DNA from: Stenotrophomonas sp. NA06056
GTDB lineage: Bacteria; Pseudomonadota; Gammaproteobacteria; Xanthomonadales; Xanthomonadaceae
DNA: 64,000 nucleotides
Reading direction: 5' to 3'
NCBI RefSeq assembly: GCF_013364355.1
Contig: NZ_CP054931.1
Coordinates: forward strand, 1,426,001 to 1,490,000
Position numbers and translations under genes: made by a program. The notes under the pieces were generated by a model. The model saw only the letters and a list, made by a program, of their open reading frames with translations. It made no database searches and was not told the DNA's origin. This document shows, piece by piece, positions 1-64,000 of this stretch (within the stretch, counting starts at the first letter, position 1; each line of letters opens with the position of its first letter).

Positions 1-9
1 AAGGTGCCG

Positions 10-255
10 TCACGCGCCTTCGGTATTGGTGCGCACGTTGAGCTTCCACCGGATCGCGCCCTGCTGGGGAGCGTGCTGGTGGTGCGATTGCGGCGGAAAC
101 GGGTCGCGCTGATTGCTGGTGATTTCGCGCTTGCAGCCGAGGCATCGATAAATGCCCGAGACCTGCACGGTGTCACCGGGACCGTAGATGGTGTTCCACC
201 AGGTATTGGTGTCGTTGACCTGCAGCAATACGGAAGTGGACGTGTGCCAAGCCAT
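10..255 (-). CDS. Small conserved protein with one CxxC motif
   Basis: This 81-residue protein has no function I can assign. The start at 255 is chosen because AGGAG lies just upstream on the minus strand; an in-frame ATG at 312 would add 19 residues without a better ribosome site. The protein has an N-terminal segment rich in Trp and Thr, a single CLGC pair near residue 39, and a FPP motif followed by a His/Gln-rich stretch near the middle. The pattern GIYRCLGC...DPFPP resembles small zinc-ribbon-like proteins of proteobacteria, but a second Cys pair for a full zinc site is absent. It is intact and not coupled to rluB, from which a terminator and a repeat separate it. Confidence 0.7.
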   Translation of the reverse strand: MAWHTSTSVLLQVNDTNTWWNTIYGPGDTVQVSGIYRCLGCKREITSNQRDPFPPQSHHQHAPQQGAIRWKLNVRTNTEGA

Positions 256-369
256 CGTGACTCCTGAGTGTTGTGAATGGAGTGCTGACGATAGGAAGTC
301 GATGGGTTTCATGCGGCGACGAATGACACAAACAGCGCGTTTTCAAAGAATTCCTAGTTCATGCTTTTC

Positions 370-392
370 ATTCGCGCGTGGCGTGGATCTAC
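370..392 (-). repeat. SMAG-type GTAG palindrome (degenerate)
   Basis: Read on the minus strand it begins GTAGATCCACGCC, the head of the GTAG-ended palindromes seen repeatedly in this window; the right half is only partly complementary. It is in the gap between the first gene and rluB. Confidence 0.6.
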
Positions 393-417
393 CCACGGAT
401 CGATCCGCCAGACAAAG

Positions 418-445
418 AAAAACCCCGGCCGAAGCCGGGGTTTTT
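418..445 (-). terminator. Rho-independent terminator after rluB
   Basis: A perfect 12-bp stem (AAAAACCCCGGC with its complement) encloses a CGAA tetraloop. Runs of A and T on both flanks make it potentially bidirectional. It starts 22 bp past the rluB stop codon and closes the scpA-scpB-rluB operon. Confidence 0.9.
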
Positions 446-467
446 CATGTGTCAGCGATGCGCTCGA

Positions 468-2162
468 TCAGCCGCCGCGCGGGCCGCTGCGACGCGGGCC
501 GCCCGGGCCACGGTTGCCACCCGGGCCGCCGGGACCACGATTGCCACCGGGACCACCCGGGCCACGATTGCCGCCGGGGCCGCCTGGGCCACGGTTGCCA
601 CCTGGACGTGCATTCGCATTGCCACCCGGGCGACCGTTGCCGGCCGGACGCGAGTTGCCGTACGGATTGAAGCCCGGATTGGCGTGGTCGGACGGGAAGC
701 TGGGGGCGTTGCCCGGATGGCCGTAAGGGTGCTTGTTGCCCTGGCCCTGCGAGCGGTTGCCCGCACCGGCCGGACGACCCTGGCCGCCCGCGCCACCACG
801 ACCTTCACCGCCGTAGCCGCCGCGGCCTTCGCCACCGTAGCCGCCGCGACCCTGGCCGCCACCAGCGCCAGCGCCTGGGCCCTTCGGCTTGCCGTACGGA
901 CGGCCCTGGCCGCCTGCACCTGCACCTGCGCCACGGGCACCCGGGCCACGAGCGCCCGGACCGGCGTTGCGATGGCCGCTCGGGCCGGTGCTGACGCCAT
1001 CCGGCACGTACCAGGTACGGAATGCGGCCGGGTTGCCTTCCGGCAGCGAGCGGTCGTTCTTCGGCGCGCGCTGCTTGAACGGGCGCTGCGACTGCTTGGC
1101 CGCGGCTTCACCGCTGACCGTCAGGCCGCCCTTGAAACCACCGCCACCCTTGCCACCGCGACCGCGGCCACGATCTTCGCGCACGTTGTCGAAGCGACGC
1201 AGTTCGCGACCTTCATCGGCGGTGTTGTGACCGTTGACGTAGGCATTGCCGCGGCCACCTTCGCGCACGCGCACGGTGGTCTTGGCGGCACGCCGCTGGC
1301 CGATCACCGGCTGCAGGGTGAGGGCCGACGGTGCACCTTCTTCCAGCTTCAGTTCAGCGCGCAGCGCTTCGACCTGGCTGCCCGGCAGTTCGACGGACTG
1401 GCCGCGGGCCAGTTCGCGCGGCAGGCTGACCTTGCCGTAGCGGGTGCGCTTGAGGCGGCTGACCTGGCAGCCCTGCGATTCCCACAGGCGGCGCACTTCG
1501 CGGTTGCGGCCTTCCTTCACCACGACGCGGAACCAGTCGTGCGAATCGGTGCCGCCGATGCGTTCGATCTCATCGAACTTGGCCGGGCCATCTTCCAGCG
1601 CCACGCCACGGGTAAGGCGGTCGATGACGGCATCGGGCACCTTGTCCTCGCCTTCCGGGGCGCGCACGCGCACCACGTACTCGCGCTCGACCTCGAACGA
1701 GGGGTGCATCATGGCGTTGGCCAGTTCACCGTCGGTGGTCGCCAGCAGCAGGCCGGTGGTGTTGATGTCCAGGCGGCCAACGGCGATCCAGCGGGCACCC
1801 TTCAGCGCCGGCAGCGATTCGAATACGGTCGGGCGGCCTTCCGGGTCTTCGCGGGTGGTTACTTCGCCTTCCGGCTTGTTGTAGACCAGCACACGCGACG
1901 GTTCGGCCAGCGCGGTGGCGACGAAGCCGCGACCGTCGAGCTCGATCTTGTCACCGCTCTTGACCGACATGCCGGTCTGCGCGACTTCACCGTTGACCTT
2001 GACCAGGCCTTCGGCAATGCGCTGCTCCAGGGCGCGGCGCGAGCCGAGGCCGGCCTGGGCCAGGACCTTGTGCAGGCGTTCTTCCAGCTTGAACTGTTCG
2101 GACGTGGCTTCGCGCTTGAGCGAAAGCTTGTTCAACGAGGGCTTGCGGGGGGTGTCACTCAT
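468..2162 (-). CDS. rluB: 23S rRNA pseudouridine synthase RluB with long Gly-rich tail
   Basis: This enzyme isomerises a uridine of 23S rRNA (position 2605 in E. coli numbering) to pseudouridine. The 564-residue product has an S4 RNA-binding domain at about residues 27-75 and a RsuA/RluB-type catalytic domain at about 90-265. The catalytic Asp is Asp132 in GRLDINTTG. From about residue 275 to the end there is a long Gly/Arg/Pro/Asn-rich, probably disordered tail, which ends in four perfect nine-residue GGNRGPGGP repeats. The tail is far longer than in E. coli RluB (about 290 residues in total). The start at 2162 overlaps the scpB stop by 8 bp, so translation is probably coupled; an ATG at 2222 lies inside scpB and is less likely. 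Confidence 0.93.
495..602 (-). repeat. Four tandem 27-bp repeats in the rluB tail
   Basis: Four consecutive units of 27 bp, each encoding GGNRGPGGP, lie just before the final eight residues of RluB. The units differ only at synonymous positions. Such a tract is prone to change in copy number between strains. Confidence 0.85.
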
Positions 2163-3027
2163 CAGTTTTGCTCCGGCCGACGGTTTCGAGGTCGGCCTCT
2201 GGTTCGGAATCGGCTTGGTCAACAGCCACGGTCGTCTTCGCGACGGCGTTGTCTTCGCGTTCGTTCACTGTCACCGCGCGCTCGCCCGGCGCGGAATCGG
2301 GGTGCCCATCATCGGAGGGCGAAGGTGCTTGCTCATCGTCGGCCGCCGCAGGCAATGCGTCGGCAGAATCGGGGGTGTCGCCAGCAGTGGTGCTGGTGTC
2401 GTCATTTGCAGCGGCGTCCGGCTCGGCGCTCACGTCCGGACCGTCGGCGCTGGCGGCGAGGGGGGCGTCGCGATCCAGCGCCAGCTGCGGTTCCAGGTCG
2501 CCCAGGTCCTTCAGCTCGGAAAGGGGCGGCAGTTCGTCCAGGCGCTTCAGCCCGAAGTAGTCCAGGAAGCCCTTGGTGGTGCCGAACAGTGCGGGCTTGC
2601 CGGGTACGTCGCGGTGGCCCACCACGCGGATCCACTCACGCTCTTCCAGTGCCTGGATGATGTTACTGCTGACCGCCACGCCCCGCACCTGCTCGATCTC
2701 GCCACGGGTGATCGGCTGCCGATAGGCGATCAGCGCCAGCGTTTCCAGGGTGGCGCGGGTGTAGCGCGTCTTGCGTTCGGTCCACAGCCGGCTGATCCAG
2801 CCATGCACTTCGGCGGTCACCTGGTAACGGAAGCCGGAGGCCACCTCCACCAGTTCCACACCACGGTCCTGGCAGCTCTCGCGCAGCCGTTCCAGCGCAC
2901 GTTCGATGCTGCCCGGCGGCGCCGGCTCATCCTCCGGGAACAGGTCCTTCAGCTGGGCCAGGGTGAGCGGCTGGCTGGAGGCCAGCAGCGCACCTTCGAC
3001 AATACGGTTGATCAGCGTTTGATCCAT
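2155..3027 (-). CDS. scpB: Segregation and condensation protein ScpB
   Basis: ScpB partners ScpA and the SMC ATPase in the bacterial condensin complex, which compacts and segregates the chromosome. The 290-residue protein has the usual two winged-helix domains in about residues 1-170 (motifs ALLASSQPLTLAQLKDLF near the start and ALIAYRQPITRGEIEQVRG near 105-125). Residues 190-290 form an Asp/Ala/Pro-rich acidic tail not needed for the core fold. It begins 13 bp after scpA and overlaps rluB; scpA-scpB-rluB is a common arrangement in gammaproteobacteria. SMC itself is not in this window. Confidence 0.93.
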   Translation of the reverse strand: MDQTLINRIVEGALLASSQPLTLAQLKDLFPEDEPAPPGSIERALERLRESCQDRGVELVEVASGFRYQVTAEVHGWISRLWTERKTRYTRATLETLALIAYRQPITRGEIEQVRGVAVSSNIIQALEEREWIRVVGHRDVPGKPALFGTTKGFLDYFGLKRLDELPPLSELKDLGDLEPQLALDRDAPLAASADGPDVSAEPDAAANDDTSTTAGDTPDSADALPAAADDEQAPSPSDDGHPDSAPGERAVTVNEREDNAVAKTTVAVDQADSEPEADLETVGRSKTDE

Positions 3028-3040
3028 CGGCAGTCAGCGC

Positions 3041-3946
3041 TCACTCGTTTTCATTGGCGGCGTCGTTGTCGTCGAATTCGCTGCTGAACTGCAGCGGGGC
3101 ATTGGTATTGCCGGCAGCCAGGGACTTCACGTAGATCGGCGCCAGCGGTTCTTCCTGCACGAGGTCCAGCAGCTGTTCCTTGGCCAGTTCCAGCACGGCC
3201 AGGAACGTGACCAGCACGCCCAGCTTGCCTTCTTCGGCGGTGAACAGGTTTTCAAAACGATAGAACCTGCCGTCTTCAAGCCGTCCCAGCACTTCGCCCA
3301 TGCGTTGCCGGACACTCAGCGCCTCGCGCTTGATCGCATGGCCGGTGAACAGCTCGGCGCGCTTGAGCACGTCGTGCAGTGCCATCAGCATTTCCTTCAG
3401 GTCCACCGGCGGCGGCAGCTTCACTGCAGCGCGTTCGGGCATGAAGGCATGCGCCACACTGGTGTCACGGTCCTGCCGGGGCAGGGCGTCGATATCCTCG
3501 GCGGCCTGCTTGAAGCGTTCGTACTCCTGCAGCCGTCGCACCAGCTCCGCACGCGGGTCGGCTTCCTCGCCCTCCACGCTGGGCGGGCGGGGCAGCAGCA
3601 TGCGCGACTTCACTTCCGCCAGGATCGCCGCCATCACCAGGTACTCGGCGGCAAGCTCGAAGCGCAGCTCGCGCATCACGGTGATGTATTCCACGTACTG
3701 CCGGGTGATCTCGGCGACGGGAATGTCCAGTACGTCCAGGTTCTGCCGGCGGATCAGGTACAGCAGCAGGTCCAGCGGGCCTTCGAAGGCGTCCAGGATG
3801 ACTTCCAGCGCGTCCGGCGGGATGTACAGGTCCTGCGGAATCTGCAGGACCGGTTGCCCATGCACCACGGCCAGCGGCATTTCCTGCTGCTGGGGGGCGG
3901 GCGGCCGGGTTGGCGTGTTCGCGTCGAGCGCGAGTTCGGAAGTCAT
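3041..3946 (-). CDS. scpA: Segregation and condensation protein ScpA (kleisin)
   Basis: ScpA is the kleisin subunit that bridges the SMC heads and binds ScpB. The 301-residue product has a short Pro/Gln-rich N-terminal extension of about 45 residues, then the kleisin N-terminal helix region (FEGPLDLLLYLIRRQNLDVL near residue 54), a central linker with charged helices, and a C-terminal winged helix (LGVLVTFLAVLELAKEQLL near residue 240). It is the first gene of the scpA-scpB-rluB operon. The 366 bp upstream must hold its promoter. Confidence 0.93.
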   Translation of the reverse strand: MTSELALDANTPTRPPAPQQQEMPLAVVHGQPVLQIPQDLYIPPDALEVILDAFEGPLDLLLYLIRRQNLDVLDIPVAEITRQYVEYITVMRELRFELAAEYLVMAAILAEVKSRMLLPRPPSVEGEEADPRAELVRRLQEYERFKQAAEDIDALPRQDRDTSVAHAFMPERAAVKLPPPVDLKEMLMALHDVLKRAELFTGHAIKREALSVRQRMGEVLGRLEDGRFYRFENLFTAEEGKLGVLVTFLAVLELAKEQLLDLVQEEPLAPIYVKSLAAGNTNAPLQFSSEFDDNDAANENE

Positions 3947-4312
3947 CTAATGGAGATCAGGATTGCAACGGACCAGTCGCGGCAGCTGGCACACCGGGCA
4001 ACTGCCACGGACTGCCAGGACACCAGGCGCGCCTGTCTCGGCGCGGTTCCACACATCAAACAACAGGACGCTCCGCAGGACACGGCAGCGACAGGACTAC
4101 GGGAGGTCGTCTACGGGGCCCGGTCGAGTGGACCGGTTCGAAGCAGCGGGTCGGTCGTCGGGGGCTGCGTTGGCCGCAAAAACCGACGGGCTGCTGCATC
4201 CAGCCACGTGCAATGGTTGCTAGGGTAAGTCTTTACCACGCCAGTGTCCAGCCGAGGCCGGGCAGGGGAATGGATTGGCTAGAATCGGTTCACCAGCAAC
4301 GCAAGCGAGGAA
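3947..4312. other. Intergenic region between divergent scpA and yciI
   Basis: No credible gene was found in these 366 bp; the open frames seen here have no ribosome site or recognisable protein. The region should carry the divergent promoters. On the plus strand, TGGCTAGAAT at 4276-4285 reads as an extended -10 element about 30 bp before the yciI start. No clear scpA promoter could be assigned. Confidence 0.5.
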
Positions 4313-4618
4313 ATGCCGGTGTGGTACGTGATTGAAGGATATGACGGCCAGGATGTACTGGCCCAGCGGCTGCAGGCGCGGCCTGAGCACCTGGCGCGGC
4401 TGACCGCGTTGCGCGATGAAGGCCGCCTGCTGCTGGCCGGGCCGTGTCCGGCGATCGACAGTGAAGACCCGGGCCCGGCGGGGTTCAGTGGCTCGGTGGT
4501 GATTGCCAGCTTCGACTCGTTGCAGCAGGCCCAGGCCTGGGCCGATGCCGATCCGTATGTCGCCGCGGGTGTCTATGAGCGGGTGCAGGTGCGTCCGTTC
4601 CGCAAGGTGCTGCCGTGA
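4313..4618 (+). CDS. YciI family protein
   Basis: The 101-residue protein has the YciI fold signatures: WYVIEGYD at the start, RPEHLARL near residue 24, [11 protein letters not shown] near 40-50 and a [17 protein letters not shown] end. YciI-like proteins form dimeric ferredoxin-like alpha/beta barrels; their His-Asp pair has been linked to a dehalogenase-like activity, but the true role is unknown. GAGG lies a few bases before the ATG. Its stop overlaps the GTG start of the following bolA-like gene by 4 bp, so the two are co-translated. Confidence 0.88.
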
Positions 4619-4890
4619 ACGCGAAACGGATCGAGCAGATTCGTGATGCGCTGCAGCAATCGCTGGCCCCCAGCGTGCTTGAGATCGAAGACGACAGCCA
4701 TCGCCATGCAGGCCACGCCGGAGCACGCGATGGTCGTGGCCATTTCAACGTGCACGTGGTCAGCGAGCGCTTCGCGGGAATGGCCCCGCTGGCGCGTCAT
4801 CGCGCGGTCTACGCGGCGCTGGGCACGCTGATGGAAACCGACATCCACGCATTGTCCATCCGCGCACACACCCCGTCAGAGAAGGGCTGA
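4615..4890 (+). CDS. BolA family protein
   Basis: This is a 91-residue BolA-like protein. BolA proteins are small class II KH-like proteins that pair with monothiol glutaredoxins and act in iron-sulfur trafficking or transcription. The helix-strand core [15 protein letters not shown] with following [11 protein letters not shown] near residues 42-70 is the BolA signature, and a His/Gly-rich loop (HRHAGHAG) precedes it. The start codon is GTG, overlapping the yciI stop in a GTGA context. A bulged hairpin terminator follows. Confidence 0.9.
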
Positions 4891-4904
4891 AGCCCTGTCC
4901 CAAG

Positions 4905-4949
4905 CTGTCCTGGCAGGTCCGTCGAGCGACCTGCCAAGGACAGATTTTT
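4905..4949 (+). terminator. Rho-independent terminator after bolA-like gene
   Basis: The arms at 4905-4919 and 4928-4943 pair over 15 bp with a single bulged A and an 8-nt loop. They are followed directly by ATTTTTG. The hairpin lies 15 bp after the bolA-like stop. Confidence 0.85.
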
Positions 4950-4996
4950 GTGTCCGTTCAGGGACATTCGCCTAACGGACTGTTTACAAGCGCAGA

Positions 4997-5010
4997 TGGA
5001 AACGCTTACA
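4997..5010 (+). promoter_or_regulatory. LacI-type operator before the regulator gene
   Basis: TGGAAACGCTTACA is a pseudo-palindrome centred on CG, of the type bound by LacI/GalR-family regulators (compare cre-type consensus TGnAAnCGnTnnCA). It lies 45 bp before the proposed lacI-family start, which suggests autoregulation. A closely matching site occurs at 9390-9403, upstream of the GH144 gene. Confidence 0.75.
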
Positions 5011-5054
5011 TTCCGCGCCATTGCTGGTAGATCCAAGCCGTGGAGGGCGGCTTC

Positions 5055-6077
5055 GTGAACAAAGCAGCCATAACAATCAAAGACGTCGCCCGTGAAGCCA
5101 AGGTCTCTGTGGCCACGGTTTCGCGTGCGCTCAATGGGCATGAGAATGTTGCCGAACCGGTCCGCCAGCTGGTGCTGGAGGTGGCCGCACGGCTGCGTTA
5201 TACCCCGCATGCCGCCGCCCGCAGCCTGAGCAGCCGCCGCACCAATACGGTGGGTGTGGTGCTTCCCGATCTGTACGGCGAGTTCTTTTCCGAGCTGATG
5301 CGTGGCATCGACAACGTCGCCCGCAGCCGGCGCCAGCACCTGCTGGTGTCGAGCTATCACGGCGACCAGGAGCAGCAGGGCGCCGCCCTGCGGGCCATGC
5401 GCGGTCGGGTCGACGGTCTGCTGGTGCTCTCGCCCTATGCAGAGAGCCCGGGATTCCTGACCGACAACCTGCCGCAGGCATTGCCGACGGTACTCATCAA
5501 CACCTACCTGCCTGAGCAGGACCACCCGGTGTTGAGCATCGATGACCATGCCGGGGCGATGGCGATGACCCGCCACCTGCTCGACGCCGGCCATCGGCGC
5601 ATTGCATTCATTTCTGGCCCGGACCTCAACTTCGACGCGCGTGAGCGCCTGCGCGGCTTCCGTGATGCGCTGGCGGCTTTTGGCGGTGGCGCCGAGGGGA
5701 TCGAGTTGCCCGGTGATTTCGACGAAGCTTCCGGCCATCGCGCCGGTCAGGAGTTGCTGGCAGCCGGCACGCTGCCCGATGCCGTATTCGCCGCCAACGA
5801 CATGATGGCCCTCGGTTGCCTGTATGCCTTCGCGCAGGCAGGTGTCCATGTGCCCTCCGACGTCGCCCTGGCCGGTTTCGATGACATTCCGCTTGCGCGT
5901 TTCGTCCACCCGTCGCTGACCACCATGCAGGTCAGCATCGCCGAACTGGGCGATCGGGCGATGTCGCGCTTGTTGCAGTTGATGGACGGCACCTCCACGG
6001 AAGGGGCAGGGGACAAACAGACCCTGGTCCCGCGCCTGATTGTTCGCGATTCCACCACTCCGCCATCCGGCCATTGA
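5055..6077 (+). CDS. LacI-family transcriptional regulator
   Basis: This DNA-binding repressor is expected to control the adjacent sugar-utilisation genes. It is 340 residues long with a GTG start. The helix-turn-helix is at the N-terminus (TIKDVAREAKVSVATVSRAL, about residues 7-26), followed by the hinge and a periplasmic-binding-protein-like sensor domain (GVVLPDLYGEFFSELMRGID near 70; GFDDIPLARFVHPSLTTM near 280). I prefer the GTG at 5055 because GGAGG sits 8 bp before it; a GTG at 5040 would add five residues. An operator overlaps its upstream region. The gene is followed by a TonB receptor in the same direction, 76 bp away. The effector sugar cannot be read from the sequence. Confidence 0.92.
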   Translation: MNKAAITIKDVAREAKVSVATVSRALNGHENVAEPVRQLVLEVAARLRYTPHAAARSLSSRRTNTVGVVLPDLYGEFFSELMRGIDNVARSRRQHLLVSSYHGDQEQQGAALRAMRGRVDGLLVLSPYAESPGFLTDNLPQALPTVLINTYLPEQDHPVLSIDDHAGAMAMTRHLLDAGHRRIAFISGPDLNFDARERLRGFRDALAAFGGGAEGIELPGDFDEASGHRAGQELLAAGTLPDAVFAANDMMALGCLYAFAQAGVHVPSDVALAGFDDIPLARFVHPSLTTMQVSIAELGDRAMSRLLQLMDGTSTEGAGDKQTLVPRLIVRDSTTPPSGH

Positions 6078-6153
6078 AGCCAGAGGCGTTCCTTCTTTTT
6101 TGATTGATCGCAGGTGCCGCGCAAGCGGTCACCGCCACCCGGAGATTGAGTTG

Positions 6154-9100
6154 ATGATGCATTCCACGATCCGCATGCCGGCGCGCCGGCTGCTGAGCAC
6201 CGCCCTGGTCAGCTGCCTGATGCTGGCCGCCGCTCCCAACGTCATGGCGCAGTCGGCCAACGCCAGCCTGCGCGGCCAGGTGTCCGGCGCGCAGGCCGGT
6301 GCCGAAGTCACCGCCACCAACGTCGCCACCGGCACCGTGCGTCGCGGCACCGTGCGCGCCGATGGCAGCTATTCGCTGATGGGCCTGGACCCGGGTACCT
6401 ATGACGTGGTGGCCAACGGCCAGACCCAGAAGGTCACCGTCACCGTCGCCTCGACCTCGACGCTGAACTTCGCTGGCGCCGCCGCCGGCGGCACCGGTAC
6501 GACCGCCGCCACCAACCTGGACACCGTCAACGTCGTTGCGCCGACCCTGCTGCAGGAAGTGCGTACCTCTGAAGTTGGCAAGACCGTCAGCCTGCAGCAG
6601 ATCCAGACCACCCCGCAGGTGTCGCGCAACTTCCTGGAGTTCGCCGACGCGGTGCCGGGCCTGATCTTCACCCGCGATGCGAAGGGCAACACTTCGCTGC
6701 GCGGCGGCGCCACCAATGCCGACGGCACCAACGTCTACATCGACGGCGTGGGCCAGAAGAGCTACGTCAAGGGCGGCGGTGTGGCCGGCCAGTCCGGCAG
6801 CGCCGGCAACCCGTTCCCGCAGCTGGCCATCGGCGAGTACAAGGTCATCAGCGGCAACTACAAGGCCGAGTACGGCCAGGTGTCGAGCGCTGCAGTGACC
6901 GCGGCCACCAAGTCCGGTACCAATGAATTCAAGGGTGAGGCGTTCTACCGCTACACCGACGAGGACATGCGCGCCAAGACCCCGGCCGAGCGCCAGGGCG
7001 GCAAGGACAAGATGGTCTCGGCCGAGAAGGAATACGGCTTCGCGCTGGGTGGCCCGATCATCCAGGACAAGGCGCACTTCTTCGTGACCTATGAAGCCAA
7101 GCGCTTCGACCTGCCGGTCACCATCGCGCCGGACGGCGCGGTCACCGGTGCTGCTGGCTTGTTGCCGGCCGTGGGCGCCGCCGGCCTGGGCCCGGCCAGC
7201 CAGCCGTTCCAGCAGGATCTGATCTTCGGCAAGATCGACTTCGAACCGACCGACAACGATCGCATCGAGCTGACCTTCCAGGACCGCGATGAAACCCAGT
7301 CGCAGTTCAGTGGCCAGACCTCGCCGGAAGCCGGCCGTGAAGTGGTCAACACCGACCGTCGTTACGCCCTGCGCTGGAACCACAGCGGCGAGCGTTACTA
7401 CAACGAAATGATGGTCACCCATGAAGATTCGTTCAACAACCCGACGCCGCTGACCCTGGCCAATGGCATCACCTATACCGCACCGGACGGCACCGAAGAC
7501 CGCACCGTGGTCAAGATCGGTGGCGCATCGGCACTGGATTCGCAGGTGAAGGGCCAGAAGGGCTGGTCGATCGAAGACAACCTGACCCTGGACGGCATCC
7601 AGTGGGCCGGCGACCACACCATCAAGATGGGCGTGAAGTACAAGGCGATCGACCTGTACGCATCTGATGCGGCGCAGATCAATCCGACCTTCACCTACAG
7701 CCTGGGCGATCCGGACTTCCCGGACTCCATTCCGTACAAGGCGCAGTTCGTCAAGCCGGTGACCGGCGTGTCGGGCGTGTCCGGCGAGGTGCGTTCGAAG
7801 TCCAAGCAGTACGGCGTGTTCATCCAGGACGACTGGCAGGTCAACGACCATCTGCAGCTGAACATCGGCCTGCGTTGGGACTACGAGAAGACCCCGTCCT
7901 ATCTGGATTTCGTGACCCCGCAGCAGGTGGTCGACGCGATCTACTCGCAGGATCCGCGCGGCCCCGCCGGCCAGACCTACGCCGATTCGCTGGCGCTGGG
8001 CGGTCTGGACATCAGCGACTACATCAGCAACGGCCACAACCGCAAGGCGTTCAAGGATGCCTGGCAGCCGCGCCTGGGCTTCTCGTATGACATCAACGCC
8101 GATGAGCAGCACGTGATCCACGGTGGTGCCGGCCGTTCCTACGACCGCGACCTGTTCGACAACCTGCAGCTGGAAACCACCAAGCTGGCCCTGCCGCAGC
8201 CGACGATCTACTTCCGCAACCCGGCCACCGGCACCTGCATCAACGGCCAGGCCGCCTGCTATGACTGGAACCCGAACCTGCTCAACGGTATCGGCAACCT
8301 GCAGTCGCTGGTCGGTGCGACCAGCAATGCGGGCCTGGAAGTCGATCTGCTCAACAACAAGCTGAAGGCTCCGTACTCGGATCAGTTCAGCCTGGGCATG
8401 AGCAACCAGATCGGTGACTGGCTGACCGACGCCACCATCGCGCGCACGCTGAGCTACGACGGCTTCGCCTTCACCCTGGGCAACCGCTACCCGACCGGCC
8501 AGTTCTTCGATGACCCGCGCCTGTGCGGCGGCACCGACCCGGGCCTGAGCCAGGCCTGGAGCTGCAACGTGCCGGGCTTCGGCAGCCTGATCATCGGCCA
8601 GCAGGGCATCAAGACCCGCGCTACCCAGATCCTGCTGTCGGCGCAGAAGCCGTTCACCCAGGAAAGCGGCTGGGGCACCTCGATCGCCTACACCTGGACG
8701 ACCGCGCGCCACAACCGCGACATCAACGAGAAGTACGCCTTTGACCGCGGCCTGATCGGCGATTACCCGACCATCCGCTCCAACGGCGCGCCGCGCCACC
8801 GCCTGGTGGTGACCGGTTCGTACGCGGGCTTCTGGGGCATCACCTTCGGCGGCAAGATCACCCTGGCCACGCCGACCGCCGTCAACGACTGGTACCCGGT
8901 GCCGCAGGCCAGTGGCTACAACCTGCCGACCCCGCAGGCGGCCGTGCCCAACGCCAATGGCAAGTTCCTGGTGGGTGGCAAGATCTTCGGCTACCGTTCG
9001 GTCGACCTGCAGGCGACGAAGACGTTCAAGATGCCGGGCGATACCGAGCTGTACGCGCGTATCGACATCATCAACGTGTTCAACTTCGACAACTTCTCCA

Positions 9101-9210
9101 CCTACAACTACGTCAAGACCAACGGCAAGCTGCAGGCCAGCTACAACGAGACCGGCGAGATCATCGGTACGCCGCGCCAGGTCAAGGCCGAAGTGGGCTT
9201 CCGCTTCTAA
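6154..9210 (+). CDS. Oar-like TonB-dependent receptor with carboxypeptidase-regulatory-like domain
   Basis: This outer-membrane receptor probably imports an oligosaccharide. The 1018-residue protein has a signal peptide (cleavage near VMAQSANA, residue 32), an Ig-like carboxypeptidase-regulatory domain at about 33-110 (SLRGQVSGAQAGAEVTATN, SYSLMGLDPGTYDVV), a plug domain at about 130-250 and a beta-barrel that ends in the terminal Phe typical of outer-membrane proteins (VGFRF). GGAG at 6141-6144 supports the ATG at 6154; the next codon is also ATG. It lies between the LacI-type regulator and the GH144 gene, an arrangement typical of xanthomonad carbohydrate-utilisation loci with TonB receptors. 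The substrate is inferred only from these neighbours. Confidence 0.9.
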   Translation: MMHSTIRMPARRLLSTALVSCLMLAAAPNVMAQSANASLRGQVSGAQAGAEVTATNVATGTVRRGTVRADGSYSLMGLDPGTYDVVANGQTQKVTVTVASTSTLNFAGAAAGGTGTTAATNLDTVNVVAPTLLQEVRTSEVGKTVSLQQIQTTPQVSRNFLEFADAVPGLIFTRDAKGNTSLRGGATNADGTNVYIDGVGQKSYVKGGGVAGQSGSAGNPFPQLAIGEYKVISGNYKAEYGQVSSAAVTAATKSGTNEFKGEAFYRYTDEDMRAKTPAERQGGKDKMVSAEKEYGFALGGPIIQDKAHFFVTYEAKRFDLPVTIAPDGAVTGAAGLLPAVGAAGLGPASQPFQQDLIFGKIDFEPTDNDRIELTFQDRDETQSQFSGQTSPEAGREVVNTDRRYALRWNHSGERYYNEMMVTHEDSFNNPTPLTLANGITYTAPDGTEDRTVVKIGGASALDSQVKGQKGWSIEDNLTLDGIQWAGDHTIKMGVKYKAIDLYASDAAQINPTFTYSLGDPDFPDSIPYKAQFVKPVTGVSGVSGEVRSKSKQYGVFIQDDWQVNDHLQLNIGLRWDYEKTPSYLDFVTPQQVVDAIYSQDPRGPAGQTYADSLALGGLDISDYISNGHNRKAFKDAWQPRLGFSYDINADEQHVIHGGAGRSYDRDLFDNLQLETTKLALPQPTIYFRNPATGTCINGQAACYDWNPNLLNGIGNLQSLVGATSNAGLEVDLLNNKLKAPYSDQFSLGMSNQIGDWLTDATIARTLSYDGFAFTLGNRYPTGQFFDDPRLCGGTDPGLSQAWSCNVPGFGSLIIGQQGIKTRATQILLSAQKPFTQESGWGTSIAYTWTTARHNRDINEKYAFDRGLIGDYPTIRSNGAPRHRLVVTGSYAGFWGITFGGKITLATPTAVNDWYPVPQASGYNLPTPQAAVPNANGKFLVGGKIFGYRSVDLQATKTFKMPGDTELYARIDIINVFNFDNFSTYNYVKTNGKLQASYNETGEIIGTPRQVKAEVGFRF

Positions 9211-9389
9211 GCGGAATGCCGGATGCAGCACCACGGAGCCATCGGTTCGCCGATGGTTCCGGTTTCAACGGCAATGGCCGGCCTCCGGGCCGGTCCATTG
9301 TCCAGACCATTGCCAGACAGGGGGCAATGGCCTGGGCGATGATTGCGGTGTCATCAACCACGTTTCCGTGGTTTTTTAAGACCGCACTT
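9211..9389. other. Hairpin-rich gap between receptor and GH144 gene
   Basis: Several stems follow the receptor stop. The one at 9235-9260 has 11 pairs (one G-T) around a TTCG tetraloop but lacks a good T run. A bulged stem spans about 9272-9301 and an 8-bp stem pairs 9306-9313 with 9323-9330. The stem at 9356-9373 is followed by T residues and is listed separately. The operator for the next gene begins at 9390. Confidence 0.6.
9356..9377 (+). terminator. Rho-independent terminator after the TonB receptor
   Basis: A 7-bp stem AACCACG/CGTGGTT with a TTTC loop runs into TTTTTT. It separates the receptor transcript from the downstream hydrolase operon, which then needs its own promoter; an operator lies 12 bp further on. 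Confidence 0.8.
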
Positions 9390-9403
9390 TGTAAACGATT
9401 TCA
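9390..9403 (+). promoter_or_regulatory. LacI-type operator before the GH144-ABC operon
   Basis: TGTAAACGATTTCA matches the operator at 4997-5010 when read on the opposite strand (TGAAATCGTTTACA against TGGAAACGCTTACA, 11 of 14 positions). It lies 54 bp before the GH144 start and just after a terminator, so it is placed to repress the operon 9457-18165. Confidence 0.75.
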
Positions 9404-9456
9404 GGTCATTGGACGTTATGCTCTTTCATCGATCAGCCCACCGGAGGAACCGCGCC

Positions 9457-11061
9457 ATGCAGGCACGCCATCTGATGACCGCCGCTGCGATGACCCTGGC
9501 CATCGCCGCCTGCAAACCGGCCCAGCAGGAGCCTGCCAAGCCGCGTCCGCCGGTGATCCTGATCGAGGCCGACGCACCGCCACGGCCGATGAAGCCCGAG
9601 CTGCCGCCGCTGTTCGATGACCTCGAACGCCGCACTTTCCAGTTCTTCTGGGATACCACCAACGAGATCAACGGCCTTACTCCGGACCGTTACCCGTCGC
9701 GGCCGTTTGCCAGCATCGCCTCGGTCGGCTTCGCCCTGACCGCCTATCCGATCGGCATCGAGAACGGCTGGGTCAGCCGCAACCAGGCGATCGACCGCAC
9801 CCTGACCACCCTGAAGTTCTTCCGCGACGTGCCGATGGGCCCGCAGCGCACCGGCAAGGCCGGTTACAAGGGTTTCTATTACCACTTCCTGGACATGCAG
9901 CAGGGCCGCCGCTACGACAGCTGGGTGGAACTGTCCTCGGTGGATACCGCGTTGCTGATGATGGGCGTTCTGTTCGCACAGTCGTACTACGACGGCGACG
10001 ATCCGCGCGAGAAGGAAATCCGGCAGATCGCCGACACCCTGTACAAGCAGGTCGACTGGCCGTGGCTGCAGCAGCGTGCGCCGCTGATCTCGATGGGCTG
10101 GTTCCCCGAGAACGGCTTCATCGACCATGACTGGATGGGCTACAACGAGGCGATGATGGTCTACATCCTTGCCCTGGGTTCGCCCAGCCATCCGGTGAGC
10201 CCGGATGCGTGGACGGTATGGACGCGGACCTACGACAACGACTGGGGTGTCTACCAGGGCCAGGAATACCTGTCCTTCGGCCCGTTGTTCGGCCACCAGT
10301 ACAGCCACGTCTGGATCGATTTCCGCGACATCCAGGATGCGTACATGCGCGAGCGTGGCAGCACCTACTTCCTCAACAGCCGCTCAGCCGCGCTGGCCCA
10401 GCGTGAGTACGCCATCGCCAATCCGATGAACTGGAAGGAGTACGGCGAGAACGTATGGGGCCTGACCGCCAGTGATGGTCCGCAGAACACCACCCAGGAA
10501 TACCGCGGCGAGCAGCGCCAGTTCCGCCATTACTCTTCGCGTGGCGCAGGCCTGCGCGAGAATTTCGATGACGGCACGATCGCGCCAACCGCCGCGATCT
10601 CCTCGGTCGTGTTCGCGCCCGAGGAAGTGATCCCGGCCACGCTGGAGATGCACAAGCGCTACGGCGACTACATCTACTCCAGCTATGGCTTCCTGGATTC
10701 GTTCAATCCCAGTTTCAACTACGACATCCCGATCAAGACCGGGCGCGTCGTGCCGGATCGCGGCTGGGTTGCCAGCGACTACATCGCGATCGACCAAGGG
10801 CCGATCCTGACCATGATCGCCAACTACCGCAACGACTTCGTCTGGGATGTGATGAAGAAGAATCCGTACATCCGCAAGGGCCTGGAACGGGCGGGCTTCA
10901 GTGGCGGCTGGCTGGCGCCGGAAGGTGAGTTCCAGCCGCTGGAGCTGCAGAAGGATGAAAAGGCCGCAGCAGCACGTGCGGTCGGTATCGCCGAATCACG
11001 TGCGGCTGCCGCGCAGGAACAGAAAAACAATGCCAACCGCAACACCGGTCAGGGGAAGTAA
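9457..11061 (+). CDS. GH144/glucoamylase-family lipoprotein (putative beta-1,2-glucanase)
   Basis: This is a predicted surface or periplasmic endo-glucanase. The 534-residue protein has a lipoprotein signal (AIAAC, Cys19), a Pro-rich linker, then one catalytic domain from about residue 50 to 500. Motifs of the Pfam glucoamylase-like/GH144 family are visible: RRTFQFFWDTTNEINGL near 57-73, SSVDTALLMMG near 162, HDWMGYNEAMMVYILALG from His224 and HVWIDFRDIQDAYM near 288. Characterised GH144 members cleave beta-1,2-glucan endolytically; that this member does the same is inference. GGAGGA lies 8 bp before the start. The C-terminal 35 residues are Ala/Gln/Asn-rich. It leads an operon with an ABC importer and a second glycosidase. 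Confidence 0.85.
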   Translation: MQARHLMTAAAMTLAIAACKPAQQEPAKPRPPVILIEADAPPRPMKPELPPLFDDLERRTFQFFWDTTNEINGLTPDRYPSRPFASIASVGFALTAYPIGIENGWVSRNQAIDRTLTTLKFFRDVPMGPQRTGKAGYKGFYYHFLDMQQGRRYDSWVELSSVDTALLMMGVLFAQSYYDGDDPREKEIRQIADTLYKQVDWPWLQQRAPLISMGWFPENGFIDHDWMGYNEAMMVYILALGSPSHPVSPDAWTVWTRTYDNDWGVYQGQEYLSFGPLFGHQYSHVWIDFRDIQDAYMRERGSTYFLNSRSAALAQREYAIANPMNWKEYGENVWGLTASDGPQNTTQEYRGEQRQFRHYSSRGAGLRENFDDGTIAPTAAISSVVFAPEEVIPATLEMHKRYGDYIYSSYGFLDSFNPSFNYDIPIKTGRVVPDRGWVASDYIAIDQGPILTMIANYRNDFVWDVMKKNPYIRKGLERAGFSGGWLAPEGEFQPLELQKDEKAAAARAVGIAESRAAAAQEQKNNANRNTGQGK

Positions 11062-11065
11062 CAAG

Positions 11066-12406
11066 GTGCACGACTGGAAACACCGCCTGCGACGCTGGGC
11101 ATTGCCTGCACTGGCCGCGCTGGTCATGGTTGGCTGCGCTCGCCCCGAGCAGGGCACCACTACCGTGCGATTCTGGGCGATGGGCCGCGAGGCCGAAGTG
11201 GTCAGCGAACTGATCCATGAATTCGAAGCGGAGAACCCCGGCATCAAGGTCGATGTGCAGAACATCCCCTGGACCGCCGCGCACGAGAAGCTGCTGACTG
11301 CGTTCGCCGCCGATGGTCTGCCCGACGTGTGCCAGCTCGGCAACACGTGGGTGCCCGAGTTCGCGGAACTCAACGCGCTGACCCCGTTGCAGCCGTTCGT
11401 GCAGCGCTCGACCGTGGTCGATCCGAAGGACTATTTCCAGGGCATCTGGGATACCAACGTGATCCACGACGAGCTGGTTGGCGTGCCGTGGTACGTCGAT
11501 ACCCGCCTGATCTATTACCGCAAGGACCTGCTGGCCAAGGCCGGCTTCGACCACCCGCCGCGCACCTGGGCCGAGTGGGACCAGCAGATGGCCGCGATCA
11601 AGAAGATGCAGGGCCCGAACCGCTATGCGGTGCTGATGCCGATCAACGAATTCGAGCAGCAGCTGTCGTTGGCCCTGCAGCAACCGGATCCGTTGCTGCG
11701 CGACGATGACACCCGTGGCAATTTCTCCAGCCCCGGTTTCCGCCGCACGCTTGGTTTCTACGCCAACATGTTCGAGCAGGGCTGGGCGCCGAAGATGTCC
11801 GAGACGCAGATCTCCAACGTCTGGGATGAATTCTTCCGCGGCTTCAATGTGTTCTACATCTCCGGCCCTTGGAACATCCGCGAGTTCAAGAAGCTGCAGC
11901 CGAAGGAACTGGAAGGGCAGTGGGGCACCGCCGCGCTGCCGGGTCCGGAGGGTCCGGGCGCGGGCATCGCTGGTGGCACCAGCCTGGTGATCTTCCGCAA
12001 GTCACAGCAGAAGGAGGCGTCGTGGAAGCTGATCGAGTTCCTGTCGCGCCCGGAAATCCAGGCGCGCTTCCATTCGATCATCGGTGACCTGCCGCCGCGC
12101 CGCAGCACCTGGAACGCGCCGTCGCTGGCCAACGATCCGCTTGCCGCCGCGTTCCGCGACCAGCTGGAGCGGGTCAAGCCGACCCCGAAGGTGCTCGAAT
12201 GGGAGCGCATCGTGCAGGAAATGCGCATCGTCACCGAACAGGTGGTGCGCGGTGGCCTGCCGCAGGACAAGGCCGTGGCCGAGCTGGACCAGCGCGTGGA
12301 CAAGGTGCTGGCCAAGCGCCGTTGGATGCATGAACAACAACGCCTGCAGCGCAGCGCACCCGCCCCGGGTTCGACCAGTGCAGTCGCGGCCGGGAGCCCG
12401 CAATGA
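11066..12406 (+). CDS. Sugar ABC transporter substrate-binding lipoprotein
   Basis: This captures a sugar or oligosaccharide for the two permeases that follow. The 446-residue protein has a lipoprotein signal (VMVGC, Cys near residue 23) and the family 1 extracellular solute-binding fold: TTVRFWAMGREAEVV at the mature N-terminus, ENPGIKVDVQNIPW, GLPDVCQLGNTWVPEF and FFRGFNVFYISGPWNIREF. The start is a GTG at 11066 with GGGGAAG upstream, 4 bp after the GH144 stop; an ATG at 11029 would overlap the GH144 gene. Its stop overlaps the first permease start (ATGA). Confidence 0.9.
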   Translation: MHDWKHRLRRWALPALAALVMVGCARPEQGTTTVRFWAMGREAEVVSELIHEFEAENPGIKVDVQNIPWTAAHEKLLTAFAADGLPDVCQLGNTWVPEFAELNALTPLQPFVQRSTVVDPKDYFQGIWDTNVIHDELVGVPWYVDTRLIYYRKDLLAKAGFDHPPRTWAEWDQQMAAIKKMQGPNRYAVLMPINEFEQQLSLALQQPDPLLRDDDTRGNFSSPGFRRTLGFYANMFEQGWAPKMSETQISNVWDEFFRGFNVFYISGPWNIREFKKLQPKELEGQWGTAALPGPEGPGAGIAGGTSLVIFRKSQQKEASWKLIEFLSRPEIQARFHSIIGDLPPRRSTWNAPSLANDPLAAAFRDQLERVKPTPKVLEWERIVQEMRIVTEQVVRGGLPQDKAVAELDQRVDKVLAKRRWMHEQQRLQRSAPAPGSTSAVAAGSPQ

Positions 12407-13284
12407 AACGTACTTCGCTTGCCGGCTGGATCTTTGCCGGTCCCTCGCTGATCGTGCTCGGCGTGTTCTTCGGCCTGCCGGTGGCCTCGGCGCTGGCGCT
12501 GAGCGTGACCGACTTCGACCTGTATGCGCTGGCTGACAGCAGCAACCTGCGCTTCGTGGGGCTTGGCAACTACATCGACCTGCTGCAGACCCCGATGTTC
12601 TGGAAGTCGCTGTGGAACACCACGTACTTCGTGGTGATCGGCGTGCCATTGTCGATCGGCGTGTCGCTGGGCGCGGCGATGCTGCTCAATGCCCCGGCCG
12701 CGCGCTTCAAGGCGTTGTTCCGCACCGCGCTGTTCGCCCCGGTGGTGACCACGCTGGTGGCGGTGGCGGTGATCTGGCGCTACCTGTTCCACACCAGCTA
12801 CGGCCTGGTGAACTATGGCCTGGGCCACCTCGGCATCAGCCCGATCGACTGGCTGGGCGACCCCAACTGGGCGATGCCGACCATCATGCTGTTCGCGGTG
12901 TGGAAGAACTTCGGCTACAACATGGTGATCTTCCTGGCTGGCCTGCAGGCGATCCCGCATGACCTGTACGAGGCGGCGCGCATCGACGGTGCTTCGCGCT
13001 GGAAGCAGTTCCTGCACATCACCCTGCCGATGCTCGGCCCGGTGCTGCTGGTGGTCGGGGTGATTACGGTGTCCGGCTATTTCCAGCTGTTCGCAGAGCC
13101 TTACGTGATGACCCGCGGCGACCCACTGCAGAGCACCGTCAGCGTGCTGTATTTCATGTTCGAGGAAGGCTTCAAGTGGTGGAACCTGGGACGCGCCTCG
13201 GCTGTGGCGTTCCTGCTGTTCCTGATCATCCTGGCGGTGACCACCGTGATGCTGCGCTTTGGCCGCAAGAGGCAGTTGGTATGA
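12403..13284 (+). CDS. Sugar ABC transporter permease (MalF/UgpA-type)
   Basis: This is an inner-membrane subunit of a carbohydrate importer. The 293-residue protein has six predicted membrane segments; the first is near residues 7-28 (WIFAGPSLIVLGVFFGLPVA). The EAA loop that contacts the ATPase is near 190 (YEAARIDGASRWKQFLHITL). It overlaps the upstream binding protein and the downstream permease by 4 bp each. No ATP-binding subunit is encoded here, so an MsiK/MalK-like ATPase from elsewhere must energise the system. Confidence 0.92.
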   Translation: MKRTSLAGWIFAGPSLIVLGVFFGLPVASALALSVTDFDLYALADSSNLRFVGLGNYIDLLQTPMFWKSLWNTTYFVVIGVPLSIGVSLGAAMLLNAPAARFKALFRTALFAPVVTTLVAVAVIWRYLFHTSYGLVNYGLGHLGISPIDWLGDPNWAMPTIMLFAVWKNFGYNMVIFLAGLQAIPHDLYEAARIDGASRWKQFLHITLPMLGPVLLVVGVITVSGYFQLFAEPYVMTRGDPLQSTVSVLYFMFEEGFKWWNLGRASAVAFLLFLIILAVTTVMLRFGRKRQLV

Positions 13285-14117
13285 GTCGTGAAATCGGCCA
13301 GTCACGCTGGCACCCATGGATGATCAACGGTGCGTTGCTGGTGCTGGCCCTGGTCAGCCTGGCACCGTTGCTGTGGATGCTCTCGGTCTCGTTCATGCCG
13401 CAGGGTGAGGCGACTCATTTTCCGCCGCCGCTGCTGCCGTCCAGCATCACCACGCACAACTACACGGAGCTGTTCGCGCGTACCGGCATGGGCGGCAACT
13501 TCGCCAACAGCCTGCTGGTCTCGCTGGCGATCACCCTTGGTTCGCTGCTGCTCAACACGATGGCCGGGTACGCGTTCGCCAAGCTCAATTTCGTCGGTCG
13601 TGAGCGCCTGTTCCAGGTGCTGATGGCCGCGCTGGTGATCCCGGCGCAGGTGGCGATGCTGCCGCTGTTCCTGCTGATGAAGCAGCTGGGCCTGGTCAAC
13701 AGCTTCGGCGGTGTGATCGTGCCGGCGCTGGCCAGCGTGTTCGGCATCTTCCTGGTGCGGCAGTACGCCCGCTCCATTCCCGATGAGCTGCTGGAAGCGG
13801 CGCGCATCGACGGGGCAGGGGAGCTGCGGATCTTCTTCCAGATCGTGCTGCCGATGCTGAAACCGGTGCTGGTGACGCTGGCGATCTTCACCTTCATGGG
13901 CGCCTGGAATGATTTCATGTGGCCCCTGATCGTGTTGACCGACCAGGAGCACTACACTTTGCCGGTGGCCCTGGCCACCCTCTCGCGCGAACACATCATG
14001 GACGTGGAAATGATGATGGCCGGCGCAGTGGTCACCGTGGTTCCGGTGCTGGCGCTGTTCCTTGTGCTGCAGCGGTACTACATCCAAGGATTGTTGCTGG
14101 GGAGCGTGAAGGGATGA
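13281..14117 (+). CDS. Sugar ABC transporter permease (MalG/UgpE-type)
   Basis: This is the second inner-membrane subunit of the importer, 278 residues with six predicted membrane helices. The EAA loop is near residue 170 (LEAARIDGAGELRIFFQIVL), followed by TFMGAWNDFMWPLIVL. The start at 13281 gives a 4-bp ATGA overlap with the first permease; an upstream extension would run deep into that gene. Its own stop overlaps the start of the discoidin-domain gene. Confidence 0.92.
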   Translation: MSREIGQSRWHPWMINGALLVLALVSLAPLLWMLSVSFMPQGEATHFPPPLLPSSITTHNYTELFARTGMGGNFANSLLVSLAITLGSLLLNTMAGYAFAKLNFVGRERLFQVLMAALVIPAQVAMLPLFLLMKQLGLVNSFGGVIVPALASVFGIFLVRQYARSIPDELLEAARIDGAGELRIFFQIVLPMLKPVLVTLAIFTFMGAWNDFMWPLIVLTDQEHYTLPVALATLSREHIMDVEMMMAGAVVTVVPVLALFLVLQRYYIQGLLLGSVKG

Positions 14118-17100
14118 AGCGTGCGATCGCCGTTGGACTGGGCCTGTTGTGGTCTTCCCTGGCGATCGCCGCACCACCGGCGCTGCCCGCGCCGAAGGTG
14201 CTGGATGATTTCGACGACATCAGCGCATGGAAGCTGGTGTTGTCCGACCAGGTCAGTGGCTCGCTGCGGCCCGTCAGTGGTGCCGGCGGTGGCCGCGCGC
14301 TGTGCCTGGATTACGACTTCCATGAGGTTTCCGGCTACGTCGGCATCCGCCGCCCGCTGAACATCGAGTACCCGGCCAACTACCGTTTCGGCTTCCAGAT
14401 GCGCGGTGATTCGCCAGCCAATGATTTGCAGTTCAAGCTGATCGACGCCAGCGGCGATAACGTGTGGTGGGTCAACCGTCCCGGCTATGCCTTCCCCAAG
14501 GCGTGGACGCCGGTGGAGTACCGCCGGCGGCAGATCGACAAGGCCTGGGGGCCATCGCCGGAGAAGGACATGACGCGCAGCGCGTCGATGGAATTCACGA
14601 TCTACAGCAAGGTCGGCGGCCGCGGTACCGTGTGCTTCGACAAGCTGACCCTGCAGGGCTTGCCTGCGCAGGATGATTCAGCGTTGCGGCCCTCGGTGAT
14701 CGCCGATACCGCAACCGCGCTGCAGGACCGGATGATCGACGGCAAGTCCGATACTTTCTGGATCAGTGGCGGGGTCAAGCAGCAGACCATCAGCCTGGAC
14801 CTGCACAAGAGCCGCGAGATCGGCGGTGCGGTGATCGACTGGCTGCCCAGCCTGGAAGCGAACCGCTACACCGTGCGTACCTCCGAGGATGGCCGTGACT
14901 GGCGAACCGTGCGTGAGGTGACTGCCGGTGCCGGAGGCCGCGACTGGCTGGCACTGCCCGACACCGATGCGCGCTACGTGCGGTTCGACCTGCAGGATGG
15001 GCCGAACTGGCGCTACGGCATCCGTGACATCACCCTGAAGCCTTTGGCCTTCGCTGCGACGCCCAATGCCTTCCTGTCCTCGGTGGCAGCTGACCTGCCG
15101 CGTGGCGCATTGCCGCGTGCCTACGTTGGCGAGCAGCCGTACTGGACCCTGCTTGGTCTGGACGGTGGCCAGGAGCAGGCATTGATCAGCGAGGACGGCG
15201 CACTGGAGCCAGCCAAGGGCAGCTTCAGCATCGAGCCGTTCATCCGCCTCGACGGCAAGCTGCTGGATTGGGCCGACGTTGCCATCACCCAGTCGCTGCA
15301 GGATCGCTACCTGCCGATCGCCACGGTCGACTGGGTGCACGAGAAGGCCGGCTTGTCGGTGACCAGCTTCGTGCAGGGCACGCCCGAACGCGCGCAGCTG
15401 ATCGGGCGCTACCGTTTGAGCAATCCGGACAAGGTCGCGCACGAATACACCCTGGCCCTGGCGATCCGCCCGTGGCAGGTCAATCCGCCCACCCAGTTCC
15501 TCAACACGGTGGGCGGCTTCAGCCGCATCGACAGTCTGGACGTGGGCGAGCAGCTGGTGCGCATCAACGGCGAGCCGCGGCTGTATCCCCTGCAGGTGCC
15601 GGACGCGCGCTTTGCCAGCAGCTTCGACGGCAAGCTGGATGCGATGCACCTGGCCAGTGGCAAGCTGCCCGGCACCACCGCCGTGAAGGACCCGACCGGT
15701 ATGGCGTCGGGTGCGCTGATGTACACGATCAAGCTCGAACCCGGGCAGAGCCGTGAGGTGGCGATCGTGCTGCCGCAGACCGGCAGCTGGGCGCCGCAGG
15801 CGCTGGATGCGGCCAAGGCGCAGCAGCAGGTCGCGGCGATGTGGCGTGACAAGCTGGGCGTGGTGACCCTGCAGGTGCCGGCTGCCGGCCAACCGCTGGT
15901 GGAGACCCTTCGCACGGCGGTGGCGCACATGCTGATCTCGCGCGTCGGCCCGCGCCTGCATCCGGGTACGCGCTCGTACGCGCGCAGCTGGATCCGCGAT
16001 GGCGCGATGATTTCCGAAGGCCTGCTGCGGATGGGCCGTAGCGATGCCGTGCGCGACTACGTGACCTGGTATGCGCCTTACCAGTTTGATAACGGCAAGG
16101 TGCCGTGCTGCGTCGATGCACGTGGCAGCGATCCGGTGCCCGAGAACGACAGCCACGGCGAGCTGATCTACAACATTGCCGAGTACGGCCGTTACACCGG
16201 CGACACCGCCTTCCTCGAACAGATGTGGCCGCACGTGCAGGGCGCCTTCAACTACATGGAGCAGCTGCGCACCAGCGAGCGCACCGATGAGAACCGGGCG
16301 CGCAATCCGGCCTTCTACGGGATGATGCCGGCCTCGATCAGTCACGAGGGCTATTCGGCCAAGCCGATGCACTCGTACTGGGACAACTTCTGGGCGCTGC
16401 GTGGTTACAAGGACGCCGCGCAGTTGGCGGCGCAGCTGGGCAAGGTCGAGGCGATGCAGATCAGCGAATCGCGTGACCAGTTCCGCGATGACCTGCAGGC
16501 CTCGCTGCTGTCGGCCATGCAGCAGCACCGCATCGACTACCTGCCGGGCTCGGCCGAGCTGGGTGATTTCGACGCCACTTCCACCACGATCGCGTTGGCA
16601 CCGGGTGGCGAGCAGGGGAGGTTGCCGCAGGAGGCGCTGGACGCGACCTTCCAGCGTTACTGGAACGAATTCGTCGCGCGCCGCGATGGCAAGCGCGAAT
16701 GGAAGGACTACACGCCGTACGAATGGCGCAACGTCGCTGCGTTCGTGCGCCTGGGCTGGCGTGAGCGTGCCTGGCAGGCCACCGAGTTCTTCTTCAAGGA
16801 TCGTGCGCCGCAGGCATGGAACCAGTGGGCAGAGGTGGTCTCGCGGACACCGCGCAAGCCGTTCTTTGTCGGTGACCTGCCGCATGCCTGGGTGGCATCG
16901 GACTTCGTCCGTTCGGCGCTGGACATGTTCGCCTACAACCGCGATGCGGATGAGGCGCTGGTACTCGCAGCAGGTATCCCGGTGTCGTGGCTGCAGGGCG
17001 ATGGCATCGCCGTGCAGGGCCTGCGTACGCCGCAGGGGCAACTCAACTATCGCCTGCAGCGCAGCGACAAGCAGCTGGTGCTGGACGTACAGCCCGGCCT

Positions 17101-17281
17101 GGTGCCCCCGGTCGGTGGCGTGGTGCTGCCATGGCCATATTCGGGCGAGCCGGGGCAGGCGACGGTCAATGGCGAAGCGGTGGAGTGGATCAACAACGAG
17201 CTGCATGTGCATCAGTTGCCGGCACGGGTCGAGATCGACGTGCCCAGCGCGGTGCGTCGCGCTGAGCGCAAGGGGCAGTAA
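14114..17281 (+). CDS. Secreted discoidin-domain protein with six-hairpin glycosidase-like barrel
   Basis: This is a predicted exported glycosidase of unknown specificity, 1055 residues. A signal peptide ends near AIAAPPAL (residue 20). Residues about 28-185 form a beta-rich, carbohydrate-binding-like domain (DDFDDISAWKLV). A discoidin/F5-8 type C domain is at about 190-315 (MIDGKSDTFWISGG, YVRFDLQDG). Then comes a beta-sandwich linker, and from about 590 to 940 an alpha/alpha barrel with SWIRDGAMISEGLLRMG near 622, HGELIYNIAEYGRYTGD near 681 and SYWDNFWALRGY near 754, features shared by GH15/GH37/GH63-type enzymes. The likely acids are Asp626 and acids of the 681 and 754 segments. It overlaps the permease gene by 4 bp, so it belongs to the glucan operon. 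I cannot place it in a numbered family. Confidence 0.8.
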   Translation: MKRAIAVGLGLLWSSLAIAAPPALPAPKVLDDFDDISAWKLVLSDQVSGSLRPVSGAGGGRALCLDYDFHEVSGYVGIRRPLNIEYPANYRFGFQMRGDSPANDLQFKLIDASGDNVWWVNRPGYAFPKAWTPVEYRRRQIDKAWGPSPEKDMTRSASMEFTIYSKVGGRGTVCFDKLTLQGLPAQDDSALRPSVIADTATALQDRMIDGKSDTFWISGGVKQQTISLDLHKSREIGGAVIDWLPSLEANRYTVRTSEDGRDWRTVREVTAGAGGRDWLALPDTDARYVRFDLQDGPNWRYGIRDITLKPLAFAATPNAFLSSVAADLPRGALPRAYVGEQPYWTLLGLDGGQEQALISEDGALEPAKGSFSIEPFIRLDGKLLDWADVAITQSLQDRYLPIATVDWVHEKAGLSVTSFVQGTPERAQLIGRYRLSNPDKVAHEYTLALAIRPWQVNPPTQFLNTVGGFSRIDSLDVGEQLVRINGEPRLYPLQVPDARFASSFDGKLDAMHLASGKLPGTTAVKDPTGMASGALMYTIKLEPGQSREVAIVLPQTGSWAPQALDAAKAQQQVAAMWRDKLGVVTLQVPAAGQPLVETLRTAVAHMLISRVGPRLHPGTRSYARSWIRDGAMISEGLLRMGRSDAVRDYVTWYAPYQFDNGKVPCCVDARGSDPVPENDSHGELIYNIAEYGRYTGDTAFLEQMWPHVQGAFNYMEQLRTSERTDENRARNPAFYGMMPASISHEGYSAKPMHSYWDNFWALRGYKDAAQLAAQLGKVEAMQISESRDQFRDDLQASLLSAMQQHRIDYLPGSAELGDFDATSTTIALAPGGEQGRLPQEALDATFQRYWNEFVARRDGKREWKDYTPYEWRNVAAFVRLGWRERAWQATEFFFKDRAPQAWNQWAEVVSRTPRKPFFVGDLPHAWVASDFVRSALDMFAYNRDADEALVLAAGIPVSWLQGDGIAVQGLRTPQGQLNYRLQRSDKQLVLDVQPGLVPPVGGVVLPWPYSGEPGQATVNGEAVEWINNELHVHQLPARVEIDVPSAVRRAERKGQ

Positions 17282-17283
17282 CC

Positions 17284-18165
17284 ATGCGTCAACCGCGTGG
17301 AATCGGCCGCAGTCTCGGCGTACTTGGGCTGGCGATCGCGTTGGCCCTGCCCGGAGTGGCGCCAGCCGCTGCAGCGGTCGCCGCGGTTGATGCGGCGTCG
17401 ATCAGCGAGCCGGGCATGAGCATGGTGACGTTCAACCTGCACCATGATCGCGAGGACTGGCCCAGCCGCCGCCGCACGATCGTGGCTGAGCTCAAGCGCC
17501 TGCAGCCCGATGCCATCGCACTGCAGGAGGTGATCCAGAGGCGCAACGTGCGCAACCAGGCGCAGTGGCTGGCCAGCCAGCTCGGTTACCGGTATGTATT
17601 CGTGTCCACCGACCCAGTGGGTGCGCCCAAGCGCTATGGCAATGCACTACTGACCCGGCGCCCGATCCTGGCCCGTGGCGAGCACCTGCTGCTGCCGCTG
17701 GATGACTATCGCACCGTGGCCCACCTGCGCATCGACGTGGACGGCAAGCCGGTCAATGTCTATGCCACCCACCTCAACGAGCGCAGTGACGACACCGGCC
17801 AGCGCATCCGCCGCAGCCAGGTCGAGGATCTGCTGCGCTACATCACCGCGACATCCGCTGGCGCGCCGGTGGTGATCGCCGGCGACTTCAATGCGCTGGT
17901 CGATGCTGGAGACCTGAGCGAGCTGCGCAGCTACTACGGCGACAGCTACGGCAGCGTGCACGTCAACACCGACCTGGCCGGCGTCAGTACGCTCAACCGT
18001 CATTACTACCAGGCGCCGTCGCGGATCGATCACATCTTCTTCCAGCAGGACCAGATGGTCGCGCGCGAAGCGAAGATCCTGTTTGACCAGCCGGATGATG
18101 GCGGCCGTTGGGCGTCGGATCACTACGGGGTGTGGACCCGGTTGCAGTTCGCCCCGGCGAACTGA
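17284..18165 (+). CDS. Secreted endonuclease/exonuclease/phosphatase (EEP) family hydrolase
   Basis: This is a metal-dependent phosphodiesterase or phosphomonoesterase of the DNase I-like fold, 293 residues with a signal peptide of about 30 residues. All family catalytic positions are present: Asn51 (TFNLH), Glu82 (LQEV), His163 (ATHL), Asp201 and Asn203 (GDFNAL), the RIDHIFF strand at 247-253 and SDH at 278-280. It starts 2 bp after the discoidin gene and is the last gene of the operon. A phosphatase in a glucan locus could remove phosphate-linked substituents such as phosphoglycerol, but this is inference. A degenerate paralogue is at 29553-30389. Confidence 0.88.
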   Translation: MRQPRGIGRSLGVLGLAIALALPGVAPAAAAVAAVDAASISEPGMSMVTFNLHHDREDWPSRRRTIVAELKRLQPDAIALQEVIQRRNVRNQAQWLASQLGYRYVFVSTDPVGAPKRYGNALLTRRPILARGEHLLLPLDDYRTVAHLRIDVDGKPVNVYATHLNERSDDTGQRIRRSQVEDLLRYITATSAGAPVVIAGDFNALVDAGDLSELRSYYGDSYGSVHVNTDLAGVSTLNRHYYQAPSRIDHIFFQQDQMVAREAKILFDQPDDGGRWASDHYGVWTRLQFAPAN

Positions 18166-18176
18166 CACACGCGTTG

Positions 18177-18234
18177 GTAGATGCCAACCTTGGTTGGCAT
18201 GAAACCCACAGCGCCAACCAAGGTTGGCCTCTAC
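18177..18234. repeat. Inverted pair of SMAG-type palindromes
   Basis: GTAGATGCCAACCTTGGTTG on the plus strand is followed, after a short spacer, by its inverted partner ending in CTAC. Each unit is itself a palindrome around CCAACC/GGTTGG. The pair lies just after the glucan operon. Confidence 0.85.
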
Positions 18235-18287
18235 CAGAGCGCTGCCTCCTGATGGCAGGGGAGGGTAGGGACCAGACGCACAAACAA

Positions 18288-18318
18288 AAAAGGCGGGGAT
18301 CATCGATCCCCGCCTTTT
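18288..18318 (-). terminator. Bidirectional terminator between the glucan operon and rne
   Basis: A 10-bp stem GGCGGGGATC/GATCCCCGCC with a 3-nt loop is flanked by A4 and T4, so it can end both the minus-strand rne message and the plus-strand operon. It lies 24 bp beyond the rne stop. Confidence 0.9.
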
Positions 18319-18341
18319 CGTCTTACGCGATCAAAGAACGA

Positions 18342-21300
18342 TCAGTTCGCCGGCGGCGTGCGCTTGGCGGCTTCTTCGTCTTCGTCCGATGCCTGGGCAT
18401 CAGCGGCCTGTGCGGCAGCGTCGGCATGGCCATCGGCGACCGGGTCGATCGACGGCGCCACCACTGCTTCGGCCACCGGTGCAGCGGCTTCCACTGGCGC
18501 GGCTTCGACAGCCACCGCGGTTGCCGGCTGCTCGACGATCGGCGCGACTTCAACCTCGGCCTTCGGTTCGACGGCCGGAGTGGCTTCAACCACCGGTGCA
18601 ATTTCGGCTACCACCGGCTTCGGCTCGACCACCGGGGCGGCTTCGATCACCGCAGCCGGTTCAACGGCCGGGGGTGCTTCGACCACCACGGTCGGTTCAG
18701 CGGCCGGGGCTGCTTCGACCACCGCAGCGGTCTCGACCACCGGCGGTGCCTCAGAAGCCGGCTGTACCGGCGTCGCTGCATCGATGGCATCCAGCATGCT
18801 GGTCTGGACTGGCGACGGGGCCGGTTCGGCCTTGGCAACGGCTTCCACCGGAGCGACTGCATCGACGACTACGGCGCTGCTCACGGCTGCGACTGGAGCA
18901 ACAGCAGCGGCCACTGCAACCGGGGCGCGTGCCGGCTTGCCGGCATCAGCGGCGGCCGGTTCGACTTCGTCATCGAAATCGAATTCCGGCTGCGAACGCG
19001 ACGGCTGCGCGACGGCAACCGGGGTATTCACCGGAGCCTGGGCCGTCTGCTCGACGGAATCGCCGTCGTTGTCGTCACCCTCGGCGTCATCGCCGTCGTC
19101 CAGCTCATCTCCCAGCACGTCGCCGCCTGCGGCGTTCTCGGCACCGCCACGACGACGACGACGACCACCGCGACGGCCACGGCGGCGGCGGGTTGCGCTT
19201 TCGCCGGCCTGATCACCTGCGGCATCGGCCGCAGTCTCTTCGGTGGCGCCGGTCGCAACCACGACCTCGGCCGCGGCGGCGGTGTCCACGACCGCGGCAG
19301 TGTCGACCACGTTCTCGGTGACGGCGGTCGATGCCAATGCCTTTTCTTCCTGCACTACGACGGTGGCCGCAACCGCGGTCGTGGTAGCCACGGCAGCTGC
19401 TGCGGTCACGACATCGGCCGGGGCTTCGGCAGCAGCACGCTGCGGCTTCTCGGCTGGCTTGTCACCGTCCTGCGGGCGCGGCTGCTTCGGCTGCTTCAGC
19501 TTCGGCTGCTGTTGGCCCTGACCCTGGCCCTGTTCGTTGCGCGGCTTGTTGTTCTGTTGCTGCGGCTGCTGGGCATCCTTCGGCTTGCCCTGCTGCTGCG
19601 GGTGCTGCTGGGCGTTGCCATTGGCCTGGTTGCCGCCGTTGCGGCCGTCCTTGCGCTGCTCACCGCGGTCCTTGCGGTTACCGCCATCCTTCTGCTGCTG
19701 CGCGTTGCCATTGCCATTGCCATTGCCGCCGTTGCCACGGCTGTCCTCGCGGCGGTCCTTGCGGTCCTTGTTGCGATCCTTGTTGCGGTCACGGCGGCCG
19801 CCATCCTGCTGCGGCTGGCGTGCAGCAGGTGCCGGTGCGGGAGCCGGTGCCGGCTCGCCGCCGAAGATGCGCTTCAACCAGCCAACCACGCCGCCGCTGG
19901 CGGCGGCAGCCGGAACCACTGGGGCCACCGGTGCCGGTGCGGGTGCCACGGTCGGTTCCACTTCCTCGCGTACCGGGGCGGGCGAGTTGTGCTTGACCTG
20001 GGTCACCATCGGCGGCGGGATGTTCAGCTGGCCCTTGGTCAGCGCGTGTACCGGCAGCTTGCGCGGAGTGCCGCGCTGGTAGCTCGGCCTGCCGCTTTCT
20101 TCGCCCAGTTCGTTGTCGCGCAGGCGGGTGACGGTGTAATGCGGGGTGTGCAGCTGCTCGTCGGCAACGATCACGATCGGCGCTTCGTGGCGCCGTTCGA
20201 TCTCGCGCAACGCGCTGCGCTTTTCATTGAGCAGGTAATTGGCGATCTCCACCGGGGCCTGGACCAGCACCTGCCCGGTGTTCTCCTTCATCGCATGCTC
20301 TTCAGCGACGCGGATGATCGACAGCGACAGCGACTCGACGCTGCGCATGCGGCCATGGCCGTCGCAACGCGGGCAGACGATCTGGCTGGATTCGCCCAGG
20401 CTCGGACGCAGGCGCTGGCGGCTCATTTCCAGCAGGCCGAAGCGCGAGATGCGGCCGACCTGCACGCGCGCGCGGTCGTACTTCAACGCGTTGGCGAGGC
20501 GGTTCTCGACTTCGCGCTGGTGCTTGTTGGAGGCCATGTCGATGAAGTCGATCACCACCAGGCCGCCGAGGTCGCGCAGGCGCAGCTGGCGGGCTACTTC
20601 CTCGGCCGCTTCCAGATTGGTCTGGAACGCGGTGTCCTCGATGTCGCTGCCCTTGGTGGCGCGCGAGGAGTTGACGTCGACGGCGGTCAGGGCTTCGGTC
20701 TGGTCAACCACGATCGAGCCGCCCGACGGCAGGCGCACGTTGCGCTCGTAGGCACCTTCGATCTGCGATTCGATCTGGAAGCGGTTGAACAGCGGGATGT
20801 CGTCCTTGTAATGCTTGAGCTTGCGCAGGGTCTGCGGCATCACCTGCTGCATGAATTCGCGGGCGTGCTCGTACATCTCCTCGGTGTCCACCAGGATCTC
20901 GCCGATGTCGGCGCGCAGGTAGTCACGCAGGGCGCGCACGATCAGGCGCGATTCCTGGTAGATCAGGAACGGGGCCGGCTTGCTCAGGGCGGCCTCGGCG
21001 ATGGCGCGCCAGACGTTGAGCAGGTAATCCAGATCCCACTGCAGCTCTTCCGCATCGCGGCCGACGCCGGCGGTACGGATGATCACGCCCATGTCATCAG
21101 GGATGTTCAGCTTGTCCAGGGCGTCCTTCAGGGCGGCGCGGTCTTCGCCCTCGATGCGACGAGAGACACCGCCGGCGCTCGGCGAGTTCGGCATCAGCAC
21201 CATGTAGCGGCCGGCCAGCGAGATGAACGTGGTCAGGGCTGCGCCCTTGTTGCCACGCTCTTCCTTGTCCACCTGGACGACGATTTCCTGCCCTTCCTTC

Positions 21301-21578
21301 AGCAGCTCGCGGATGCCGGCCTTGTTGTGGTCGACACCGGCCTGGAAGTAATCGCGGGAGATTTCCTTCAGCGGCAGGAAGCCATGGCGGCCGCCACCGT
21401 ATTCAACGAAGGCCGCTTCCAGCGAGGGCTCGATGCGGAAGATCCGGCCCTTGTAGATGTTGGACTTCTTCTGTTCCTTGGACGGCTGCTCGATGTCGAT
21501 GTCATACAACGACTGGCCATCCACGATGGCAACGCGCAGCTCTTCAGCCTGCGTGGCGTTGATCAGCATTCGCTTCAT
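18342..21578 (-). CDS. rne: Ribonuclease E
   Basis: This is the membrane-linked endonuclease that starts mRNA decay and matures rRNA and tRNA. It has 1078 residues. The catalytic half (about 1-510) carries an S1 domain near 38-118 ([20 protein letters not shown]), the DNase I-like active region ([20 protein letters not shown] near 345) and the zinc-link CPRC near 401. A short amphipathic stretch GWLKRIFGG near 565 resembles the membrane-targeting helix. The rest is a disordered tail: Gln/Asn/Arg-rich (about 590-720), an Arg-rich cluster [12 protein letters not shown] near 800, and Ala/Pro/Val/Glu repeats near 940-1040. GAGGAA precedes the ATG by 7 bp. A long leader probably allows autoregulation, as in E. 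coli. Confidence 0.96.
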
Positions 21579-21984
21579 TGTTGCGTTCCTCGCAAGCGGC
21601 TACCGCGCGGAACGCCATGGGGTTTCGCCTCTGGACACGGCTCGCCGCCCATTCGCGCAAGCGCGGGGAGGGCGGCTTGGGTTTCCAGCGCTACGACACC
21701 ACGGCAGGCCGCGGGAGCGCTTCAATTTTCTGGTTTTGGGTGTTGCAGGGCCGGCGGCAGCTGTCAGCCAGGCTGGAGCGCCGCACGGGACATGTTCAGC
21801 GCGACTGCGTGTCAGGCAATCGGCGATGGCCGGGAACGCCGGTGAGCCGCTAACATGGCCGCCCCGCGGGCGGTGGTCGCGCACTGTGCCGGATTCGTCG
21901 GAAGCTGGGCTTCTGGCCCTGAGTAACTTCCAACGAAATCAATCCCTTATCTCGCCCCCCGAGTGTAACAGAATAAACAGGCTG
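21579..21984. other. Divergent rne-rluC intergenic region with long rne leader
   Basis: These 406 bp hold no credible gene. They separate divergent rne and rluC, the same arrangement as in E. coli, where the long rne 5' leader mediates feedback control by RNase E. I did not resolve specific hairpins or promoters. An A/T-rich stretch (TAACAGAATAAACAGG, 21966-21981) just before rluC may contain its -10 region. Confidence 0.6.
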
Positions 21985-22959
21985 ATGACTGCACAAGACC
22001 CCACCAAGCCGGCCGGCGACAAGCCTTCCGTGCGCATGATCACCGTTCCGGCCGACCGCGCCGGCCAGCGGCTGGATAATTTCCTGCTCGGCCAGCTGAA
22101 GGGCGCCCCGCGCAGCCTGGTCTACAAGCTGGTCCGCAGTGGCCAGGTGCGCGTCAATGGCGGGCGAGCCAAGGCCGAGCGCAAGCTGGAGGCCGGCGAC
22201 GAAGTGCGGATACCACCGGTTCGTCTCACTGAAGAAGGAGACAAGGCTGGGCCACCCGAGGCCTTCATGCGTCGGCTGGAGCAGGCCATCGTCTTCGAAG
22301 ATGCCCGCCTGCTGGCGCTGAACAAGCCGACCGGCGTCGCCAGCCATGGCGGCAGCGGCATCAGCTTTGGCGCGATCGAGACCCTGCGCGCCCTGCGCCC
22401 CGGGCAGACCCTGGAGCTGGTACATCGGCTGGACCGCGATACCTCCGGCCTGCTGATCGTGGCCAAGAAGCGTTCGGCGTTGAGCGAGTTGCAGGCGCTG
22501 CTGCGCGAAGACCACGGCGCAGGCATCCGCAAGCGCTACCTGACCCTGCTGGCCGGGCGCATGCCGGACGGTGTGATGACGGTCGATGCGCCGTTGCACG
22601 TGGGCCTGCGCCAGGGCGGCGAGCGCCATGTGCAGGTCAACGCGATCGGCAAGGAATCCATCAGCCACTTCCGGGTGCTGGAGCGCAAGGGCGGCCATTC
22701 CTACTGCGAAGTGCGGATCGAAACCGGCCGCACCCACCAGATCCGCGTGCATGCCCAGCATCTGGGTCATCCGGTGGCCGGAGATGACAAATATGGCGAT
22801 CCTGCGGTCAACAAGCGGCTTCGTGAGCAGATCGGGCTGAAACGTCTGTTCCTGCATGCGGCGTCGCTGGAGTTCGCGCTGGACGACGGCAAGAGCCCGT
22901 ATGTGCTGAGCGCGCCACTGGCGGAAGAGCTGGTCGAGGCGCTGGATCGACTCCGCTGA
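21985..22959 (+). CDS. rluC: 23S rRNA pseudouridine synthase RluC
   Basis: This makes pseudouridines 955, 2504 and 2580 of 23S rRNA (E. coli numbering). The 324-residue protein has an S4 domain at about 27-75 and the RluA-type catalytic domain. The catalytic Asp is Asp150 in HRLDRDTSG. RTHQIRVHAQHLGHPVAGD is near residue 250. The ATG at 21985 gives the normal family length; the open frame continues upstream without a better start. It is divergent from rne, which supports RluC rather than RluD. Confidence 0.94.
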   Translation: MTAQDPTKPAGDKPSVRMITVPADRAGQRLDNFLLGQLKGAPRSLVYKLVRSGQVRVNGGRAKAERKLEAGDEVRIPPVRLTEEGDKAGPPEAFMRRLEQAIVFEDARLLALNKPTGVASHGGSGISFGAIETLRALRPGQTLELVHRLDRDTSGLLIVAKKRSALSELQALLREDHGAGIRKRYLTLLAGRMPDGVMTVDAPLHVGLRQGGERHVQVNAIGKESISHFRVLERKGGHSYCEVRIETGRTHQIRVHAQHLGHPVAGDDKYGDPAVNKRLREQIGLKRLFLHAASLEFALDDGKSPYVLSAPLAEELVEALDRLR

Positions 22960-23024
22960 CGGCAGTTCGGCGGCGCCGGGCGCTTGGCTGTCGCCGTCGT
23001 TTCCCTGCGATGAATGGGCTTGTC

Positions 23025-23050
23025 ACTTTCTTTGCTCGTGCAAAGAAAGT
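23025..23050. repeat. Perfect 11-bp inverted repeat
   Basis: ACTTTCTTTGC and its exact complement are separated by TCGT. The region is followed by AACCAAAGAAA. It lies soon after rluC, but with no T run it is not a typical terminator. From memory, similar sequences recur between genes in xanthomonads; no second copy was found in this window. Confidence 0.7.
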
Positions 23051-23249
23051 AACCAAAGAAACACGCCGCCATCCGCGAGCCGGCGCTGCGCGCCGGTGCC
23101 CTGTGCTCCTCGCTCCGGCGAGGGGCGGCGCGGAACTCGCTGCGCTCAGACACCCGCGCCTCTTCGCCCTCGCCGGACCTGCGGTGCTCGGCTCGCTACA
23201 AGGCGGGCCTGACAGCCGCAGCGTAGACCCGTGGCCGCACGCAACCTTT

Positions 23250-23273
23250 GTAGAGTCGAGCCGTGCTCGACTC
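23250..23273 (+). repeat. SMAG-type GTAG palindrome
   Basis: GTAGAGTCGAGCCGTGCTCG begins a palindrome pairing GAGTCGAGC with GCTCGACTC around a short loop. Confidence 0.8.
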
Positions 23274-23341
23274 ACGCGCGCAGCGCGGGCTTCGCTTTTC
23301 ATTCTTTCATTGCGCGGCTGGCATGCACGTAGCCTGTCAGA

Positions 23342-23445
23342 GGCCGGGCGAGGTGGGTTTGCGGGGGTGTAAGCGCCATTGATGGCGCGCCCAAGCCCCC
23401 ATGGATGGGTTTACGGCGTCCCCCGCAAGCCCACCTCGCCTGGCC
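23342..23445. repeat. Structured repeat, copy A
   Basis: Arms 23342-23367 and 23420-23445 form a 26-bp stem with two G-T pairs. The 52-nt interior (23368-23419) holds a hairpin GCGCCA-TTGA-TGGCGC and a second, shorter one, CCCA-TGGA-TGGG, followed by TTTACGGCGT. A second copy at 41476-41577 has the same 52-nt interior length, aligns without gaps and keeps the pairing through compensatory changes. No terminator-like T run follows. Confidence 0.85.
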
Positions 23446-23505
23446 CAACCGCAGAATGCCGCTCTGCCAGCCGCGAGGGGGCTCAGCCCGTTGGCCGGAA
23501 ACCCT

Positions 23506-24315
23506 TCACCACTTGAACAGCACCAGGCTGATCGCCAACGTGCCCATGCCGGCCACCAGGCCGTAGACCGTTTCATGCCCCTTGGCGTAACGCTTGGCCG
23601 CCGGCAGCAGCTCGTCCAGGGCCAGGAACACCATCACACCGGCGATCAGTCCGAACACCCAACCAAACGTGGCGTGCGACAGCGACCCTGACAACAGCCA
23701 GTAGCCCAGCGCCGCGCCCACGGGTTCGGCCAGGCCCGACAAGAGGCTGGCCGAGAACGCGTAGAACTTGTTCTGCGTGGCGAAATACACCGGCACCGCG
23801 ATCGCGATGCCCTCGGGGATGTTGTGGATGGCAATGGCGAAGGCCAGCGGCATGCCCACCGACGGGCTTTCCAGCGTCGCGAAGAAGGTCGCCAGCCCCT
23901 CCGGGAAGTTGTGGGCGGTGATCGCGATCGAGGTCAGCAAGGCGACCCGCTTCAGATACTCGCGGCTGTTGTCGCGGAAGGTGGGGTCCTGTTTGTCCAG
24001 GCTGTCATGCGGATTCGGGATGAAGTGGTCGATCAGCACGATCACCACCACGCCCAGCAGGAACGCCAGCGTTCCGTAGGTGAACCCGGTGCGCTCGCCA
24101 TAGGCCAGCGCGAACGAGGCGATGGATTTGTTGAGGATCTCCGACAGCGAGACGTACACCATCGCGCCGCCGGCAAAGGCCAGGCCGAAGGCCAGCAGGC
24201 GCGGGTTGGGGCGGCGCGAGAACAGCACCAGCAGGCTGCCGATGGCAGTGGCCAGGCCCGCAGCGAGGGTGACCGCCAGGGCGATCCAGATGTTTTCGGG
24301 GGGGATCTGCAGCAT
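23506..24315 (-). CDS. zupT: ZIP-family zinc/metal transporter ZupT
   Basis: This imports divalent metals, chiefly zinc, across the inner membrane. The 269-residue protein has eight predicted membrane segments. The metal-site helices of the ZIP family are clear: ITAHNFPEGLATF near residue 137 and IAIHNIPEGIAIAV near 162. A His/Asp-containing loop (DHFIPNPHDSLDKQ) lies between segments 3 and 4. It is monocistronic as far as can be seen, with a 97-bp gap to the next gene upstream. Confidence 0.93.
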   Translation of the reverse strand: MLQIPPENIWIALAVTLAAGLATAIGSLLVLFSRRPNPRLLAFGLAFAGGAMVYVSLSEILNKSIASFALAYGERTGFTYGTLAFLLGVVVIVLIDHFIPNPHDSLDKQDPTFRDNSREYLKRVALLTSIAITAHNFPEGLATFFATLESPSVGMPLAFAIAIHNIPEGIAIAVPVYFATQNKFYAFSASLLSGLAEPVGAALGYWLLSGSLSHATFGWVFGLIAGVMVFLALDELLPAAKRYAKGHETVYGLVAGMGTLAISLVLFKW

Positions 24316-24412
24316 GTACCGACGCGTTCCTTGTCATCAAGCAATCGCCCCGGCACGGGCCGGGGCGGCAAAGGCGAGGCGGGCGTCGGCTGGCCTCGTC
24401 AGCGGCAGGCGA

Positions 24413-24829
24413 TCAGCCGCCGCGGCGCAGGCTTTCTTCGATGGCGAAGCACTGGTCCGGCTTGGGTTGTGGCGGGTTGAAGCTGACCGGCACCTGGATC
24501 GTGGCCGGCACGGCCTCGCCATTGCGGGTGGCGGCCTTGAACTGCCAGCCCTGCACGGCGGTCTTGGCCAGCTCGTCCAGCTGCGGGTTGCCCGCGCCGG
24601 TCAGCAGGGTGACCTCGCTGGGTTTGCCGTCGGTACCGATCACCACCTTGAAGGTGCTGGTGCCGCCCACGCCGGTGCAGGCCAGCTCGAGCGGGTACTG
24701 CGGTGGCGGCGTCTTCACTGCGGCCACCTCGGTGGGGGCCGCAGCCGGCGCTGCCGGCGGCTCGGAGGTGCCGCAGCCGGCCAGGCTGGTCGCGGCAAGC
24801 AGGGACAGGCTCAGCAATCGCACGTTCAT
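24413..24829 (-). CDS. Lipoprotein with TonB C-terminal-like domain
   Basis: This is a 138-residue lipoprotein (LAGC, Cys19). After an Ala/Pro-rich linker, residues about 40-122 resemble a TonB C-terminal domain ([37 protein letters not shown]). It lacks the membrane anchor and long periplasmic span of a true TonB and is unlikely to energise receptors. Its ATG overlaps the stop of the pterin dehydratase gene upstream (ATGA), so the two form an operon although their roles look unrelated. Confidence 0.8.
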
Positions 24830-25176
24830 TTCAGTTGCTCCGTCAGGGCCGAAGTCTTCGCTGCGCAGATGAAGTCGTTCTCGCTCAGGCCGCCCACGTC
24901 GTGGGTGGAATAGCGAACGACGGCACGGTCGTAATGGACGCCGAGGTCGGGGTGATGGTCTTCGCCGTGGGCAATCCAGGCCAGTGCGTTCACGAAGGCC
25001 ATGGTGGCGTAGTAGTCCTTGAAGCGGAATGTGCGCACCAGCGCCTGCCCGGCCTCGGCCAGCTCCCAGCCGGGAACCTGCGGCAGCAGTTCGGCCAGGC
25101 GGGCCTCGCCCAGCTTGTGGTCGCTGCCCTTGCGCGGCACGCAATGCGCCTGTGCCAGCGGAATCAGGTCGGCCAT
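24826..25176 (-). CDS. Pterin-4a-carbinolamine dehydratase
   Basis: This recycles the 4a-hydroxytetrahydropterin formed by aromatic amino acid hydroxylases. The 116-residue protein has a core with [20 protein letters not shown] (about residues 48-67) followed by [20 protein letters not shown], the family active-site His motif, and [12 protein letters not shown] near the end. The start at 25176 is preceded by GGAGG; an in-frame ATG at 25206 would add 10 residues. No phenylalanine hydroxylase gene is adjacent, and the phhB assignment is by family. Confidence 0.9.
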
Positions 25177-25254
25177 GGGTTCCTCCACCTCGTGTTGACT
25201 GAACAATGCGCCGGCCGGTGTATAAAACGAATGAGCGGCTGACGCTTACTTGGC

Positions 25255-25266
25255 TAGAATAGCCTG
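25255..25266 (+). promoter_or_regulatory. -10 element of an apparently leaderless nfuA promoter
   Basis: TAGAAT at 25255-25260 is followed by only six bases before the nfuA ATG. With the usual 6-7 bp from -10 to transcription start, the message would begin at or next to the ATG. No Shine-Dalgarno sequence is present. The same layout occurs before tcdA. Confidence 0.6.
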
Positions 25267-25866
25267 ATGATCCAGATCTCCGACACTGCCCAGACCCATT
25301 TCCGCAAGCTGATCGAACGCGAGGGCGTGCCCGGTATGGGCGTACGCTTGAGTGCGGTCGACCCCGGCACCCCGCGCGCCGATGCCCGGCTGGAGTTCGC
25401 CGAGCCGACCGACCTGCTCGGCGACGAGTGGGCGGTGGACTGCGATGGCTTCACGCTCTATGTCGACGCTACCAGCGTTGGCTGGCTCGATGGCGCGGAA
25501 ATCGACATCGTGCCCGGCACCGCCGGCACCCAGCAGCTGACGATCAAGGCGCCGCGGATCAAGGGCGAAGCGCCCGGCGATGCCGCCTCGCTGGTCGAGC
25601 GCGTGCATTGGGTGGTGGAAAACGAAGTCAATCCGCAGCTCGCCTCGCACGGCGGCAAGGTGGCCGTGCAGGAAGTCTCGGCCGACGGCGTGGTACTGCT
25701 GCGCTTCGGTGGTGGTTGCCAGGGCTGTGGCATGGCCGACGTCACCCTCAAGCAGGGCATCGAGAAGACCTTGATGGGCCGTGTGCCCGGCGTAACCGCC
25801 GTGCGTGACGCTACCGATCACGACAGCGGCCACGCACCGTATATTCCGCGCGGCAACGCCGCCTGA
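25267..25866 (+). CDS. nfuA: Fe-S biogenesis protein NfuA
   Basis: NfuA is a carrier that receives and delivers a [4Fe-4S] cluster, especially under oxidative or iron stress. The 199-residue protein has a degenerate A-type N-terminal domain (about 1-95) and a Nfu domain (about 108-185) with the cluster-binding CxxC at Cys151 and Cys154 (GGGCQGCGM). Length and layout match E. coli NfuA. No ribosome site precedes the ATG; a TAGAAT -10 box six bases upstream suggests a leaderless message. The gene for a membrane repetitive protein follows 10 bp downstream. Confidence 0.94.
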
Positions 25867-25876
25867 TCGCCAACGC

Positions 25877-27634
25877 GTGCCTCTGCCCAGAGCCGAGCAA
25901 CTCATCGACCTGCTGCTGGCGCGCCAGCAGCGTCCCCCCATCCTCGAGAAGAAGACCGGCCTGCCGTATGGCTGGGCAATCTGGCTGCGGACGCTGACGC
26001 CACTGCCACCTTCCTTCCACGCACGCGACCTGATCGCGGTGCTGCTGCCGCGGCCGCTGCCCGGGCCGCCGGGACAATTGCCGGCGCTGGGGCCATGGGC
26101 GTCCCTGCGTCGTCTGTTCTGGCAGGACTGGGATCCGGCGCCTCGTGACCAGCGCTGGATGCGCTGGACGTCGGCGCTGCTCAGCGCGCTGCTGCATCTG
26201 TTGTTCTTCCTGTTGCTGCTGTGGGTGGCGGTGATCCGCACATCTTCGCCGGACGAGCAGGGCAGCGAGGGTGACCGCGTGCAGATTGAATTCGTCGGCC
26301 GTGCTGCGCAGGAAGGCGGCGGCGACCAGGCCGGTACCGAAGCGGCTGCCGCTGCGGCCGCCGGTGCCACGGCCGCAGGACAGGAGGCGGGAGCTGCCAC
26401 CGCGCCGCGCCCGCAGCCGGCTGAACCTGCGCCGGCTTCTGCCGCCACGGCTGCTACAGCGCCGACCGCCAGCGTGCCGCCACCGCCCGAGGTCGAGCCT
26501 GCACCGATTGCTGCACCGCCGCCCTCACCGGTGCAGGCCACCGAAGTGGCGCAGGCCACCACCGATTTCGTGGTGCCACCGATGGCGCCGCCACGGACCG
26601 AGGTCAGCATCGTTCCGCGCGATACCGTCCCGACCGTGCGCGAGCGCAGCGTGCAGCCGGTGCAGGCGACGCCGATGCCAACGCCGGTACGCACGCCCGA
26701 GGTGGCCGTGCAGGCGCCGCGCGTGCGCGATGTGGAGGTGCAGGAACGCGAAATCGCCACGGTCGAAGCGCCGGTGGCGTCGCAGACCCTGCGTACCACC
26801 GACATCCCGGTGCGCGTGCCGCAGCGTGAGGTGCAGGTGCGCGAACGCGAAGTTCAGGCCATGACCGATCCGCAGGTGCGCATGGCCACTGTCGCGGGGC
26901 GCGAGCCCACCGTGCGTGCGCCTGCCGGTCGCGAGGTGCAGGTGCGCGAACGGGAGGTTGCAGCCGCTCCGGTTCCGGCAGTGTCGACGTCGGCCGGCAG
27001 TGCGACGACGCCTGCACCGGCGCCAGCCGGTAGCGCAGCCCGGAACGACACCAGTGCGGCGCGTCCAGCAGCGACCAGCGCGGCCTCCGCGCAGGCGGGC
27101 GCACGCCCGGCGCCGACCCCGGGCAACTGGGCGACACCTGCACGCGGTGACGATTGGGGCGCCTCCAGCCGCAATCGCGACGGCGCCAATCAGGGCGCTG
27201 CGCAGGCCAGTGCCGGCAAGGGCGAGGGCCTGTTCAATGCCGACGGCAGCGTACGCGTGGCCGGCCAGGACGGGGGCGGCAAGGCCGAGCGTGGCGCACC
27301 CGGTGGAGCCAATGATGGCTGGAGCAAGGAACGCATTGCCGAGTCCGGCAGGTGGCTTAAGCGGCCGCCGTACGACTACACGCCCACATCGTTCGACAAA
27401 TACTGGGTGCCGCAGGAATCGCTGCTCGCCGAATGGGTGCGCAAGGGCGTCAAGGCGATGGAGATTCCGTTGCCGGGAACCAGTACGAAGATTTCCTGCG
27501 TGATCTCGATCCTGCAGGCCGGTGGCGGCTGTGGTCTCACCAATCCGAACATGCAGGACCAGCCCGCCGTGGCGCGTCCGCCGCCGGATATCCCGTTCAA
27601 GAAAGAGCTGCAGGAAGATAACGGCAGCCGGTAG
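25877..27634 (+). CDS. Single-pass membrane protein with R/E/V-rich repeats
   Basis: The function is unknown; xanthomonads carry similar genes called transmembrane repetitive protein. It has about 585 residues from a GTG at 25877. That start is uncertain, since no good ribosome site is seen and the frame stays open into nfuA. Residues 1-90 are basic and cytoplasmic, and a strong membrane segment lies near 100-118 (LLHLLFFLLLLWVAVI). The exported part is Ala/Pro-rich with degenerate units such as REVQVREREVQ, REVQVREREVA and DVEVQEREI at about 275-360. A compact C-terminal domain of about 110 residues contains two Cys (ISCVISILQAGGGCGL). The TonB-like topology suggests a cell-envelope link. 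Confidence 0.75.
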   Translation: MPLPRAEQLIDLLLARQQRPPILEKKTGLPYGWAIWLRTLTPLPPSFHARDLIAVLLPRPLPGPPGQLPALGPWASLRRLFWQDWDPAPRDQRWMRWTSALLSALLHLLFFLLLLWVAVIRTSSPDEQGSEGDRVQIEFVGRAAQEGGGDQAGTEAAAAAAAGATAAGQEAGAATAPRPQPAEPAPASAATAATAPTASVPPPPEVEPAPIAAPPPSPVQATEVAQATTDFVVPPMAPPRTEVSIVPRDTVPTVRERSVQPVQATPMPTPVRTPEVAVQAPRVRDVEVQEREIATVEAPVASQTLRTTDIPVRVPQREVQVREREVQAMTDPQVRMATVAGREPTVRAPAGREVQVREREVAAAPVPAVSTSAGSATTPAPAPAGSAARNDTSAARPAATSAASAQAGARPAPTPGNWATPARGDDWGASSRNRDGANQGAAQASAGKGEGLFNADGSVRVAGQDGGGKAERGAPGGANDGWSKERIAESGRWLKRPPYDYTPTSFDKYWVPQESLLAEWVRKGVKAMEIPLPGTSTKISCVISILQAGGGCGLTNPNMQDQPAVARPPPDIPFKKELQEDNGSR

Positions 27635-27641
27635 GGCGGCG

Positions 27642-27749
27642 GATCCACGCGTGGCGTGGATCTACCCGGTCGGATGCACAGTAGATCCACGCCATGCGTG
27701 GATGATCCCTGCGCGGGGGCACGGCATGCCGACCAAGGCCGGCCTCTAC
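27642..27749. repeat. Cluster of three SMAG-type palindromes
   Basis: Units at 27642-27665 (minus orientation, GATCCACGCGTGGCGTGGATC core), 27681-27703 (plus, GTAGATCCACGCCATGCGTG) and 27727-27749 (minus, GTAGAGGCCGGCCTTGGTCG on that strand) fill the gap between the repetitive protein and the barstar gene. Confidence 0.85.
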
Positions 27750-27753
27750 CGGG

Positions 27754-28167
27754 TCACGCGCTCTGCGACAGGAACACCCAGAACGGGACGTCGCGGCCCA
27801 CCCAGTCACGGCTGGCTTCATCGAGGATGTCCAGCAGCGTGTCGAACTCCTTGCCAGCCCCTGCGCGCAGGGCATCGACATCGGCCAGGAACAGCGCATA
27901 GCCATTGGCCGGCAACCATTGCAGGTCGCGCAGGTTGTCGGCCAGTGCATCCCAGTTGCCGCCGAAGCCGGCGGGGAAATCAAGCTGGGCGGCCAACCGT
28001 GCCAGCAAGGTGCGCTTGTCGCTCACGCCATCCAGATCGATCCGGATCACCTTCAGGTCGGCATCGCGCATCGCTGCCGACAGTGCGCTGATATCCGAGC
28101 TGTCGATCGCGTAGACGCCGGCATTGTTGATGTCATGCAGGCCGAGGCCGAAATCATCATGGCTCAT
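27754..28167 (-). CDS. Barstar-family ribonuclease inhibitor
   Basis: This is the predicted immunity protein for the adjacent ribonuclease. The 137-residue protein has a barstar-like core with a Rossmann-like beta/alpha pattern (DLKVIRIDLDGVSDKRTLLA near 37-56), the FPAGFGGNWDALADNL motif near 64-79 that is the family hallmark, and a C-terminal FWVFLSQ strand. It has no signal peptide, so it is cytoplasmic. Its ATG overlaps the ribonuclease stop by 4 bp, so it is translated right after the toxin. Confidence 0.9.
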   Translation of the reverse strand: MSHDDFGLGLHDINNAGVYAIDSSDISALSAAMRDADLKVIRIDLDGVSDKRTLLARLAAQLDFPAGFGGNWDALADNLRDLQWLPANGYALFLADVDALRAGAGKEFDTLLDILDEASRDWVGRDVPFWVFLSQSA

Positions 28168-28619
28168 GGGCGTTCTCCGGAGGCCGGTAGAGTGAAGCTG
28201 CGGAACGATTCGTAGTGATCATCGGTGTAGTACCAGGCATCTGGCGGGGTGCCACCGGTGACGATGCGTCGCGCGCCACGGTTGCCTGCACCCGGCGTGT
28301 CGACGGTGTACTCGCGGTAGTAGCCACGCGGTCGCTGTGGCAACCGTTGTTCGCGGTTGCCGAAGGTGCTGCCGTCCTGGCGGTGCGGGAACGGACCACC
28401 ACGCTGGATCAGTGCGATGGTCTGGCGGGCTTCGGCCGGCAGGAAGGTGGGTAGGGCGCTGTCGCTGCCGCTGTTGCGGACTGCCGGAGCACTGGCGGCC
28501 GGCGTGCCCTGCAGGTCAGGCGCGAACTGCGGCGGCGCTGGCCGCTGCAGGAAATGATTGGCGACCAGGCCGAGCAACAGCAGGGCGATGGCGGTGATCA
28601 ACAGCCGGGGGTTGCGCAT
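28164..28619 (-). CDS. Exported barnase/RNase Sa-like guanyl ribonuclease
   Basis: This small extracellular or periplasmic endoribonuclease has 151 residues with an N-terminal signal or anchor helix (LLITAIALLLLGLVA, 7-21) and a Pro/Ala linker. The N1/T1 ribonuclease domain at about 56-145 shows the whole family pattern: LPAEARQTIALIQRGGPFP, DGSTFGNRE, GYYREYTVDTPG, NRGARRIVTGG and YYTDDHYESF. Expected catalytic residues are Glu103, Arg117 and His135. It is the first gene of a pair with the barstar gene. The active site looks intact, so the cell would need the inhibitor until export. Confidence 0.9.
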   Translation of the reverse strand: MRNPRLLITAIALLLLGLVANHFLQRPAPPQFAPDLQGTPAASAPAVRNSGSDSALPTFLPAEARQTIALIQRGGPFPHRQDGSTFGNREQRLPQRPRGYYREYTVDTPGAGNRGARRIVTGGTPPDAWYYTDDHYESFRSFTLPASGERP

Positions 28620-28842
28620 GAGCAGAGGCGGGCGAGGGTGGTGTGCCCACTGTAGCGCCTGCGCGCTGCACCCTGCATGAGGCCGCGCGCTGCGTCACCT
28701 CCGGGTAACAATTGCCGGCATGCTCACCTGCAGGACGCAATTTCCTTTACATCCCCCTTGGTAATCTGGCGGTCTGTCCCCATCATTCACCGCGCACCGC
28801 CCGACGATGCCGTCGGGTGCCCTCGCTATCAGGAGATGCATC

Positions 28843-29454
28843 ATGGCCTACACCCTGCCCAAGCTGCCCTACGCCTACGACGCGCTGGAACCGCATATCG
28901 ATGCGGCGACGATGGAAATCCATCACACCAAGCATCACCAGACCTACATCAACAACGTCAACGCTGCGCTGGAAGGCACCGAATACGCCGACCTGCCGGT
29001 CGAAGAACTGGTGAAGAAGCTGAAGTCGCTGCCGGAGAACCTGCAGGGCCCGGTGCGCAACAACGGTGGCGGCCACGCCAACCACTCGCTGTTCTGGACC
29101 GTGATGGCGCCGAACGCGGGCGGCAACCCGGTCGGTGATGTGGCCAAGGCGATCGACAAGGACCTGGGCGGTTTCGACAAGTTCAAGGATGCCTTCACCA
29201 AGGCCGCGCTGACCCGTTTCGGCAGTGGCTGGGCGTGGCTGAGCGTGACCCCGGACAAGAAGGTCGTGGTCGAGAGCAGCGGCAACCAGGACAGCCCGTT
29301 GATGGAAGGCAATACCCCGATCCTCGGTCTGGACGTGTGGGAACACGCGTACTACCTGAAGTATCAGAACCGTCGTCCGGAATACATCGGCGCGTTCTTC
29401 AACGTCATCGACTGGAACGAAGTCGAGCGTCGTTACCAGGAAGCGATCGCCTGA
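28843..29454 (+). CDS. sodA: Superoxide dismutase, manganese type
   Basis: This converts superoxide to peroxide and oxygen. The 203-residue protein has the usual metal ligands His27 ([11 protein letters not shown]), His82 ([10 protein letters not shown]), and Asp and His in [11 protein letters not shown] near 168. [10 protein letters not shown] and the Gln in [10 protein letters not shown] favour manganese over iron specificity. AGGAG lies 7 bp before the ATG. A strong terminator follows, so the gene is monocistronic. Confidence 0.93.
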
Positions 29455-29474
29455 TCGCAGCGCCTGCGTGAACG

Positions 29475-29506
29475 CGAAAAGGCCGGGGGAGACCCCGGCC
29501 TTTTCG
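29475..29506 (+). terminator. Rho-independent terminator after sodA
   Basis: A 14-bp stem (CGAAAAGGCCGGGG with its complement) encloses a GAGA loop. It starts 20 bp after the sodA stop. Confidence 0.92.
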
Positions 29507-29517
29507 TTTGCGCATCG

Positions 29518-29540
29518 GTAGTGCCGGCCGCTGGCCGGCA
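29518..29540 (+). repeat. SMAG-type GTAG palindrome
   Basis: GTAGTGCCGGCCGCTGGCCG opens a palindrome of GCCGGCC and GGCCGGC; it lies between the sodA terminator and the convergent EEP-like gene. Confidence 0.85.
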
Positions 29541-29552
29541 ACCTCATGGTTC

Positions 29553-30389
29553 TCATTCGGTGGTGGCGGGCACATCCTGCAGCCGCAGCGTCGCCATCAC
29601 ACCCAGGCGCAGGCCGGGCAGATCGCCATCGGCGGGCAGCAGGATCGCCTGCTGGCGGATGCCGCCGAAGTGCTTGACCTGGAACAGAACATCCAACCCA
29701 TGGCCACTGGCTCCACCGCCGCTGGCCGCCGGTGCGCCAGGACTGCGCCGGGACGGTTGGAAGCCAGGTGTGCCGCGCACAAGCTCCACGGTGCTGGCGG
29801 AGAAATCCCCGGCGATCAGGCTCGGCATGCCTTCCGCCGTGGCACCGATCCAGGTCATCAGGTCGCTGGTCTGATGCTGTCGGGCCGTGGCCTCATCGGG
29901 CTCCGGACGCAGGCGTGCGACATAGACGTTGACGTCGTTGTCGCCCAGGCGCAGGCGCATCATGCCGGCGGCACTGAAGGTGCCCGGCGGGTGCAGCAGG
30001 GTGACCCCGTCCTCGCTGACCGGCAGCCGGCTGAGCATGGCGTTGCCATGCCGGACCGGCTGGCTCGGCGGGTCCGCGGTGACGAAATCGCAGCTGTAGC
30101 GCAGACGGCTGGCCAACCAGCAGGCCGGATTGCGCCCTTGCTGCTGCAATACCTGCTGCACCGAAATCACATCCGGCTGCAGATCGGTCAGCAGCTGCAG
30201 CACCTGTTCGCGGCGCTGCTTCCACTGGCCCTCGTCACGGCTGGGCAGTTCCAGCGCGGCAACGGTCAATTGCCGCACTTCGGTGGCAAGGCTGGTGGCC
30301 GGCGGCGCCTGTGGCCGGGCCAGCGCAGGCACGGCCAGCATGAGGGCAAGGCAGCTGGGCAGGATGCGGGCGAAGGGCAGGGGGCGCAT
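29553..30389 (-). CDS. Secreted EEP-fold protein with degenerate active site
   Basis: A 278-residue exported paralogue of the EEP hydrolase at 17284-18165 (signal peptide to about residue 24). The framework is shared (LQPDVISVQQV against LQPDAIALQEV; GNAMLSRLPV against GNALLTRRPI). The catalytic residues are not: the metal Glu is Gln79, ATHL has become VARL, GDFN has become GDFS, and the final SDH is gone. It is probably not a phosphodiesterase and may bind rather than cleave. The frame is intact over its full length, so it looks maintained and not like a decaying pseudogene. Confidence 0.75.
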   Translation of the reverse strand: MRPLPFARILPSCLALMLAVPALARPQAPPATSLATEVRQLTVAALELPSRDEGQWKQRREQVLQLLTDLQPDVISVQQVLQQQGRNPACWLASRLRYSCDFVTADPPSQPVRHGNAMLSRLPVSEDGVTLLHPPGTFSAAGMMRLRLGDNDVNVYVARLRPEPDEATARQHQTSDLMTWIGATAEGMPSLIAGDFSASTVELVRGTPGFQPSRRSPGAPAASGGGASGHGLDVLFQVKHFGGIRQQAILLPADGDLPGLRLGVMATLRLQDVPATTE

Positions 30390-30551
30390 AACGATAAGTT
30401 TACGCTTTTACCGTGCAGGTTCCGTGACTTCCGGCAGGGCTGGAAATGCCTGCCATGCTTTGCTGCGGCTGTCATGCAGCCCTGCAGCGTGCTTCGCACG
30501 CACAGGTTCCGGTACTCTTGCGCCTTTCGTTTTGCAGGAATGCCTTACAGG

Positions 30552-32117
30552 ATGAGCCACGACGCAGTCGCCCCCATCGCCGGCCAGGGAAAGATGCCGC
30601 GCCAGATCCCGTACATCATCGGCAATGAGGCCTGCGAACGGTTCAGTTTCTACGGGATGCGCAACATCCTGGTGCAGTTCCTGATCACCTCGCTGCTGCT
30701 GCAGGAAATCACTGCGGAAGGTCGTGCCGGTGAAGCCAAGGACATCATGCACAGCTTCATGATCGGCGTGTATTTCTTCCCGCTGCTCGGTGGCTGGCTG
30801 GCCGACAAGTTCTTCGGCAAGTACCACACCATCCTCTGGTTCAGCCTGGTCTACTGCATGGGCCATCTGTGCCTTGCGTTGTTCGAGGGCAGCCGTGAGG
30901 GCTTCTTCCTCGGCCTGGGCCTGATCGCGCTGGGTGCCGGTGGCATCAAGCCGCTGGTGGCCTCGTTCATGGGCGACCAGTTCGACCAGAGCAACAAGCA
31001 CCTGGCCAAGATCGTCTTCGACGCCTTCTACTGGATCATCAACTTCGGCTCGCTGTTCGCCTCGCTGCTGATCCCGCTGGTGCTGAAGAACTGGGGCCCG
31101 CAGTGGGCCTTCGGCATTCCGGGCATCCTGATGTTCGTGGCCACCTTCGTGTTCTGGCTGGGCCGCAAGCGCTACGTGCTGGTGCCGCTGCCGCCGAAGG
31201 ACCCGCATTCGTTCGCCAATGTGGTGCGCACCGCACTGACCGCGCGCGTCGCCGGTCAGGGCCGTCCGGGTCTGGCCATTGCCGTGGCTGGGCTGGTGCT
31301 GGCTGTCGCCTCGTTCGGCCTGGTCGGCTCGCTGGGCATCGTGATCTGCCTGTGCCTGGCGCTGGTGTCGATCCTGGCCGGTGTCGGCGGCGGTACCTGG
31401 TTGCAGCTGGACCGCGCCCGCGGCCAGCACCCGGCTGAAGCCGTGGAGGGCGTGCGCTCGGTGCTGCGCGTGCTGGTGATCTTTGCCCTGACCACGCCGT
31501 TCTTCTCACTGTTCGACCAGAAAGCCTCGACCTGGGTGCTGCAGGGCCAGCAGATGCAGATGCCGAGCTGGTTCACCGCCTCGCAGATGCAGGCGCTGAA
31601 TCCGTTGCTGGTGATGATCCTGATTCCGTTCAACAACCTGGTGCTGTACCCGGCCCTGCGCCGCTTCGGCTTCGAGCCGACCGCGCTGCGCCGCATGACC
31701 GCCGGCATCGCGTTCAGCGGCCTGGCCTGGATCGTGGTCGGCGGCATCCAGGTGGTGATGGACGGTGGCAATGCGATGTCGATCTTCTGGCAGATGCTGC
31801 CGTACGCGCTGCTGACCTTCGGCGAAGTGCTGGTCTCGGCCACGGGTCTGGAGTTCGCCTACAGCCAGGCACCGCAGGCGATGAAGGGCGTGGTGATGAG
31901 CTTCTGGAACCTGACCACCACCATCGGCAACCTGTGGGTGCTGCTGTCCAATGCAGCCGTGCGCAATGACACGGTCACCCACCAGATCGCCAGCACGGGC
32001 TTGAGCGAGGCGGCCTTCCTGATGTTCTTCTTCGCCGGGTTCGCTTTCGTCGCGGCGTTGGCCTTCGGTTGGTACGCGAAACGCTATCGTATGGTCGACA
32101 ACTACCGCACCGCCTGA
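30552..32117 (+). CDS. POT-family proton-coupled peptide transporter
   Basis: This imports di- and tripeptides with protons. The 521-residue protein has 12-14 predicted membrane helices and the POT/PTR2 signatures: NEACERFSFYGMRNILVQF near residue 24 (the ExxERFxYYG motif), GGWLADKFFGKYHTI near 80 and FDAFYWIINFGSLFA near 158. The start at 30552 (MSHDAVAP) is preferred; an in-frame ATG at 30540 would add four residues. The rhomboid gene begins 7 bp after the stop. Confidence 0.92.
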   Translation: MSHDAVAPIAGQGKMPRQIPYIIGNEACERFSFYGMRNILVQFLITSLLLQEITAEGRAGEAKDIMHSFMIGVYFFPLLGGWLADKFFGKYHTILWFSLVYCMGHLCLALFEGSREGFFLGLGLIALGAGGIKPLVASFMGDQFDQSNKHLAKIVFDAFYWIINFGSLFASLLIPLVLKNWGPQWAFGIPGILMFVATFVFWLGRKRYVLVPLPPKDPHSFANVVRTALTARVAGQGRPGLAIAVAGLVLAVASFGLVGSLGIVICLCLALVSILAGVGGGTWLQLDRARGQHPAEAVEGVRSVLRVLVIFALTTPFFSLFDQKASTWVLQGQQMQMPSWFTASQMQALNPLLVMILIPFNNLVLYPALRRFGFEPTALRRMTAGIAFSGLAWIVVGGIQVVMDGGNAMSIFWQMLPYALLTFGEVLVSATGLEFAYSQAPQAMKGVVMSFWNLTTTIGNLWVLLSNAAVRNDTVTHQIASTGLSEAAFLMFFFAGFAFVAALAFGWYAKRYRMVDNYRTA

Positions 32118-32124
32118 GCCTGAC

Positions 32125-32751
32125 ATGACCCCCGTCAATCTGCTGTTGATCGCCATCACCGCCATCCTGTCGTGGATGGCGTTCAACAACCGCAAGCTGG
32201 CCGACCGCCTGATCCTGTGGCCGCCGGCGGTGGATCGCCATCGCCAGTATGACCGCCTGATCACCTATGGCTTCATCCACGCTGACTGGTCGCACCTGAT
32301 CTTCAACATGATCACCCTGTTCTTCTTCGGGGGATTCATCGAGAGCGTGATGGTGCAGCTGACCGGCAGCTACCTGGTCTATCCGGCGTTCTACGTCGGT
32401 GCGCTGCTGGTCTCGATCCTGCCCAGCTACCTGAAGAACCAGAAGAACCCGAACTACCTCAGCCTCGGTGCGTCCGGGGCGGTGTCGGCGGTGCTGTTCG
32501 CCTTCATCCTGATCAAGCCGTGGTCGATCATCCTGGTGTTCTTCATCCCGGCGCCGGCGATCGTCTATGCCGCGTTCTACGTCGGCTACAGCATCTGGAT
32601 GGACAAGCGCGGCGGCGACCGCATCAACCACAGCGCACACCTGGCCGGTGCGGCGTTCGGCGTGATCTTCATGCTGGCCATGCAGCCGAGCATCTTCAGT
32701 CACTTCCTGCGCGAGCTGTCCAACCCGACCTTCCGCCTCGGAGGCGGTTGA
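32125..32751 (+). CDS. Rhomboid-family intramembrane serine protease
   Basis: This cleaves membrane-spanning segments of substrates within the inner membrane. The 208-residue protein has six predicted membrane segments and the two catalytic motifs: GASGAVSAVLF, with the nucleophile Ser near residue 116, and NHSAHLAGAAFG, with His near 173. HADWSHLIFNMITLFFFGG near 52-70 is the conserved L1/TM2 region. It starts 7 bp after the peptide transporter, so the two are probably co-transcribed. Confidence 0.92.
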   Translation: MTPVNLLLIAITAILSWMAFNNRKLADRLILWPPAVDRHRQYDRLITYGFIHADWSHLIFNMITLFFFGGFIESVMVQLTGSYLVYPAFYVGALLVSILPSYLKNQKNPNYLSLGASGAVSAVLFAFILIKPWSIILVFFIPAPAIVYAAFYVGYSIWMDKRGGDRINHSAHLAGAAFGVIFMLAMQPSIFSHFLRELSNPTFRLGGG

Positions 32752-32759
32752 GGGTGGCC

Positions 32760-32786
32760 GGGGTCGGATCCACGGGATCCGACCCC
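32760..32786. repeat. 12-bp perfect hairpin after the rhomboid gene
   Basis: GGGGTCGGATCC and its complement are separated by ACG. No T run follows directly, so it may be a REP-like element or a Rho-independent terminator of weak type between the convergent rhomboid and small genes. Confidence 0.65.
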
Positions 32787-32809
32787 CGGGGCTGCGGCCC
32801 CGCTCCGGG

Positions 32810-32971
32810 TCAGGCCCGGGTTTCCTGACCGTAGGTATCCAGCAGGCGGGAGAACACTTCCTCGCCGATGCTCTGGAATGCCTGGTCTTCGGTCTGTCCC
32901 TCCACGGCCAGTTGCAGCAGGCCCTCCAGCAGGGCGTGATCGGTATCGGGATGGGAATCGCTGGGGTGCAT
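32810..32971 (-). CDS. Small 53-residue acidic protein
   Basis: This short gene has an unknown product. On the minus strand, GGAGG lies 7 bp before the ATG at 32971, and the frame encodes an acidic, helix-forming protein (DHALLEGLLQLAVEGQTEDQ, then GEEVFSRLLDTYGQE), whose composition looks protein-like. No Cys, signal peptide or membrane segment is present. It lies convergent to the rhomboid gene. Confidence 0.6.
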   Translation of the reverse strand: MHPSDSHPDTDHALLEGLLQLAVEGQTEDQAFQSIGEEVFSRLLDTYGQETRA

Positions 32972-33185
32972 CGCGGGCCTCCACGGCAGAGCGCTTGATC
33001 AACATCAACTGTCGCAAGGGTCATGCCAGTCTGGCGCACCCCTGCAAAGGGGTTAGCGGCCGCCCGGGCTGCAGCTTGAGGGCAACAACTGACGCAGCAG
33101 GCGCTGACTTGCCCCTGTTCAGGCTTCACGCGATCATGGCGCCCGCCTGCGCACCATCCACGCAGTCGCCGCAGGAGACAGTCCC

Positions 33186-33488
33186 ATGGCTTCGGTCACG
33201 CCCCCCGGTCTGGCTTACGAGGTCGAACATGATCAGGTCAACCACCGTTTCACCGCCCGCGTGCGCGGACAGGTGGCACTGTTGGACTACCAGATCAAAC
33301 GCAGGCGGATGGTCATCACCCATACCGAAGTGCCCGAGCCGATTGCGGGCCGTGGCATTGCCGGTGAGCTGACCCGGGTCGCACTGCGTTTCGCCCGGGA
33401 GCAGAAGTACAAGGTGGTGCCGGCATGCGCCTATGCCGAGGCCTTCCTGCAGCGGCACGAGGAGTATCACGATCTGCTTGTGGGCTGA
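33186..33488 (+). CDS. GNAT-family (YjdJ-like) N-acetyltransferase
   Basis: The 100-residue protein matches the short GCN5-related acetyltransferase-like family typified by YjdJ and human GTLF3B. The acetyl-CoA loop is PIAGRGIAGELTRVALRFA near residues 52-70, followed by a VVPACAYAEAFLQRH strand and helix. The acceptor substrate is unknown. The start at 33186 follows a purine-rich GGAGACA stretch. Confidence 0.88.
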   Translation: MASVTPPGLAYEVEHDQVNHRFTARVRGQVALLDYQIKRRRMVITHTEVPEPIAGRGIAGELTRVALRFAREQKYKVVPACAYAEAFLQRHEEYHDLLVG

Positions 33489-33551
33489 ATCCAGCGGGCC
33501 ACGCTTCAGCCAAGGCAGGCGATGATGTATGAACATGAACAGGGGATCCCG

Positions 33552-34406
33552 ATGAAGATTGGAAACAACCGGCCACTGCACGCCAGCGTGCTGGCCGGCG
33601 CTATGGGCGTGCTGTTGCTGGCCGGTTGCCAGCGTGACAACGAGGCGGCACCTGCCACCGACGCCGCGCCTGCGGCCGAAGCCACAGCCACCGCCGAGAC
33701 GCCCGCAGCGGAAGCGCCGTTGGATCTGCGCGATGTGATCGAGAACAATGAGCGTGAAGTGGTCGGCATCAGCTACCCGGCTGGCATTGATCGCTATCCG
33801 GGGTTGGCACGCGCGCTGCAGGCCTATGCCACGTCCGCCCGCGGCGATCTGCAGCAGGCGCTGGACGGGCTGGGCAACGACAAGCCGACCATGCCCTATG
33901 AGTTGTCGCTGAGCTTCGAGAAGCTGCTGGAAACGCCGCAGCTGGTGGTGGTCAGTGCCGACGGCAGCCGCTACACCGGTGGCGCCCACGGCGAACCGTT
34001 GGTTGCACGTTTCGTGTGGCTGCCGGCGCAGCAGCAGATGTTGAGCGCCGACAAGCTGGTGACCGATGCCAAGGGCTGGAAGGCGATCAGCGATTTCGTC
34101 GCCGACCAGCTGCGTGAGCGTGTGGCCACCCGCCTCAGCGGCGAGGACATGGACCCGTCGCAGCTGCAGGAATCGCTGCGCAATGCCTCGCGGATGATCG
34201 CCGACGGCACCGGTCCGCAGGCCGACAACTTCAGCCAGTTCCAGCCGCTGACCGACGACAAGGGCCAGATCACCGCGCTGCGCTTCGTGTTCCCGCCTTA
34301 CCAGGTGGGTCCATACTCGGACGGTACCCAGACCGCTGACGTGCCGGCCTCGGTCGTGTTGCCGCACGTGGCCAAAGACTACGTGGAGCTGTTCGCACGC
34401 GGGTAA
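33552..34406 (+). CDS. Lipoprotein with DUF3298/PdaC-like domain
   Basis: A 284-residue envelope lipoprotein (LLLAGC, Cys near residue 23). An Ala/Glu/Pro-rich linker of about 30 residues leads to a DUF4163/DUF3298-type (RsiV-like) domain at about 60-284: VVVSADGSRYTGGAHGEPLV near 140 and LRFVFPPYQVGPYSDGTQTADVP near 240-262. Such domains are found in the anti-sigma factor RsiV, which binds lysozyme, and in lipoproteins of unknown role. The ATG at 33552 has AGGGGA upstream and starts directly at the signal peptide. Confidence 0.82.
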   Translation: MKIGNNRPLHASVLAGAMGVLLLAGCQRDNEAAPATDAAPAAEATATAETPAAEAPLDLRDVIENNEREVVGISYPAGIDRYPGLARALQAYATSARGDLQQALDGLGNDKPTMPYELSLSFEKLLETPQLVVVSADGSRYTGGAHGEPLVARFVWLPAQQQMLSADKLVTDAKGWKAISDFVADQLRERVATRLSGEDMDPSQLQESLRNASRMIADGTGPQADNFSQFQPLTDDKGQITALRFVFPPYQVGPYSDGTQTADVPASVVLPHVAKDYVELFARG

Positions 34407-34425
34407 CCGTAGACGAGGAGGTGGC

Positions 34426-35544
34426 GTGGACACAGGGTTGCAGGAGCGGGTCACCGGCCTGCTCCACGAAGCCGGGGTCCAGATCGATGGAACCCGGCCG
34501 CAGGATATCCAGGTGCATGATCCGCGTTTCTTCGCGCGGGTCATGGCGCACGGCTCGCTCGGGCTGGGCGAGAGCTACATGGACGGCTGGTGGGACGCCA
34601 ACGTCCTCGATGAATTCCTGTTCCACCTGATGCAGGCGCACCTGGACGAACGGGTGCACGGCTGGCGCGAGCTGGCTGACGCCCTGAAGGCGCGCCTGTT
34701 CAACCTGCAGGCCGGGCAGCGCAGCTATGAAGTCGGCCGCCGCCACTATGACCTGGGCAATGATCTGTACCAGGCGATGCTCGGCCGGCGCCTGGTCTAC
34801 AGCTGTGGGTATTGGCGCAACGCCAACGATCTGGATGCGGCGCAGGAAGCCAAACTTGATCTGGTGTGCCGCAAGCTCGGGTTGCGCCCGGGGCAACGCG
34901 TGCTGGATATCGGCTGCGGTTGGGGCGAAGCGCTGAAATTCGCCGCTGAGCGCCATGGTGTCAGTGGCGTGGGCATCACCATTTCTCAGGAGCAGGCCGA
35001 CTACGCGCGTGATCTGTGCGCGGGCCTCCCGATCGAGATCCGGCTGCAGGACTACCGCGAACTGGACGAGCCGTTCGATGCGGTGTTCTCCATCGGCATG
35101 TTCGAGCACGTCGGCGACAAGAACTACCGTAGCTTCTTCGATGTGGCACGGCGCTGCCTGTCGCCGCGCGGGCTGCTGCTGTTGCACACGATTGGCACCA
35201 ACATCTCGCGCCATCGCACCGATCCATGGATCGCGCGCTACATCTTTCCCAATTCGATGCTGCCGTCGGCGGCGCAGATCAGTCGCGCATTTGAAAGGCG
35301 CTTCGTGCTGGAGGACTGGCACAACTTCGGCACCGACTACGATCTGACCCTGCAGGCGTGGCGGCGCAATGTGGAAGCAGCGTGGCCGACACTGGATGCG
35401 CGGCGCTATGACGAGCGGTTCCGTCGCCTGTGGCGGTTCTACCTGGCTGGATCGATGGCGACGTTCCGCAGTCGGCATGCGCAGTTGTGGCAGCTGGTGC
35501 TGTCACCGCACGGAGTGCCGGGGGGATATGTGGCACCGCGTTGA
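34426..35544 (+). CDS. cfa: Cyclopropane-fatty-acyl-phospholipid synthase
   Basis: This uses S-adenosylmethionine to convert unsaturated acyl chains of membrane phospholipids to cyclopropane chains. The 372-residue protein starts with GTG at 34426, with GAGGAGG a few bases upstream. The N-terminal lipid-binding domain ends near 100 (SLGLGESYMDGWWD). The methyltransferase domain shows HYDLGNDLYQAML, the SAM motif VLDIGCGWGEALKFAA near 158, SIGMFEHVGDKNYRSFF and the conserved ISRHRTDPWIARYIFPNS near 257. Growth-phase control is usual for cfa but is not visible here. Confidence 0.94.
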   Translation: MDTGLQERVTGLLHEAGVQIDGTRPQDIQVHDPRFFARVMAHGSLGLGESYMDGWWDANVLDEFLFHLMQAHLDERVHGWRELADALKARLFNLQAGQRSYEVGRRHYDLGNDLYQAMLGRRLVYSCGYWRNANDLDAAQEAKLDLVCRKLGLRPGQRVLDIGCGWGEALKFAAERHGVSGVGITISQEQADYARDLCAGLPIEIRLQDYRELDEPFDAVFSIGMFEHVGDKNYRSFFDVARRCLSPRGLLLLHTIGTNISRHRTDPWIARYIFPNSMLPSAAQISRAFERRFVLEDWHNFGTDYDLTLQAWRRNVEAAWPTLDARRYDERFRRLWRFYLAGSMATFRSRHAQLWQLVLSPHGVPGGYVAPR

Positions 35545-35554
35545 TTGCTGGGAG

Positions 35555-35578
35555 CATCCACGCATGGCGTGGATCTAC
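35555..35578 (-). repeat. SMAG-type GTAG palindrome
   Basis: On the minus strand it reads GTAGATCCACGCCATGCGTG and continues the palindrome, 10 bp after the cfa stop. Confidence 0.85.
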
Positions 35579-35594
35579 TGGGATGCCGCACAAA

Positions 35595-35622
35595 AAAACC
35601 GCCCGGTCGCCCGGGCGGTTTT
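35595..35622. terminator. Bidirectional terminator between cfa and dcp
   Basis: The stem AAAACCGCCCGG/CCGGGCGGTTTT of 12 bp has a TCGC loop and A/T runs on both sides. It can serve the convergent cfa and dcp genes. Confidence 0.92.
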
Positions 35623-35646
35623 CGTTTCACGCTACGGTGCCGGCGA

Positions 35647-37812
35647 TCAGTTGCCAGCGCCGGTCAGGCCACGCTTCTCCAGCAGCGGTTCGATCTGCGG
35701 CTCGTGGCCGGCAAAATCGCGGAACAGCTGCATCGCATCCACGCTGCCACCCTTGGACAGCAGGGTTGCGCGGAAGTGGTCGCCGTTCTTGCGGCTCAGG
35801 CCACCGTTGTCGCGGAACCACTTCTGGGTGTTGGCGTCCAGCACTTCCGACCAGATGTAGGCGTAGTAGCCGGCCGAGTAGCCGCCCATGATGTGGCTGA
35901 AGTACGGGGTCTTGTAGCGCGGCGGAACCGGCGCGTAGTAGATGCCGTCCTTCTCCAGCGCGGCGCGCTCGAAGGCCATCACGTCCTTGGCGGCCGGCAC
36001 CTGGTCCGGGCCGATCTGGTGCCAGCGCTGGTCAAGCATCGCCGCGCCCAGATACTCGGTGGTGGCAAAGCCCTGGTTGAACTTGGCCGCGGCCAGCACC
36101 TTGTCCAGCAGCGCCTGCGGCATCGCCGAACCGTTCTGGTAGTGCTTGGCGTAGTTCTTCAGGATGGCCGGGTTGTCGGCCCACATTTCGTTGACCTGCG
36201 AGGGGAACTCGACGAAGTCGCGCGGCACCGCGGTGCCCGAGAAGTACGGGTACTTCACGTTCGAGAACATGCCGTGCAGGGCGTGGCCGAACTCGTGGAA
36301 GGTGGTGCTCACCTCATCCCAGGTCAGCAGCGTCGGCTGGCCGGCCGGCGGCTTGGGGATGTTCAGGTGGTTGGCCACCACCGGCTTGAAGCCGGTCAGC
36401 TTGGACTGCGAGACATACGAGTTCATCCATGCACCACCGCGCTTGGACGCACGTGCGTACGGGTCGAAGATGAAGATCGCCAGCTGGCTGCCGTCGGCAT
36501 CGAACACGTCATAGACGGTGACATCATCGTGGTAGACCGGAAGGTCGGTGCGCTGCTTGAAGCTCAGGCCGAATTCCTGGCCGGCCGCGTAGAACACGCC
36601 GTTCTCCAGCACGTTCTTCATTTCGAAGTACGGCTTCAGCTGCGACTCGTCGAAGTTGTACTTGGCCTGGCGCACCTTCTCGCTGTAGAAGGCCCAGTCC
36701 CACGGTTCCAGCTTGAAGGTCGGCTTGCCGGCGGCCTTCTGTTCCTGGTCGATCATCGCCTGCAGGTCGGCGGCTTCGCGCTTGGCATTGGCCACCGCGG
36801 CCGGTGCCAGCTTGCCCAGCATCGCATTGACCGCTTCGGGGGTCTTGGCGGTCTGGTTGGTCAGGTTGTAGGCGGCGAAGTTGGCAAAGCCCATCAGCTT
36901 GGCCTTGTCGGCGCGCAGCTGCATGATGCGTGCGACCAGCGCGGTGTTGTCGAACTCACCGCCGCGGCTGCCACGGGTGGTGGAGGCTTCGTAGATCTTC
37001 TGGCGCAGCGCGCGGTTGGCCAGGTTGGTCAGCGGCGGCTGGCCGGTGGTGTTGAGCAGGGTGATCACGTACTTGCCGTCCAGGCCACGGGCCTTGGCGG
37101 CTTCGGCGGCGGCAGCGATCTGTTCCTTGGACAGGCCGTCCAGTTCCTTGACGTCGTTGACGGTGATCGCCGAAGCGTTCACTTCCGACTGCACGTTCTG
37201 GCTGAACTTGGTGCCCAGGTTGGCCAGCTCGGCGTTCATCTTCTTCAGCGTGGCCTTGTCGGCCTCGGACAGCTTGGCGCCGGCGCGCACGTAGTTGTCG
37301 TAGTACTTCTCGACCAGGCGCACGCCTTCAGCGTCCAGGCCCAGGGTGGTGCGGCTGTCATACAGCGCCTGGATGCGCGCGAACAGCTTGCCGTTCAGCG
37401 CGATCGCATCGCTGTGCGCGGCGAACTTCGCCGAGTAGTCGGCCTGCAGCTTCTTGCGGGTGTCGTTGGTATCGGCGCCCACCAGGCTGAAGAACACGGT
37501 GGTCGCGCGGTCCAGGGTGTCACCGCTCTTTTCCAGGGCGATGATGGTGTTGTCGAAGGTCGGCTTGGCCTTGGTGTTGGCGATCGCCTCCACTTCCTTC
37601 AGCTGCTGCGCCATGCCGGCGTCGAACGCCGGGGCGAAGTCGCTGTCCTTGATCTTGTCGAACTGCGGGAAATGCAGCGGCAGCGGGCTGTCGGCGAAGA
37701 ACGGATTGGCCTGCTGGGCGTTGGCGGCGGCCGGGGTGGCGGCGCTGGCCGAATAGGCGGGCAGGGCAAGGCCGAGGGTCATGGCCACGGCAAGGGCAAG
37801 ACGGGTGGTCAA
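35647..37812 (-). CDS. dcp: Exported peptidyl-dipeptidase Dcp (M3 family)
   Basis: This zinc metallopeptidase removes dipeptides from the C-termini of peptides. The 721-residue protein has a signal peptide (LALPAYSASA, to about residue 22) and an M3 catalytic domain with HEFGHALHGMFS near residue 505 (zinc ligands His505 and His509), the third ligand in FVEFPSQVNEMWAD, and the YGGYSAGYYAYIWSE-type segment (MGGYSAGYYAYIWSE) near 650. The signal peptide places it in the periplasm, unlike E. coli Dcp. Confidence 0.93.
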   Translation of the reverse strand: MTTRLALAVAMTLGLALPAYSASAATPAAANAQQANPFFADSPLPLHFPQFDKIKDSDFAPAFDAGMAQQLKEVEAIANTKAKPTFDNTIIALEKSGDTLDRATTVFFSLVGADTNDTRKKLQADYSAKFAAHSDAIALNGKLFARIQALYDSRTTLGLDAEGVRLVEKYYDNYVRAGAKLSEADKATLKKMNAELANLGTKFSQNVQSEVNASAITVNDVKELDGLSKEQIAAAAEAAKARGLDGKYVITLLNTTGQPPLTNLANRALRQKIYEASTTRGSRGGEFDNTALVARIMQLRADKAKLMGFANFAAYNLTNQTAKTPEAVNAMLGKLAPAAVANAKREAADLQAMIDQEQKAAGKPTFKLEPWDWAFYSEKVRQAKYNFDESQLKPYFEMKNVLENGVFYAAGQEFGLSFKQRTDLPVYHDDVTVYDVFDADGSQLAIFIFDPYARASKRGGAWMNSYVSQSKLTGFKPVVANHLNIPKPPAGQPTLLTWDEVSTTFHEFGHALHGMFSNVKYPYFSGTAVPRDFVEFPSQVNEMWADNPAILKNYAKHYQNGSAMPQALLDKVLAAAKFNQGFATTEYLGAAMLDQRWHQIGPDQVPAAKDVMAFERAALEKDGIYYAPVPPRYKTPYFSHIMGGYSAGYYAYIWSEVLDANTQKWFRDNGGLSRKNGDHFRATLLSKGGSVDAMQLFRDFAGHEPQIEPLLEKRGLTGAGN

Positions 37813-37973
37813 GGTCGATACTCCGGTAAGGCAAACAAGGGCCCGAGGGTAACCCGGCGGCAGGGCCGGGCACTTGTGTCAAAAGGCATGCAGGCAAAGC
37901 CGCCCCGCATTAGAGCCACCCCATGGGTGGCTGCCCGGGTACCATGCAGAACACCGCCCCCAGGCCAGCCGCC

Positions 37974-38453
37974 ATGACCACCGCCTACGATTTCAGCTTC
38001 CGCGACCTCGACGGCCAGCCTCAGGCCTTGGAGCAGTACCGCGGCAAGGCGCTGCTGCTGGTCAATGTGGCGAGCAAGTGCGGTTTCACCCCGCAGTACA
38101 CCGGGCTGGAACAGCTGTGGCAGGGATATCGTGATCGCGGCCTGGTGGTGATCGGCTTTCCCTGCAACCAGTTCGGCGCGCAGGAACCAGGCGATGCCGC
38201 GCAGATCCGCCAGTTCTGTTCGATCGATTACCCGGTCAGCTTCCCGCTGTCGCAGAAGATCGAGGTCAACGGCGAGGGCGCCGACCCGCTATGGGCGTGG
38301 CTGTCGCACGAAAAGCGCGGGCTGCTGGGCATCGCCCGCATCAAGTGGAACTTCAGCAAGTTCCTGGTCGATCGCAACGGGCAGGTGGTGGATCGCTATG
38401 CGCCGACCACCAAGCCGGAGCAGCTGCGCGGCGGCATCGAAGCACTGTTGTAG
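37974..38453 (+). CDS. Glutathione peroxidase (thiol peroxidase type)
   Basis: This reduces peroxides with glutathione or thioredoxin. The 159-residue protein has the peroxidatic Cys36 in NVASKCGFTPQYTGL, Gln70 in CNQFGAQEPG, and Trp125 and Asn126 in KWNFSKF. Additional Cys64 and Cys82 could be resolving residues, a hint of thioredoxin use. The start at 37974 gives the usual length. Its TAG stop codon lies within the GTAG end of a SMAG-type repeat, so the repeat fixes the end of the protein. Confidence 0.9.
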   Translation: MTTAYDFSFRDLDGQPQALEQYRGKALLLVNVASKCGFTPQYTGLEQLWQGYRDRGLVVIGFPCNQFGAQEPGDAAQIRQFCSIDYPVSFPLSQKIEVNGEGADPLWAWLSHEKRGLLGIARIKWNFSKFLVDRNGQVVDRYAPTTKPEQLRGGIEALL

Positions 38454-38534
38454 AGCCGAGCCCATGCTCGGCTGCGTTTCCAGGCGGACGGCGTGTGCGT
38501 GCTGCGCGCGAGCCGAGCGCGGGCTCGGCTCTAC
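38450..38534. repeat. Inverted pair of SMAG-type palindromes overlapping the gpx stop
   Basis: A plus-strand unit beginning GTAGAGCCGAGCCCATGCTC (38450-38474) and an inverted partner ending GGCTCGGCTCTAC (38510-38534) face each other. The first GTAG supplies the TAG stop of the glutathione peroxidase gene. Confidence 0.9.
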
Positions 38535-38546
38535 AGATGCGATGCG

Positions 38547-39326
38547 TTATTTCTCGACGAACGCGCGCTCGAACACGTAGTGGCCGGGTGTACCGATGCG
38601 TGGCGAGGTCTGGAAGCCGCGGCTGTCCAGCACGCTGCGCAGGTCGGCCAGCATCTGCGGGCTGCCGCAGATCATCGCGCGGTCGTTCTCCGGGCTCAGT
38701 TCCGGCAGGCCCAGGGTGCGCTGCATTTCGCCGCTTTCCATCAGCTGGGTCAGGCGGCCCTGGTTGGCGAACGGCTCACGGGTCACCGCCGGGTAGTACA
38801 GCAGCTTGTCGCCGATCATCTCGCCCAGGAACTCATGCTCGCGCAGTTCCTTTTCGAAGTAGTCGCGGTAGGCCAGGTCCTTTTCGTAGCGCACGCCATG
38901 GCAGAGGATCACCTTCTCGAAGCGCTCGTAGGTTTCCGGGTCCTTGATGACCGACAGCCACGGTGCCATGCCGGTGCCGGTACCCAGCAGGTACAGGTTC
39001 TTGCCGGGGTGCAGGTCGCTGATCAGCAAGGTGCCGGTGGGCTTCTTGCCGACCAGTACCTTGTCGCCCGGCTTGATGTGCTGCAGGCGCGAGGTCAACG
39101 GGCCGTCCTGCACCTTGATGCTGAAGAACTCCAGGTGTTCTTCCCAGTTGGCGCTGGCGATGGAGTACGCGCGCAGCAGCGGCCGCGCCTCGGTCTCCAG
39201 GCCGATCATCACGAACTGGCCGTTCTCGAAGCGGAAACCGCTGTCACGGGTGAGGGTGAAGCTGAAGTAGGCGTCGGTCCAGTGGCGGACCTCAAGCACC
39301 GTTTCGGCGCCGAAAGCGGAGGACAT
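38547..39326 (-). CDS. fpr: Ferredoxin--NADP reductase
   Basis: This flavoprotein moves electrons between NADPH and ferredoxin or flavodoxin. The 259-residue protein has the FAD-binding RAYSIASANWEEHLEFFSIK near residue 53 and GPLTSRLQHIKPGD, the NADP site LLGTGTGMAPWLSVIKDP near 112, and the C-terminal YVFERAFVEK, whose end matches bacterial Fpr subclass I enzymes. The start at 39326 is chosen for family length; an in-frame ATG at 39356 would add 10 residues. No strong ribosome site is visible. Confidence 0.92.
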   Translation of the reverse strand: MSSAFGAETVLEVRHWTDAYFSFTLTRDSGFRFENGQFVMIGLETEARPLLRAYSIASANWEEHLEFFSIKVQDGPLTSRLQHIKPGDKVLVGKKPTGTLLISDLHPGKNLYLLGTGTGMAPWLSVIKDPETYERFEKVILCHGVRYEKDLAYRDYFEKELREHEFLGEMIGDKLLYYPAVTREPFANQGRLTQLMESGEMQRTLGLPELSPENDRAMICGSPQMLADLRSVLDSRGFQTSPRIGTPGHYVFERAFVEK

Positions 39327-39405
39327 GGGCGTATCTATCGGAAGTCGTCGGGACAATTCTATCTCAAATGAGACAGGTTCTCATTAGGCGGAACGAGAGG
39401 CGTTC

Positions 39406-41259
39406 TCAGCGGTAACCGGCCGCCTGCAGCTCGAACAGCTCGGCATAGCGGCCGCCCTGGGCCATCAGCTGCTGGTGGGTGCCGCTGGCCTCGATCCGGC
39501 CATCAGCCAGCACCAGGATGCGGTCGGCCATGCGCACCGAAGAGAAGCGATGGGAAATCAGCACGGCAGTGCGATTATCCGCCAACTCCCTGAACCGCTG
39601 GAACACCTCGAACTCGGCACGGGCGTCCAGCGCCGCGGTGGGCTCATCCAGGATCATCACCTGTGCATCGCGCATCCATGCGCGGGCAATGGCGATCTTC
39701 TGCCACTGGCCACCGGACAGGTCCACGCCCTGCTTGAAGCGGCGGCCGATCTGCTGGTCGTAGCCGGCGGGCAGGGCCGCGATCACTTCCTCGGCCATGC
39801 CGCGGCGGGCGGCATCGGTGATCCGCGCGTGGTCGTCCATCGCTTCCACCTGGCCGACGCCGATGTTCTCGCCGGCACTGAGGTTGTAGCGCACGAAGTC
39901 CTGGAAGATCACCCCGAGATTGGCGCGCAGATCGTCCAGGTCGTAGTCGCGCAGGTCGCGGCCATCGAGCAGGATGCGGCCTTCGTCGGGCTCGTACAGG
40001 CGTGCCAGCAGCTTCACCAGGGTGGTCTTGCCCGCACCGTTCTCACCGACCAGCGCCAGCACTTCGCCCGCGCGCAGCTGGAAATCGAGGTGGCGCACGG
40101 CCCATTGCTCGGCATCGGGATAGCGGAAGCCCACGTCCTCGAACACGAAGCCCTCGCGGATCGGCTGCGGCACGCGCACCGCGTCCTTGCGCGAGTGGAT
40201 TTCCGGTTCGATCTGGAAGAACGAATACAGGTCGTCCAGGTACAACGCCTGGCTGGCCACTTGCGAGAACCCGATCAGCAGGCCTTCCAGCAACTGGCGC
40301 AGACGCAGGAAGCTGCCGGCGAGGAAGGTCAGGTCACCTATGGAGAAATCACCGCGCACCGTACGCCACGCGATATAGGCGTAGGCGGTGTAGTAGCCCA
40401 GCGTGCCCAGTGCGGCCAGCAAGGTGCCCCAGAACGCACGCCGCCGGGCGAGCGCGCGGTTGGCCAGGAACAGCGCTGCCGACAAACTGCGGTAGCGGTC
40501 GACCAGGAACCGATGCAGGTTGAAGATCTTTACTTCCTTGGCCGTTTCCACACTGGCGCCGAGCTGGCGCAGGTAGTCCAGCTGGCGGCGCTCGGGCGTC
40601 CACAGGAAGTTGAGGCTGTAGCCGGCCGCATTGAAGTGCGACTCGCCGATGAAGGCCGGCACCAGCGCCAGCGCCAGCAGCAGGATCAGCCACGGCGCAT
40701 AGACCAGCAGGCCGACGGCCAGGCTGGCGACGGTGATGGCATCCTGCACCTGGCCGAACAACTGGCTCATCAGGTTCATCCGGCCCATGGTCTGGCGCCG
40801 CGCACGGTCCAGCTTGTCCTGCAGGTCCGGGTCCTCAAAGTCCTCCAGGTCAAGGGTGGCCGCGTGCTCCATCAAGCGCACGCTGGTGGCGTTGGCGAAC
40901 AGTTCCGACAGCAGGGCATCGGCATAGCTGACCAGGCGGCCGAGCAGGTCCGAGGCAATGGCCAGGCCCAGTTCCAGAGCCAACAGGCCGAGCAGTGGAG
41001 TGAGCAGTCCACTGGACAGGGCCTCACCCAGCGGTGGGAAGCCGGCATCATGCTGGCTGAGGTGCAGCGCGGTATCGATGATGAGCTTGCCGACATACAG
41101 CATCGCCACCGGCAGCAGCGCGCGGATCAGGCGCAGGCCAAGACTGGCCAGGGTCAGGGCGCGGCTGGTCTGCCACACCTGGCGCAGGAACGGCGGCAGG
41201 TTGCGCATGGCCTTGAAGCGTTGACGCAGGCTGGGTTTCTTTTCGGTGGCAGCAGGCAT
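39406..41259 (-). CDS. ABC exporter half-transporter (membrane domain plus ATPase)
   Basis: This is an inner-membrane export protein of 617 residues. Six membrane helices lie in about 1-320 and the nucleotide-binding domain from about 365. The ATPase motifs are complete: Walker A GENGAGKTT near 405, signature LSGGQWQKIAIARAWMRD near 512, Walker B VMILDEPTAALD and the switch His in LISHRFSSVRMAD. It should act as a homodimer. The substrate is unknown. It is not next to other transport genes. Confidence 0.9.
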   Translation of the reverse strand: MPAATEKKPSLRQRFKAMRNLPPFLRQVWQTSRALTLASLGLRLIRALLPVAMLYVGKLIIDTALHLSQHDAGFPPLGEALSSGLLTPLLGLLALELGLAIASDLLGRLVSYADALLSELFANATSVRLMEHAATLDLEDFEDPDLQDKLDRARRQTMGRMNLMSQLFGQVQDAITVASLAVGLLVYAPWLILLLALALVPAFIGESHFNAAGYSLNFLWTPERRQLDYLRQLGASVETAKEVKIFNLHRFLVDRYRSLSAALFLANRALARRRAFWGTLLAALGTLGYYTAYAYIAWRTVRGDFSIGDLTFLAGSFLRLRQLLEGLLIGFSQVASQALYLDDLYSFFQIEPEIHSRKDAVRVPQPIREGFVFEDVGFRYPDAEQWAVRHLDFQLRAGEVLALVGENGAGKTTLVKLLARLYEPDEGRILLDGRDLRDYDLDDLRANLGVIFQDFVRYNLSAGENIGVGQVEAMDDHARITDAARRGMAEEVIAALPAGYDQQIGRRFKQGVDLSGGQWQKIAIARAWMRDAQVMILDEPTAALDARAEFEVFQRFRELADNRTAVLISHRFSSVRMADRILVLADGRIEASGTHQQLMAQGGRYAELFELQAAGYR

Positions 41260-41383
41260 GTCGCCATTGTGCGCGCCTGATACGTGCAGATGGGGTCAGG
41301 GCAGGGTGTCCCGTTCCATCAATCAACCTTCCCCTCGAACCTTCAGCAGCGGTCGAGCAAACGCGACATCTACCGGTTTCCTT

Positions 41384-41432
41384 CATCCACGCATGGCGTG
41401 GATCTACCGTGCCGACCAAGGTCGACACCTAC
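41384..41432 (-). repeat. Two adjacent SMAG-type palindromes
   Basis: Both end in CTAC on the plus strand: 41384-41407 (CATCCACGCATGGCGTGGATC core) and 41409-41432 (GTGCCGACCAAGGTCGACAC core). Confidence 0.85.
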
Positions 41433-41475
41433 CAAAGCGGGATGCCGTACCGACAGGCCGCGGGAAACTGTCGAA

Positions 41476-41577
41476 GGCGGGGTGGGTCCGGTTGCGGGAG
41501 TGTCAGCCGCATGGATGCGGCTGCCAAGCCCCCAAGGACGGGTTTACGGCGTCTCCCGCAACCGGATCCACCCCGCC
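41476..41577. repeat. Structured repeat, copy B
   Basis: Arms 41476-41500 and 41553-41577 form a 25-bp stem with one G-T pair. The interior 41501-41552 is 52 nt, the same as in copy A, with hairpins CAGCCGCA-TGGA-TGCGGCTG and CCC-AAGGAC-GGG, and the conserved TTTACGGCGT. See copy A at 23342-23445. Confidence 0.85.
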
Positions 41578-41620
41578 ATCCCTCAGGAAGCCAGCTTTTG
41601 AAGTTGCTGTTGCTGTTGAG

Positions 41621-41645
41621 GTTGCCGGCCAGCGGCCGGCACTAC
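41621..41645 (-). repeat. SMAG-type GTAG palindrome
   Basis: On the minus strand it reads GTAGTGCCGGCCGCTGGCCG and continues the palindrome; it lies 40 bp before the end of the AhpD-like gene. Confidence 0.85.
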
Positions 41646-41684
41646 AGGCGGGTGCCGGGCGGCAGCCCGGCCAACAGAACCCTC

Positions 41685-42134
41685 TTACGGCAGCGGCGGC
41701 AGCAGGCCCGCGCCCAACCGGTTCCAGGCATTGATCACCGCGATACCCATGCTCAGGTCACTGATGCCCTTCTCATCGAAGTGCGGCGCCAGCGCGTCGA
41801 ACGCTTCCTGCGACGGTGCACCGTCGGTCAGCCGGGTCAGCGCCTCGGCCCAACCCAGCGCGGCGCGCTCGCGTTCGTCGAAGAACCGGCTTTCATGCCA
41901 GGCCGGCAGCGTATCGAGCTTGCGCGGCTCGATACCGCCCTTGCGCAGCGCCGTGCCGTGCATGTCCATGCAGTAGCCGCAGCCATTGAGCTGGGAGACG
42001 CGCAGGAACAGCAGTTCCATCAACGTCGGGTCGATCGAACTGTCATGGACCGCCTTGCTGGTAGCCAGCAGGCCCTTGAAGGCCTCGGCAGCCAGGCGGG
42101 TGTAGGGAACGCGGGGAGAGGCATGGTCGGACAT
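41685..42134 (-). CDS. AhpD-like carboxymuconolactone decarboxylase-family protein
   Basis: The 149-residue protein is of the AhpD/CMD fold with a redox pair in LNGCGYCMDMHGTALRKGG near residue 53, typical of alkylhydroperoxidase-like members. The end is SMGIAVINAWNRLGAGL. GGAG precedes the ATG at 42134. It lies 36 bp downstream of an ECF41-type sigma factor gene in the same direction. Genes of this family are classic neighbours and targets of ECF41 sigma factors, so it is the likely output gene of that regulator. Confidence 0.9.
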   Translation of the reverse strand: MSDHASPRVPYTRLAAEAFKGLLATSKAVHDSSIDPTLMELLFLRVSQLNGCGYCMDMHGTALRKGGIEPRKLDTLPAWHESRFFDERERAALGWAEALTRLTDGAPSQEAFDALAPHFDEKGISDLSMGIAVINAWNRLGAGLLPPLP

Positions 42135-42170
42135 CTTCAGCTCCACGGCAGCCACCATGGCCGCCTTTCA

Positions 42171-43067
42171 TTACAAGGACGCCGCAGTGTCCGCATGCGT
42201 GACAGCCGTCGGCAGTTTTTCCGGATTGAGCACGCTGTAGACATTGGCGATGCGGCCATCGACCACTTCGATGGTGGTGACCGAGTGCAGGCGGTCGCCG
42301 TGGAAGCGCAGGATGGCCGGTTCGCCGTTGACGTAGCCCAGCTGTGCCGGATGCACTGCGCCGCGGCGGGCGATGGCCCAGAACAGGCGGCCGATGCGTT
42401 CGGCGCCCAGCAGCGGTCGCACCGCCGCGGTGACTACGCCACCGCCATCGGAGACCAGCAGCGCGTTGGCATGCAGCAAGGCCTGGATCGCTTCGCTGTC
42501 GCCAACCTGGGAAGCCTCCATGAAACGCGCCAGTAGTTGCCGGTGCTGGCTGGCATCGGCATTGAATCGCGGCCGCCCGGCCAGCAGACGCTGCCGGGCG
42601 CGGTGCACCAGCTGCCGGCAGTTGGGTTCGCTGTGGCCGATCAGTTCGGCGATTTCGCGGTAGTCGTGGTCGAAGGCTTCCTTCAGCAGGAAGGCGGCGC
42701 GCTCCTCCGGGCCCAGTTGTTCGAGCAGGGTCAGGAAGGCCACCGAAACGTCGTCGGCCAGCGCGTGCAGCTGGGCCGGGCCGGGCGCCGGGTCGGGTTC
42801 CAGGCTCACCGCCAGCGGTTCCGCCAGCCACGGCCCGACATAGTGGGCGCGTTCACGCTTGGCCGCGCGCAGCCGGTCCAGTCCCAGGCGGGTGGTGGTG
42901 GTGACCAGCCAGGCCTCGGGGTCGACGATGGTGGTCGTATCGCTGCCGGCCCAGCGCAGCCAGGCGTCCTGCACCACGTCCTCGGCGTCGCTGCGGCTGC
43001 CCAGCAGGCGGTAGGCCAGGGCCATCAGGCGCGGCCGGTGGGTGTGGAAAGCGGATTCGGCGTTCAT
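42171..43067 (-). CDS. ECF41-type sigma factor with SnoaL-like C-terminal domain
   Basis: This is an extracytoplasmic-function sigma factor of 298 residues. Sigma-2 is at about 5-70 (HRPRLMALAYRLLGSRSDAE, with DVVQDAWLRW) and sigma-4 at about 105-160 (HDYREIAELIGHSEPNCRQL). A SnoaL/NTF2-like domain of about 110 residues follows, which in ECF41 members controls activity in place of an anti-sigma factor. The family motif DGGGVVTAA near residue 205 is present. The ATG at 43067 has no ribosome site. A promoter-like pair matching the family target lies immediately upstream, suggesting autoregulation and a near-leaderless message. Confidence 0.9.
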   Translation of the reverse strand: MNAESAFHTHRPRLMALAYRLLGSRSDAEDVVQDAWLRWAGSDTTTIVDPEAWLVTTTTRLGLDRLRAAKRERAHYVGPWLAEPLAVSLEPDPAPGPAQLHALADDVSVAFLTLLEQLGPEERAAFLLKEAFDHDYREIAELIGHSEPNCRQLVHRARQRLLAGRPRFNADASQHRQLLARFMEASQVGDSEAIQALLHANALLVSDGGGVVTAAVRPLLGAERIGRLFWAIARRGAVHPAQLGYVNGEPAILRFHGDRLHSVTTIEVVDGRIANVYSVLNPEKLPTAVTHADTAASL

Positions 43068-43076
43068 GTGGGCAAG

Positions 43077-43103
43077 GACGCGCCAGTGAGGCGTGGCGTG
43101 ACA
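43077..43103 (-). promoter_or_regulatory. Putative ECF41-type promoter of the sigma operon
   Basis: On the minus strand, TGTCACG (43103-43097) is followed after 16 bases by CGTC (43080-43077). This matches the TGTCACA...CGTC pattern known for ECF41 targets. It ends 9 bp before the sigma ATG, which implies a leader of only a few bases. Confidence 0.6.
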
Positions 43104-43215
43104 GAGGGCAAGGGTCAGATCTTGCCGGCCAGTGGCCGCCACTGCCACCCCGCGGTCGAGGGAGGGGGTAAAATGGGCGGATTACCCCCGCCAGCCTTCA
43201 GCAAGCGAGCAATCC

Positions 43216-44733
43216 GTGACATCGATCAAGCAGGAAGACCTCATCCAGTCCGTCGCCGACGCACTGCAGTACATCTCGTACTACCACCCGGTCGACTACA
43301 TCAAGAACCTCGCCGCCGCCTACGAGCGCGAGGAGTCGCCGGCAGCGAAGGAGGCGATCGCGCAGATCCTGATCAACTCGCGGATGTGCGCCGAAGGCCA
43401 CCGGCCGATCTGCCAGGACACCGGCATCGTCACCGTGTTCCTGGAAATCGGCATGGACGTGCGCTGGGATGACGCCACCATGGGTGTGGAGGACATGGCC
43501 AACGAGGGCATCCGTCGCGCCTACCTGTACCCGGACAACAAGCTGCGCGCCTCGGTGCTGGCCGATCCGGCCGGCAAGCGCATCAACACCAAGGACAACA
43601 CGCCGGGCGTGGTCAACGTCAAGGTGGTGCCGGGCAATACCGTCGAGGTGATCGTCGCCGCCAAGGGCGGTGGTTCGGAAGCCAAGACCAAGTTCGCCAT
43701 GCTCAACCCGTCCGACTCCATCGTCGACTGGGTGCTGAAGACCGTGCCGACCATGGGCGCCGGCTGGTGCCCGCCGGGCATGCTCGGCATCGGCATTGGT
43801 GGCACCGCCGAGAAGGCGATGCTGCTGGCCAAGGAAGCGCTGATGGAACCGATCGACATCACCGAGCTGCAGGCCCGTGGTGCATCCAACCGCATTGAAG
43901 AGCTGCGCCTGGAGCTGTACGAGAAGGTCAACGCGCTGGGTATCGGCGCGCAGGGCCTGGGTGGCCTGACCACCGTGCTCGACATCAAGATCAATGATTA
44001 CCCGACGCATGCTGCCAACCTGCCGGTGGCGATGATTCCGAACTGCGCCGCCACCCGCCATGCGCACTTCACCCTGGACGGCAGCGGCCCGGTGATGCTG
44101 GACCCGCCGTCGCTGGAAGACTGGCCGAAGCTGACTTACGACGCCTCCAAGGGCACCCGCGTGGATCTGGACACGGTCACCCCGGAAGACGTGGCCAACT
44201 GGAAGCCGGGCCAGACCCTGCTGCTCAACGGCAAGCTGCTGACCGGCCGCGACGCCGCGCACAAGCGCATGGTCGACATGCTCAACAAGGGCGAGGAACT
44301 GCCGGTCGACCTGAAGGGGCGCTTCATCTACTACGTCGGTCCGGTCGATCCGGTGCGCGACGAAGTGGTGGGGCCGGCTGGTCCGACCACCGCCACCCGT
44401 ATGGACAAGTTCACCGAACAGGTGCTGGCACAGACCGGCCTGCTGGGCATGGTCGGCAAGGCCGAGCGCGGCCCGGCGGCGATCGAAGCGATCAAGAAGC
44501 ACAAGTCGGCCTACCTGATGGCCGTCGGCGGTTCGGCCTACCTCGTGTCCAAGGCGATCAAGGCGGCCAAGGTCGTCGGCTTCGCCGACCTGGGCATGGA
44601 AGCGATCTACGAGTTCACCGTGGAAGACATGCCGGTGACCGTGGCCGTCGATTCCACCGGCGAGTCGGTGCACAAGACCGGCCCTCGCGAATGGCAGGCC
44701 CGCATCGGCAAGATTCCCGTCGTGGTGGAGTGA
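43216..44733 (+). CDS. Fumarate hydratase, class I
   Basis: This is a [4Fe-4S] enzyme of the TCA cycle that interconverts fumarate and malate. The 505-residue single-chain protein joins the alpha-type (about 1-290) and beta-type (about 300-505) parts as in E. coli FumA/FumB. Cluster Cys candidates are in HRPICQDTG near 75, AGWCPPGMLG near 188 and PNCAATRHAHFTLDGSG near 275; the catalytic region PVDPVRDEVVGPAGPTTATR is near 375. The GTG at 43216 gives the normal length. TAAAAT at 43169-43174 is a plausible -10 box. A terminator follows. Confidence 0.94.
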   Translation: MTSIKQEDLIQSVADALQYISYYHPVDYIKNLAAAYEREESPAAKEAIAQILINSRMCAEGHRPICQDTGIVTVFLEIGMDVRWDDATMGVEDMANEGIRRAYLYPDNKLRASVLADPAGKRINTKDNTPGVVNVKVVPGNTVEVIVAAKGGGSEAKTKFAMLNPSDSIVDWVLKTVPTMGAGWCPPGMLGIGIGGTAEKAMLLAKEALMEPIDITELQARGASNRIEELRLELYEKVNALGIGAQGLGGLTTVLDIKINDYPTHAANLPVAMIPNCAATRHAHFTLDGSGPVMLDPPSLEDWPKLTYDASKGTRVDLDTVTPEDVANWKPGQTLLLNGKLLTGRDAAHKRMVDMLNKGEELPVDLKGRFIYYVGPVDPVRDEVVGPAGPTTATRMDKFTEQVLAQTGLLGMVGKAERGPAAIEAIKKHKSAYLMAVGGSAYLVSKAIKAAKVVGFADLGMEAIYEFTVEDMPVTVAVDSTGESVHKTGPREWQARIGKIPVVVE

Positions 44734-44767
44734 TCGGCGCGGCATCATCCACGCCTGTCCGATGGCA

Positions 44768-44799
44768 GAACGGCGCCCTGGTGGCGCCGTTCTTCTTTT
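44768..44799 (+). terminator. Rho-independent terminator after fumarase
   Basis: A 10-bp stem GAACGGCGCC/GGCGCCGTTC with a CTGGT loop is followed by TTCTTTTA. Confidence 0.88.
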
Positions 44800-44954
44800 A
44801 ACGCCTGCAGTTGCGTTGCTTTGCTAGGGTGTGCGCATTGCCCGGGAAGGGGCAGTGTCCACGAGCCCATCAGATGCGCTGCCAGTTGCGGCGGACCGGT
44901 GGGCGAATCCCGTTCTTCCGGCAGTCTTCCGGTCCATTGAACAAGGAGTGTTTC

Positions 44955-45299
44955 GTGAATCTGGCTTGCAGCCTTTCCGTTGTCACGCTGCTGGTTCTGG
45001 CTGGCTGCAGTACATCGTCTTCGTCGTATGACAGTGGCGGTGGCTTCAGTGCCGGTGCCCAGTGCCAGATGCAGTGCCAGGCCAGCTACCGCAGCTGCAT
45101 GGCCCAGGACCAGGGGATCGGCAGCCGCCAGGCCAGCTGCGAGCAGCAGATGGCACCGGCGCCGGACAAGCGCTGCAGGGACATCGAGCATCCGGAACTT
45201 CGCCGCTCCTGCGAATTGAAAGCGCACGACTGCACGCTGCGGGCACCGATGATGGGCTGCGGCGAGCGTCGTGATACCTGCATGGGCACCTGCGGCTGA
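44955..45299 (+). CDS. Small Cys-rich lipoprotein
   Basis: The function is unknown. The 114-residue protein starts with GTG, with AAGGAGTG just upstream. A lipoprotein signal ends at LAGC (Cys near 18). The mature part has ten further Cys residues in paired patterns (AQCQMQCQASYRSCMAQ, SCEQQMA, CTLRAPMMGCGERRDTCMGTC), which implies a disulfide-knotted periplasmic domain. It sits alone between the fumarase terminator and a GST gene. Confidence 0.78.
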   Translation: MNLACSLSVVTLLVLAGCSTSSSSYDSGGGFSAGAQCQMQCQASYRSCMAQDQGIGSRQASCEQQMAPAPDKRCRDIEHPELRRSCELKAHDCTLRAPMMGCGERRDTCMGTCG

Positions 45300-45352
45300 C
45301 CGAACCGGCAACAGCGAGCATAATCAGCCGTTCCCCGCACAGGACCGGTCAT

Positions 45353-45988
45353 ATGCGCACCACCTTGTATGGTTCCACCAGCACCGCATCGCTGGTGGTG
45401 CACTGGCTGCTGATCGAGCTGGGTATCGAGCACGAACTGATCCTGTTGGATTTCGACCAGCGCGAGCACAAGTCGGCCGACTATCTGGCACTGAATCCAG
45501 CCGGCAGAGTGCCGACCTTGCTGATCGACGGCCAGGTGCTGACCGAGGCGGCCGCGATCGCGCTGTATCTGGCAGACCGTCATCCGCAGGCAGGACTGTT
45601 GCCTGCCGTTGGCACGCCCGCGCGTGGCGAGGCCTATCGCTGGATGTTCTGGTGCGCCAACACCGTGCAGCCCGCTTATCGCGCCTGGTTCTACGCGGAT
45701 GAGGTGGCGGGCGGCGAGTGCATCGACGGCGTGCGTGCGATGGCGCGACAGCAGCTGGAAGCGGCGTGGCAGCACGTTGCCACGCACCTGCAGGGCGGCG
45801 GTCCGTATCTGCTTGGCGATGTGCCCAGCGTGGTCGATTTCATGTTGGTGATGTTGATGCGCTGGTCACGCAACATGCCCACGCCCAGCGACCGCTGGCC
45901 GGCGTTGAAGGCCTATGCGGACCGCCTGAAGGCGCGCCCCGCGTTTGCCGAGGTCTATCGCCGCGAAGGCATCACCGACTGGCGGTAA
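45353..45988 (+). CDS. Glutathione S-transferase family protein
   Basis: The 211-residue protein has a thioredoxin-like N-terminal domain (TTLYGSTSTASLVVHWLLIE, with the glutathione-binding GRVPTLLIDGQVLTEAAAI near residue 51) and an all-alpha C-terminal domain with the capping motif GPYLLGDVPSVVDFMLV near 148. The Ser in STAS near residue 10 fits a beta- or theta-like class. The substrate is unknown. Confidence 0.9.
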   Translation: MRTTLYGSTSTASLVVHWLLIELGIEHELILLDFDQREHKSADYLALNPAGRVPTLLIDGQVLTEAAAIALYLADRHPQAGLLPAVGTPARGEAYRWMFWCANTVQPAYRAWFYADEVAGGECIDGVRAMARQQLEAAWQHVATHLQGGGPYLLGDVPSVVDFMLVMLMRWSRNMPTPSDRWPALKAYADRLKARPAFAEVYRREGITDWR

Positions 45989-45996
45989 CGCGTTCT

Positions 45997-46068
45997 GTAG
46001 AGCCGGGCCATGCTCGCCTGCATCCACGGGTAGCACGCGAACCGCAGCCGAGCATGGCTCGGCTCCAC
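45997..46068. repeat. Inverted pair of SMAG-type palindromes
   Basis: The plus unit begins GTAGAGCCGGGCCATGCTCG at 45997. The partner at 46045-46068 ends GGCTCGGCTCCAC, one base off the usual CTAC. The pair separates convergent GST and arsC genes. Confidence 0.8.
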
Positions 46069-46081
46069 AACGTGGGGCGGG

Positions 46082-46423
46082 TTACAGGATCTCCAGCACC
46101 GTTTCCGGTGGTCGGCACAGGCGGGTGCCCTTGGCGGTGCGTACCACCGGGCGGTTGATCAGCCGTGGGTGGCTGGCCATGGCGGCCAGCAGGGCGTCGT
46201 CGTCGGCTCCCCGAAGTTCCAGTGCGGCGAATTCGGGTTCCTTGCTGCGCACCAGTTCGGTCGCTGCCAGGCCGGATTCCGCCAGCACCTGGCGCAGCGT
46301 GGCCACGTCGGGCGGGCTGCCCAGGTACTCGATCACCACCGGTTCGAAACCCGCGTCGCGGATCAGCTTCAGCGCCCCGCGCGAGTTGCTGCACGCGGGG
46401 TTGTGCCAGATCGTGACATCCAT
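46082..46423 (-). CDS. arsC: Arsenate reductase (glutaredoxin type) ArsC
   Basis: This reduces arsenate to arsenite with glutathione and glutaredoxin. The 113-residue protein has the catalytic Cys in HNPACSNSRGAL near residue 11 and the arginine-bearing LINRPVV near 85-95 that binds the oxyanion, as in the E. coli plasmid-type ArsC. ArsB, ArsR and similar genes are absent, so a role in arsenic resistance is not certain. The ATG at 46423 overlaps the pldA stop in a TGATG context. Confidence 0.9.
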   Translation of the reverse strand: MDVTIWHNPACSNSRGALKLIRDAGFEPVVIEYLGSPPDVATLRQVLAESGLAATELVRSKEPEFAALELRGADDDALLAAMASHPRLINRPVVRTAKGTRLCRPPETVLEIL

Positions 46424-47577
46424 CAGAACCATTCCAGCAGGGACACGCCCACGCCGACGTAGGTCGCCTTGTGGTTGTAGTCGATCAGGCTCTCGCCATA
46501 GCCGTCGAAGATCTGCACATGGCCGCGCAGCAGGTTGCTGATCGGGAAGCCGTAATCCAGCTGAAGGGCGCCGTGCGAGCGGTCACCGGTGCGCAGCGAA
46601 TGACGCGCCATCAACGAGACCTCGTGACCCTTGTGGTTCCAGGTCAGGGTTGCGTCGCCGCGGCCCATGTAGTCCTCGATGTCCGGATTGTTGTCGTCGC
46701 TGCGGGTCTCGGGAATGCGGTACCAGGGGCGCAGCACCAGTGCCCAGTTCTCGCGGTCCAGGCCGACATTGAGCATCACCCGGTTCCAGCTGCGCGACAG
46801 CGGGTCGGCACGACCGTTGGACTGGTGGTTCAGCGCAATGCCGGTCATCCGACCGCGCCAGCCACCGATCGAGTAGCCGTTGCGGAACACCATCATCACT
46901 TCCGGCTCGTAGTTGGTCTCGCGGAACGGGCGCGAGTCCTCGCCGTTGTAGGCCTGCCAGCGCGAGCTCTGGGTATATCCCGCCCAGATGTCGCCGTTGT
47001 CGCCGAACAGGTTCTCGGCGATCTTGGTCTTGAAGCTGATCTGGAACTTCAGCTCGGCGCTGTCCAGCACCTGCGGGGTGGTCACGCTGTTGGCCGGGTT
47101 CGGCGAGTGCGGCATGGTGTTGCGATCGCTGGTCCAGAAGGCCGGCAGCAGGTACACCGGCTTGTACGCACGCAGCTGGAACGGACCCAGCTTGGAGTCC
47201 TCGGCCAGTTCCCAGCGGCTGTCCAGCAGCGAACCACGGCCGGCATTGGCAAGGGCGCTGTCCGGCGCTTCTGAACGGAACAGATCACTGACGCGCTCGC
47301 GCAGTTTTTCCTCGCCCTGGCTTACCCGCGTGGTGTCGCGCTGCTCGCGGCGCGCCTGCGCGGCGGCTTCGGCGGCCGCATCAGCTTCGGCGGTGGCCTG
47401 CGGCGTGCGGCCGAACTGGCGGTCATAGCAGGCCAGACGTGCCGCATCGGTCGTGATGGCCGCACAGGCAGCCGGCGAAGCCTCGGCGCTGGGCGCGAAT
47501 TCCTGGGCCGCCAGTGGCGCGCTGGCCAGGGCCAACGCCAACGGTGCAAGGCGGGGGAACAACGGAGAGAGGGTCAT
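46423..47577 (-). CDS. pldA: Outer-membrane phospholipase A
   Basis: This dimeric, calcium-dependent outer-membrane enzyme hydrolyses phospholipids that reach the outer leaflet. The 384-residue protein has a signal peptide (to about residue 24) and an N-terminal extension of about 90 residues rich in Ala, Glu and Arg, with a CYDRQFGR motif. Then comes a 12-stranded barrel with the catalytic NHQSNGRADPLSRSWNR near residue 237 (His and Ser). It ends with an aromatic residue (LLEWF). The extension is longer than in E. coli PldA. It is co-transcribed with arsC. Confidence 0.92.
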   Translation of the reverse strand: MTLSPLFPRLAPLALALASAPLAAQEFAPSAEASPAACAAITTDAARLACYDRQFGRTPQATAEADAAAEAAAQARREQRDTTRVSQGEEKLRERVSDLFRSEAPDSALANAGRGSLLDSRWELAEDSKLGPFQLRAYKPVYLLPAFWTSDRNTMPHSPNPANSVTTPQVLDSAELKFQISFKTKIAENLFGDNGDIWAGYTQSSRWQAYNGEDSRPFRETNYEPEVMMVFRNGYSIGGWRGRMTGIALNHQSNGRADPLSRSWNRVMLNVGLDRENWALVLRPWYRIPETRSDDNNPDIEDYMGRGDATLTWNHKGHEVSLMARHSLRTGDRSHGALQLDYGFPISNLLRGHVQIFDGYGESLIDYNHKATYVGVGVSLLEWF

Positions 47578-47699
47578 TGCAGCAGGCCCTTCGAAATGAA
47601 TGCGGAAAGAGAGACAGTGTGGCGGCTGCATCCGGTAACGGCCAGCCCCACAGGTTTATGCCCGGCGTGTGCGTGCGCGCTGCGTGAAGGCTGCATGCC

Positions 47700-48185
47700 T
47701 CACAGGAACCAGGCGAAGGCGAACAGGCCCAGCATCGCGATCACCAGTGCCAGCTTCAGTGCCAGGCCGAGCAGGATGCCCAGCCACGTGGCCAGCCCGA
47801 CCTTGGTCGAGCGGCCGAGCTCGCGGGTATGCCAGTACTCGCCCAGCAGCGCGCCGAGCAAGGGCCCGGCGAACAATCCGATCGGCATGAAGAACAGGCC
47901 GACGATGCTGCCGATGAAGGTGCCCCAGAGTGCCTTGCGGCTGGCGCCCACGCGCTTTGCACCGACCACGGTCGCCAGCACGTCGACCAGCAGTGACAGC
48001 GCGGTCAGTACGCCGAGGATCAGCAGGGTGGGCCAGCCGACATGGACGAAGCCGTCTGCCCACGCAGCAAGCACCAGCCCGATGAACACCAGCGGGATGC
48101 CTGGCAGGGCCGGCAGGACGATGCCCGCGATGCCGATAAGGACAAAAATGACCGCTAGCAGATACAAGATGAATGAGAGGTCCAT
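47700..48185 (-). CDS. DUF456 family membrane protein
   Basis: A 161-residue inner-membrane protein with four or five predicted helices and a Gly-rich core (GIAGIVLPALPGIPLVFIGLVL near 17-38; GAKRVGASRKALWGTFIGSI near 74-93; GPLLGALLGEYW near 105). This is the DUF456 pattern; the function is unknown. The ATG at 48185 begins directly at the first helix; an upstream in-frame ATG at 48338 lies in the leader of the divergent cold-shock gene and is unlikely. Confidence 0.85.
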   Translation of the reverse strand: MDLSFILYLLAVIFVLIGIAGIVLPALPGIPLVFIGLVLAAWADGFVHVGWPTLLILGVLTALSLLVDVLATVVGAKRVGASRKALWGTFIGSIVGLFFMPIGLFAGPLLGALLGEYWHTRELGRSTKVGLATWLGILLGLALKLALVIAMLGLFAFAWFL

Positions 48186-48422
48186 GCTGCCCAGTATGGT
48201 TGTCTTTTTGGGGTTGACAGTGAAAGGTTTTTGCCAGTTGCTTTTTCGTTTTGGTCGGGTTAAGTTGCAGTCGCTGAGCTTGGCAAGGTCACCGTGGATC
48301 GTGGCCTGATGAAGCAAGATCGTTCCGATCCGCTGCATCGATGCACCTCGCTTCCCCCTTGCTTGTCAGCCGCCCAACAGGCGTATCCAACAACAAGTAG
48401 AGAGTCAAAGGGAGTTAGTGAG
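48186..48422. other. Divergent region and long leader of the cold-shock gene
   Basis: These 237 bp separate the DUF456 gene from the cold-shock gene. TTGACA at 48214-48219 could be a -35 box on the plus strand, though no good -10 is seen at normal spacing. The cold-shock message probably has a leader well over 100 nt, as is usual for cspA-like genes. Confidence 0.45.
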
Positions 48423-48632
48423 ATGGCTGATCGCGAGAACGGTACCGTGAAGTGGTTCAATGATGCCAAGGGCTTCGGCTTCATCAGCCGCCAGAATGGC
48501 GAGGACGTGTTCGTGCACTTCCGCGCCATCGAGACCCAGGGCTTCAAGAGCCTCAAGGAAGGCCAGGCCGTGAGCTTTGAAGTCGTGCAGGGCCAGAAGG
48601 GCCTGCAGGCCGACAAGGTCCAGCCGGCGTAA
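48423..48632 (+). CDS. Cold-shock domain protein (CspA family)
   Basis: This is a small single-stranded nucleic-acid chaperone of 69 residues with one cold-shock domain. RNP1 (KGFGFIS, near 17) and RNP2 (VFVHF, near 30) are complete, and the protein starts [21 protein letters not shown] lies 8 bp before the ATG. A strong terminator follows. Whether it responds to cold cannot be read from the sequence. Confidence 0.95.
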
Positions 48633-48653
48633 TACCTGCCGCTTGCCGGCATG

Positions 48654-48683
48654 AAAAAGGCCCGCGCAAGCGGGCCTTTTTTT
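48654..48683 (+). terminator. Rho-independent terminator after the cold-shock gene
   Basis: The stem AAAAAGGCCCGC/GCGGGCCTTTTT (12 bp) has a GCAA tetraloop and ends in a T7 run. Confidence 0.93.
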
Positions 48684-48720
48684 GTTGCGCCGGTTCTGAT
48701 CGGCCGGGGCACGCTGCGGA

Positions 48721-49218
48721 TCAGCGCAGGATGACCTTGCCGTTGACCACGCGGACGTAGGTGTTTTCGCGGATGCCGCCGAGGTCGCGCTGGTTGACCA
48801 CGATGGTGCGGCCGTCATCCATGCGCACGCTGATGTCGTAGGTATCGCTGGTGACGTTCTTCTGGATCTGGTTGCCGGCCAGTGCACCACCCACGGCGCC
48901 GGCAGCGGCGGCGATGTTCTTGTTGCCGCGGCTGCCACCGGTGTGATCGGAGATCTCATGGCCGGCAACCGCGCCGACGATGCCGCCGAGGATCGCGCCG
49001 GTGGCCGAGGGCGCAGTACGGCCGGACTGCACGGTATTGATGCGGGTAACGATGCCGCAATCGGCGCAACGGCCTTGGTTGTAACCGGAATTGTTGCCGT
49101 AGCCGCCGTTGTTGTAGCCGCTGTTGTTGTAACCACCACCGCCATAGCCCGGCGAGGTGGCACAGCCGGCCAGGGCGAGGGTTGCGATGACACTGGCGGC
49201 GATGAGCTGGATCTTCAT
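48721..49218 (-). CDS. Outer-membrane lipoprotein with glycine-zipper 2TM domain (SlyB-like)
   Basis: The 165-residue lipoprotein has a signal ending at LAGC (Cys near 19) and a Gly/Asn/Tyr-rich linker of about 30 residues. It then has a CADC pair, and a glycine-zipper double membrane segment (GAILGGIVGAVAGHEI, then GAVGGALAGNQIQ, about 75-120). The end VRMDDGRTIVVNQRD forms a small beta domain. SlyB/PcpY-type proteins help keep the envelope intact. AGGAGA precedes the ATG at 49218. Confidence 0.88.
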   Translation of the reverse strand: MKIQLIAASVIATLALAGCATSPGYGGGGYNNSGYNNGGYGNNSGYNQGRCADCGIVTRINTVQSGRTAPSATGAILGGIVGAVAGHEISDHTGGSRGNKNIAAAAGAVGGALAGNQIQKNVTSDTYDISVRMDDGRTIVVNQRDLGGIRENTYVRVVNGKVILR

Positions 49219-49348
49219 GGGGCGTCTCCTGGCCGTGAAGGCGGGTGCGTTGGGTGGTACTGCGTCATGCAGCAGGGTGAGCGAATCCTCCTCTTTCCAA
49301 CGTGAACAAGGCGCCAATCACATCGCTCTTCGCCCACTCGAAGATGAA

Positions 49349-49783
49349 TCAGCGGAAGTCCTGGTGACAGGCCCGGCAATCGTTCTGCAGTGTCTGCACC
49401 TGCTGCGCCAACGCGGTGCAGTCGGCAGGAGGGACCGCCAACGCGGCATTGAGGTCGGCGCGGTACTGGCTGGCGTGCTGCTGGAACTGCCGGCTGTCCT
49501 TCAACCCGGGGAAGGCCAGGTCCAGGTCGTTGGACAGCAGGCGCAGCACCTGCAGGCGCGGGACGCTGTCGGCCAGGCTGCAGCGGTTCTGCTGCTGCGC
49601 CTGCTGCAGCAGATCCGCCTGCCGCTGCATCACCTGCATCAGACTGTCCGGGAACGGATCACGGCGCGCCTGTACAGCACGGCCGACCATCACCGTGGCA
49701 ATCAGGCCGATCAGCAGGCCCAAGCCGAGGACGAACAGATAGCGGTAGGCGGTGGACGGGCGGCGGGGTGGGCTGGCACTCAT
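49349..49783 (-). CDS. Membrane-anchored protein with C-terminal CxxCH haem site
   Basis: A 144-residue protein with an N-terminal membrane anchor (YLFVLGLGLLIGLIATVMVG, about 15-34) and a four-helix-like, Gln/Leu-rich periplasmic part. It ends CRACHQDFR, so a CxxCH haem c motif lies four residues from the end. This layout, a helical bundle with a C-terminal haem site, is like class II c-type cytochromes (c-prime and c-556). The other Cys residues (NRCSLADS, PADCTAL) could form a disulfide. The electron partner is unknown. Confidence 0.72.
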   Translation of the reverse strand: MSASPPRRPSTAYRYLFVLGLGLLIGLIATVMVGRAVQARRDPFPDSLMQVMQRQADLLQQAQQQNRCSLADSVPRLQVLRLLSNDLDLAFPGLKDSRQFQQHASQYRADLNAALAVPPADCTALAQQVQTLQNDCRACHQDFR

Positions 49784-49850
49784 GGCGGGCGCTCCGGGCA
49801 TGCAACGGTGGGTTCGGTGTTGGCGTGCAGTAGTCAGGGGATCTGCACGC

Positions 49851-49862
49851 TAAAATAGCCCG
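49851..49862 (+). promoter_or_regulatory. -10 element of an apparently leaderless tcdA promoter
   Basis: TAAAAT at 49851-49856 is followed by AGCCCG and then the tcdA ATG. The same layout (TAGAAT AGCCTG ATG) precedes nfuA. No Shine-Dalgarno sequence is present. Confidence 0.6.
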
Positions 49863-50690
49863 ATGAACGAACAGGTCAAACAACGCTTCGCCGGCATTGA
49901 ACGGCTGTATGGCGTCGGCGCGCTCGAGCGCCTGCAGGGCAGCCGTGTCGCCGTGGTCGGCATGGGCGGCGTCGGCTCGTGGGTGGTGGAGGCGCTGGCG
50001 CGCTCGGCGGTCGGCCATCTGGCCTTGATCGATGCCGACGACATCTGCGTGTCCAACACCAACCGCCAGCTGCCGGCGATGGAAGGGAACTACGGGCGCA
50101 ACAAGGCCGAGGCCATGGCCGAGCGCTGCCGGGCGATCAATCCGCAGATCGAGGTCGACGCCGTGCAGGCGTTCCTGACCCCGGCCAACATGGCCGAACT
50201 GCTGGACCGCAGTTTCGACCTGGTGATCGATGCCTGCGACAGCTTCCGGGTGAAGGTGGAAACCATCGCCTGGTGCCGCCGCCGCAAGCTGCCGTTGCTG
50301 ACCGTCGGCGCGGCCGGCGGCCGAACCGATCCCACCTTGGTGCGCATCCGCGATGTCTCGCGTACCGAGCATGACGCGATGCTGGCGCTGATCCGCAAGA
50401 AGCTGCGCAGCGAATTCAACTTCCCGAAGAATGCCAAGCGCTATTTCGGCGTGCCGGCGGTGTATTCGCTGGAGAACGTGAAGTATCCACAGGCCGACGG
50501 CAGCGTCTGTGGCCTGCGGCCTAACCTGGGTGCCGATGCGGCCCTGAAGCTGGATTGCGGCGCAGGCCTGGGTGCGGCCACCCACATCACCGGCGCGTTT
50601 GCGTTTGCCGCTGTGGGCAAGGCGCTGGAAATGCTGCTGGAGCCGAAGAAGGTGAAAGCCGAAGCGGTCGAGGCAGAGGCCGGGGTGTGA
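49863..50690 (+). CDS. tcdA: tRNA threonylcarbamoyladenosine dehydratase TcdA
   Basis: This ATP-dependent E1-like enzyme cyclises the t6A37 modification of tRNA to ct6A. The 275-residue protein has the nucleotide-binding VVGMGGVGSWVVEALARSAV near residue 31, the adenylation residues in NRQLPAMEGNYGRNKAEAMAER (about 67-88), and DLVIDACDSFRVK near 120. The Cys in DACDSF fits the family. A leaderless promoter is likely, as described for the upstream site. Confidence 0.93.
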   Translation: MNEQVKQRFAGIERLYGVGALERLQGSRVAVVGMGGVGSWVVEALARSAVGHLALIDADDICVSNTNRQLPAMEGNYGRNKAEAMAERCRAINPQIEVDAVQAFLTPANMAELLDRSFDLVIDACDSFRVKVETIAWCRRRKLPLLTVGAAGGRTDPTLVRIRDVSRTEHDAMLALIRKKLRSEFNFPKNAKRYFGVPAVYSLENVKYPQADGSVCGLRPNLGADAALKLDCGAGLGAATHITGAFAFAAVGKALEMLLEPKKVKAEAVEAEAGV

Positions 50691-50694
50691 TCGG

Positions 50695-50767
50695 GTAGTG
50701 CCGGCCGCTGGCCGGCATCTGTGCTGAATCAAAACTTCCGGGGTTGCCGGCCAGCGGCCGGCACTAC
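50695..50767. repeat. Inverted pair of SMAG-type palindromes
   Basis: GTAGTGCCGGCCGCTGGCCG at 50695 faces an inverted copy ending GCCGGCACTAC at 50767. It lies between convergent tcdA and tatD-type genes. Confidence 0.9.
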
Positions 50768-50769
50768 CG

Positions 50770-51543
50770 TTAGGGTGCGGGCAGGCTGAACAGTCGCCGC
50801 GCATTGTCCGTGGTGGCCTGCGCCACATCGACAACGTCCACTCCACGCAGCGAGGCGATGTGGCGCGCGATGACCGCCAGCCGCGCCGGCTCGTTGCGCT
50901 GGCCACGGATACCCGCGTCGGGCTGATCCGGCGCATCCGTCTCCAGCAGCAACTGTTGTAGTGGCATTTCGCGGACAAGCCGTTGCAGGCGTTGAGCACG
51001 GTCGTAGGTCAGGGGGCCGCCCAGGCCGAGCAGGAATCCCAGCCTGTGCAGCTGTGCGGCCTGCTCCGGGCTGCCGGAAAAGCTGTGCACCACCCCGCGC
51101 AGGGCACCGATGCGGCGGATTGCCGCGATCACCGCATCCACGGCACGGCGGGCATGCACGATCACCGGCAGATCGAACTCGCGCGCCAGCTTCAGCTGGC
51201 CGATGAAATACGCCTGCTGGGCCTCGGCATCAAGGCCCTCGACGAAGAAATCCAGCCCGCATTCGCCGATCGCGCAGGGCCGCTCCCGTTCGATCCACGC
51301 ACGCAGCTGCAGCAGGTGTTCAGGCCGGTGCTGGTCCAGGAACATCGGATGCAGGCCATAGGCAGGGTAGAGCCCCGTCGCCTGCTGGCAGACCAGGCGC
51401 AGCTTCGGCCAGCTGGCCGCAGTGACGGCTGGAACCACCTGCCACTGCACGCCGGCCGTGCGTGCACGGTCGATGACCGCCTCGCGGTCACCGTCGAATT
51501 CGCTGGCATCCAGATGGCAGTGGCTGTCGACCAGCAGCTTCAA
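50770..51543 (-). CDS. TatD-family metal-dependent hydrolase
   Basis: The 257-residue TIM-barrel metal hydrolase resembles TatD/YcfH deoxyribonucleases. It has the metal-binding VDSHCHLD at residues 5-12, AIGECGLDFF near 93, LPVIVHARRAVDAVI near 125, GVVHSFSGSPEQA near 148 and LLLETDAPDQPD near 200. The start is TTG at 51543, overlapping the TGA of the upstream DUF gene (TTGA). No ATG fits, because the frame upstream is antisense-like and has no family similarity. Confidence 0.9.
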   Translation of the reverse strand: MKLLVDSHCHLDASEFDGDREAVIDRARTAGVQWQVVPAVTAASWPKLRLVCQQATGLYPAYGLHPMFLDQHRPEHLLQLRAWIERERPCAIGECGLDFFVEGLDAEAQQAYFIGQLKLAREFDLPVIVHARRAVDAVIAAIRRIGALRGVVHSFSGSPEQAAQLHRLGFLLGLGGPLTYDRAQRLQRLVREMPLQQLLLETDAPDQPDAGIRGQRNEPARLAVIARHIASLRGVDVVDVAQATTDNARRLFSLPAP

Positions 51544-51755
51544 CGCTGCTCCAGAGGGGGAGGCGTGGTCGCGCCGCGGCTCTTCCAATTGGCCAGCAGC
51601 AGGGTGCCCAGGCCCAGCACCAGTTCGTCGACGAAAGGAATCGGATCGGGGATGAACAGGGTCAGCGCGAACAGGCCGGCGGTCAGCTTGAACAGGGTGG
51701 GGTAGCGCAGCCGGCGCGCCCATTGCAGGACCGGCAGCAGCATCGGGTTGGCCAT
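51540..51755 (-). CDS. Small membrane protein of unknown function
   Basis: A 71-residue protein with a basic N-terminus (LQWARRLRYPTLFKL) and one or two membrane segments (AGLFALTLFIPDPIPFVDEL, then VLGLGTLLLANW). The pattern of a helix, DPIPFVDE and a second helix resembles DUF1232/YkvA-like and DUF6116-type proteins. AGGAGGA lies 8 bp before the ATG. Its stop overlaps the TTG start of the tatD-type gene, so the two are translationally coupled. Confidence 0.8.
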   Translation of the reverse strand: MANPMLLPVLQWARRLRYPTLFKLTAGLFALTLFIPDPIPFVDELVLGLGTLLLANWKSRGATTPPPLEQR

Positions 51756-51918
51756 GACAGGGGTCCTCCTGGGGAATGTGCAAACGCTACCACGGGCCCA
51801 GCATTTCCCGATGCTGAATGGGTTACGGCGGCGAGCAGGAAATGTGGAGATTCCGTTCAGGCAGCGCGTGCTGCAATCTGGCCTGAGAACGTTGCGGACG
51901 GTCCGCAAGGAGCAGGTC

Positions 51919-52758
51919 ATGAAAAGCACAACTACAACTGTCCTGGTCGCAGCGGGCGCGCTGCTGGTCGGTGGTATCGCAACCGCCGCCTTCATGAAGA
52001 GTGGCGACAAGTCGCCCGAGCAGCTCAGCGCCGGAAACCCGAGTGAATCGCGCCTGGTCGATGGCAATGCCACCGACGATGGCGCGCGTGGCGACGCCGT
52101 GGACGCCAGTGCGCCGCGTGGCCTGGAATACGCCGATGTGCTGAAGGTCGATCCGATCACCGAGAAGCAGAAGGCCTATGCCACCGTGATCGGCACCGAT
52201 CCGGTACGCGAAACGTCCACCACCCAGACCCCGCACGAGGTCTGTCAGGACGTGGTGGTGCAGGAGCGCCTGCCCGAGCGTGATGGCAACGTCGGTGGCA
52301 CCGTGGTCGGTGCCGTGGTCGGCGGCCTGCTGGGCAACCAGGTGGGCGGCGGCAATGGCAAGAAGGCTGCGACCGCGGCCGGTGCCGTGGCCGGTGGCTT
52401 CATCGGCAACCAGGTCGACAAGCGCCATGTGGGGGGCCGCGTGGTCAACCGCACCGAGCGCCAGTGCCACACCGAAACGGCAACGTCCGAGTCCAGCCGT
52501 GTCACCGGCTACAACGTGACCTACCGCAATGAAGACGGCACCACCGGCACCATGCGCATGGGCAGCAAGCCGGGCAACCGCATTGCCATGGGCACAACCG
52601 ATGTGGTCAAGGGCTACAACGTGACCTATCGCTACGACGGTGCGGAGAAGACCGTGCGTCTGGACAACAAGCCAGCCAGCGATCGCCTGCCGGTGGTGGA
52701 CGGGCAGCTGGTAACCCAGACGGCCGCGGCCGCTGATTCGACGGCCAACCGCCAGTAA
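51919..52758 (+). CDS. Exported protein with glycine-zipper 2TM domain
   Basis: A 279-residue envelope protein. It has an N-terminal membrane segment (TVLVAAGALLVGGIATAAF, 7-25) without a lipobox and a hydrophilic, Ser/Asp-rich region. A glycine-zipper pair is near 120-160 (GTVVGAVVGGLLGNQVGG, GAVAGGFIGNQVDKRH). Then two similar beta units follow, each with GYNVTYR (residues about 196-210 and 234-248). Cys residues in HEVCQDV and RQCHTET flank the zipper, as in related proteins. AAGGAG precedes the ATG. The role is unknown but linked to the envelope. Confidence 0.85.
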   Translation: MKSTTTTVLVAAGALLVGGIATAAFMKSGDKSPEQLSAGNPSESRLVDGNATDDGARGDAVDASAPRGLEYADVLKVDPITEKQKAYATVIGTDPVRETSTTQTPHEVCQDVVVQERLPERDGNVGGTVVGAVVGGLLGNQVGGGNGKKAATAAGAVAGGFIGNQVDKRHVGGRVVNRTERQCHTETATSESSRVTGYNVTYRNEDGTTGTMRMGSKPGNRIAMGTTDVVKGYNVTYRYDGAEKTVRLDNKPASDRLPVVDGQLVTQTAAAADSTANRQ

Positions 52759-52782
52759 TCCCTCGCTACGACGCAGTATCGG

Positions 52783-52812
52783 ACAGGCCGGCGTTTGCCG
52801 GCCTGTTTTTTT
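52783..52812 (+). terminator. Rho-independent terminator after the glycine-zipper gene
   Basis: The stem ACAGGCCGGC/GCCGGCCTGT with a GTTT loop is followed by a T run. Confidence 0.92.
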
Positions 52813-52826
52813 GCATCGGTGGGGTT

Positions 52827-52850
52827 CATCCCCGCGTCGCGCGGATCTAC
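52827..52850 (-). repeat. SMAG-type GTAG palindrome (diverged)
   Basis: On the minus strand it reads GTAGATCCGCGCGACGCGGG, a variant of the GTAGATCC group, 10 bp before the next gene. Confidence 0.75.
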
Positions 52851-52859
52851 CATGACCCC

Positions 52860-53402
52860 ATGAGCATCTTCGACCTGCGCATCGAAACCGAACGCCTGAT
52901 CCTGCGCCCGCCGCAGCGGCAGGACTACGCGCCCTATCTGGCGTTCTGTGCCGACGAGGAGGTGATGCGTACGCTGGGTGGCGTGCAGGCACCCTCGGTG
53001 GCATGGCGCAGCTTCTGCAGCCTGGCCGGGGCGTGGCAGTTGTTCGGCTTCTCGATGTTCAGTGTGATCGAGAAATCCAGCGGTGAATGGGTCGGGCGCA
53101 TGGGGCCGTGGCAGCCACAGGACTGGCCCGGTACCGAGGTCGGCTGGAGCATCCGTCGTGCCAGCTGGGGCAAAGGCTACGCACCGGAGGCGGCGATCGC
53201 AGCCATCGATTGGGCGTTCGATACGCTGGGCTGGGACGAGGTGATCCACACCATCGCCGAAGACAACGAGAACTCGAAAGTGGTTGCGCGCAAGCTGGGC
53301 AGTACGCTGCTGCGCATGGGGCAGTTGCCACCGCCCTATGAAGGCAAGCCGCTGGAAATCTGGGGGCAATCGCGCGAGCAGTGGCAGCAGCGCGCACGCT
53401 GA
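52860..53402 (+). CDS. GNAT-family N-acetyltransferase (RimJ-like)
   Basis: A 180-residue acetyltransferase. It starts with the RimJ/RimL-type strand IETERLILRPPQRQDYAPY (about 8-26). The acetyl-CoA site VGWSIRRASWGKGYAPEAA is near 94-112, followed by IHTIAEDNENSKVVARKLG near 129-147. Substrates of this group range from ribosomal proteins to small molecules; the target here is not known. The gene sits between two repeats. Confidence 0.9.
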   Translation: MSIFDLRIETERLILRPPQRQDYAPYLAFCADEEVMRTLGGVQAPSVAWRSFCSLAGAWQLFGFSMFSVIEKSSGEWVGRMGPWQPQDWPGTEVGWSIRRASWGKGYAPEAAIAAIDWAFDTLGWDEVIHTIAEDNENSKVVARKLGSTLLRMGQLPPPYEGKPLEIWGQSREQWQQRAR

Positions 53403-53412
53403 GCGCTGCCTG

Positions 53413-53485
53413 GTAGCGCCGGCCGCTGGCCGGCCATCGCACCAATCCCGCTGCATCGGGGTTGCCGGCCAGCGGCCGGCACTAC
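53413..53485. repeat. Inverted pair of SMAG-type palindromes
   Basis: GTAGCGCCGGCCGCTGGCCG at 53413 faces an inverted partner ending GCCGGCACTAC at 53485, separating the acetyltransferase and GST genes. Confidence 0.9.
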
Positions 53486-53580
53486 CGGATCGGCATGCTG
53501 CACCCGCGCTTGGCAATCGCCAGGCTGCTTGCCAGACTGCGGGCAGCCGGCTGCAGGCCGGGAACTCCCTGGAGCAGGCA

Positions 53581-54240
53581 ATGGTGGAAGAACGCATTCC
53601 GTTGACGGTGCATGGCATGTCGGTCTCGGGCAATTGCCATAAGGTGCGGCTGCTGCTGGAACAGATGGGCAGCCGCTACCGCTGGGTGGAGGTGGACAGT
53701 GCCCACGGCCAGACCCATACCGCGGAATTTCTCGCCCTCAACCCCAATGCCAAGGTGCCGTTGATCGTGCGCGACGATGGCCGCGTGCTGACCGAATCCA
53801 ATGCGATCCTGTTCTGGCTGGCGGAGGGTACGCCCTACCTTCCGGCCGACGGTTGGCAGCGCGCACAGGCCTTGAGTTGGATGTTCTTCGAGCAGTACAC
53901 GCATGAGCCCTGCGTGGCGGTGGCACGCTTCATCCGCGGTTGGACGGCGGCCGACTCACCACGCCGCGCTGAACTGCCGCGCCTGCATGAGCGCGCCGCC
54001 AGCGCGCTGGCGGTGATGGAGCAGCACCTGCAGCAGGCGCAGTGGTTCACCGGCGACGACTACGGTATCGCCGATATCGCCCTGTTCGCCTATTCCGATG
54101 TCGCCGCCGAAGGTGGCATCGCGCTGGATGCATTCCCACAGGTGCGGGCCTGGCTGCAGCGGGTGCGTGCGCAGCCTCGCTTTGTGCCCATGCCTGCGGT
54201 GACCGCCGAGGTGCGCGCGCGGTTCAACGCACCGGATTGA
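53581..54240 (+). CDS. Glutathione S-transferase family protein
   Basis: The 219-residue protein has the thioredoxin-like half with MSVSGNCHKVRLLLEQMG near 13-30 and the glutathione-binding NAKVPLIVRDDGRVLTESNA near 57-76, and a helical half with FTGDDYGIADIALFAYSDVA near 157-176. It is distinct from the GST at 45353. The ATG at 53581 follows GGAG. It lies upstream of the fused E1 gene, with a 13-bp hairpin between them, so co-transcription is not assured. Confidence 0.88.
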   Translation: MVEERIPLTVHGMSVSGNCHKVRLLLEQMGSRYRWVEVDSAHGQTHTAEFLALNPNAKVPLIVRDDGRVLTESNAILFWLAEGTPYLPADGWQRAQALSWMFFEQYTHEPCVAVARFIRGWTAADSPRRAELPRLHERAASALAVMEQHLQQAQWFTGDDYGIADIALFAYSDVAAEGGIALDAFPQVRAWLQRVRAQPRFVPMPAVTAEVRARFNAPD

Positions 54241-54256
54241 TTCCCCTGCAGCGTCG

Positions 54257-54290
54257 GGCGTGCTCGACCGGCGGAAGGGTCGAGCACGCC
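54257..54290. repeat. 13-bp perfect hairpin between GST and the E1 gene
   Basis: GGCGTGCTCGACC (54257-54269) and its complement (54278-54290) flank an 8-nt loop. No T run follows. It could be a weak terminator, an attenuator or a repeat remnant in the leader of the E1-asnB pair. Confidence 0.65.
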
Positions 54291-54329
54291 TGCCGTCACG
54301 GTTCGCTACAACGGCACGGAGGGTGTTCG

Positions 54330-56609
54330 ATGTTCGCTGTGGTTCCAGATCCGATTCCCGCACGCATGCGCGGCCTCAACCGTGCCGACGTCTGTGACGT
54401 CAATTTCCTCGAGGCCGTACGTGCCTGGCACGGCATGCCGCGACCACGTCCGGCGCCGGATGCGCCGATCCTGCCGGGGAGCACGCTGACGGCCACTGCT
54501 TTTGGCGAACTGTTTGAATCGCAGCTGGTCAGTCGCCAGCTGGACTTGATGGCGCGCGTGCTGCGCGTGCAGAACAAGGTCTTCTACACCATCGGTTCGT
54601 CCGGTCATGAAGGCAACGCGCTGCTTGCACGCGCCTGCCGGCATACGGATCCCGCATTCCTGCATTACCGTTCCGGCGCCTTCATGGCCGAACGTGCACG
54701 CTGGATGCCTGGCATGGACCCTGTGCGCGACGCCGCGCTGTCCTTCGCCGCCAGTGCCGACGATCCGGCCAGCGGCGGTCGTCACAAAGTGTGGGGCAGC
54801 AAGCCGTTGTGGGTGCTGCCGCAGACCTCGACCATCGCATCGCATCTGCCCAAGGCGCTCGGTACTGCATTGGCGATCGAGAGTGGCAAGCGCCTGAGCC
54901 AGCCGCTGCCGATTCCGGCCGACAGCATCGTGATGTGCTCTTTCGGCGATGCCTCGGCCAACCACGCCACCGCACAGACCGCGTTCAATACCGCGATGTG
55001 GTCGGCATACCAGAAGCTGCCGGTACCGATCCTGTTCGTCTGCGAGGACAACGGCCTCGGTATTTCGGTGAAGACACCTGAAGGATGGATCGCGGAGCGC
55101 TTCAGCCGGCAACCGGGCCTGGACTATTTCTTCGCCGATGGCCTGGACCTGGCAGCCGGGCACGCGCAGGTGCAGGCGGCGGTCGAGCATTGCCGGCGCC
55201 TGCGTCGGCCCACTTTCCTGCACCTGCGTACCACCCGGTTGATGGGCCACGCCGGTACCGACTTCGAGGTGGAATGGCGTGCGTTGGCGGACCTGTGCGC
55301 CGCCGAGGCGCAGGACCCGCTGCTGCGTTCGGCGCAGATCGCGCTGGAATCGGGTTGGATGGATGCGGCGGGCGTCGAGTCGGCCTATGAAACCCTGCGC
55401 GCGCGCTGCATGGCTGCTGCCATCGATGCCGATACGCGTCCGAAACTGCAGACATTGCAGGAAGTGATCACCCCGTTGGCACCCTATACGCCGGCAGCGG
55501 TGCAGGCCGAGGCCGAGCGCGTGGCGCCCGTCGAGGCACGGCAGGCACTGTATGGCGGTGCCGATGCGCTGCCCGAACGGCAACCGCCGCGGCACCTGGC
55601 AATACAGATCAACCACGCGCTGCAGGAGCTGCTGGGCAAGTATCCGCAGGCGCTGCTGTTTGGCGAGGACGTCGCGCAGAAAGGCGGCGTCTACACGGTG
55701 ACGCGCGACCTGCTGCGCCGCTTCGGCCCGCGCCGGGTCTTCAACACGCTGCTGGACGAGACCATGATCCTGGGCATGGCCCAGGGCCTGGCCAACATGG
55801 GAATGTTGCCGATCCCGGAGATCCAGTACCTGGCCTACCTGCACAACGCCATCGACCAGGTGCGCGGCGAGGCCTGCTCGCTGCAGTTCTTCTCCAATGA
55901 CCAGTTCCGCAACCCGATGCTGGTGCGGGTAGCCGGGCTGGGCTACCAGAAGGGGTTCGGTGGCCATTTCCACAACGACAATTCGATCACGGCGCTGCGT
56001 GACATCCCGGGGCTGGTGGTGGGCTGTCCGTCGCGTGGCGATGATGCGGTGATGATGCTGCGCACCTTGGCGGCATTGGCCCGCGTGGACGGTCGGGTGG
56101 CGGTGTTCCTGGAACCGATCGCCCTTTACATGACCAAGGATCTGCACGTGGCCGGCGACGGCCAGTGGCTGTTCGACTACCCCGCGCCCGGGGAGGCGCT
56201 GGTGCTGGGTGAGGGCAGGGTGTACGCGCCGGATGCCACCGATCTGGTGATCTTCACCTACGGCAACGGTGTGCCGATGGCGCTGCGTGCAGCGACCGGT
56301 ATCGAGCAGCAGCTGGGCTGGCAGGTGCGGGTGGTGGACCTGCGCTGGCTGGTGCCGTTGAATGCCGCCTTCATCGGCGCCCAGGCCGCCACCGCGCAAC
56401 GGGTACTGGTGCTGGACGAGGGGCGGCAGAGCGGGGGCGTCGGCGAAGGCGTGATCACCGCGCTGGTCGAGGCTGGCCATGGCCACCTGCCAGTGCGCCG
56501 GGTCTGTGGTGCCGATACCTATACGCCGCTGGCGGGGGCAGCAATGTTCGGGCTTCCAAGCGACAATGCGGTGATTGGCGCCGCCCTCGACCTGGCGCAG
56601 GAACCCTGA
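54330..56609 (+). CDS. Fused alpha-beta 2-oxoacid dehydrogenase E1
   Basis: This is a thiamine-diphosphate-dependent decarboxylating component of 759 residues. Residues about 1-390 correspond to the alpha chain, with YTIGSSGHEGNALLARACR near 80 and the ThDP/Mg site CSFGDASANHATAQTAFNTA near 205-225. Residues about 420-759 correspond to the beta chain (ALLFGEDVAQKGGVYTVTRD near 442; NTLLDETMILGMAQGLANMG near 472; VFLEPIALYM near 592). Closest to branched-chain 2-oxoacid or acetoin-type E1. No E2 or E3 genes are adjacent. The asnB-type gene starts 3 bp later, so the two are a tight pair. The start at 54330 is inferred from family length. Confidence 0.87.
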   Translation: MFAVVPDPIPARMRGLNRADVCDVNFLEAVRAWHGMPRPRPAPDAPILPGSTLTATAFGELFESQLVSRQLDLMARVLRVQNKVFYTIGSSGHEGNALLARACRHTDPAFLHYRSGAFMAERARWMPGMDPVRDAALSFAASADDPASGGRHKVWGSKPLWVLPQTSTIASHLPKALGTALAIESGKRLSQPLPIPADSIVMCSFGDASANHATAQTAFNTAMWSAYQKLPVPILFVCEDNGLGISVKTPEGWIAERFSRQPGLDYFFADGLDLAAGHAQVQAAVEHCRRLRRPTFLHLRTTRLMGHAGTDFEVEWRALADLCAAEAQDPLLRSAQIALESGWMDAAGVESAYETLRARCMAAAIDADTRPKLQTLQEVITPLAPYTPAAVQAEAERVAPVEARQALYGGADALPERQPPRHLAIQINHALQELLGKYPQALLFGEDVAQKGGVYTVTRDLLRRFGPRRVFNTLLDETMILGMAQGLANMGMLPIPEIQYLAYLHNAIDQVRGEACSLQFFSNDQFRNPMLVRVAGLGYQKGFGGHFHNDNSITALRDIPGLVVGCPSRGDDAVMMLRTLAALARVDGRVAVFLEPIALYMTKDLHVAGDGQWLFDYPAPGEALVLGEGRVYAPDATDLVIFTYGNGVPMALRAATGIEQQLGWQVRVVDLRWLVPLNAAFIGAQAATAQRVLVLDEGRQSGGVGEGVITALVEAGHGHLPVRRVCGADTYTPLAGAAMFGLPSDNAVIGAALDLAQEP

Positions 56610-56612
56610 TGC

Positions 56613-58556
56613 ATGTGTGGATTGGCGGGAATGTTGTTGCCGGCGGCACAGACACCGGCTGAGGTTCTGCAGGCGCAGGCGCTGGCCATGGGCCAGGCGT
56701 TGCACCATCGCGGGCCGGATGACGGCGGTACCTGGGTCGATGCCGCCGCCGGCGTCGCCCTGGCCCACCGGCGCCTGAGCATCCTCGATCTTTCACCGTT
56801 GGGTCACCAGCCGATGGCCTCGGCCGACGGCCGCTATGTGATGGCCTACAACGGCGAGGTCTACAACTTTGCCGCCCTGCGCGCCGAACTGGAGCCGCTG
56901 GGCCACGCGTTCCGTGGCCATTCCGATACCGAGGTGCTGTTGGCCGCGATCCTGCAGTGGGGCGTCGAGGACACGCTGCAGCGCGCCAACGGCATGTTCG
57001 CCATCGCCCTGTGGGACCGCCAGGAACAGTGCCTGTGGCTGGCCCGCGACCGGGTCGGCAAGAAGCCGCTGTATTACGGCTGGGCCGGTGATGCCGTGGT
57101 GTTCGGCTCCGAACTGAAGGCGCTGTGGCAGCACCCCGACTTCGACAACGATATCGACCGCGATGCGCTGACGCTGCTGCTGCGGCTGGACTACATTCCC
57201 GCCCCGCACAGCATCCACCAGCGCTGCTACAAGCTGATGCCCGGTCGCGTGCTGCGGCTGGACGCGGCGGCGGTGGCGGCAGGAGCCGCCGCACATCGCC
57301 CTGAGCAGGCACAGCGTCCGTACTGGGACGCGCGTGCGCGCATGCAGGCGGCACTGGCCGCACCGTTCCAAGGTCGCATCGAGGAGGCCGAGGAGCAGCT
57401 GGACGGCCTGCTGCGCGATGCGGTGGCGCTGCGCATGGTGGCCGATGTGCCGGTGGGCGTGTTCCTGTCCGGCGGCACCGATTCGTCGCTGGTGGCAGCG
57501 CTGATGCAGGCGCAGAGCGGGCAGCCGGTGCACAGCTTCAGCATCGGCTTCAGCGGCTCCCACCACGACGAGGCGCCGTTGGCCAGGGAACTGGCCACCC
57601 ATCTTGGCTGCGATCACACCGAGCTGTACGTCAGCGGCGCCGACGCACTGGCGGTGGTGCCGCAGCTGCCGGCGATGTTCGATGAACCCTTTGCTGATGC
57701 GTCGCAGGTGCCGACCGCGCTGGTCGCCCGCCTCGCGCGGCAGGGCGTGACTGTCGCGTTGTCCGGCGATGGTGGCGATGAACTGTTTTTCGGCTACACC
57801 CGCTATGTGCGCGCGCTGCGCAACTGGCAGATGCTGGGGCGGGTGCCCGCGCCGCTGCGGCGCTGGATGGGCACGCGTGCGCACCAGCAGGGCGAAGCAT
57901 CGCGCACCGGCGGGTTGGCCGCGTTGCTGGCCGAAACCGGCGCACGTGGCATCGGCGATGTGTATCGCAACCGTATCTCGCGCTGGCGCGATCCGGCGGC
58001 GGCGGTGATCGGTGCACGGGAGGCAGGCAGCTTCTACGACCTGGCCGATCCGCTGCATGGTGCCGGCACGCCGGCCGACGCGATGATGCTGGCCGACTTC
58101 GTCAGCTATCTTCCCGATGATCTGCTGTGCAAGGTCGACCGCACCTCGATGGCGGTCAGCCTGGAAGCGCGCGCGCCGTTGCTGGACTGGCGCGTGGCCG
58201 AGTTCGCGTGGTCGTTGCCGCTGGGCTTCAAGCGCAGTGAATCGACCAGCAAGGTGCTGCTCAAGCGCGTGCTGGGGCGCTATGTGCCGCAGTCGATGGT
58301 GCACCGGCCCAAGCGTGGCTTCGGCGCGCCGGTCAGCGATTGGCTGAAGGGCGATCTGAAGCCGTGGGCGGATGAACTGCTGCAGCCGGCGCGGCTGGAA
58401 CGGGAAGGGGTGCTGTCGGCCGCGGCCGTGCAGCCGCTGTGGCAGCAGTTCCTGGGCGGCCAGCGCAAGTGGCACACGCACCTGTGGAACGTGCTGATGT
58501 TCCAGGCCTGGCAGGACCATTGGCGGCAGGTGCGCGCAGGCGTGCGGCGCGGCTGA
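56613..58556 (+). CDS. Glutamine-hydrolysing asparagine synthase family amidotransferase
   Basis: A 647-residue AsnB-type enzyme. Cys2 directly after the Met is the N-terminal nucleophile of the glutaminase domain (CGLAGM, with HRGPDDGG near 32, YNGEVYN near 80). The synthetase domain has the pyrophosphatase loop VGVFLSGGTDSSLVAALMQ near 280-300, GDGGDELFFGYTRY near 388 and KVDRTSMAVSLEARAPLLDW near 508-527. It may make asparagine or amidate another substrate. Its position 3 bp after the fused E1, and the absence of other amino-acid genes, suggest a specialised role. Confidence 0.9.
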   Translation: MCGLAGMLLPAAQTPAEVLQAQALAMGQALHHRGPDDGGTWVDAAAGVALAHRRLSILDLSPLGHQPMASADGRYVMAYNGEVYNFAALRAELEPLGHAFRGHSDTEVLLAAILQWGVEDTLQRANGMFAIALWDRQEQCLWLARDRVGKKPLYYGWAGDAVVFGSELKALWQHPDFDNDIDRDALTLLLRLDYIPAPHSIHQRCYKLMPGRVLRLDAAAVAAGAAAHRPEQAQRPYWDARARMQAALAAPFQGRIEEAEEQLDGLLRDAVALRMVADVPVGVFLSGGTDSSLVAALMQAQSGQPVHSFSIGFSGSHHDEAPLARELATHLGCDHTELYVSGADALAVVPQLPAMFDEPFADASQVPTALVARLARQGVTVALSGDGGDELFFGYTRYVRALRNWQMLGRVPAPLRRWMGTRAHQQGEASRTGGLAALLAETGARGIGDVYRNRISRWRDPAAAVIGAREAGSFYDLADPLHGAGTPADAMMLADFVSYLPDDLLCKVDRTSMAVSLEARAPLLDWRVAEFAWSLPLGFKRSESTSKVLLKRVLGRYVPQSMVHRPKRGFGAPVSDWLKGDLKPWADELLQPARLEREGVLSAAAVQPLWQQFLGGQRKWHTHLWNVLMFQAWQDHWRQVRAGVRRG

Positions 58557-58622
58557 TCTTCACCGGTGGGGAAGGGCGCGGCCGCTACGCTGGCTCTCCC
58601 GCACCGTGAGGAGTATGCCCCG

Positions 58623-59183
58623 ATGTCCGTCCCCACCATTGCTGTTTTCGTCGGCAGCCTGCGCAAGGAGTCCTGCAACCGCAAGCTGGCGCACGCGCTG
58701 GAAAAGCTGGCCGGCGACAAGGCGCGCTTCCAGTACGTGCAGATCGGCGACCTTCCGCTGTACGACCAGGATTTCGACGCCAGCTACCCGGCGCAGGGCA
58801 CGCGCCTGAAGGACCAGGTGCGCGCCGCAGACGCCGTGCTGTTCGTTACCCCCGAGTACAACCGTTCTGTGCCGGGCGTGCTGAAGAATGCGATCGACAT
58901 CGGTTCGCGCCCCTACGGCGACAGTGCCTTCGCAGGCAAGCCAGCGGCGGTGATCGGCGCCTCCATCGGCCAGATCGGCACCGCGGTGGCCCAGCAGCAC
59001 CTGCGCAACAGCCTGGCCTTCCTGGACATGCACGTGCTTGGCCAGCCCGAGGCGTTCATCCACTTCAAGGATGGCCTGATCGATGCCGACGGCACGATCC
59101 ACAATGAAGGCACGCAGGCCTTCCTGCAGGGCTACGTGGACCGGTTCCTGGCCCTGATCGCGGTACATGCCAAGGGCGATTGA
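58623..59183 (+). CDS. NADPH-dependent FMN reductase family flavoprotein
   Basis: The 186-residue flavodoxin-like protein belongs to the NADPH-dependent FMN reductase family (compare E. coli ChrR and azoreductases). It has the FMN phosphate loop VGSLRKESCNRKLA near 10-23, TPEYNRSVPGVLKNAIDI near 77-94 and the GASIGQIGTAVAQQHLR stretch near 114-130. GAGGAG lies 11 bp upstream of the ATG at 58623. It could reduce quinones, chromate or nitro compounds. Confidence 0.9.
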   Translation: MSVPTIAVFVGSLRKESCNRKLAHALEKLAGDKARFQYVQIGDLPLYDQDFDASYPAQGTRLKDQVRAADAVLFVTPEYNRSVPGVLKNAIDIGSRPYGDSAFAGKPAAVIGASIGQIGTAVAQQHLRNSLAFLDMHVLGQPEAFIHFKDGLIDADGTIHNEGTQAFLQGYVDRFLALIAVHAKGD

Positions 59184-59224
59184 CGCCAGCGGCGGCGGTC
59201 CCCATCTGCGATAATGCTCCGCTG

Positions 59225-59245
59225 CGGGCGTCGCAACGACGCCCG
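59225..59245 (+). promoter_or_regulatory. Hairpin in the dnaB upstream region
   Basis: CGGGCGTCG and its perfect complement are separated by CAA, about 150 bp before dnaB and just after GATAAT at 59210-59215, a plausible -10 box. The hairpin would then sit at the 5' end of the dnaB message. Confidence 0.5.
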
Positions 59246-59315
59246 TCGCAGGCAATGCGACGTCCTCGCGCCAGTCTGGACAGGCTCAGGTGGATATCCC
59301 CCGTTCTTCCACGGC

Positions 59316-59324
59316 TTATCCACA
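59316..59324 (+). promoter_or_regulatory. Perfect DnaA box upstream of dnaB
   Basis: TTATCCACA is an exact match to the high-affinity DnaA box, 72 bp before the dnaB start. This could couple helicase expression to DnaA level. Confidence 0.65.
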
Positions 59325-59396
59325 GGTTTGTCCATGGTCGCCGGGGTCGGCGCATGCCTACACTCGTCTGGCCCCTTTTGCAGGAAACACCGCAGC

Positions 59397-60833
59397 ATGT
59401 CCGCCCGTTCCGGCTTCCGTTCCAACCGCAGAGAGCGCGGCGAAGGCTTCGATCGCGATCGTGATCGCGATGAATCGCGTATCGACCAGTTGCGCGTGCC
59501 GCCGCATTCGGTGGAAGCCGAACAGGCGGTGCTGGGCGGCCTGATGCTGGCACCGGACGCCTACGACCGGGTCAACGACCAGTTGACCGAGGGCGACTTC
59601 TACCGCCGCGACCACCAGATGATCTACCGGGCAATCCGCGAGCTGTCCGAGCGCGAGCGCCCCTTCGATGCGGTGACCCTGGGCGAGTGGTTTGAATCGC
59701 AGGGCAAGATGGAGCTGGTGGGCGATGGCGCCTATCTGATCGAACTGGCCAGCACCACGCCGTCGGCGGCCAACATCGTGGCCTATGCCGAGATCGTGCG
59801 CGACAAGGCGGTACTGCGGCAGCTGATCCAGGTTGGCACTGACATCGTCAATGATGGTTTCCAGCCCGAGGGCCGCGACAGCAGCGAGCTGCTGTCCGCT
59901 GCGGAAAAGAGCGTGTTCGCCATTGCCGAGCAGGGTGCGCGCGGCCGTACCGACTTCGTGGCCATGCCCGGTGCGTTGAAGGACGCCTTCGAAGAGCTGC
60001 GCAACCGTTTCGAGAATGGTGGCAACATCACCGGCCTGCCGACCGGCTACACCGATTTCGATGCGATGACCGCCGGCCTGCAGCCGACCGATCTGATCAT
60101 CCTTGCCGCGCGACCTGCGATGGGCAAGACCACCTTCGCCCTGAACATCGCCGAGTACGCGGCGATCAAGTCGAAGAAGGGCGTGGCGGTGTTCTCGATG
60201 GAAATGTCCGCATCGCAGCTGGCGATGCGACTGATCTCCTCCAATGGCCGCATCAACGCGCAGCGCCTGCGTACCGGCCAGCTGGAGGACGAGGACTGGA
60301 GCCGGGTGACCGGTGCGATCAAGATGCTGAAGGAAACCAAGATCTTCATCGACGATACGCCGGGCGTGTCGCCGGAGATCCTGCGTTCCAAGTGCCGCCG
60401 CCTCAAGCGCGAGCACGATCTGGGCCTGATCGTGATCGACTACCTGCAGCTGATGAGCGTGCCGGGCAACAGCGAGAACCGCGCGACCGAAATTTCCGAG
60501 ATCTCGCGTTCGTTGAAGGGCCTGGCCAAGGAACTGCACGTGCCGGTCATCGCACTGTCCCAGCTCAACCGCTCGCTGGAAACACGTACCGACAAGCGCC
60601 CGGTGATGGCCGATCTTCGCGAATCGGGCGCAATCGAGCAGGATGCGGACATGATCGTCTTCATCTACCGCGATGATTACTACAACAAGGAAAATTCGCC
60701 GGACAAGGGCCTGGCCGAGATCATCATCGGCAAGCACCGTGGTGGCCCCACTGGCTCGTGCAAGCTGAAATTCTTCGGCGAGTACACCCGCTTCGACAAC
60801 CTGGCCCACGACTCGGTCGGTTCGTTCGAATAA
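59397..60833 (+). CDS. dnaB: Replicative DNA helicase DnaB
   Basis: This hexameric helicase unwinds DNA at the replication fork. The 478-residue protein has a basic, Arg-rich N-terminal stretch (about 1-30), the DnaB N-terminal domain starting VPPHSVEAEQAVLGGLM near 34, and the RecA-like ATPase with Walker A LAARPAMGKTTFALN near 233 and Walker B LIVIDYLQLM near 342. LRESGAIEQDADMIVFIYRD near 400-419 and the conserved C-terminal KHRGGPTGSCKLKF are present. No intein. CAGGAA lies 9 bp upstream of the ATG. Confidence 0.96.
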   Translation: MSARSGFRSNRRERGEGFDRDRDRDESRIDQLRVPPHSVEAEQAVLGGLMLAPDAYDRVNDQLTEGDFYRRDHQMIYRAIRELSERERPFDAVTLGEWFESQGKMELVGDGAYLIELASTTPSAANIVAYAEIVRDKAVLRQLIQVGTDIVNDGFQPEGRDSSELLSAAEKSVFAIAEQGARGRTDFVAMPGALKDAFEELRNRFENGGNITGLPTGYTDFDAMTAGLQPTDLIILAARPAMGKTTFALNIAEYAAIKSKKGVAVFSMEMSASQLAMRLISSNGRINAQRLRTGQLEDEDWSRVTGAIKMLKETKIFIDDTPGVSPEILRSKCRRLKREHDLGLIVIDYLQLMSVPGNSENRATEISEISRSLKGLAKELHVPVIALSQLNRSLETRTDKRPVMADLRESGAIEQDADMIVFIYRDDYYNKENSPDKGLAEIIIGKHRGGPTGSCKLKFFGEYTRFDNLAHDSVGSFE

Positions 60834-60835
60834 CC

Positions 60836-60860
60836 GTAGTGCCGGCCGCCGGCCGGCAAC
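60836..60860 (+). repeat. SMAG-type GTAG palindrome
   Basis: GTAGTGCCGGCCGCCGGCCG starts 2 bp after the dnaB stop. Confidence 0.85.
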
Positions 60861-60908
60861 CACTCCCGGCCGGCAAACCAGTTGAAACGCCAAACGTCCG
60901 TACCTGGC

Positions 60909-60942
60909 GTGTAAATGACATGTAACGCAACGCTTCTACGAT
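60909..60942 (+). promoter_or_regulatory. Putative Pho box and -10 of the TonB receptor-phoD operon
   Basis: GTGTAAATGACATGTAAC at 60909-60926 holds two TGTAA direct repeats 11 bp apart, the layout of a PhoB-binding Pho box. Ten bases later comes TACGAT (60937-60942), a -10 element at the spacing expected for PhoB-activated promoters. Confidence 0.7.
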
Positions 60943-61002
60943 TCCGCCGCTGCTGCCCTTTCGACGCCGCCCTTCGGCGTCCAGCGCGCCCAAGGAATCC
61001 CC

Positions 61003-63246
61003 ATGTCTTGCCATGCTCCGCTTCGCCGCAATCTGCTGGCCCTGCTGGTCTGTGCTTCGCTGCCATCGCTGGCCGCTGCTGAAACCGCTCCTGCCGTCGA
61101 CGCGCAGTCGGCCACCACCCTGGATTCGGTCTCGGTGATCGGCCGCGGCGAGGCGCGCCAGGTCCAGCGCGTGACCGCCGAGGACATGAAGGTGCTGCCG
61201 CCCGGCGCCAACCCGCTGAAGCTGCTGGCCAGCAAGCCAGGCGTGCATTTCGAATCGGCCGATGCCACCGGTGCCTACGAGTGGTCCACCAGCATCAGCC
61301 TGCGCGGCTTCAACCAGAACCGCCTGGGCTACACGTTGGATGGCATTCCGCTGGGCAACATGGCCTATGGCAACAGCAACGGCCTGCACATCAGCCGCGC
61401 GGTGATCAGCGAGAACCTGGGCGGTGCCGAGGTCTCCACCGGCATCGGCGCGCTGGGCACCCCGTCCACCAGCAACCTGGGTGGCGTGTTCCAGTTCTAT
61501 TCGATCGATCCGTCCACCGAGTACGGTGTGGTGCTGGCACAGAGTTTCGGTACCGACAGTGCACGCCGTAGCTATGCACGCCTGGAGACCGGCGAGCACC
61601 AGGGCTTTGCCGCCTATCTGTCCGGCGTGTATTCCGAAGGCGACAAGTGGAAGGGCAAAGGCTCGCAGGAGCTGAAGCAGTTCAACGGCAAGGCGACCTA
61701 CAACTTCGGCGTCGACAGCAGGATCACCGCGCTGTTCAATGCATCGCGCCGCGTCGAGGCTGACTACCAGGATCTGTCGCTGGAAATGATTGATCGCCTG
61801 GGCTGGAACTGGGACAACTATGCGCCGGACTGGGATCGCGCGGTGGCCGCCGCCCGTGGCCAGTACAGCGGCGGTGTCAACAGCCCATGGGACGCGTACT
61901 ACTCCGGTCACGGCCTGCGCAATGACGACCTGTCCAGCATCGCCGGTGACTTCGGCCTCCACGAGTCGATGCGCCTGAAGGTCAACGTCTACAACCACAG
62001 CAATCGCGGCCAGGGTCACTGGTTCAGCCCGTCCAATCCCTCCAACCCGGGTACCAGCCGCGAAATTCCGATCTCGATCCGCACCACCGAATATGCGATC
62101 GACCGCACCGGCGTGACCTCGGCGTTCACCTGGAACGTGGGTGGCCACGAGCTGGAAGCGGGCCTGTGGTACGAAGACAACGGTCACAGCGTGCAGCGCA
62201 ACTTCTACTACATCGATGGGCCGATCACCGACGACTTCTTCCTGCGCAATCCGGACCAGCGCGTGTGGCACCAGCGCTATACCACCATCACCCGCCAGTT
62301 GTACGTGCAGGACCGCTTCCGCCTGTTCGACGACCGCCTGACCATCGATGTCGGCGCCAAGTCGCCCAATACACGCACCAGCGTGCGTACACCGCTGGGC
62401 AGTTATGCCGACAACAGCAGCCTGACCGCGAAGGAGGGCTTCCTGCCGCAGGCCGGCTTCAACTTCAAGCTGGACGAGCGCAACGAAATTTTCGGTTCCT
62501 ATGCGAAAAACATCGCGGCCTACGCGCTGGGCGTGGGCAGTCCGTTCAATGTGCCGCAGGCAGCGTTCGATGCCAGCGCCAAGGATCTGAAGCCAGAACA
62601 ATCGCGCACCATCGAACTGGGCTGGCGCGGCTACGGCCAGGGCTATGAAGCCTCGGTCGCGGTGTACGACGTCAAGTTCGACAACCGTCTGCTGGCCATC
62701 GCCCAGTGCGTCGGCATCCTCGGTTGCCCGGCGCTGTATTCCAACGTTGGATCGGTGACCAGCCGCGGCGCCGAGGCGACCCTGCAGCTCAAGCCGATGC
62801 AGGACCTGACCTGGTCCAACGCGCTGTCGTGGAATGACAGCACCTACGACAACGACTACGTGAACAATGGCGTGGTGCCGACCCGCGGCAAGAAGACGGT
62901 CGACACCCCGGAATGGATGTTCGCCAGCACCCTGGCGTGGACGCCGGGCCCGTGGGACCTGCGTTTGGCCGCCAACCACGTCGGCAAGCGTTACGTGACC
63001 TACACCAATGACCTCTCCGTGCCGAGCTACTGGCTGATCAATGCGTCGGTGGCCTATGACATGGGCAAGCTCGGCCCGGCGCAGAACCTGACGTTGGCGC
63101 TGAACCTGACCAACCTGGCTGACAAGAAGTACCTGGCAACCATCAACACCAACGGCACCTACGCCGCTGATCCGACCCGCAGCCTGGCGACCATGCAGGT
63201 CGGCGCGCCACGGCAGGTGATGGCCACCGCGACCGTGCGCTTCTGA
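61003..63246 (+). CDS. TonB-dependent receptor, probably for phosphorylated compounds
   Basis: An outer-membrane receptor of 747 residues. A signal peptide ends near LPSLAAAETAP (residue 26). The plug follows (TLDSVSVIGRG, a TonB-box-like stretch near 39-49; GFNQNRLGYTLDGIPLG near 101-117). The barrel ends in the terminal Phe (ATATVRF). It lacks the carboxypeptidase-like domain seen in the receptor at 6154. AAGGA precedes the ATG. Its stop overlaps the phoD start (TGATG). The phoD neighbour and the upstream Pho box suggest uptake of a phosphate ester, or of a ligand needed in phosphate starvation. Confidence 0.9.
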   Translation: MSCHAPLRRNLLALLVCASLPSLAAAETAPAVDAQSATTLDSVSVIGRGEARQVQRVTAEDMKVLPPGANPLKLLASKPGVHFESADATGAYEWSTSISLRGFNQNRLGYTLDGIPLGNMAYGNSNGLHISRAVISENLGGAEVSTGIGALGTPSTSNLGGVFQFYSIDPSTEYGVVLAQSFGTDSARRSYARLETGEHQGFAAYLSGVYSEGDKWKGKGSQELKQFNGKATYNFGVDSRITALFNASRRVEADYQDLSLEMIDRLGWNWDNYAPDWDRAVAAARGQYSGGVNSPWDAYYSGHGLRNDDLSSIAGDFGLHESMRLKVNVYNHSNRGQGHWFSPSNPSNPGTSREIPISIRTTEYAIDRTGVTSAFTWNVGGHELEAGLWYEDNGHSVQRNFYYIDGPITDDFFLRNPDQRVWHQRYTTITRQLYVQDRFRLFDDRLTIDVGAKSPNTRTSVRTPLGSYADNSSLTAKEGFLPQAGFNFKLDERNEIFGSYAKNIAAYALGVGSPFNVPQAAFDASAKDLKPEQSRTIELGWRGYGQGYEASVAVYDVKFDNRLLAIAQCVGILGCPALYSNVGSVTSRGAEATLQLKPMQDLTWSNALSWNDSTYDNDYVNNGVVPTRGKKTVDTPEWMFASTLAWTPGPWDLRLAANHVGKRYVTYTNDLSVPSYWLINASVAYDMGKLGPAQNLTLALNLTNLADKKYLATINTNGTYAADPTRSLATMQVGAPRQVMATATVRF

Positions 63247-64000
63247 TGAAGCGCATCGCCGATCCGGAAACCCGCCGTCGTCTGCTGCGCCTGGCCTGGC
63301 AGGGGACCGGAGCGGCCATCGCCCTGGCGGCGATGCCCGGCGCCGCCGCTGCCGGTCCGCGGCCGCGGTTGGGACGCGATCCGTTCACCCTCGGCATCGC
63401 CGCGGGTGATCCCGATCCGCAGGGCGCGGTGCTGTGGACGCGTCTTGCACCCGATCCCCTCAACGGCGGCGGCATGCCGTCGCGCGCGATCCCGGTGCGC
63501 TGGTTCATTGCCGAAGATCCGTCGATGTGCCGGCTGGTGCAGCGTGGCGTGGCGGCGGCCGTGCCGGAGCTGGCCCATTCGGTGCACGTGGAAGTGACCG
63601 GCCTGCGCCCGGGCCGCGATTACTACTATCGATTCGCCTGCGACGGCGGCGAGGAGAGTCCCATTGGGCATTTCCGCACCGCACCGCTGCCGGATGCGCA
63701 GCTGCAGCAGCTGCGGCTGGCGTTGTGCACCTGCCAGGCCTGGAACAGCGGCTTCTATCCGGTGCTGGCTGACATTGCCCGCAGTGATGTCGATCTGGTG
63801 CTGCATGCCGGTGACTACCTGTACGAATACAGCCCGCTGCAGAACGCGCGTGGCATGACGCTGGATGCACAGCGCTTCAGCGGTGAAACCCTCAGCCTGG
63901 AGCGCTATCGCGACCAGTACGCGCTGTACAAGCTCGACCCCGACCTGCAAGCCGCGCACGCCGCGCACGCCTTCGCGGTGATCTGGGACGATCACGAAGT
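63246..64000 (+). CDS. phoD: PhoD-family alkaline phosphatase (partial, runs off the window)
   Basis: This is a secreted phosphatase or phosphodiesterase. The first 251 residues are in the window, and the frame is open to the end. The N-terminus has RRRLLRLAWQGTGAAIALAA, which is like a Tat signal and fits export of a folded metalloenzyme. A PhoD N-terminal domain follows (LGIAAGDPDPQGAVLWTRLA near 47-66), and the metal sites begin with LVLHAGDYLYEY near 184 and WDDHE at the last visible residues. The ATG overlaps the receptor stop, so both are controlled by the upstream Pho box. Confidence 0.92.
   Translation, partial: MKRIADPETRRRLLRLAWQGTGAAIALAAMPGAAAAGPRPRLGRDPFTLGIAAGDPDPQGAVLWTRLAPDPLNGGGMPSRAIPVRWFIAEDPSMCRLVQRGVAAAVPELAHSVHVEVTGLRPGRDYYYRFACDGGEESPIGHFRTAPLPDAQLQQLRLALCTCQAWNSGFYPVLADIARSDVDLVLHAGDYLYEYSPLQNARGMTLDAQRFSGETLSLERYRDQYALYKLDPDLQAAHAAHAFAVIWDDHE

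Follow-up and report, generated by a model that had tools for sequence, protein, structure and literature searches.

The eight-gene locus of Stenotrophomonas sp. NA06056 described here can be regarded, with good confidence, as the proximal half of a regulon that is controlled by LacI and serves the catabolism of bacterial β-1,2-glucans. The cluster itself very probably degrades and imports this polymer, and the regulon that we infer from the sequence would connect the breakdown of β-1,2-glucan, via glucose, to the Entner-Doudoroff route. The observations behind this proposal are the gene content, the operators and their conservation, the co-occurrence and proximity of the genes in relatives and the similarity of one product to a proven GH144 enzyme. 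The locus lies in a stretch of 64,000 nucleotides of contig NZ_CP054931.1 (the window), and all coordinates refer to it.

Gene order and conservation of the locus

Eight genes on the + strand encode the LacI regulator, the TonB-dependent receptor (TBDR), the GH144 protein, the binding protein, permease 1, permease 2, the discoidin protein (DGH) and the EEP protein. The features are the following:

4983..5012, +, sigma-70-like promoter; its -10 hexamer (5007-5012) overlaps operator 1
4997..5010, unstranded, operator 1, TGGAAACGCTTACA, predicted LacI-type site in front of lacI
5055..6077, +, LacI-family regulator (GTG start; Pfam, NCBIfam)
6154..9210, +, Oar-type TBDR (ATG start; Pfam; position conserved)
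9390..9403, unstranded, operator 2, TGTAAACGATTTCA, predicted, upstream of the GH144 operon
9457..11061, +, predicted GH144 endo-β-1,2-glucanase (ATG start; PF10091, 8e-88; 8xul match)
11066..12406, +, sugar-binding protein (PF01547, SBP_bac_1, 4e-42; lipoprotein-like by eye)
12403..13284, +, permease 1, UgpA/MalF type (PF00528, BPD_transp_1; NCBIfam UgpA 3e-39, below cut-off)
13281..14117, +, permease 2, UgpE/MalG type (PF00528, BPD_transp_1; NCBIfam UgpE 1e-40, below cut-off)
14114..17281, +, DGH, 1055 residues (signal-peptide-like start by eye; predicted six-hairpin glycosidase domain)
14723..15025, +, F5/8 type C (CBM32-like) domain of DGH, residues 204-304 (PF00754, F5_F8_type_C, 3e-15)
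15881..17278, +, C-terminal, catalytic-like part of DGH, residues 590-1055 (weak profile matches)
17284..18165, +, EEP-superfamily phosphodiesterase (signal-peptide-like start; PF03372, Exo_endo_phos, 4e-25; 2 bp after DGH)
18287..18319, unstranded, terminator-like hairpin (15 pairs, scored on the - strand; + strand reading by eye)

The gene order proposed in the sequence-only reading was confirmed by the sequence and Pfam, and its coordinates were correct apart from the choice of start codons. The chain of 4-bp overlaps claimed between 12403 and 14117 was also present, in the form of three ATGA overlaps (12403-12406, 13281-13284 and 14114-14117). In case of the binding protein the GTG at 11066 was favoured over the ATG at 11030, since it is preceded by GGGGAAG and follows the GH144 stop by 4 bp.

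Gene content was surveyed in 80 GH144 loci taken from genome records. The binding protein and permease 1 were found in all 80, DGH in 75, the TBDR in 74, lacI in 73 and EEP in 42, and part of these losses is due to contig ends. In at least two loci (L068, L069) the DGH gene was missing although 6.9 kb of DNA remained, and in four (L033, L043, L056, L080) the TBDR match was missing although 10 kb of upstream sequence was present. No Rfam match was obtained over the window at the gathering threshold, a PHROGs search gave nothing useful, and no paper on the whole locus was found in the open-access literature searched.

The receptor had been claimed to be Oar-like, and both a carboxypeptidase-regulatory-like N-terminal extension and a barrel were found in it (PF13620, 34.8 bits with a cut-off of 32.3, and PF25183; OMP_b-brl_4, 2e-51), while the canonical Plug domain had no Pfam match. 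The Xanthomonas campestris receptor XCC2208 is likewise reported to have no canonical plug, and its number is next to that of the GH144 enzyme XCC2207, which fits the gene order here.

The GH144 enzyme and its probable substrate

The GH144 protein, whose N-terminus is lipoprotein-like (LAIAAC, judged by eye), scored 294 bits against the Glycoamylase profile PF10091 (cut-off 27). Its best solved match was XcSGL of X. campestris (XCC2207, PDB 8xul; 1046.8 bits over 516 residues), the structure of which was solved with Sop7, and the clan-defining residues E231, F278 and Y359 are conserved, all with the same offset of 8 in a hand-read alignment. Thus the protein fell within the family to which the sequence-only reading had assigned it, and it is close to an enzyme reported to be specific for β-1,2-glucan (PMC12102758), for which section 2.3 of the same paper states that no activity on laminarin, pustulan, CM-cellulose, lichenan or starch was detected. 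The specificity of XcSGL, together with the resemblance of the binding protein to the sophoro-oligosaccharide binder Lin1841, which is reported to bind Sop3-5 (PMC12369401), makes β-1,2-glucan, as originally guessed, the most likely substrate of the locus.

Foraging or recycling of own glucan

It had also been suggested that the cell either feeds on the glucans of neighbours or recycles its own. The genome encodes OpgH (NF003957 above cut-off) and an OpgD which, in a hand-read alignment to 8x18, keeps the XccOpgD indicator residues W76, D343 and R477 as well as D342, E376 and D379, with Q431 replaced by K; the indicator residues are the published markers of an α-1,6-cyclised β-1,2-glucohexadecaose synthase. 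Co-occurrence was followed in 60 genomes of the family, where GH144 was associated with OpgG/D (18/20 against 12/40 genomes, counts that ignore relatedness). Since OpgG/D was present in 18 of the 30 locus-bearing genomes, recycling is possible. However, the other 12 had no OpgG/D, and seven of them, all listed as 99-100% complete, had no cyclic-glucan synthase either; the lack of both synthesis routes tested argues for foraging in those genomes. In addition, periplasmic recycling should need no outer-membrane TonB receptor. We therefore consider it unlikely that the system chiefly recycles the own osmoregulated periplasmic glucan rather than feeds, despite the association with OpgG/D and the residues conserved in OpgD.

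The LacI regulator and its predicted operators

The regulator consists of a LacI HTH (2e-15) and a periplasmic-binding-like core (Peripla_BP_3, 8e-37), and a palindromic, CG-centred site is situated near its own start. Its recognition helix, VATVSRALNG, is unlike the helices of five paralogues. The predicted operator resembles the GalR type. The sigma-70-like promoter was the sole match in 4700-18500; since shuffles average 2.2, it is not above chance on its own.

The predicted operator was present upstream of lacI in 73/73, of GH144 in 59/80 and of the TBDR in 9/71 loci, and absent upstream of the binding protein (0/80), DGH (0/75) and EEP (0/42) as well as permease 1 (0/80); the control, letter shuffles, gave 0.00-0.02 per set. 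This conservation supports the claimed role of the LacI regulator. In 16 of the 80 loci there was no operator before the TBDR or GH144, the GH144 upstream region being readable in all 80. Since lacI was present in 13 of these 16, a single operator before lacI may serve all the genes there.

In the 4.52-Mb genome the operator pattern had five exact matches, two of which are the locus sites that the pattern was written from. The other three adjoin an orphan UgpC-type ATPase gene and two GH3 genes, and at the second GH3 gene the copy overlaps the start codon. Orthologues of GH3c carried the operator in 7 of 24 loci (3 of 13 at ≥73% identity). Seven further distinct sites with one mismatch were located at genes not obviously belonging to the pathway, among which are several sugar genes. 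Similar sites might also serve other LacI proteins.

The importer and its candidate ATPase

By Pfam and NCBIfam the binding protein and the two permeases constitute a CUT1-type ABC sugar importer. The closest solved match of the binding protein was X. citri 3uor (689 bits), which we take to be Xac-MalE, a putative maltose/trehalose protein; Lin1841 (5ysb) followed with 223 bits and the next one with 115, while the first maltose-named chain reached 110 bits. A malEFG-like importer of maltose or trehalose, with GH144 as a chance neighbour and a regulator answering to α-glucosides, would be in line with 3uor and with the NCBIfam MalE, MalF and MalG matches, which were below cut-off. We regard this as highly improbable, because the second solved match is the sophoro-oligosaccharide binder, ahead of the maltose-named chain, the best NCBIfam matches of the permeases are UgpA and UgpE, the importer operon is headed by GH144, operators were found, among the genes tested, only before lacI, the TBDR and GH144, and β-glucosidase-type enzymes (GH1 or GH3) accompany the system.

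Broad specificity is common among GH3 enzymes. This breadth, and the naming of β-1,3-glucan as a test substrate in the sequence-only reading, would speak for some other β-glucan (1,3- or 1,6-linked, fungal or plant), which is hardly credible in view of the reported relative activity of XcSGL, below 0.2% on laminarin, CM-curdlan, pustulan, lichenan, barley β-glucan and CM-cellulose (PMC12102758, Table 1), and of the finding that the eight proteins contain no further endo-glucanase family in Pfam.

The ATPase domain was not found by Pfam in any of the eight locus proteins, and the sole other ABC ATPase domain of the window (approx. 39.6-40.1 kb) belongs to a 629-residue frame without TOBE_2 match. 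Two TOBE_2 ATPases are encoded in the genome. One of them, the orphan with the predicted operator upstream, exceeded the UgpC subfamily cut-off (476.9 vs 432). Its gene is situated 1.14 Mb away from the locus and is divergent from zwf-glk-pgl, which were confirmed by Pfam here and by BLAST against these genes in relatives; further neighbours are, judged by eye, presumably eda, edd, sdh and scpA. The other TOBE_2 ATPase (L088) was rejected as a partner, since it exceeded the polyamine subfamily cut-off (411.1 vs 355.6) and its surroundings look by eye like polyamine-transport genes.

The UgpC-type ATPase and GH144 occurred in the same 30 of the 60 genomes (again ignoring relatedness), and in 24 of these 30 they were 8.7-18.9 kb apart. 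An operator was located within 400 bp of the ATPase orthologue in 26/30 loci, a raw count without shuffle control, and the divergent neighbour was GH1 in 17/30 and zwf in 11/30. Thus the locus is not complete, as it had been described: candidates for the ATPase, the cytosolic β-glucosidase and the glucose pathway are encoded outside it and share its predicted operator, and the ATPase gene adjoins the locus in the majority of the relatives tested. The importer is probably not ATPase-less, the remote UgpC-type protein being its candidate motor. Gram-positive ABC sugar importers of the MsmX type share a remote ATPase, and as there, the ATPase gene is separate here from those of the binding protein and permeases. 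However, the present ATPase tracks one system, mostly adjoins it and bears its operator, which gives the impression of a dedicated component that has been displaced, not of a shared one.

Proposed pathway and comparison with known systems

The in vivo substrate, the inducer, the repression, the ATPase pairing and the order of the enzymatic steps are, as we infer them, the following. The Oar-type receptor would bring the glucan through the outer membrane, the GH144 lipoprotein would cleave the β-1,2 chain to sophoro-oligosaccharides, and DGH may trim what GH144 leaves. The oligosaccharides would be taken up by the binding protein and the two permeases, driven by the orphan ATPase, and split to glucose by a cytoplasmic GH3 enzyme with no evident signal peptide (GH1 in other genera), from which glucokinase, Zwf and Pgl would lead to the Entner-Doudoroff route. 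LacI is predicted to repress lacI-TBDR, the genes from GH144 to EEP, the ATPase gene (possibly also zwf) and the two GH3 genes; a breakdown product bound by LacI would lift this repression.

The clusters lin1839-lin1841 of Listeria innocua and SGR_2422-2427 of Streptomyces griseus are reported as sophoro-oligosaccharide clusters, and they similarly combine the binding protein of an ABC importer for Sopn with a β-glucosidase (GH3 or GH1), that of S. griseus having a GH193 protein in addition. The present system differs from them in the added TonB receptor, GH144 lipoprotein, DGH and EEP, and in its remote ATPase with adjoining glucose-pathway genes. GH94 phosphorolysis was looked for through PF06165, which had no match in this genome. 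The TonB-receptor carbohydrate utilisation (CUT) loci of Xanthomonas (e.g. sux) resemble it in the common control of a LacI-family repressor, a TonB receptor, an inner-membrane transporter and a glycoside enzyme; however, sux is described with a major-facilitator transporter and sucrose, as opposed to an ABC importer, an unlinked ATPase and β-1,2-glucan.

β-1,2-glucans act as factors in symbiosis and pathogenesis. A 2025 review (PMC11842490) describes the range of enzymes known to handle them as limited, and the available sections of the XcSGL paper treat the enzyme only, without describing a regulator, transporter, ATPase or partner glycosidase. Operator and genome evidence here link a glucanase of proven type with a regulator, a receptor, an importer, a displaced ATPase and a glucose pathway, and indicate that an operator can locate a "missing" ATPase. 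The X. citri binding protein 3uor becomes a lead for re-annotation.

The DGH and EEP proteins

Of the two outer hydrolases that had been proposed, the GH144 enzyme is well founded, while for DGH, an uncharacterised glycosidase-like protein brought out by the locus, only weak six-hairpin glycosidase matches were obtained. Its F5/8 type C domain matches CBM32-type chains in the PDB, and its C-terminal part weakly matches TIGR01577, Bac_rhamnosid6H and GDE_C. Assignment to plain GH15 or GH133 was rejected, both scores being below cut-off (TIGR01577 30.7 vs 820.7, GDE_C 19.2 vs 21), and so was a relation to the GH144/SGL clan (hhalign probability 1%). PF06202 or PF17389 is among the precomputed domains of some DGH relatives, and no solved relative was found for the catalytic part.

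DGH might found a glycosidase family of its own and cleave the single α-1,6 link that GH144, by cutting the β-1,2 ring, would leave in α-1,6-cyclised β-1,2-glucans, a rather doubtful reading. The weak matches include α-glucosidase-type six-hairpin profiles (GH15 "oligosaccharide amylase", amylo-α-1,6-glucosidase), but an α-L-rhamnosidase six-hairpin profile fits about equally well. If true, the system would form a pathway devoted to the cyclic glucan whose synthesis is predicted in this lineage. The two loci without DGH count against the α-1,6 cleavage.

The EEP protein has 444 homologues, and among the 120 listed the names were endonuclease/exonuclease/phosphatase or hypothetical, nothing finer. 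That it strips phospho-substituents off foreign glucans is a guess, conceivable but somewhat unlikely. The terminator-like hairpin lies in the gap between EEP and rne, two convergent genes.

The locus and its predicted glucanase

The locus comprises eight + strand genes, lacI (5055) through the gene of an EEP-superfamily phosphodiesterase (EEP, 18165), as assigned with Pfam and NCBIfam, and it is solidly a predicted catabolic system. It is mostly an expected one, of known core enzyme type, to which a displaced candidate ATPase, a conserved predicted operator map and one uncharacterised glycosidase-like protein would be added. The genome (4.52 Mb, one contig; the window is G000:C1:1426001-1490000) was assigned to the Stenotrophomonas maltophilia group on the strength of GH144 proteins 97% identical to its own.

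Features of the locus
4997-5010, predicted operator 1, TGGAAACGCTTACA, spotted by eye
6154-9210, +, Oar-type TonB receptor (TBDR)
9390-9403, predicted operator 2, TGTAAACGATTTCA, spotted by eye
11066-12406, +, sugar-binding protein (SBP)
14114-17281, +, 1055-residue discoidin protein with a predicted glycosidase domain (DGH)
18287-18319, hairpin downstream of EEP

The sequence-only reading had called the predicted endo-beta-1,2-glucanase GH144-type, and the protein indeed falls within that family: it matches PF10091 at 8e-88, and XCC2207 (8xul) aligns with it over 516 residues at 1046.8 bits. All three clan residues are conserved at a constant offset. XCC2207 (XcSGL) is a GH144 enzyme with a structure in complex with the sophoro-oligosaccharide Sop7, has 3.85 U/mg on beta-1,2-glucan and is reported to be specific for that glucan, activity being undetected on CM-cellulose, barley beta-glucan, lichenan, laminarin, CM-curdlan, pustulan and starch (PMC12102758).

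The GH144-EEP stretch is tightly packed (a 4-bp gap, three overlaps, a 2-bp gap), and the 4-bp overlaps noticed earlier are three ATGA overlaps. Among 16 maltophilia-group loci (L001-L016), the TBDR comes in allele classes that share 96-97, 88-89 or 81-82% identity with the window's receptor, whereas LacI and GH144 vary only within 95-97%; the divergence lies in the part after the first 250 alignment columns. The picture suggests local allele exchange or diversifying selection. Very long open frames on the - strand opposite the TBDR (5932-9234, 1100 aa) and DGH (14678-17212, 844 aa) are probably high-GC by-products and no sign of genes. Also on the - strand, 468-2222 encodes a protein that by eye resembles pseudouridine synthases and has a long C-terminal Gly/Arg/Asn-rich low-complexity tail (468-1100).

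Own or foreign glucan

The genome itself encodes OpgH and one OpgG/D-family protein, an OpgD, in which, read by hand, W76, D343 and R477 are retained, which have been published as indicators of a synthase of alpha-1,6-cyclised beta-1,2-glucohexadecaose; D342, E376 and D379 are also retained, Q431 is not. PF06165 (GH94) had no match in this genome. OpgG/D occurred in 20 of the 60 family genomes, 18 of them with GH144, and 12 GH144 genomes were without it. Five of these 12 have a GH94-type cyclic-glucan-synthase-like frame of about 2900 residues, and seven (G008, G013, G016, G020, G021, G035, G039; completeness 99-100%) have neither. Since both synthesis routes are missing from these seven, the use of foreign glucan as food is, for them at least, the better interpretation, other routes of synthesis being possible.

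Predicted operators

The pattern TGNAANCGNTTNCA was scored up to 130 bp upstream of genes in the genome records of the best 80 of 588 confirmed GH144 loci. In this sample it preceded lacI in all 73 loci with lacI, GH144 in 59 of 80 and the TBDR in 9 of 71 readable cases; it was found before neither SBP (0/80), permease 1 (0/80), DGH (0/75) nor EEP (0/42). Letter shuffles gave 0.00-0.02 expected matches per set. In 16 of the 80 loci neither TBDR nor GH144 was preceded by a site; 13 of these have lacI plus its site. The pattern fits two predicted operons here, lacI-TBDR and GH144-EEP. The LacI recognition helix (VATVSRALNG) is unlike those of all five paralogues in the genome; GalR also has the 'VA' helix residues and a comparable operator.

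The narrower pattern TGTAARCGHTTYCA has five exact places genome-wide, two being the locus sites from which it was written. With at most one mismatch it gave 15 rows, including seven further distinct places, and reversed it gave one row.

Exact TGTAARCGHTTYCA sites outside the locus
122 bp upstream of the ATPase gene, which is divergent from zwf-glk-pgl
13 bp upstream of a GH3 gene without evident signal peptide (GH3c)
overlapping the start codon of a second GH3 gene, one with a signal-like start

A one-mismatch operator-like site lies between a GH97 gene and the plug-bearing TonB receptor that follows it (L092:2143-7459; G000:C1 near 3162534), and a palindromic TGGAAGCGTTTCCA stands at the head of a reading frame for a class I fructose-bisphosphate aldolase (L089 near 5082; G000:C1:807081).

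The remote candidate ATPase

With a score of 476.9, the ATPase clears the cut-off of 432 for the UgpC subfamily; the sole other TOBE_2 ATPase of the genome is of the polyamine type. With thresholds of E <=1e-30 for GH144 and E <=1e-80 for the ATPase, both were present in the identical 30 of 60 family genomes (Fisher 2e-17, kinship ignored), and 26 of the 30 ATPase loci carry the operator site. The distance between the two genes is 8.7-18.9 kb in 24 genomes; in the remaining six they lie on different contigs (four), 72 kb apart (one) or, here, 1.14 Mb apart. The order in G029 and G044 is lacI-(TBDR)-GH144-SBP-permease 1-permease 2-DGH, opposite-strand eda-edd-pgl-glk-zwf, then the ATPase, some names being given by eye; in G044 the TBDR was not called. 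Downstream of EEP, in the 42 EEP-bearing loci among the best 80 of 588, we found rne in 24, eda-edd in two (L040, L046) and neither within the available sequence in 16. The separation in this genome would be accounted for by an inversion that had one of its ends just behind EEP.

Probable cytosolic beta-glucosidase

GH3c scored above the BglX cut-off (702.9 against 666). In 17 of 30 loci the gene divergent from the ATPase encodes a GH1 beta-glucosidase (the query GH1 passes TIGR03356), and in 11 it is zwf. GH3c at no less than 73% identity occurred in 13 of the 60 genomes. Because, on recount, this set of 13 shares no member with the 17 GH1 genomes and the two together make up the 30 GH144/ATPase genomes, displacement of one beta-glucosidase by another is suggested, though the two sets may simply be two clades. 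Five GH1 genomes additionally carry a less similar GH3, with a best match of 46-58%. Counting against the regulon, the GH3c site was found in just 7 of 24 loci, and in 3 of the 13 with a close GH3c (one upstream region being unreadable).

Sugar-binding protein

The closest solved chains to SBP were 3uor (689 bits), Lin1841 (223 bits) and a third at 115. The structure table describes 3uor as 'ABC transporter sugar binding protein'; it is Xac-MalE of Xanthomonas citri, labelled maltose/trehalose, a label that merits re-testing with sophoro-oligosaccharides. No paper on 3uor was among those that the literature search listed. The ligands of Lin1841 are Sop3-5 (PMC12369401).

The discoidin protein

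On its N-terminal side DGH has a signal-like start, then a CBM11 match (12 of 41 members) and a discoidin domain (41 of 41). The C-terminal part gave weak matches among 18 members to TIGR01577 (17), Bac_rhamnosid6H (16), GDE_C (13) and GH95 (9), the window protein passing no cut-off for these four; some relatives carry precomputed PF06202 or PF17389 domains. The catalytic part had no solved relative, the top chain being a rhamnosidase at E 0.77. Nine residues (R628, D629, E677, D679, E745, D757, E870, E907, D921) are invariant in 56 sequences of two subfamilies about 32% alike, fitting a putative acid-catalysed glycosidase; an alpha-1,6 role, from substrate and weak profiles, is a guess. DGH is present in 75 of the best 80 of 588 loci; L068 and L069, both of which have a GH1 gene downstream, genuinely lack it.

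The second subfamily, at about 32% identity to DGH (L196:11999-15103; P0224, P0226, P0236), was found in Xanthomonas, Stenotrophomonas and others among the best 120 of 1073 matches. In G046 its gene is divergent from GH144, with operator-like sites in between.
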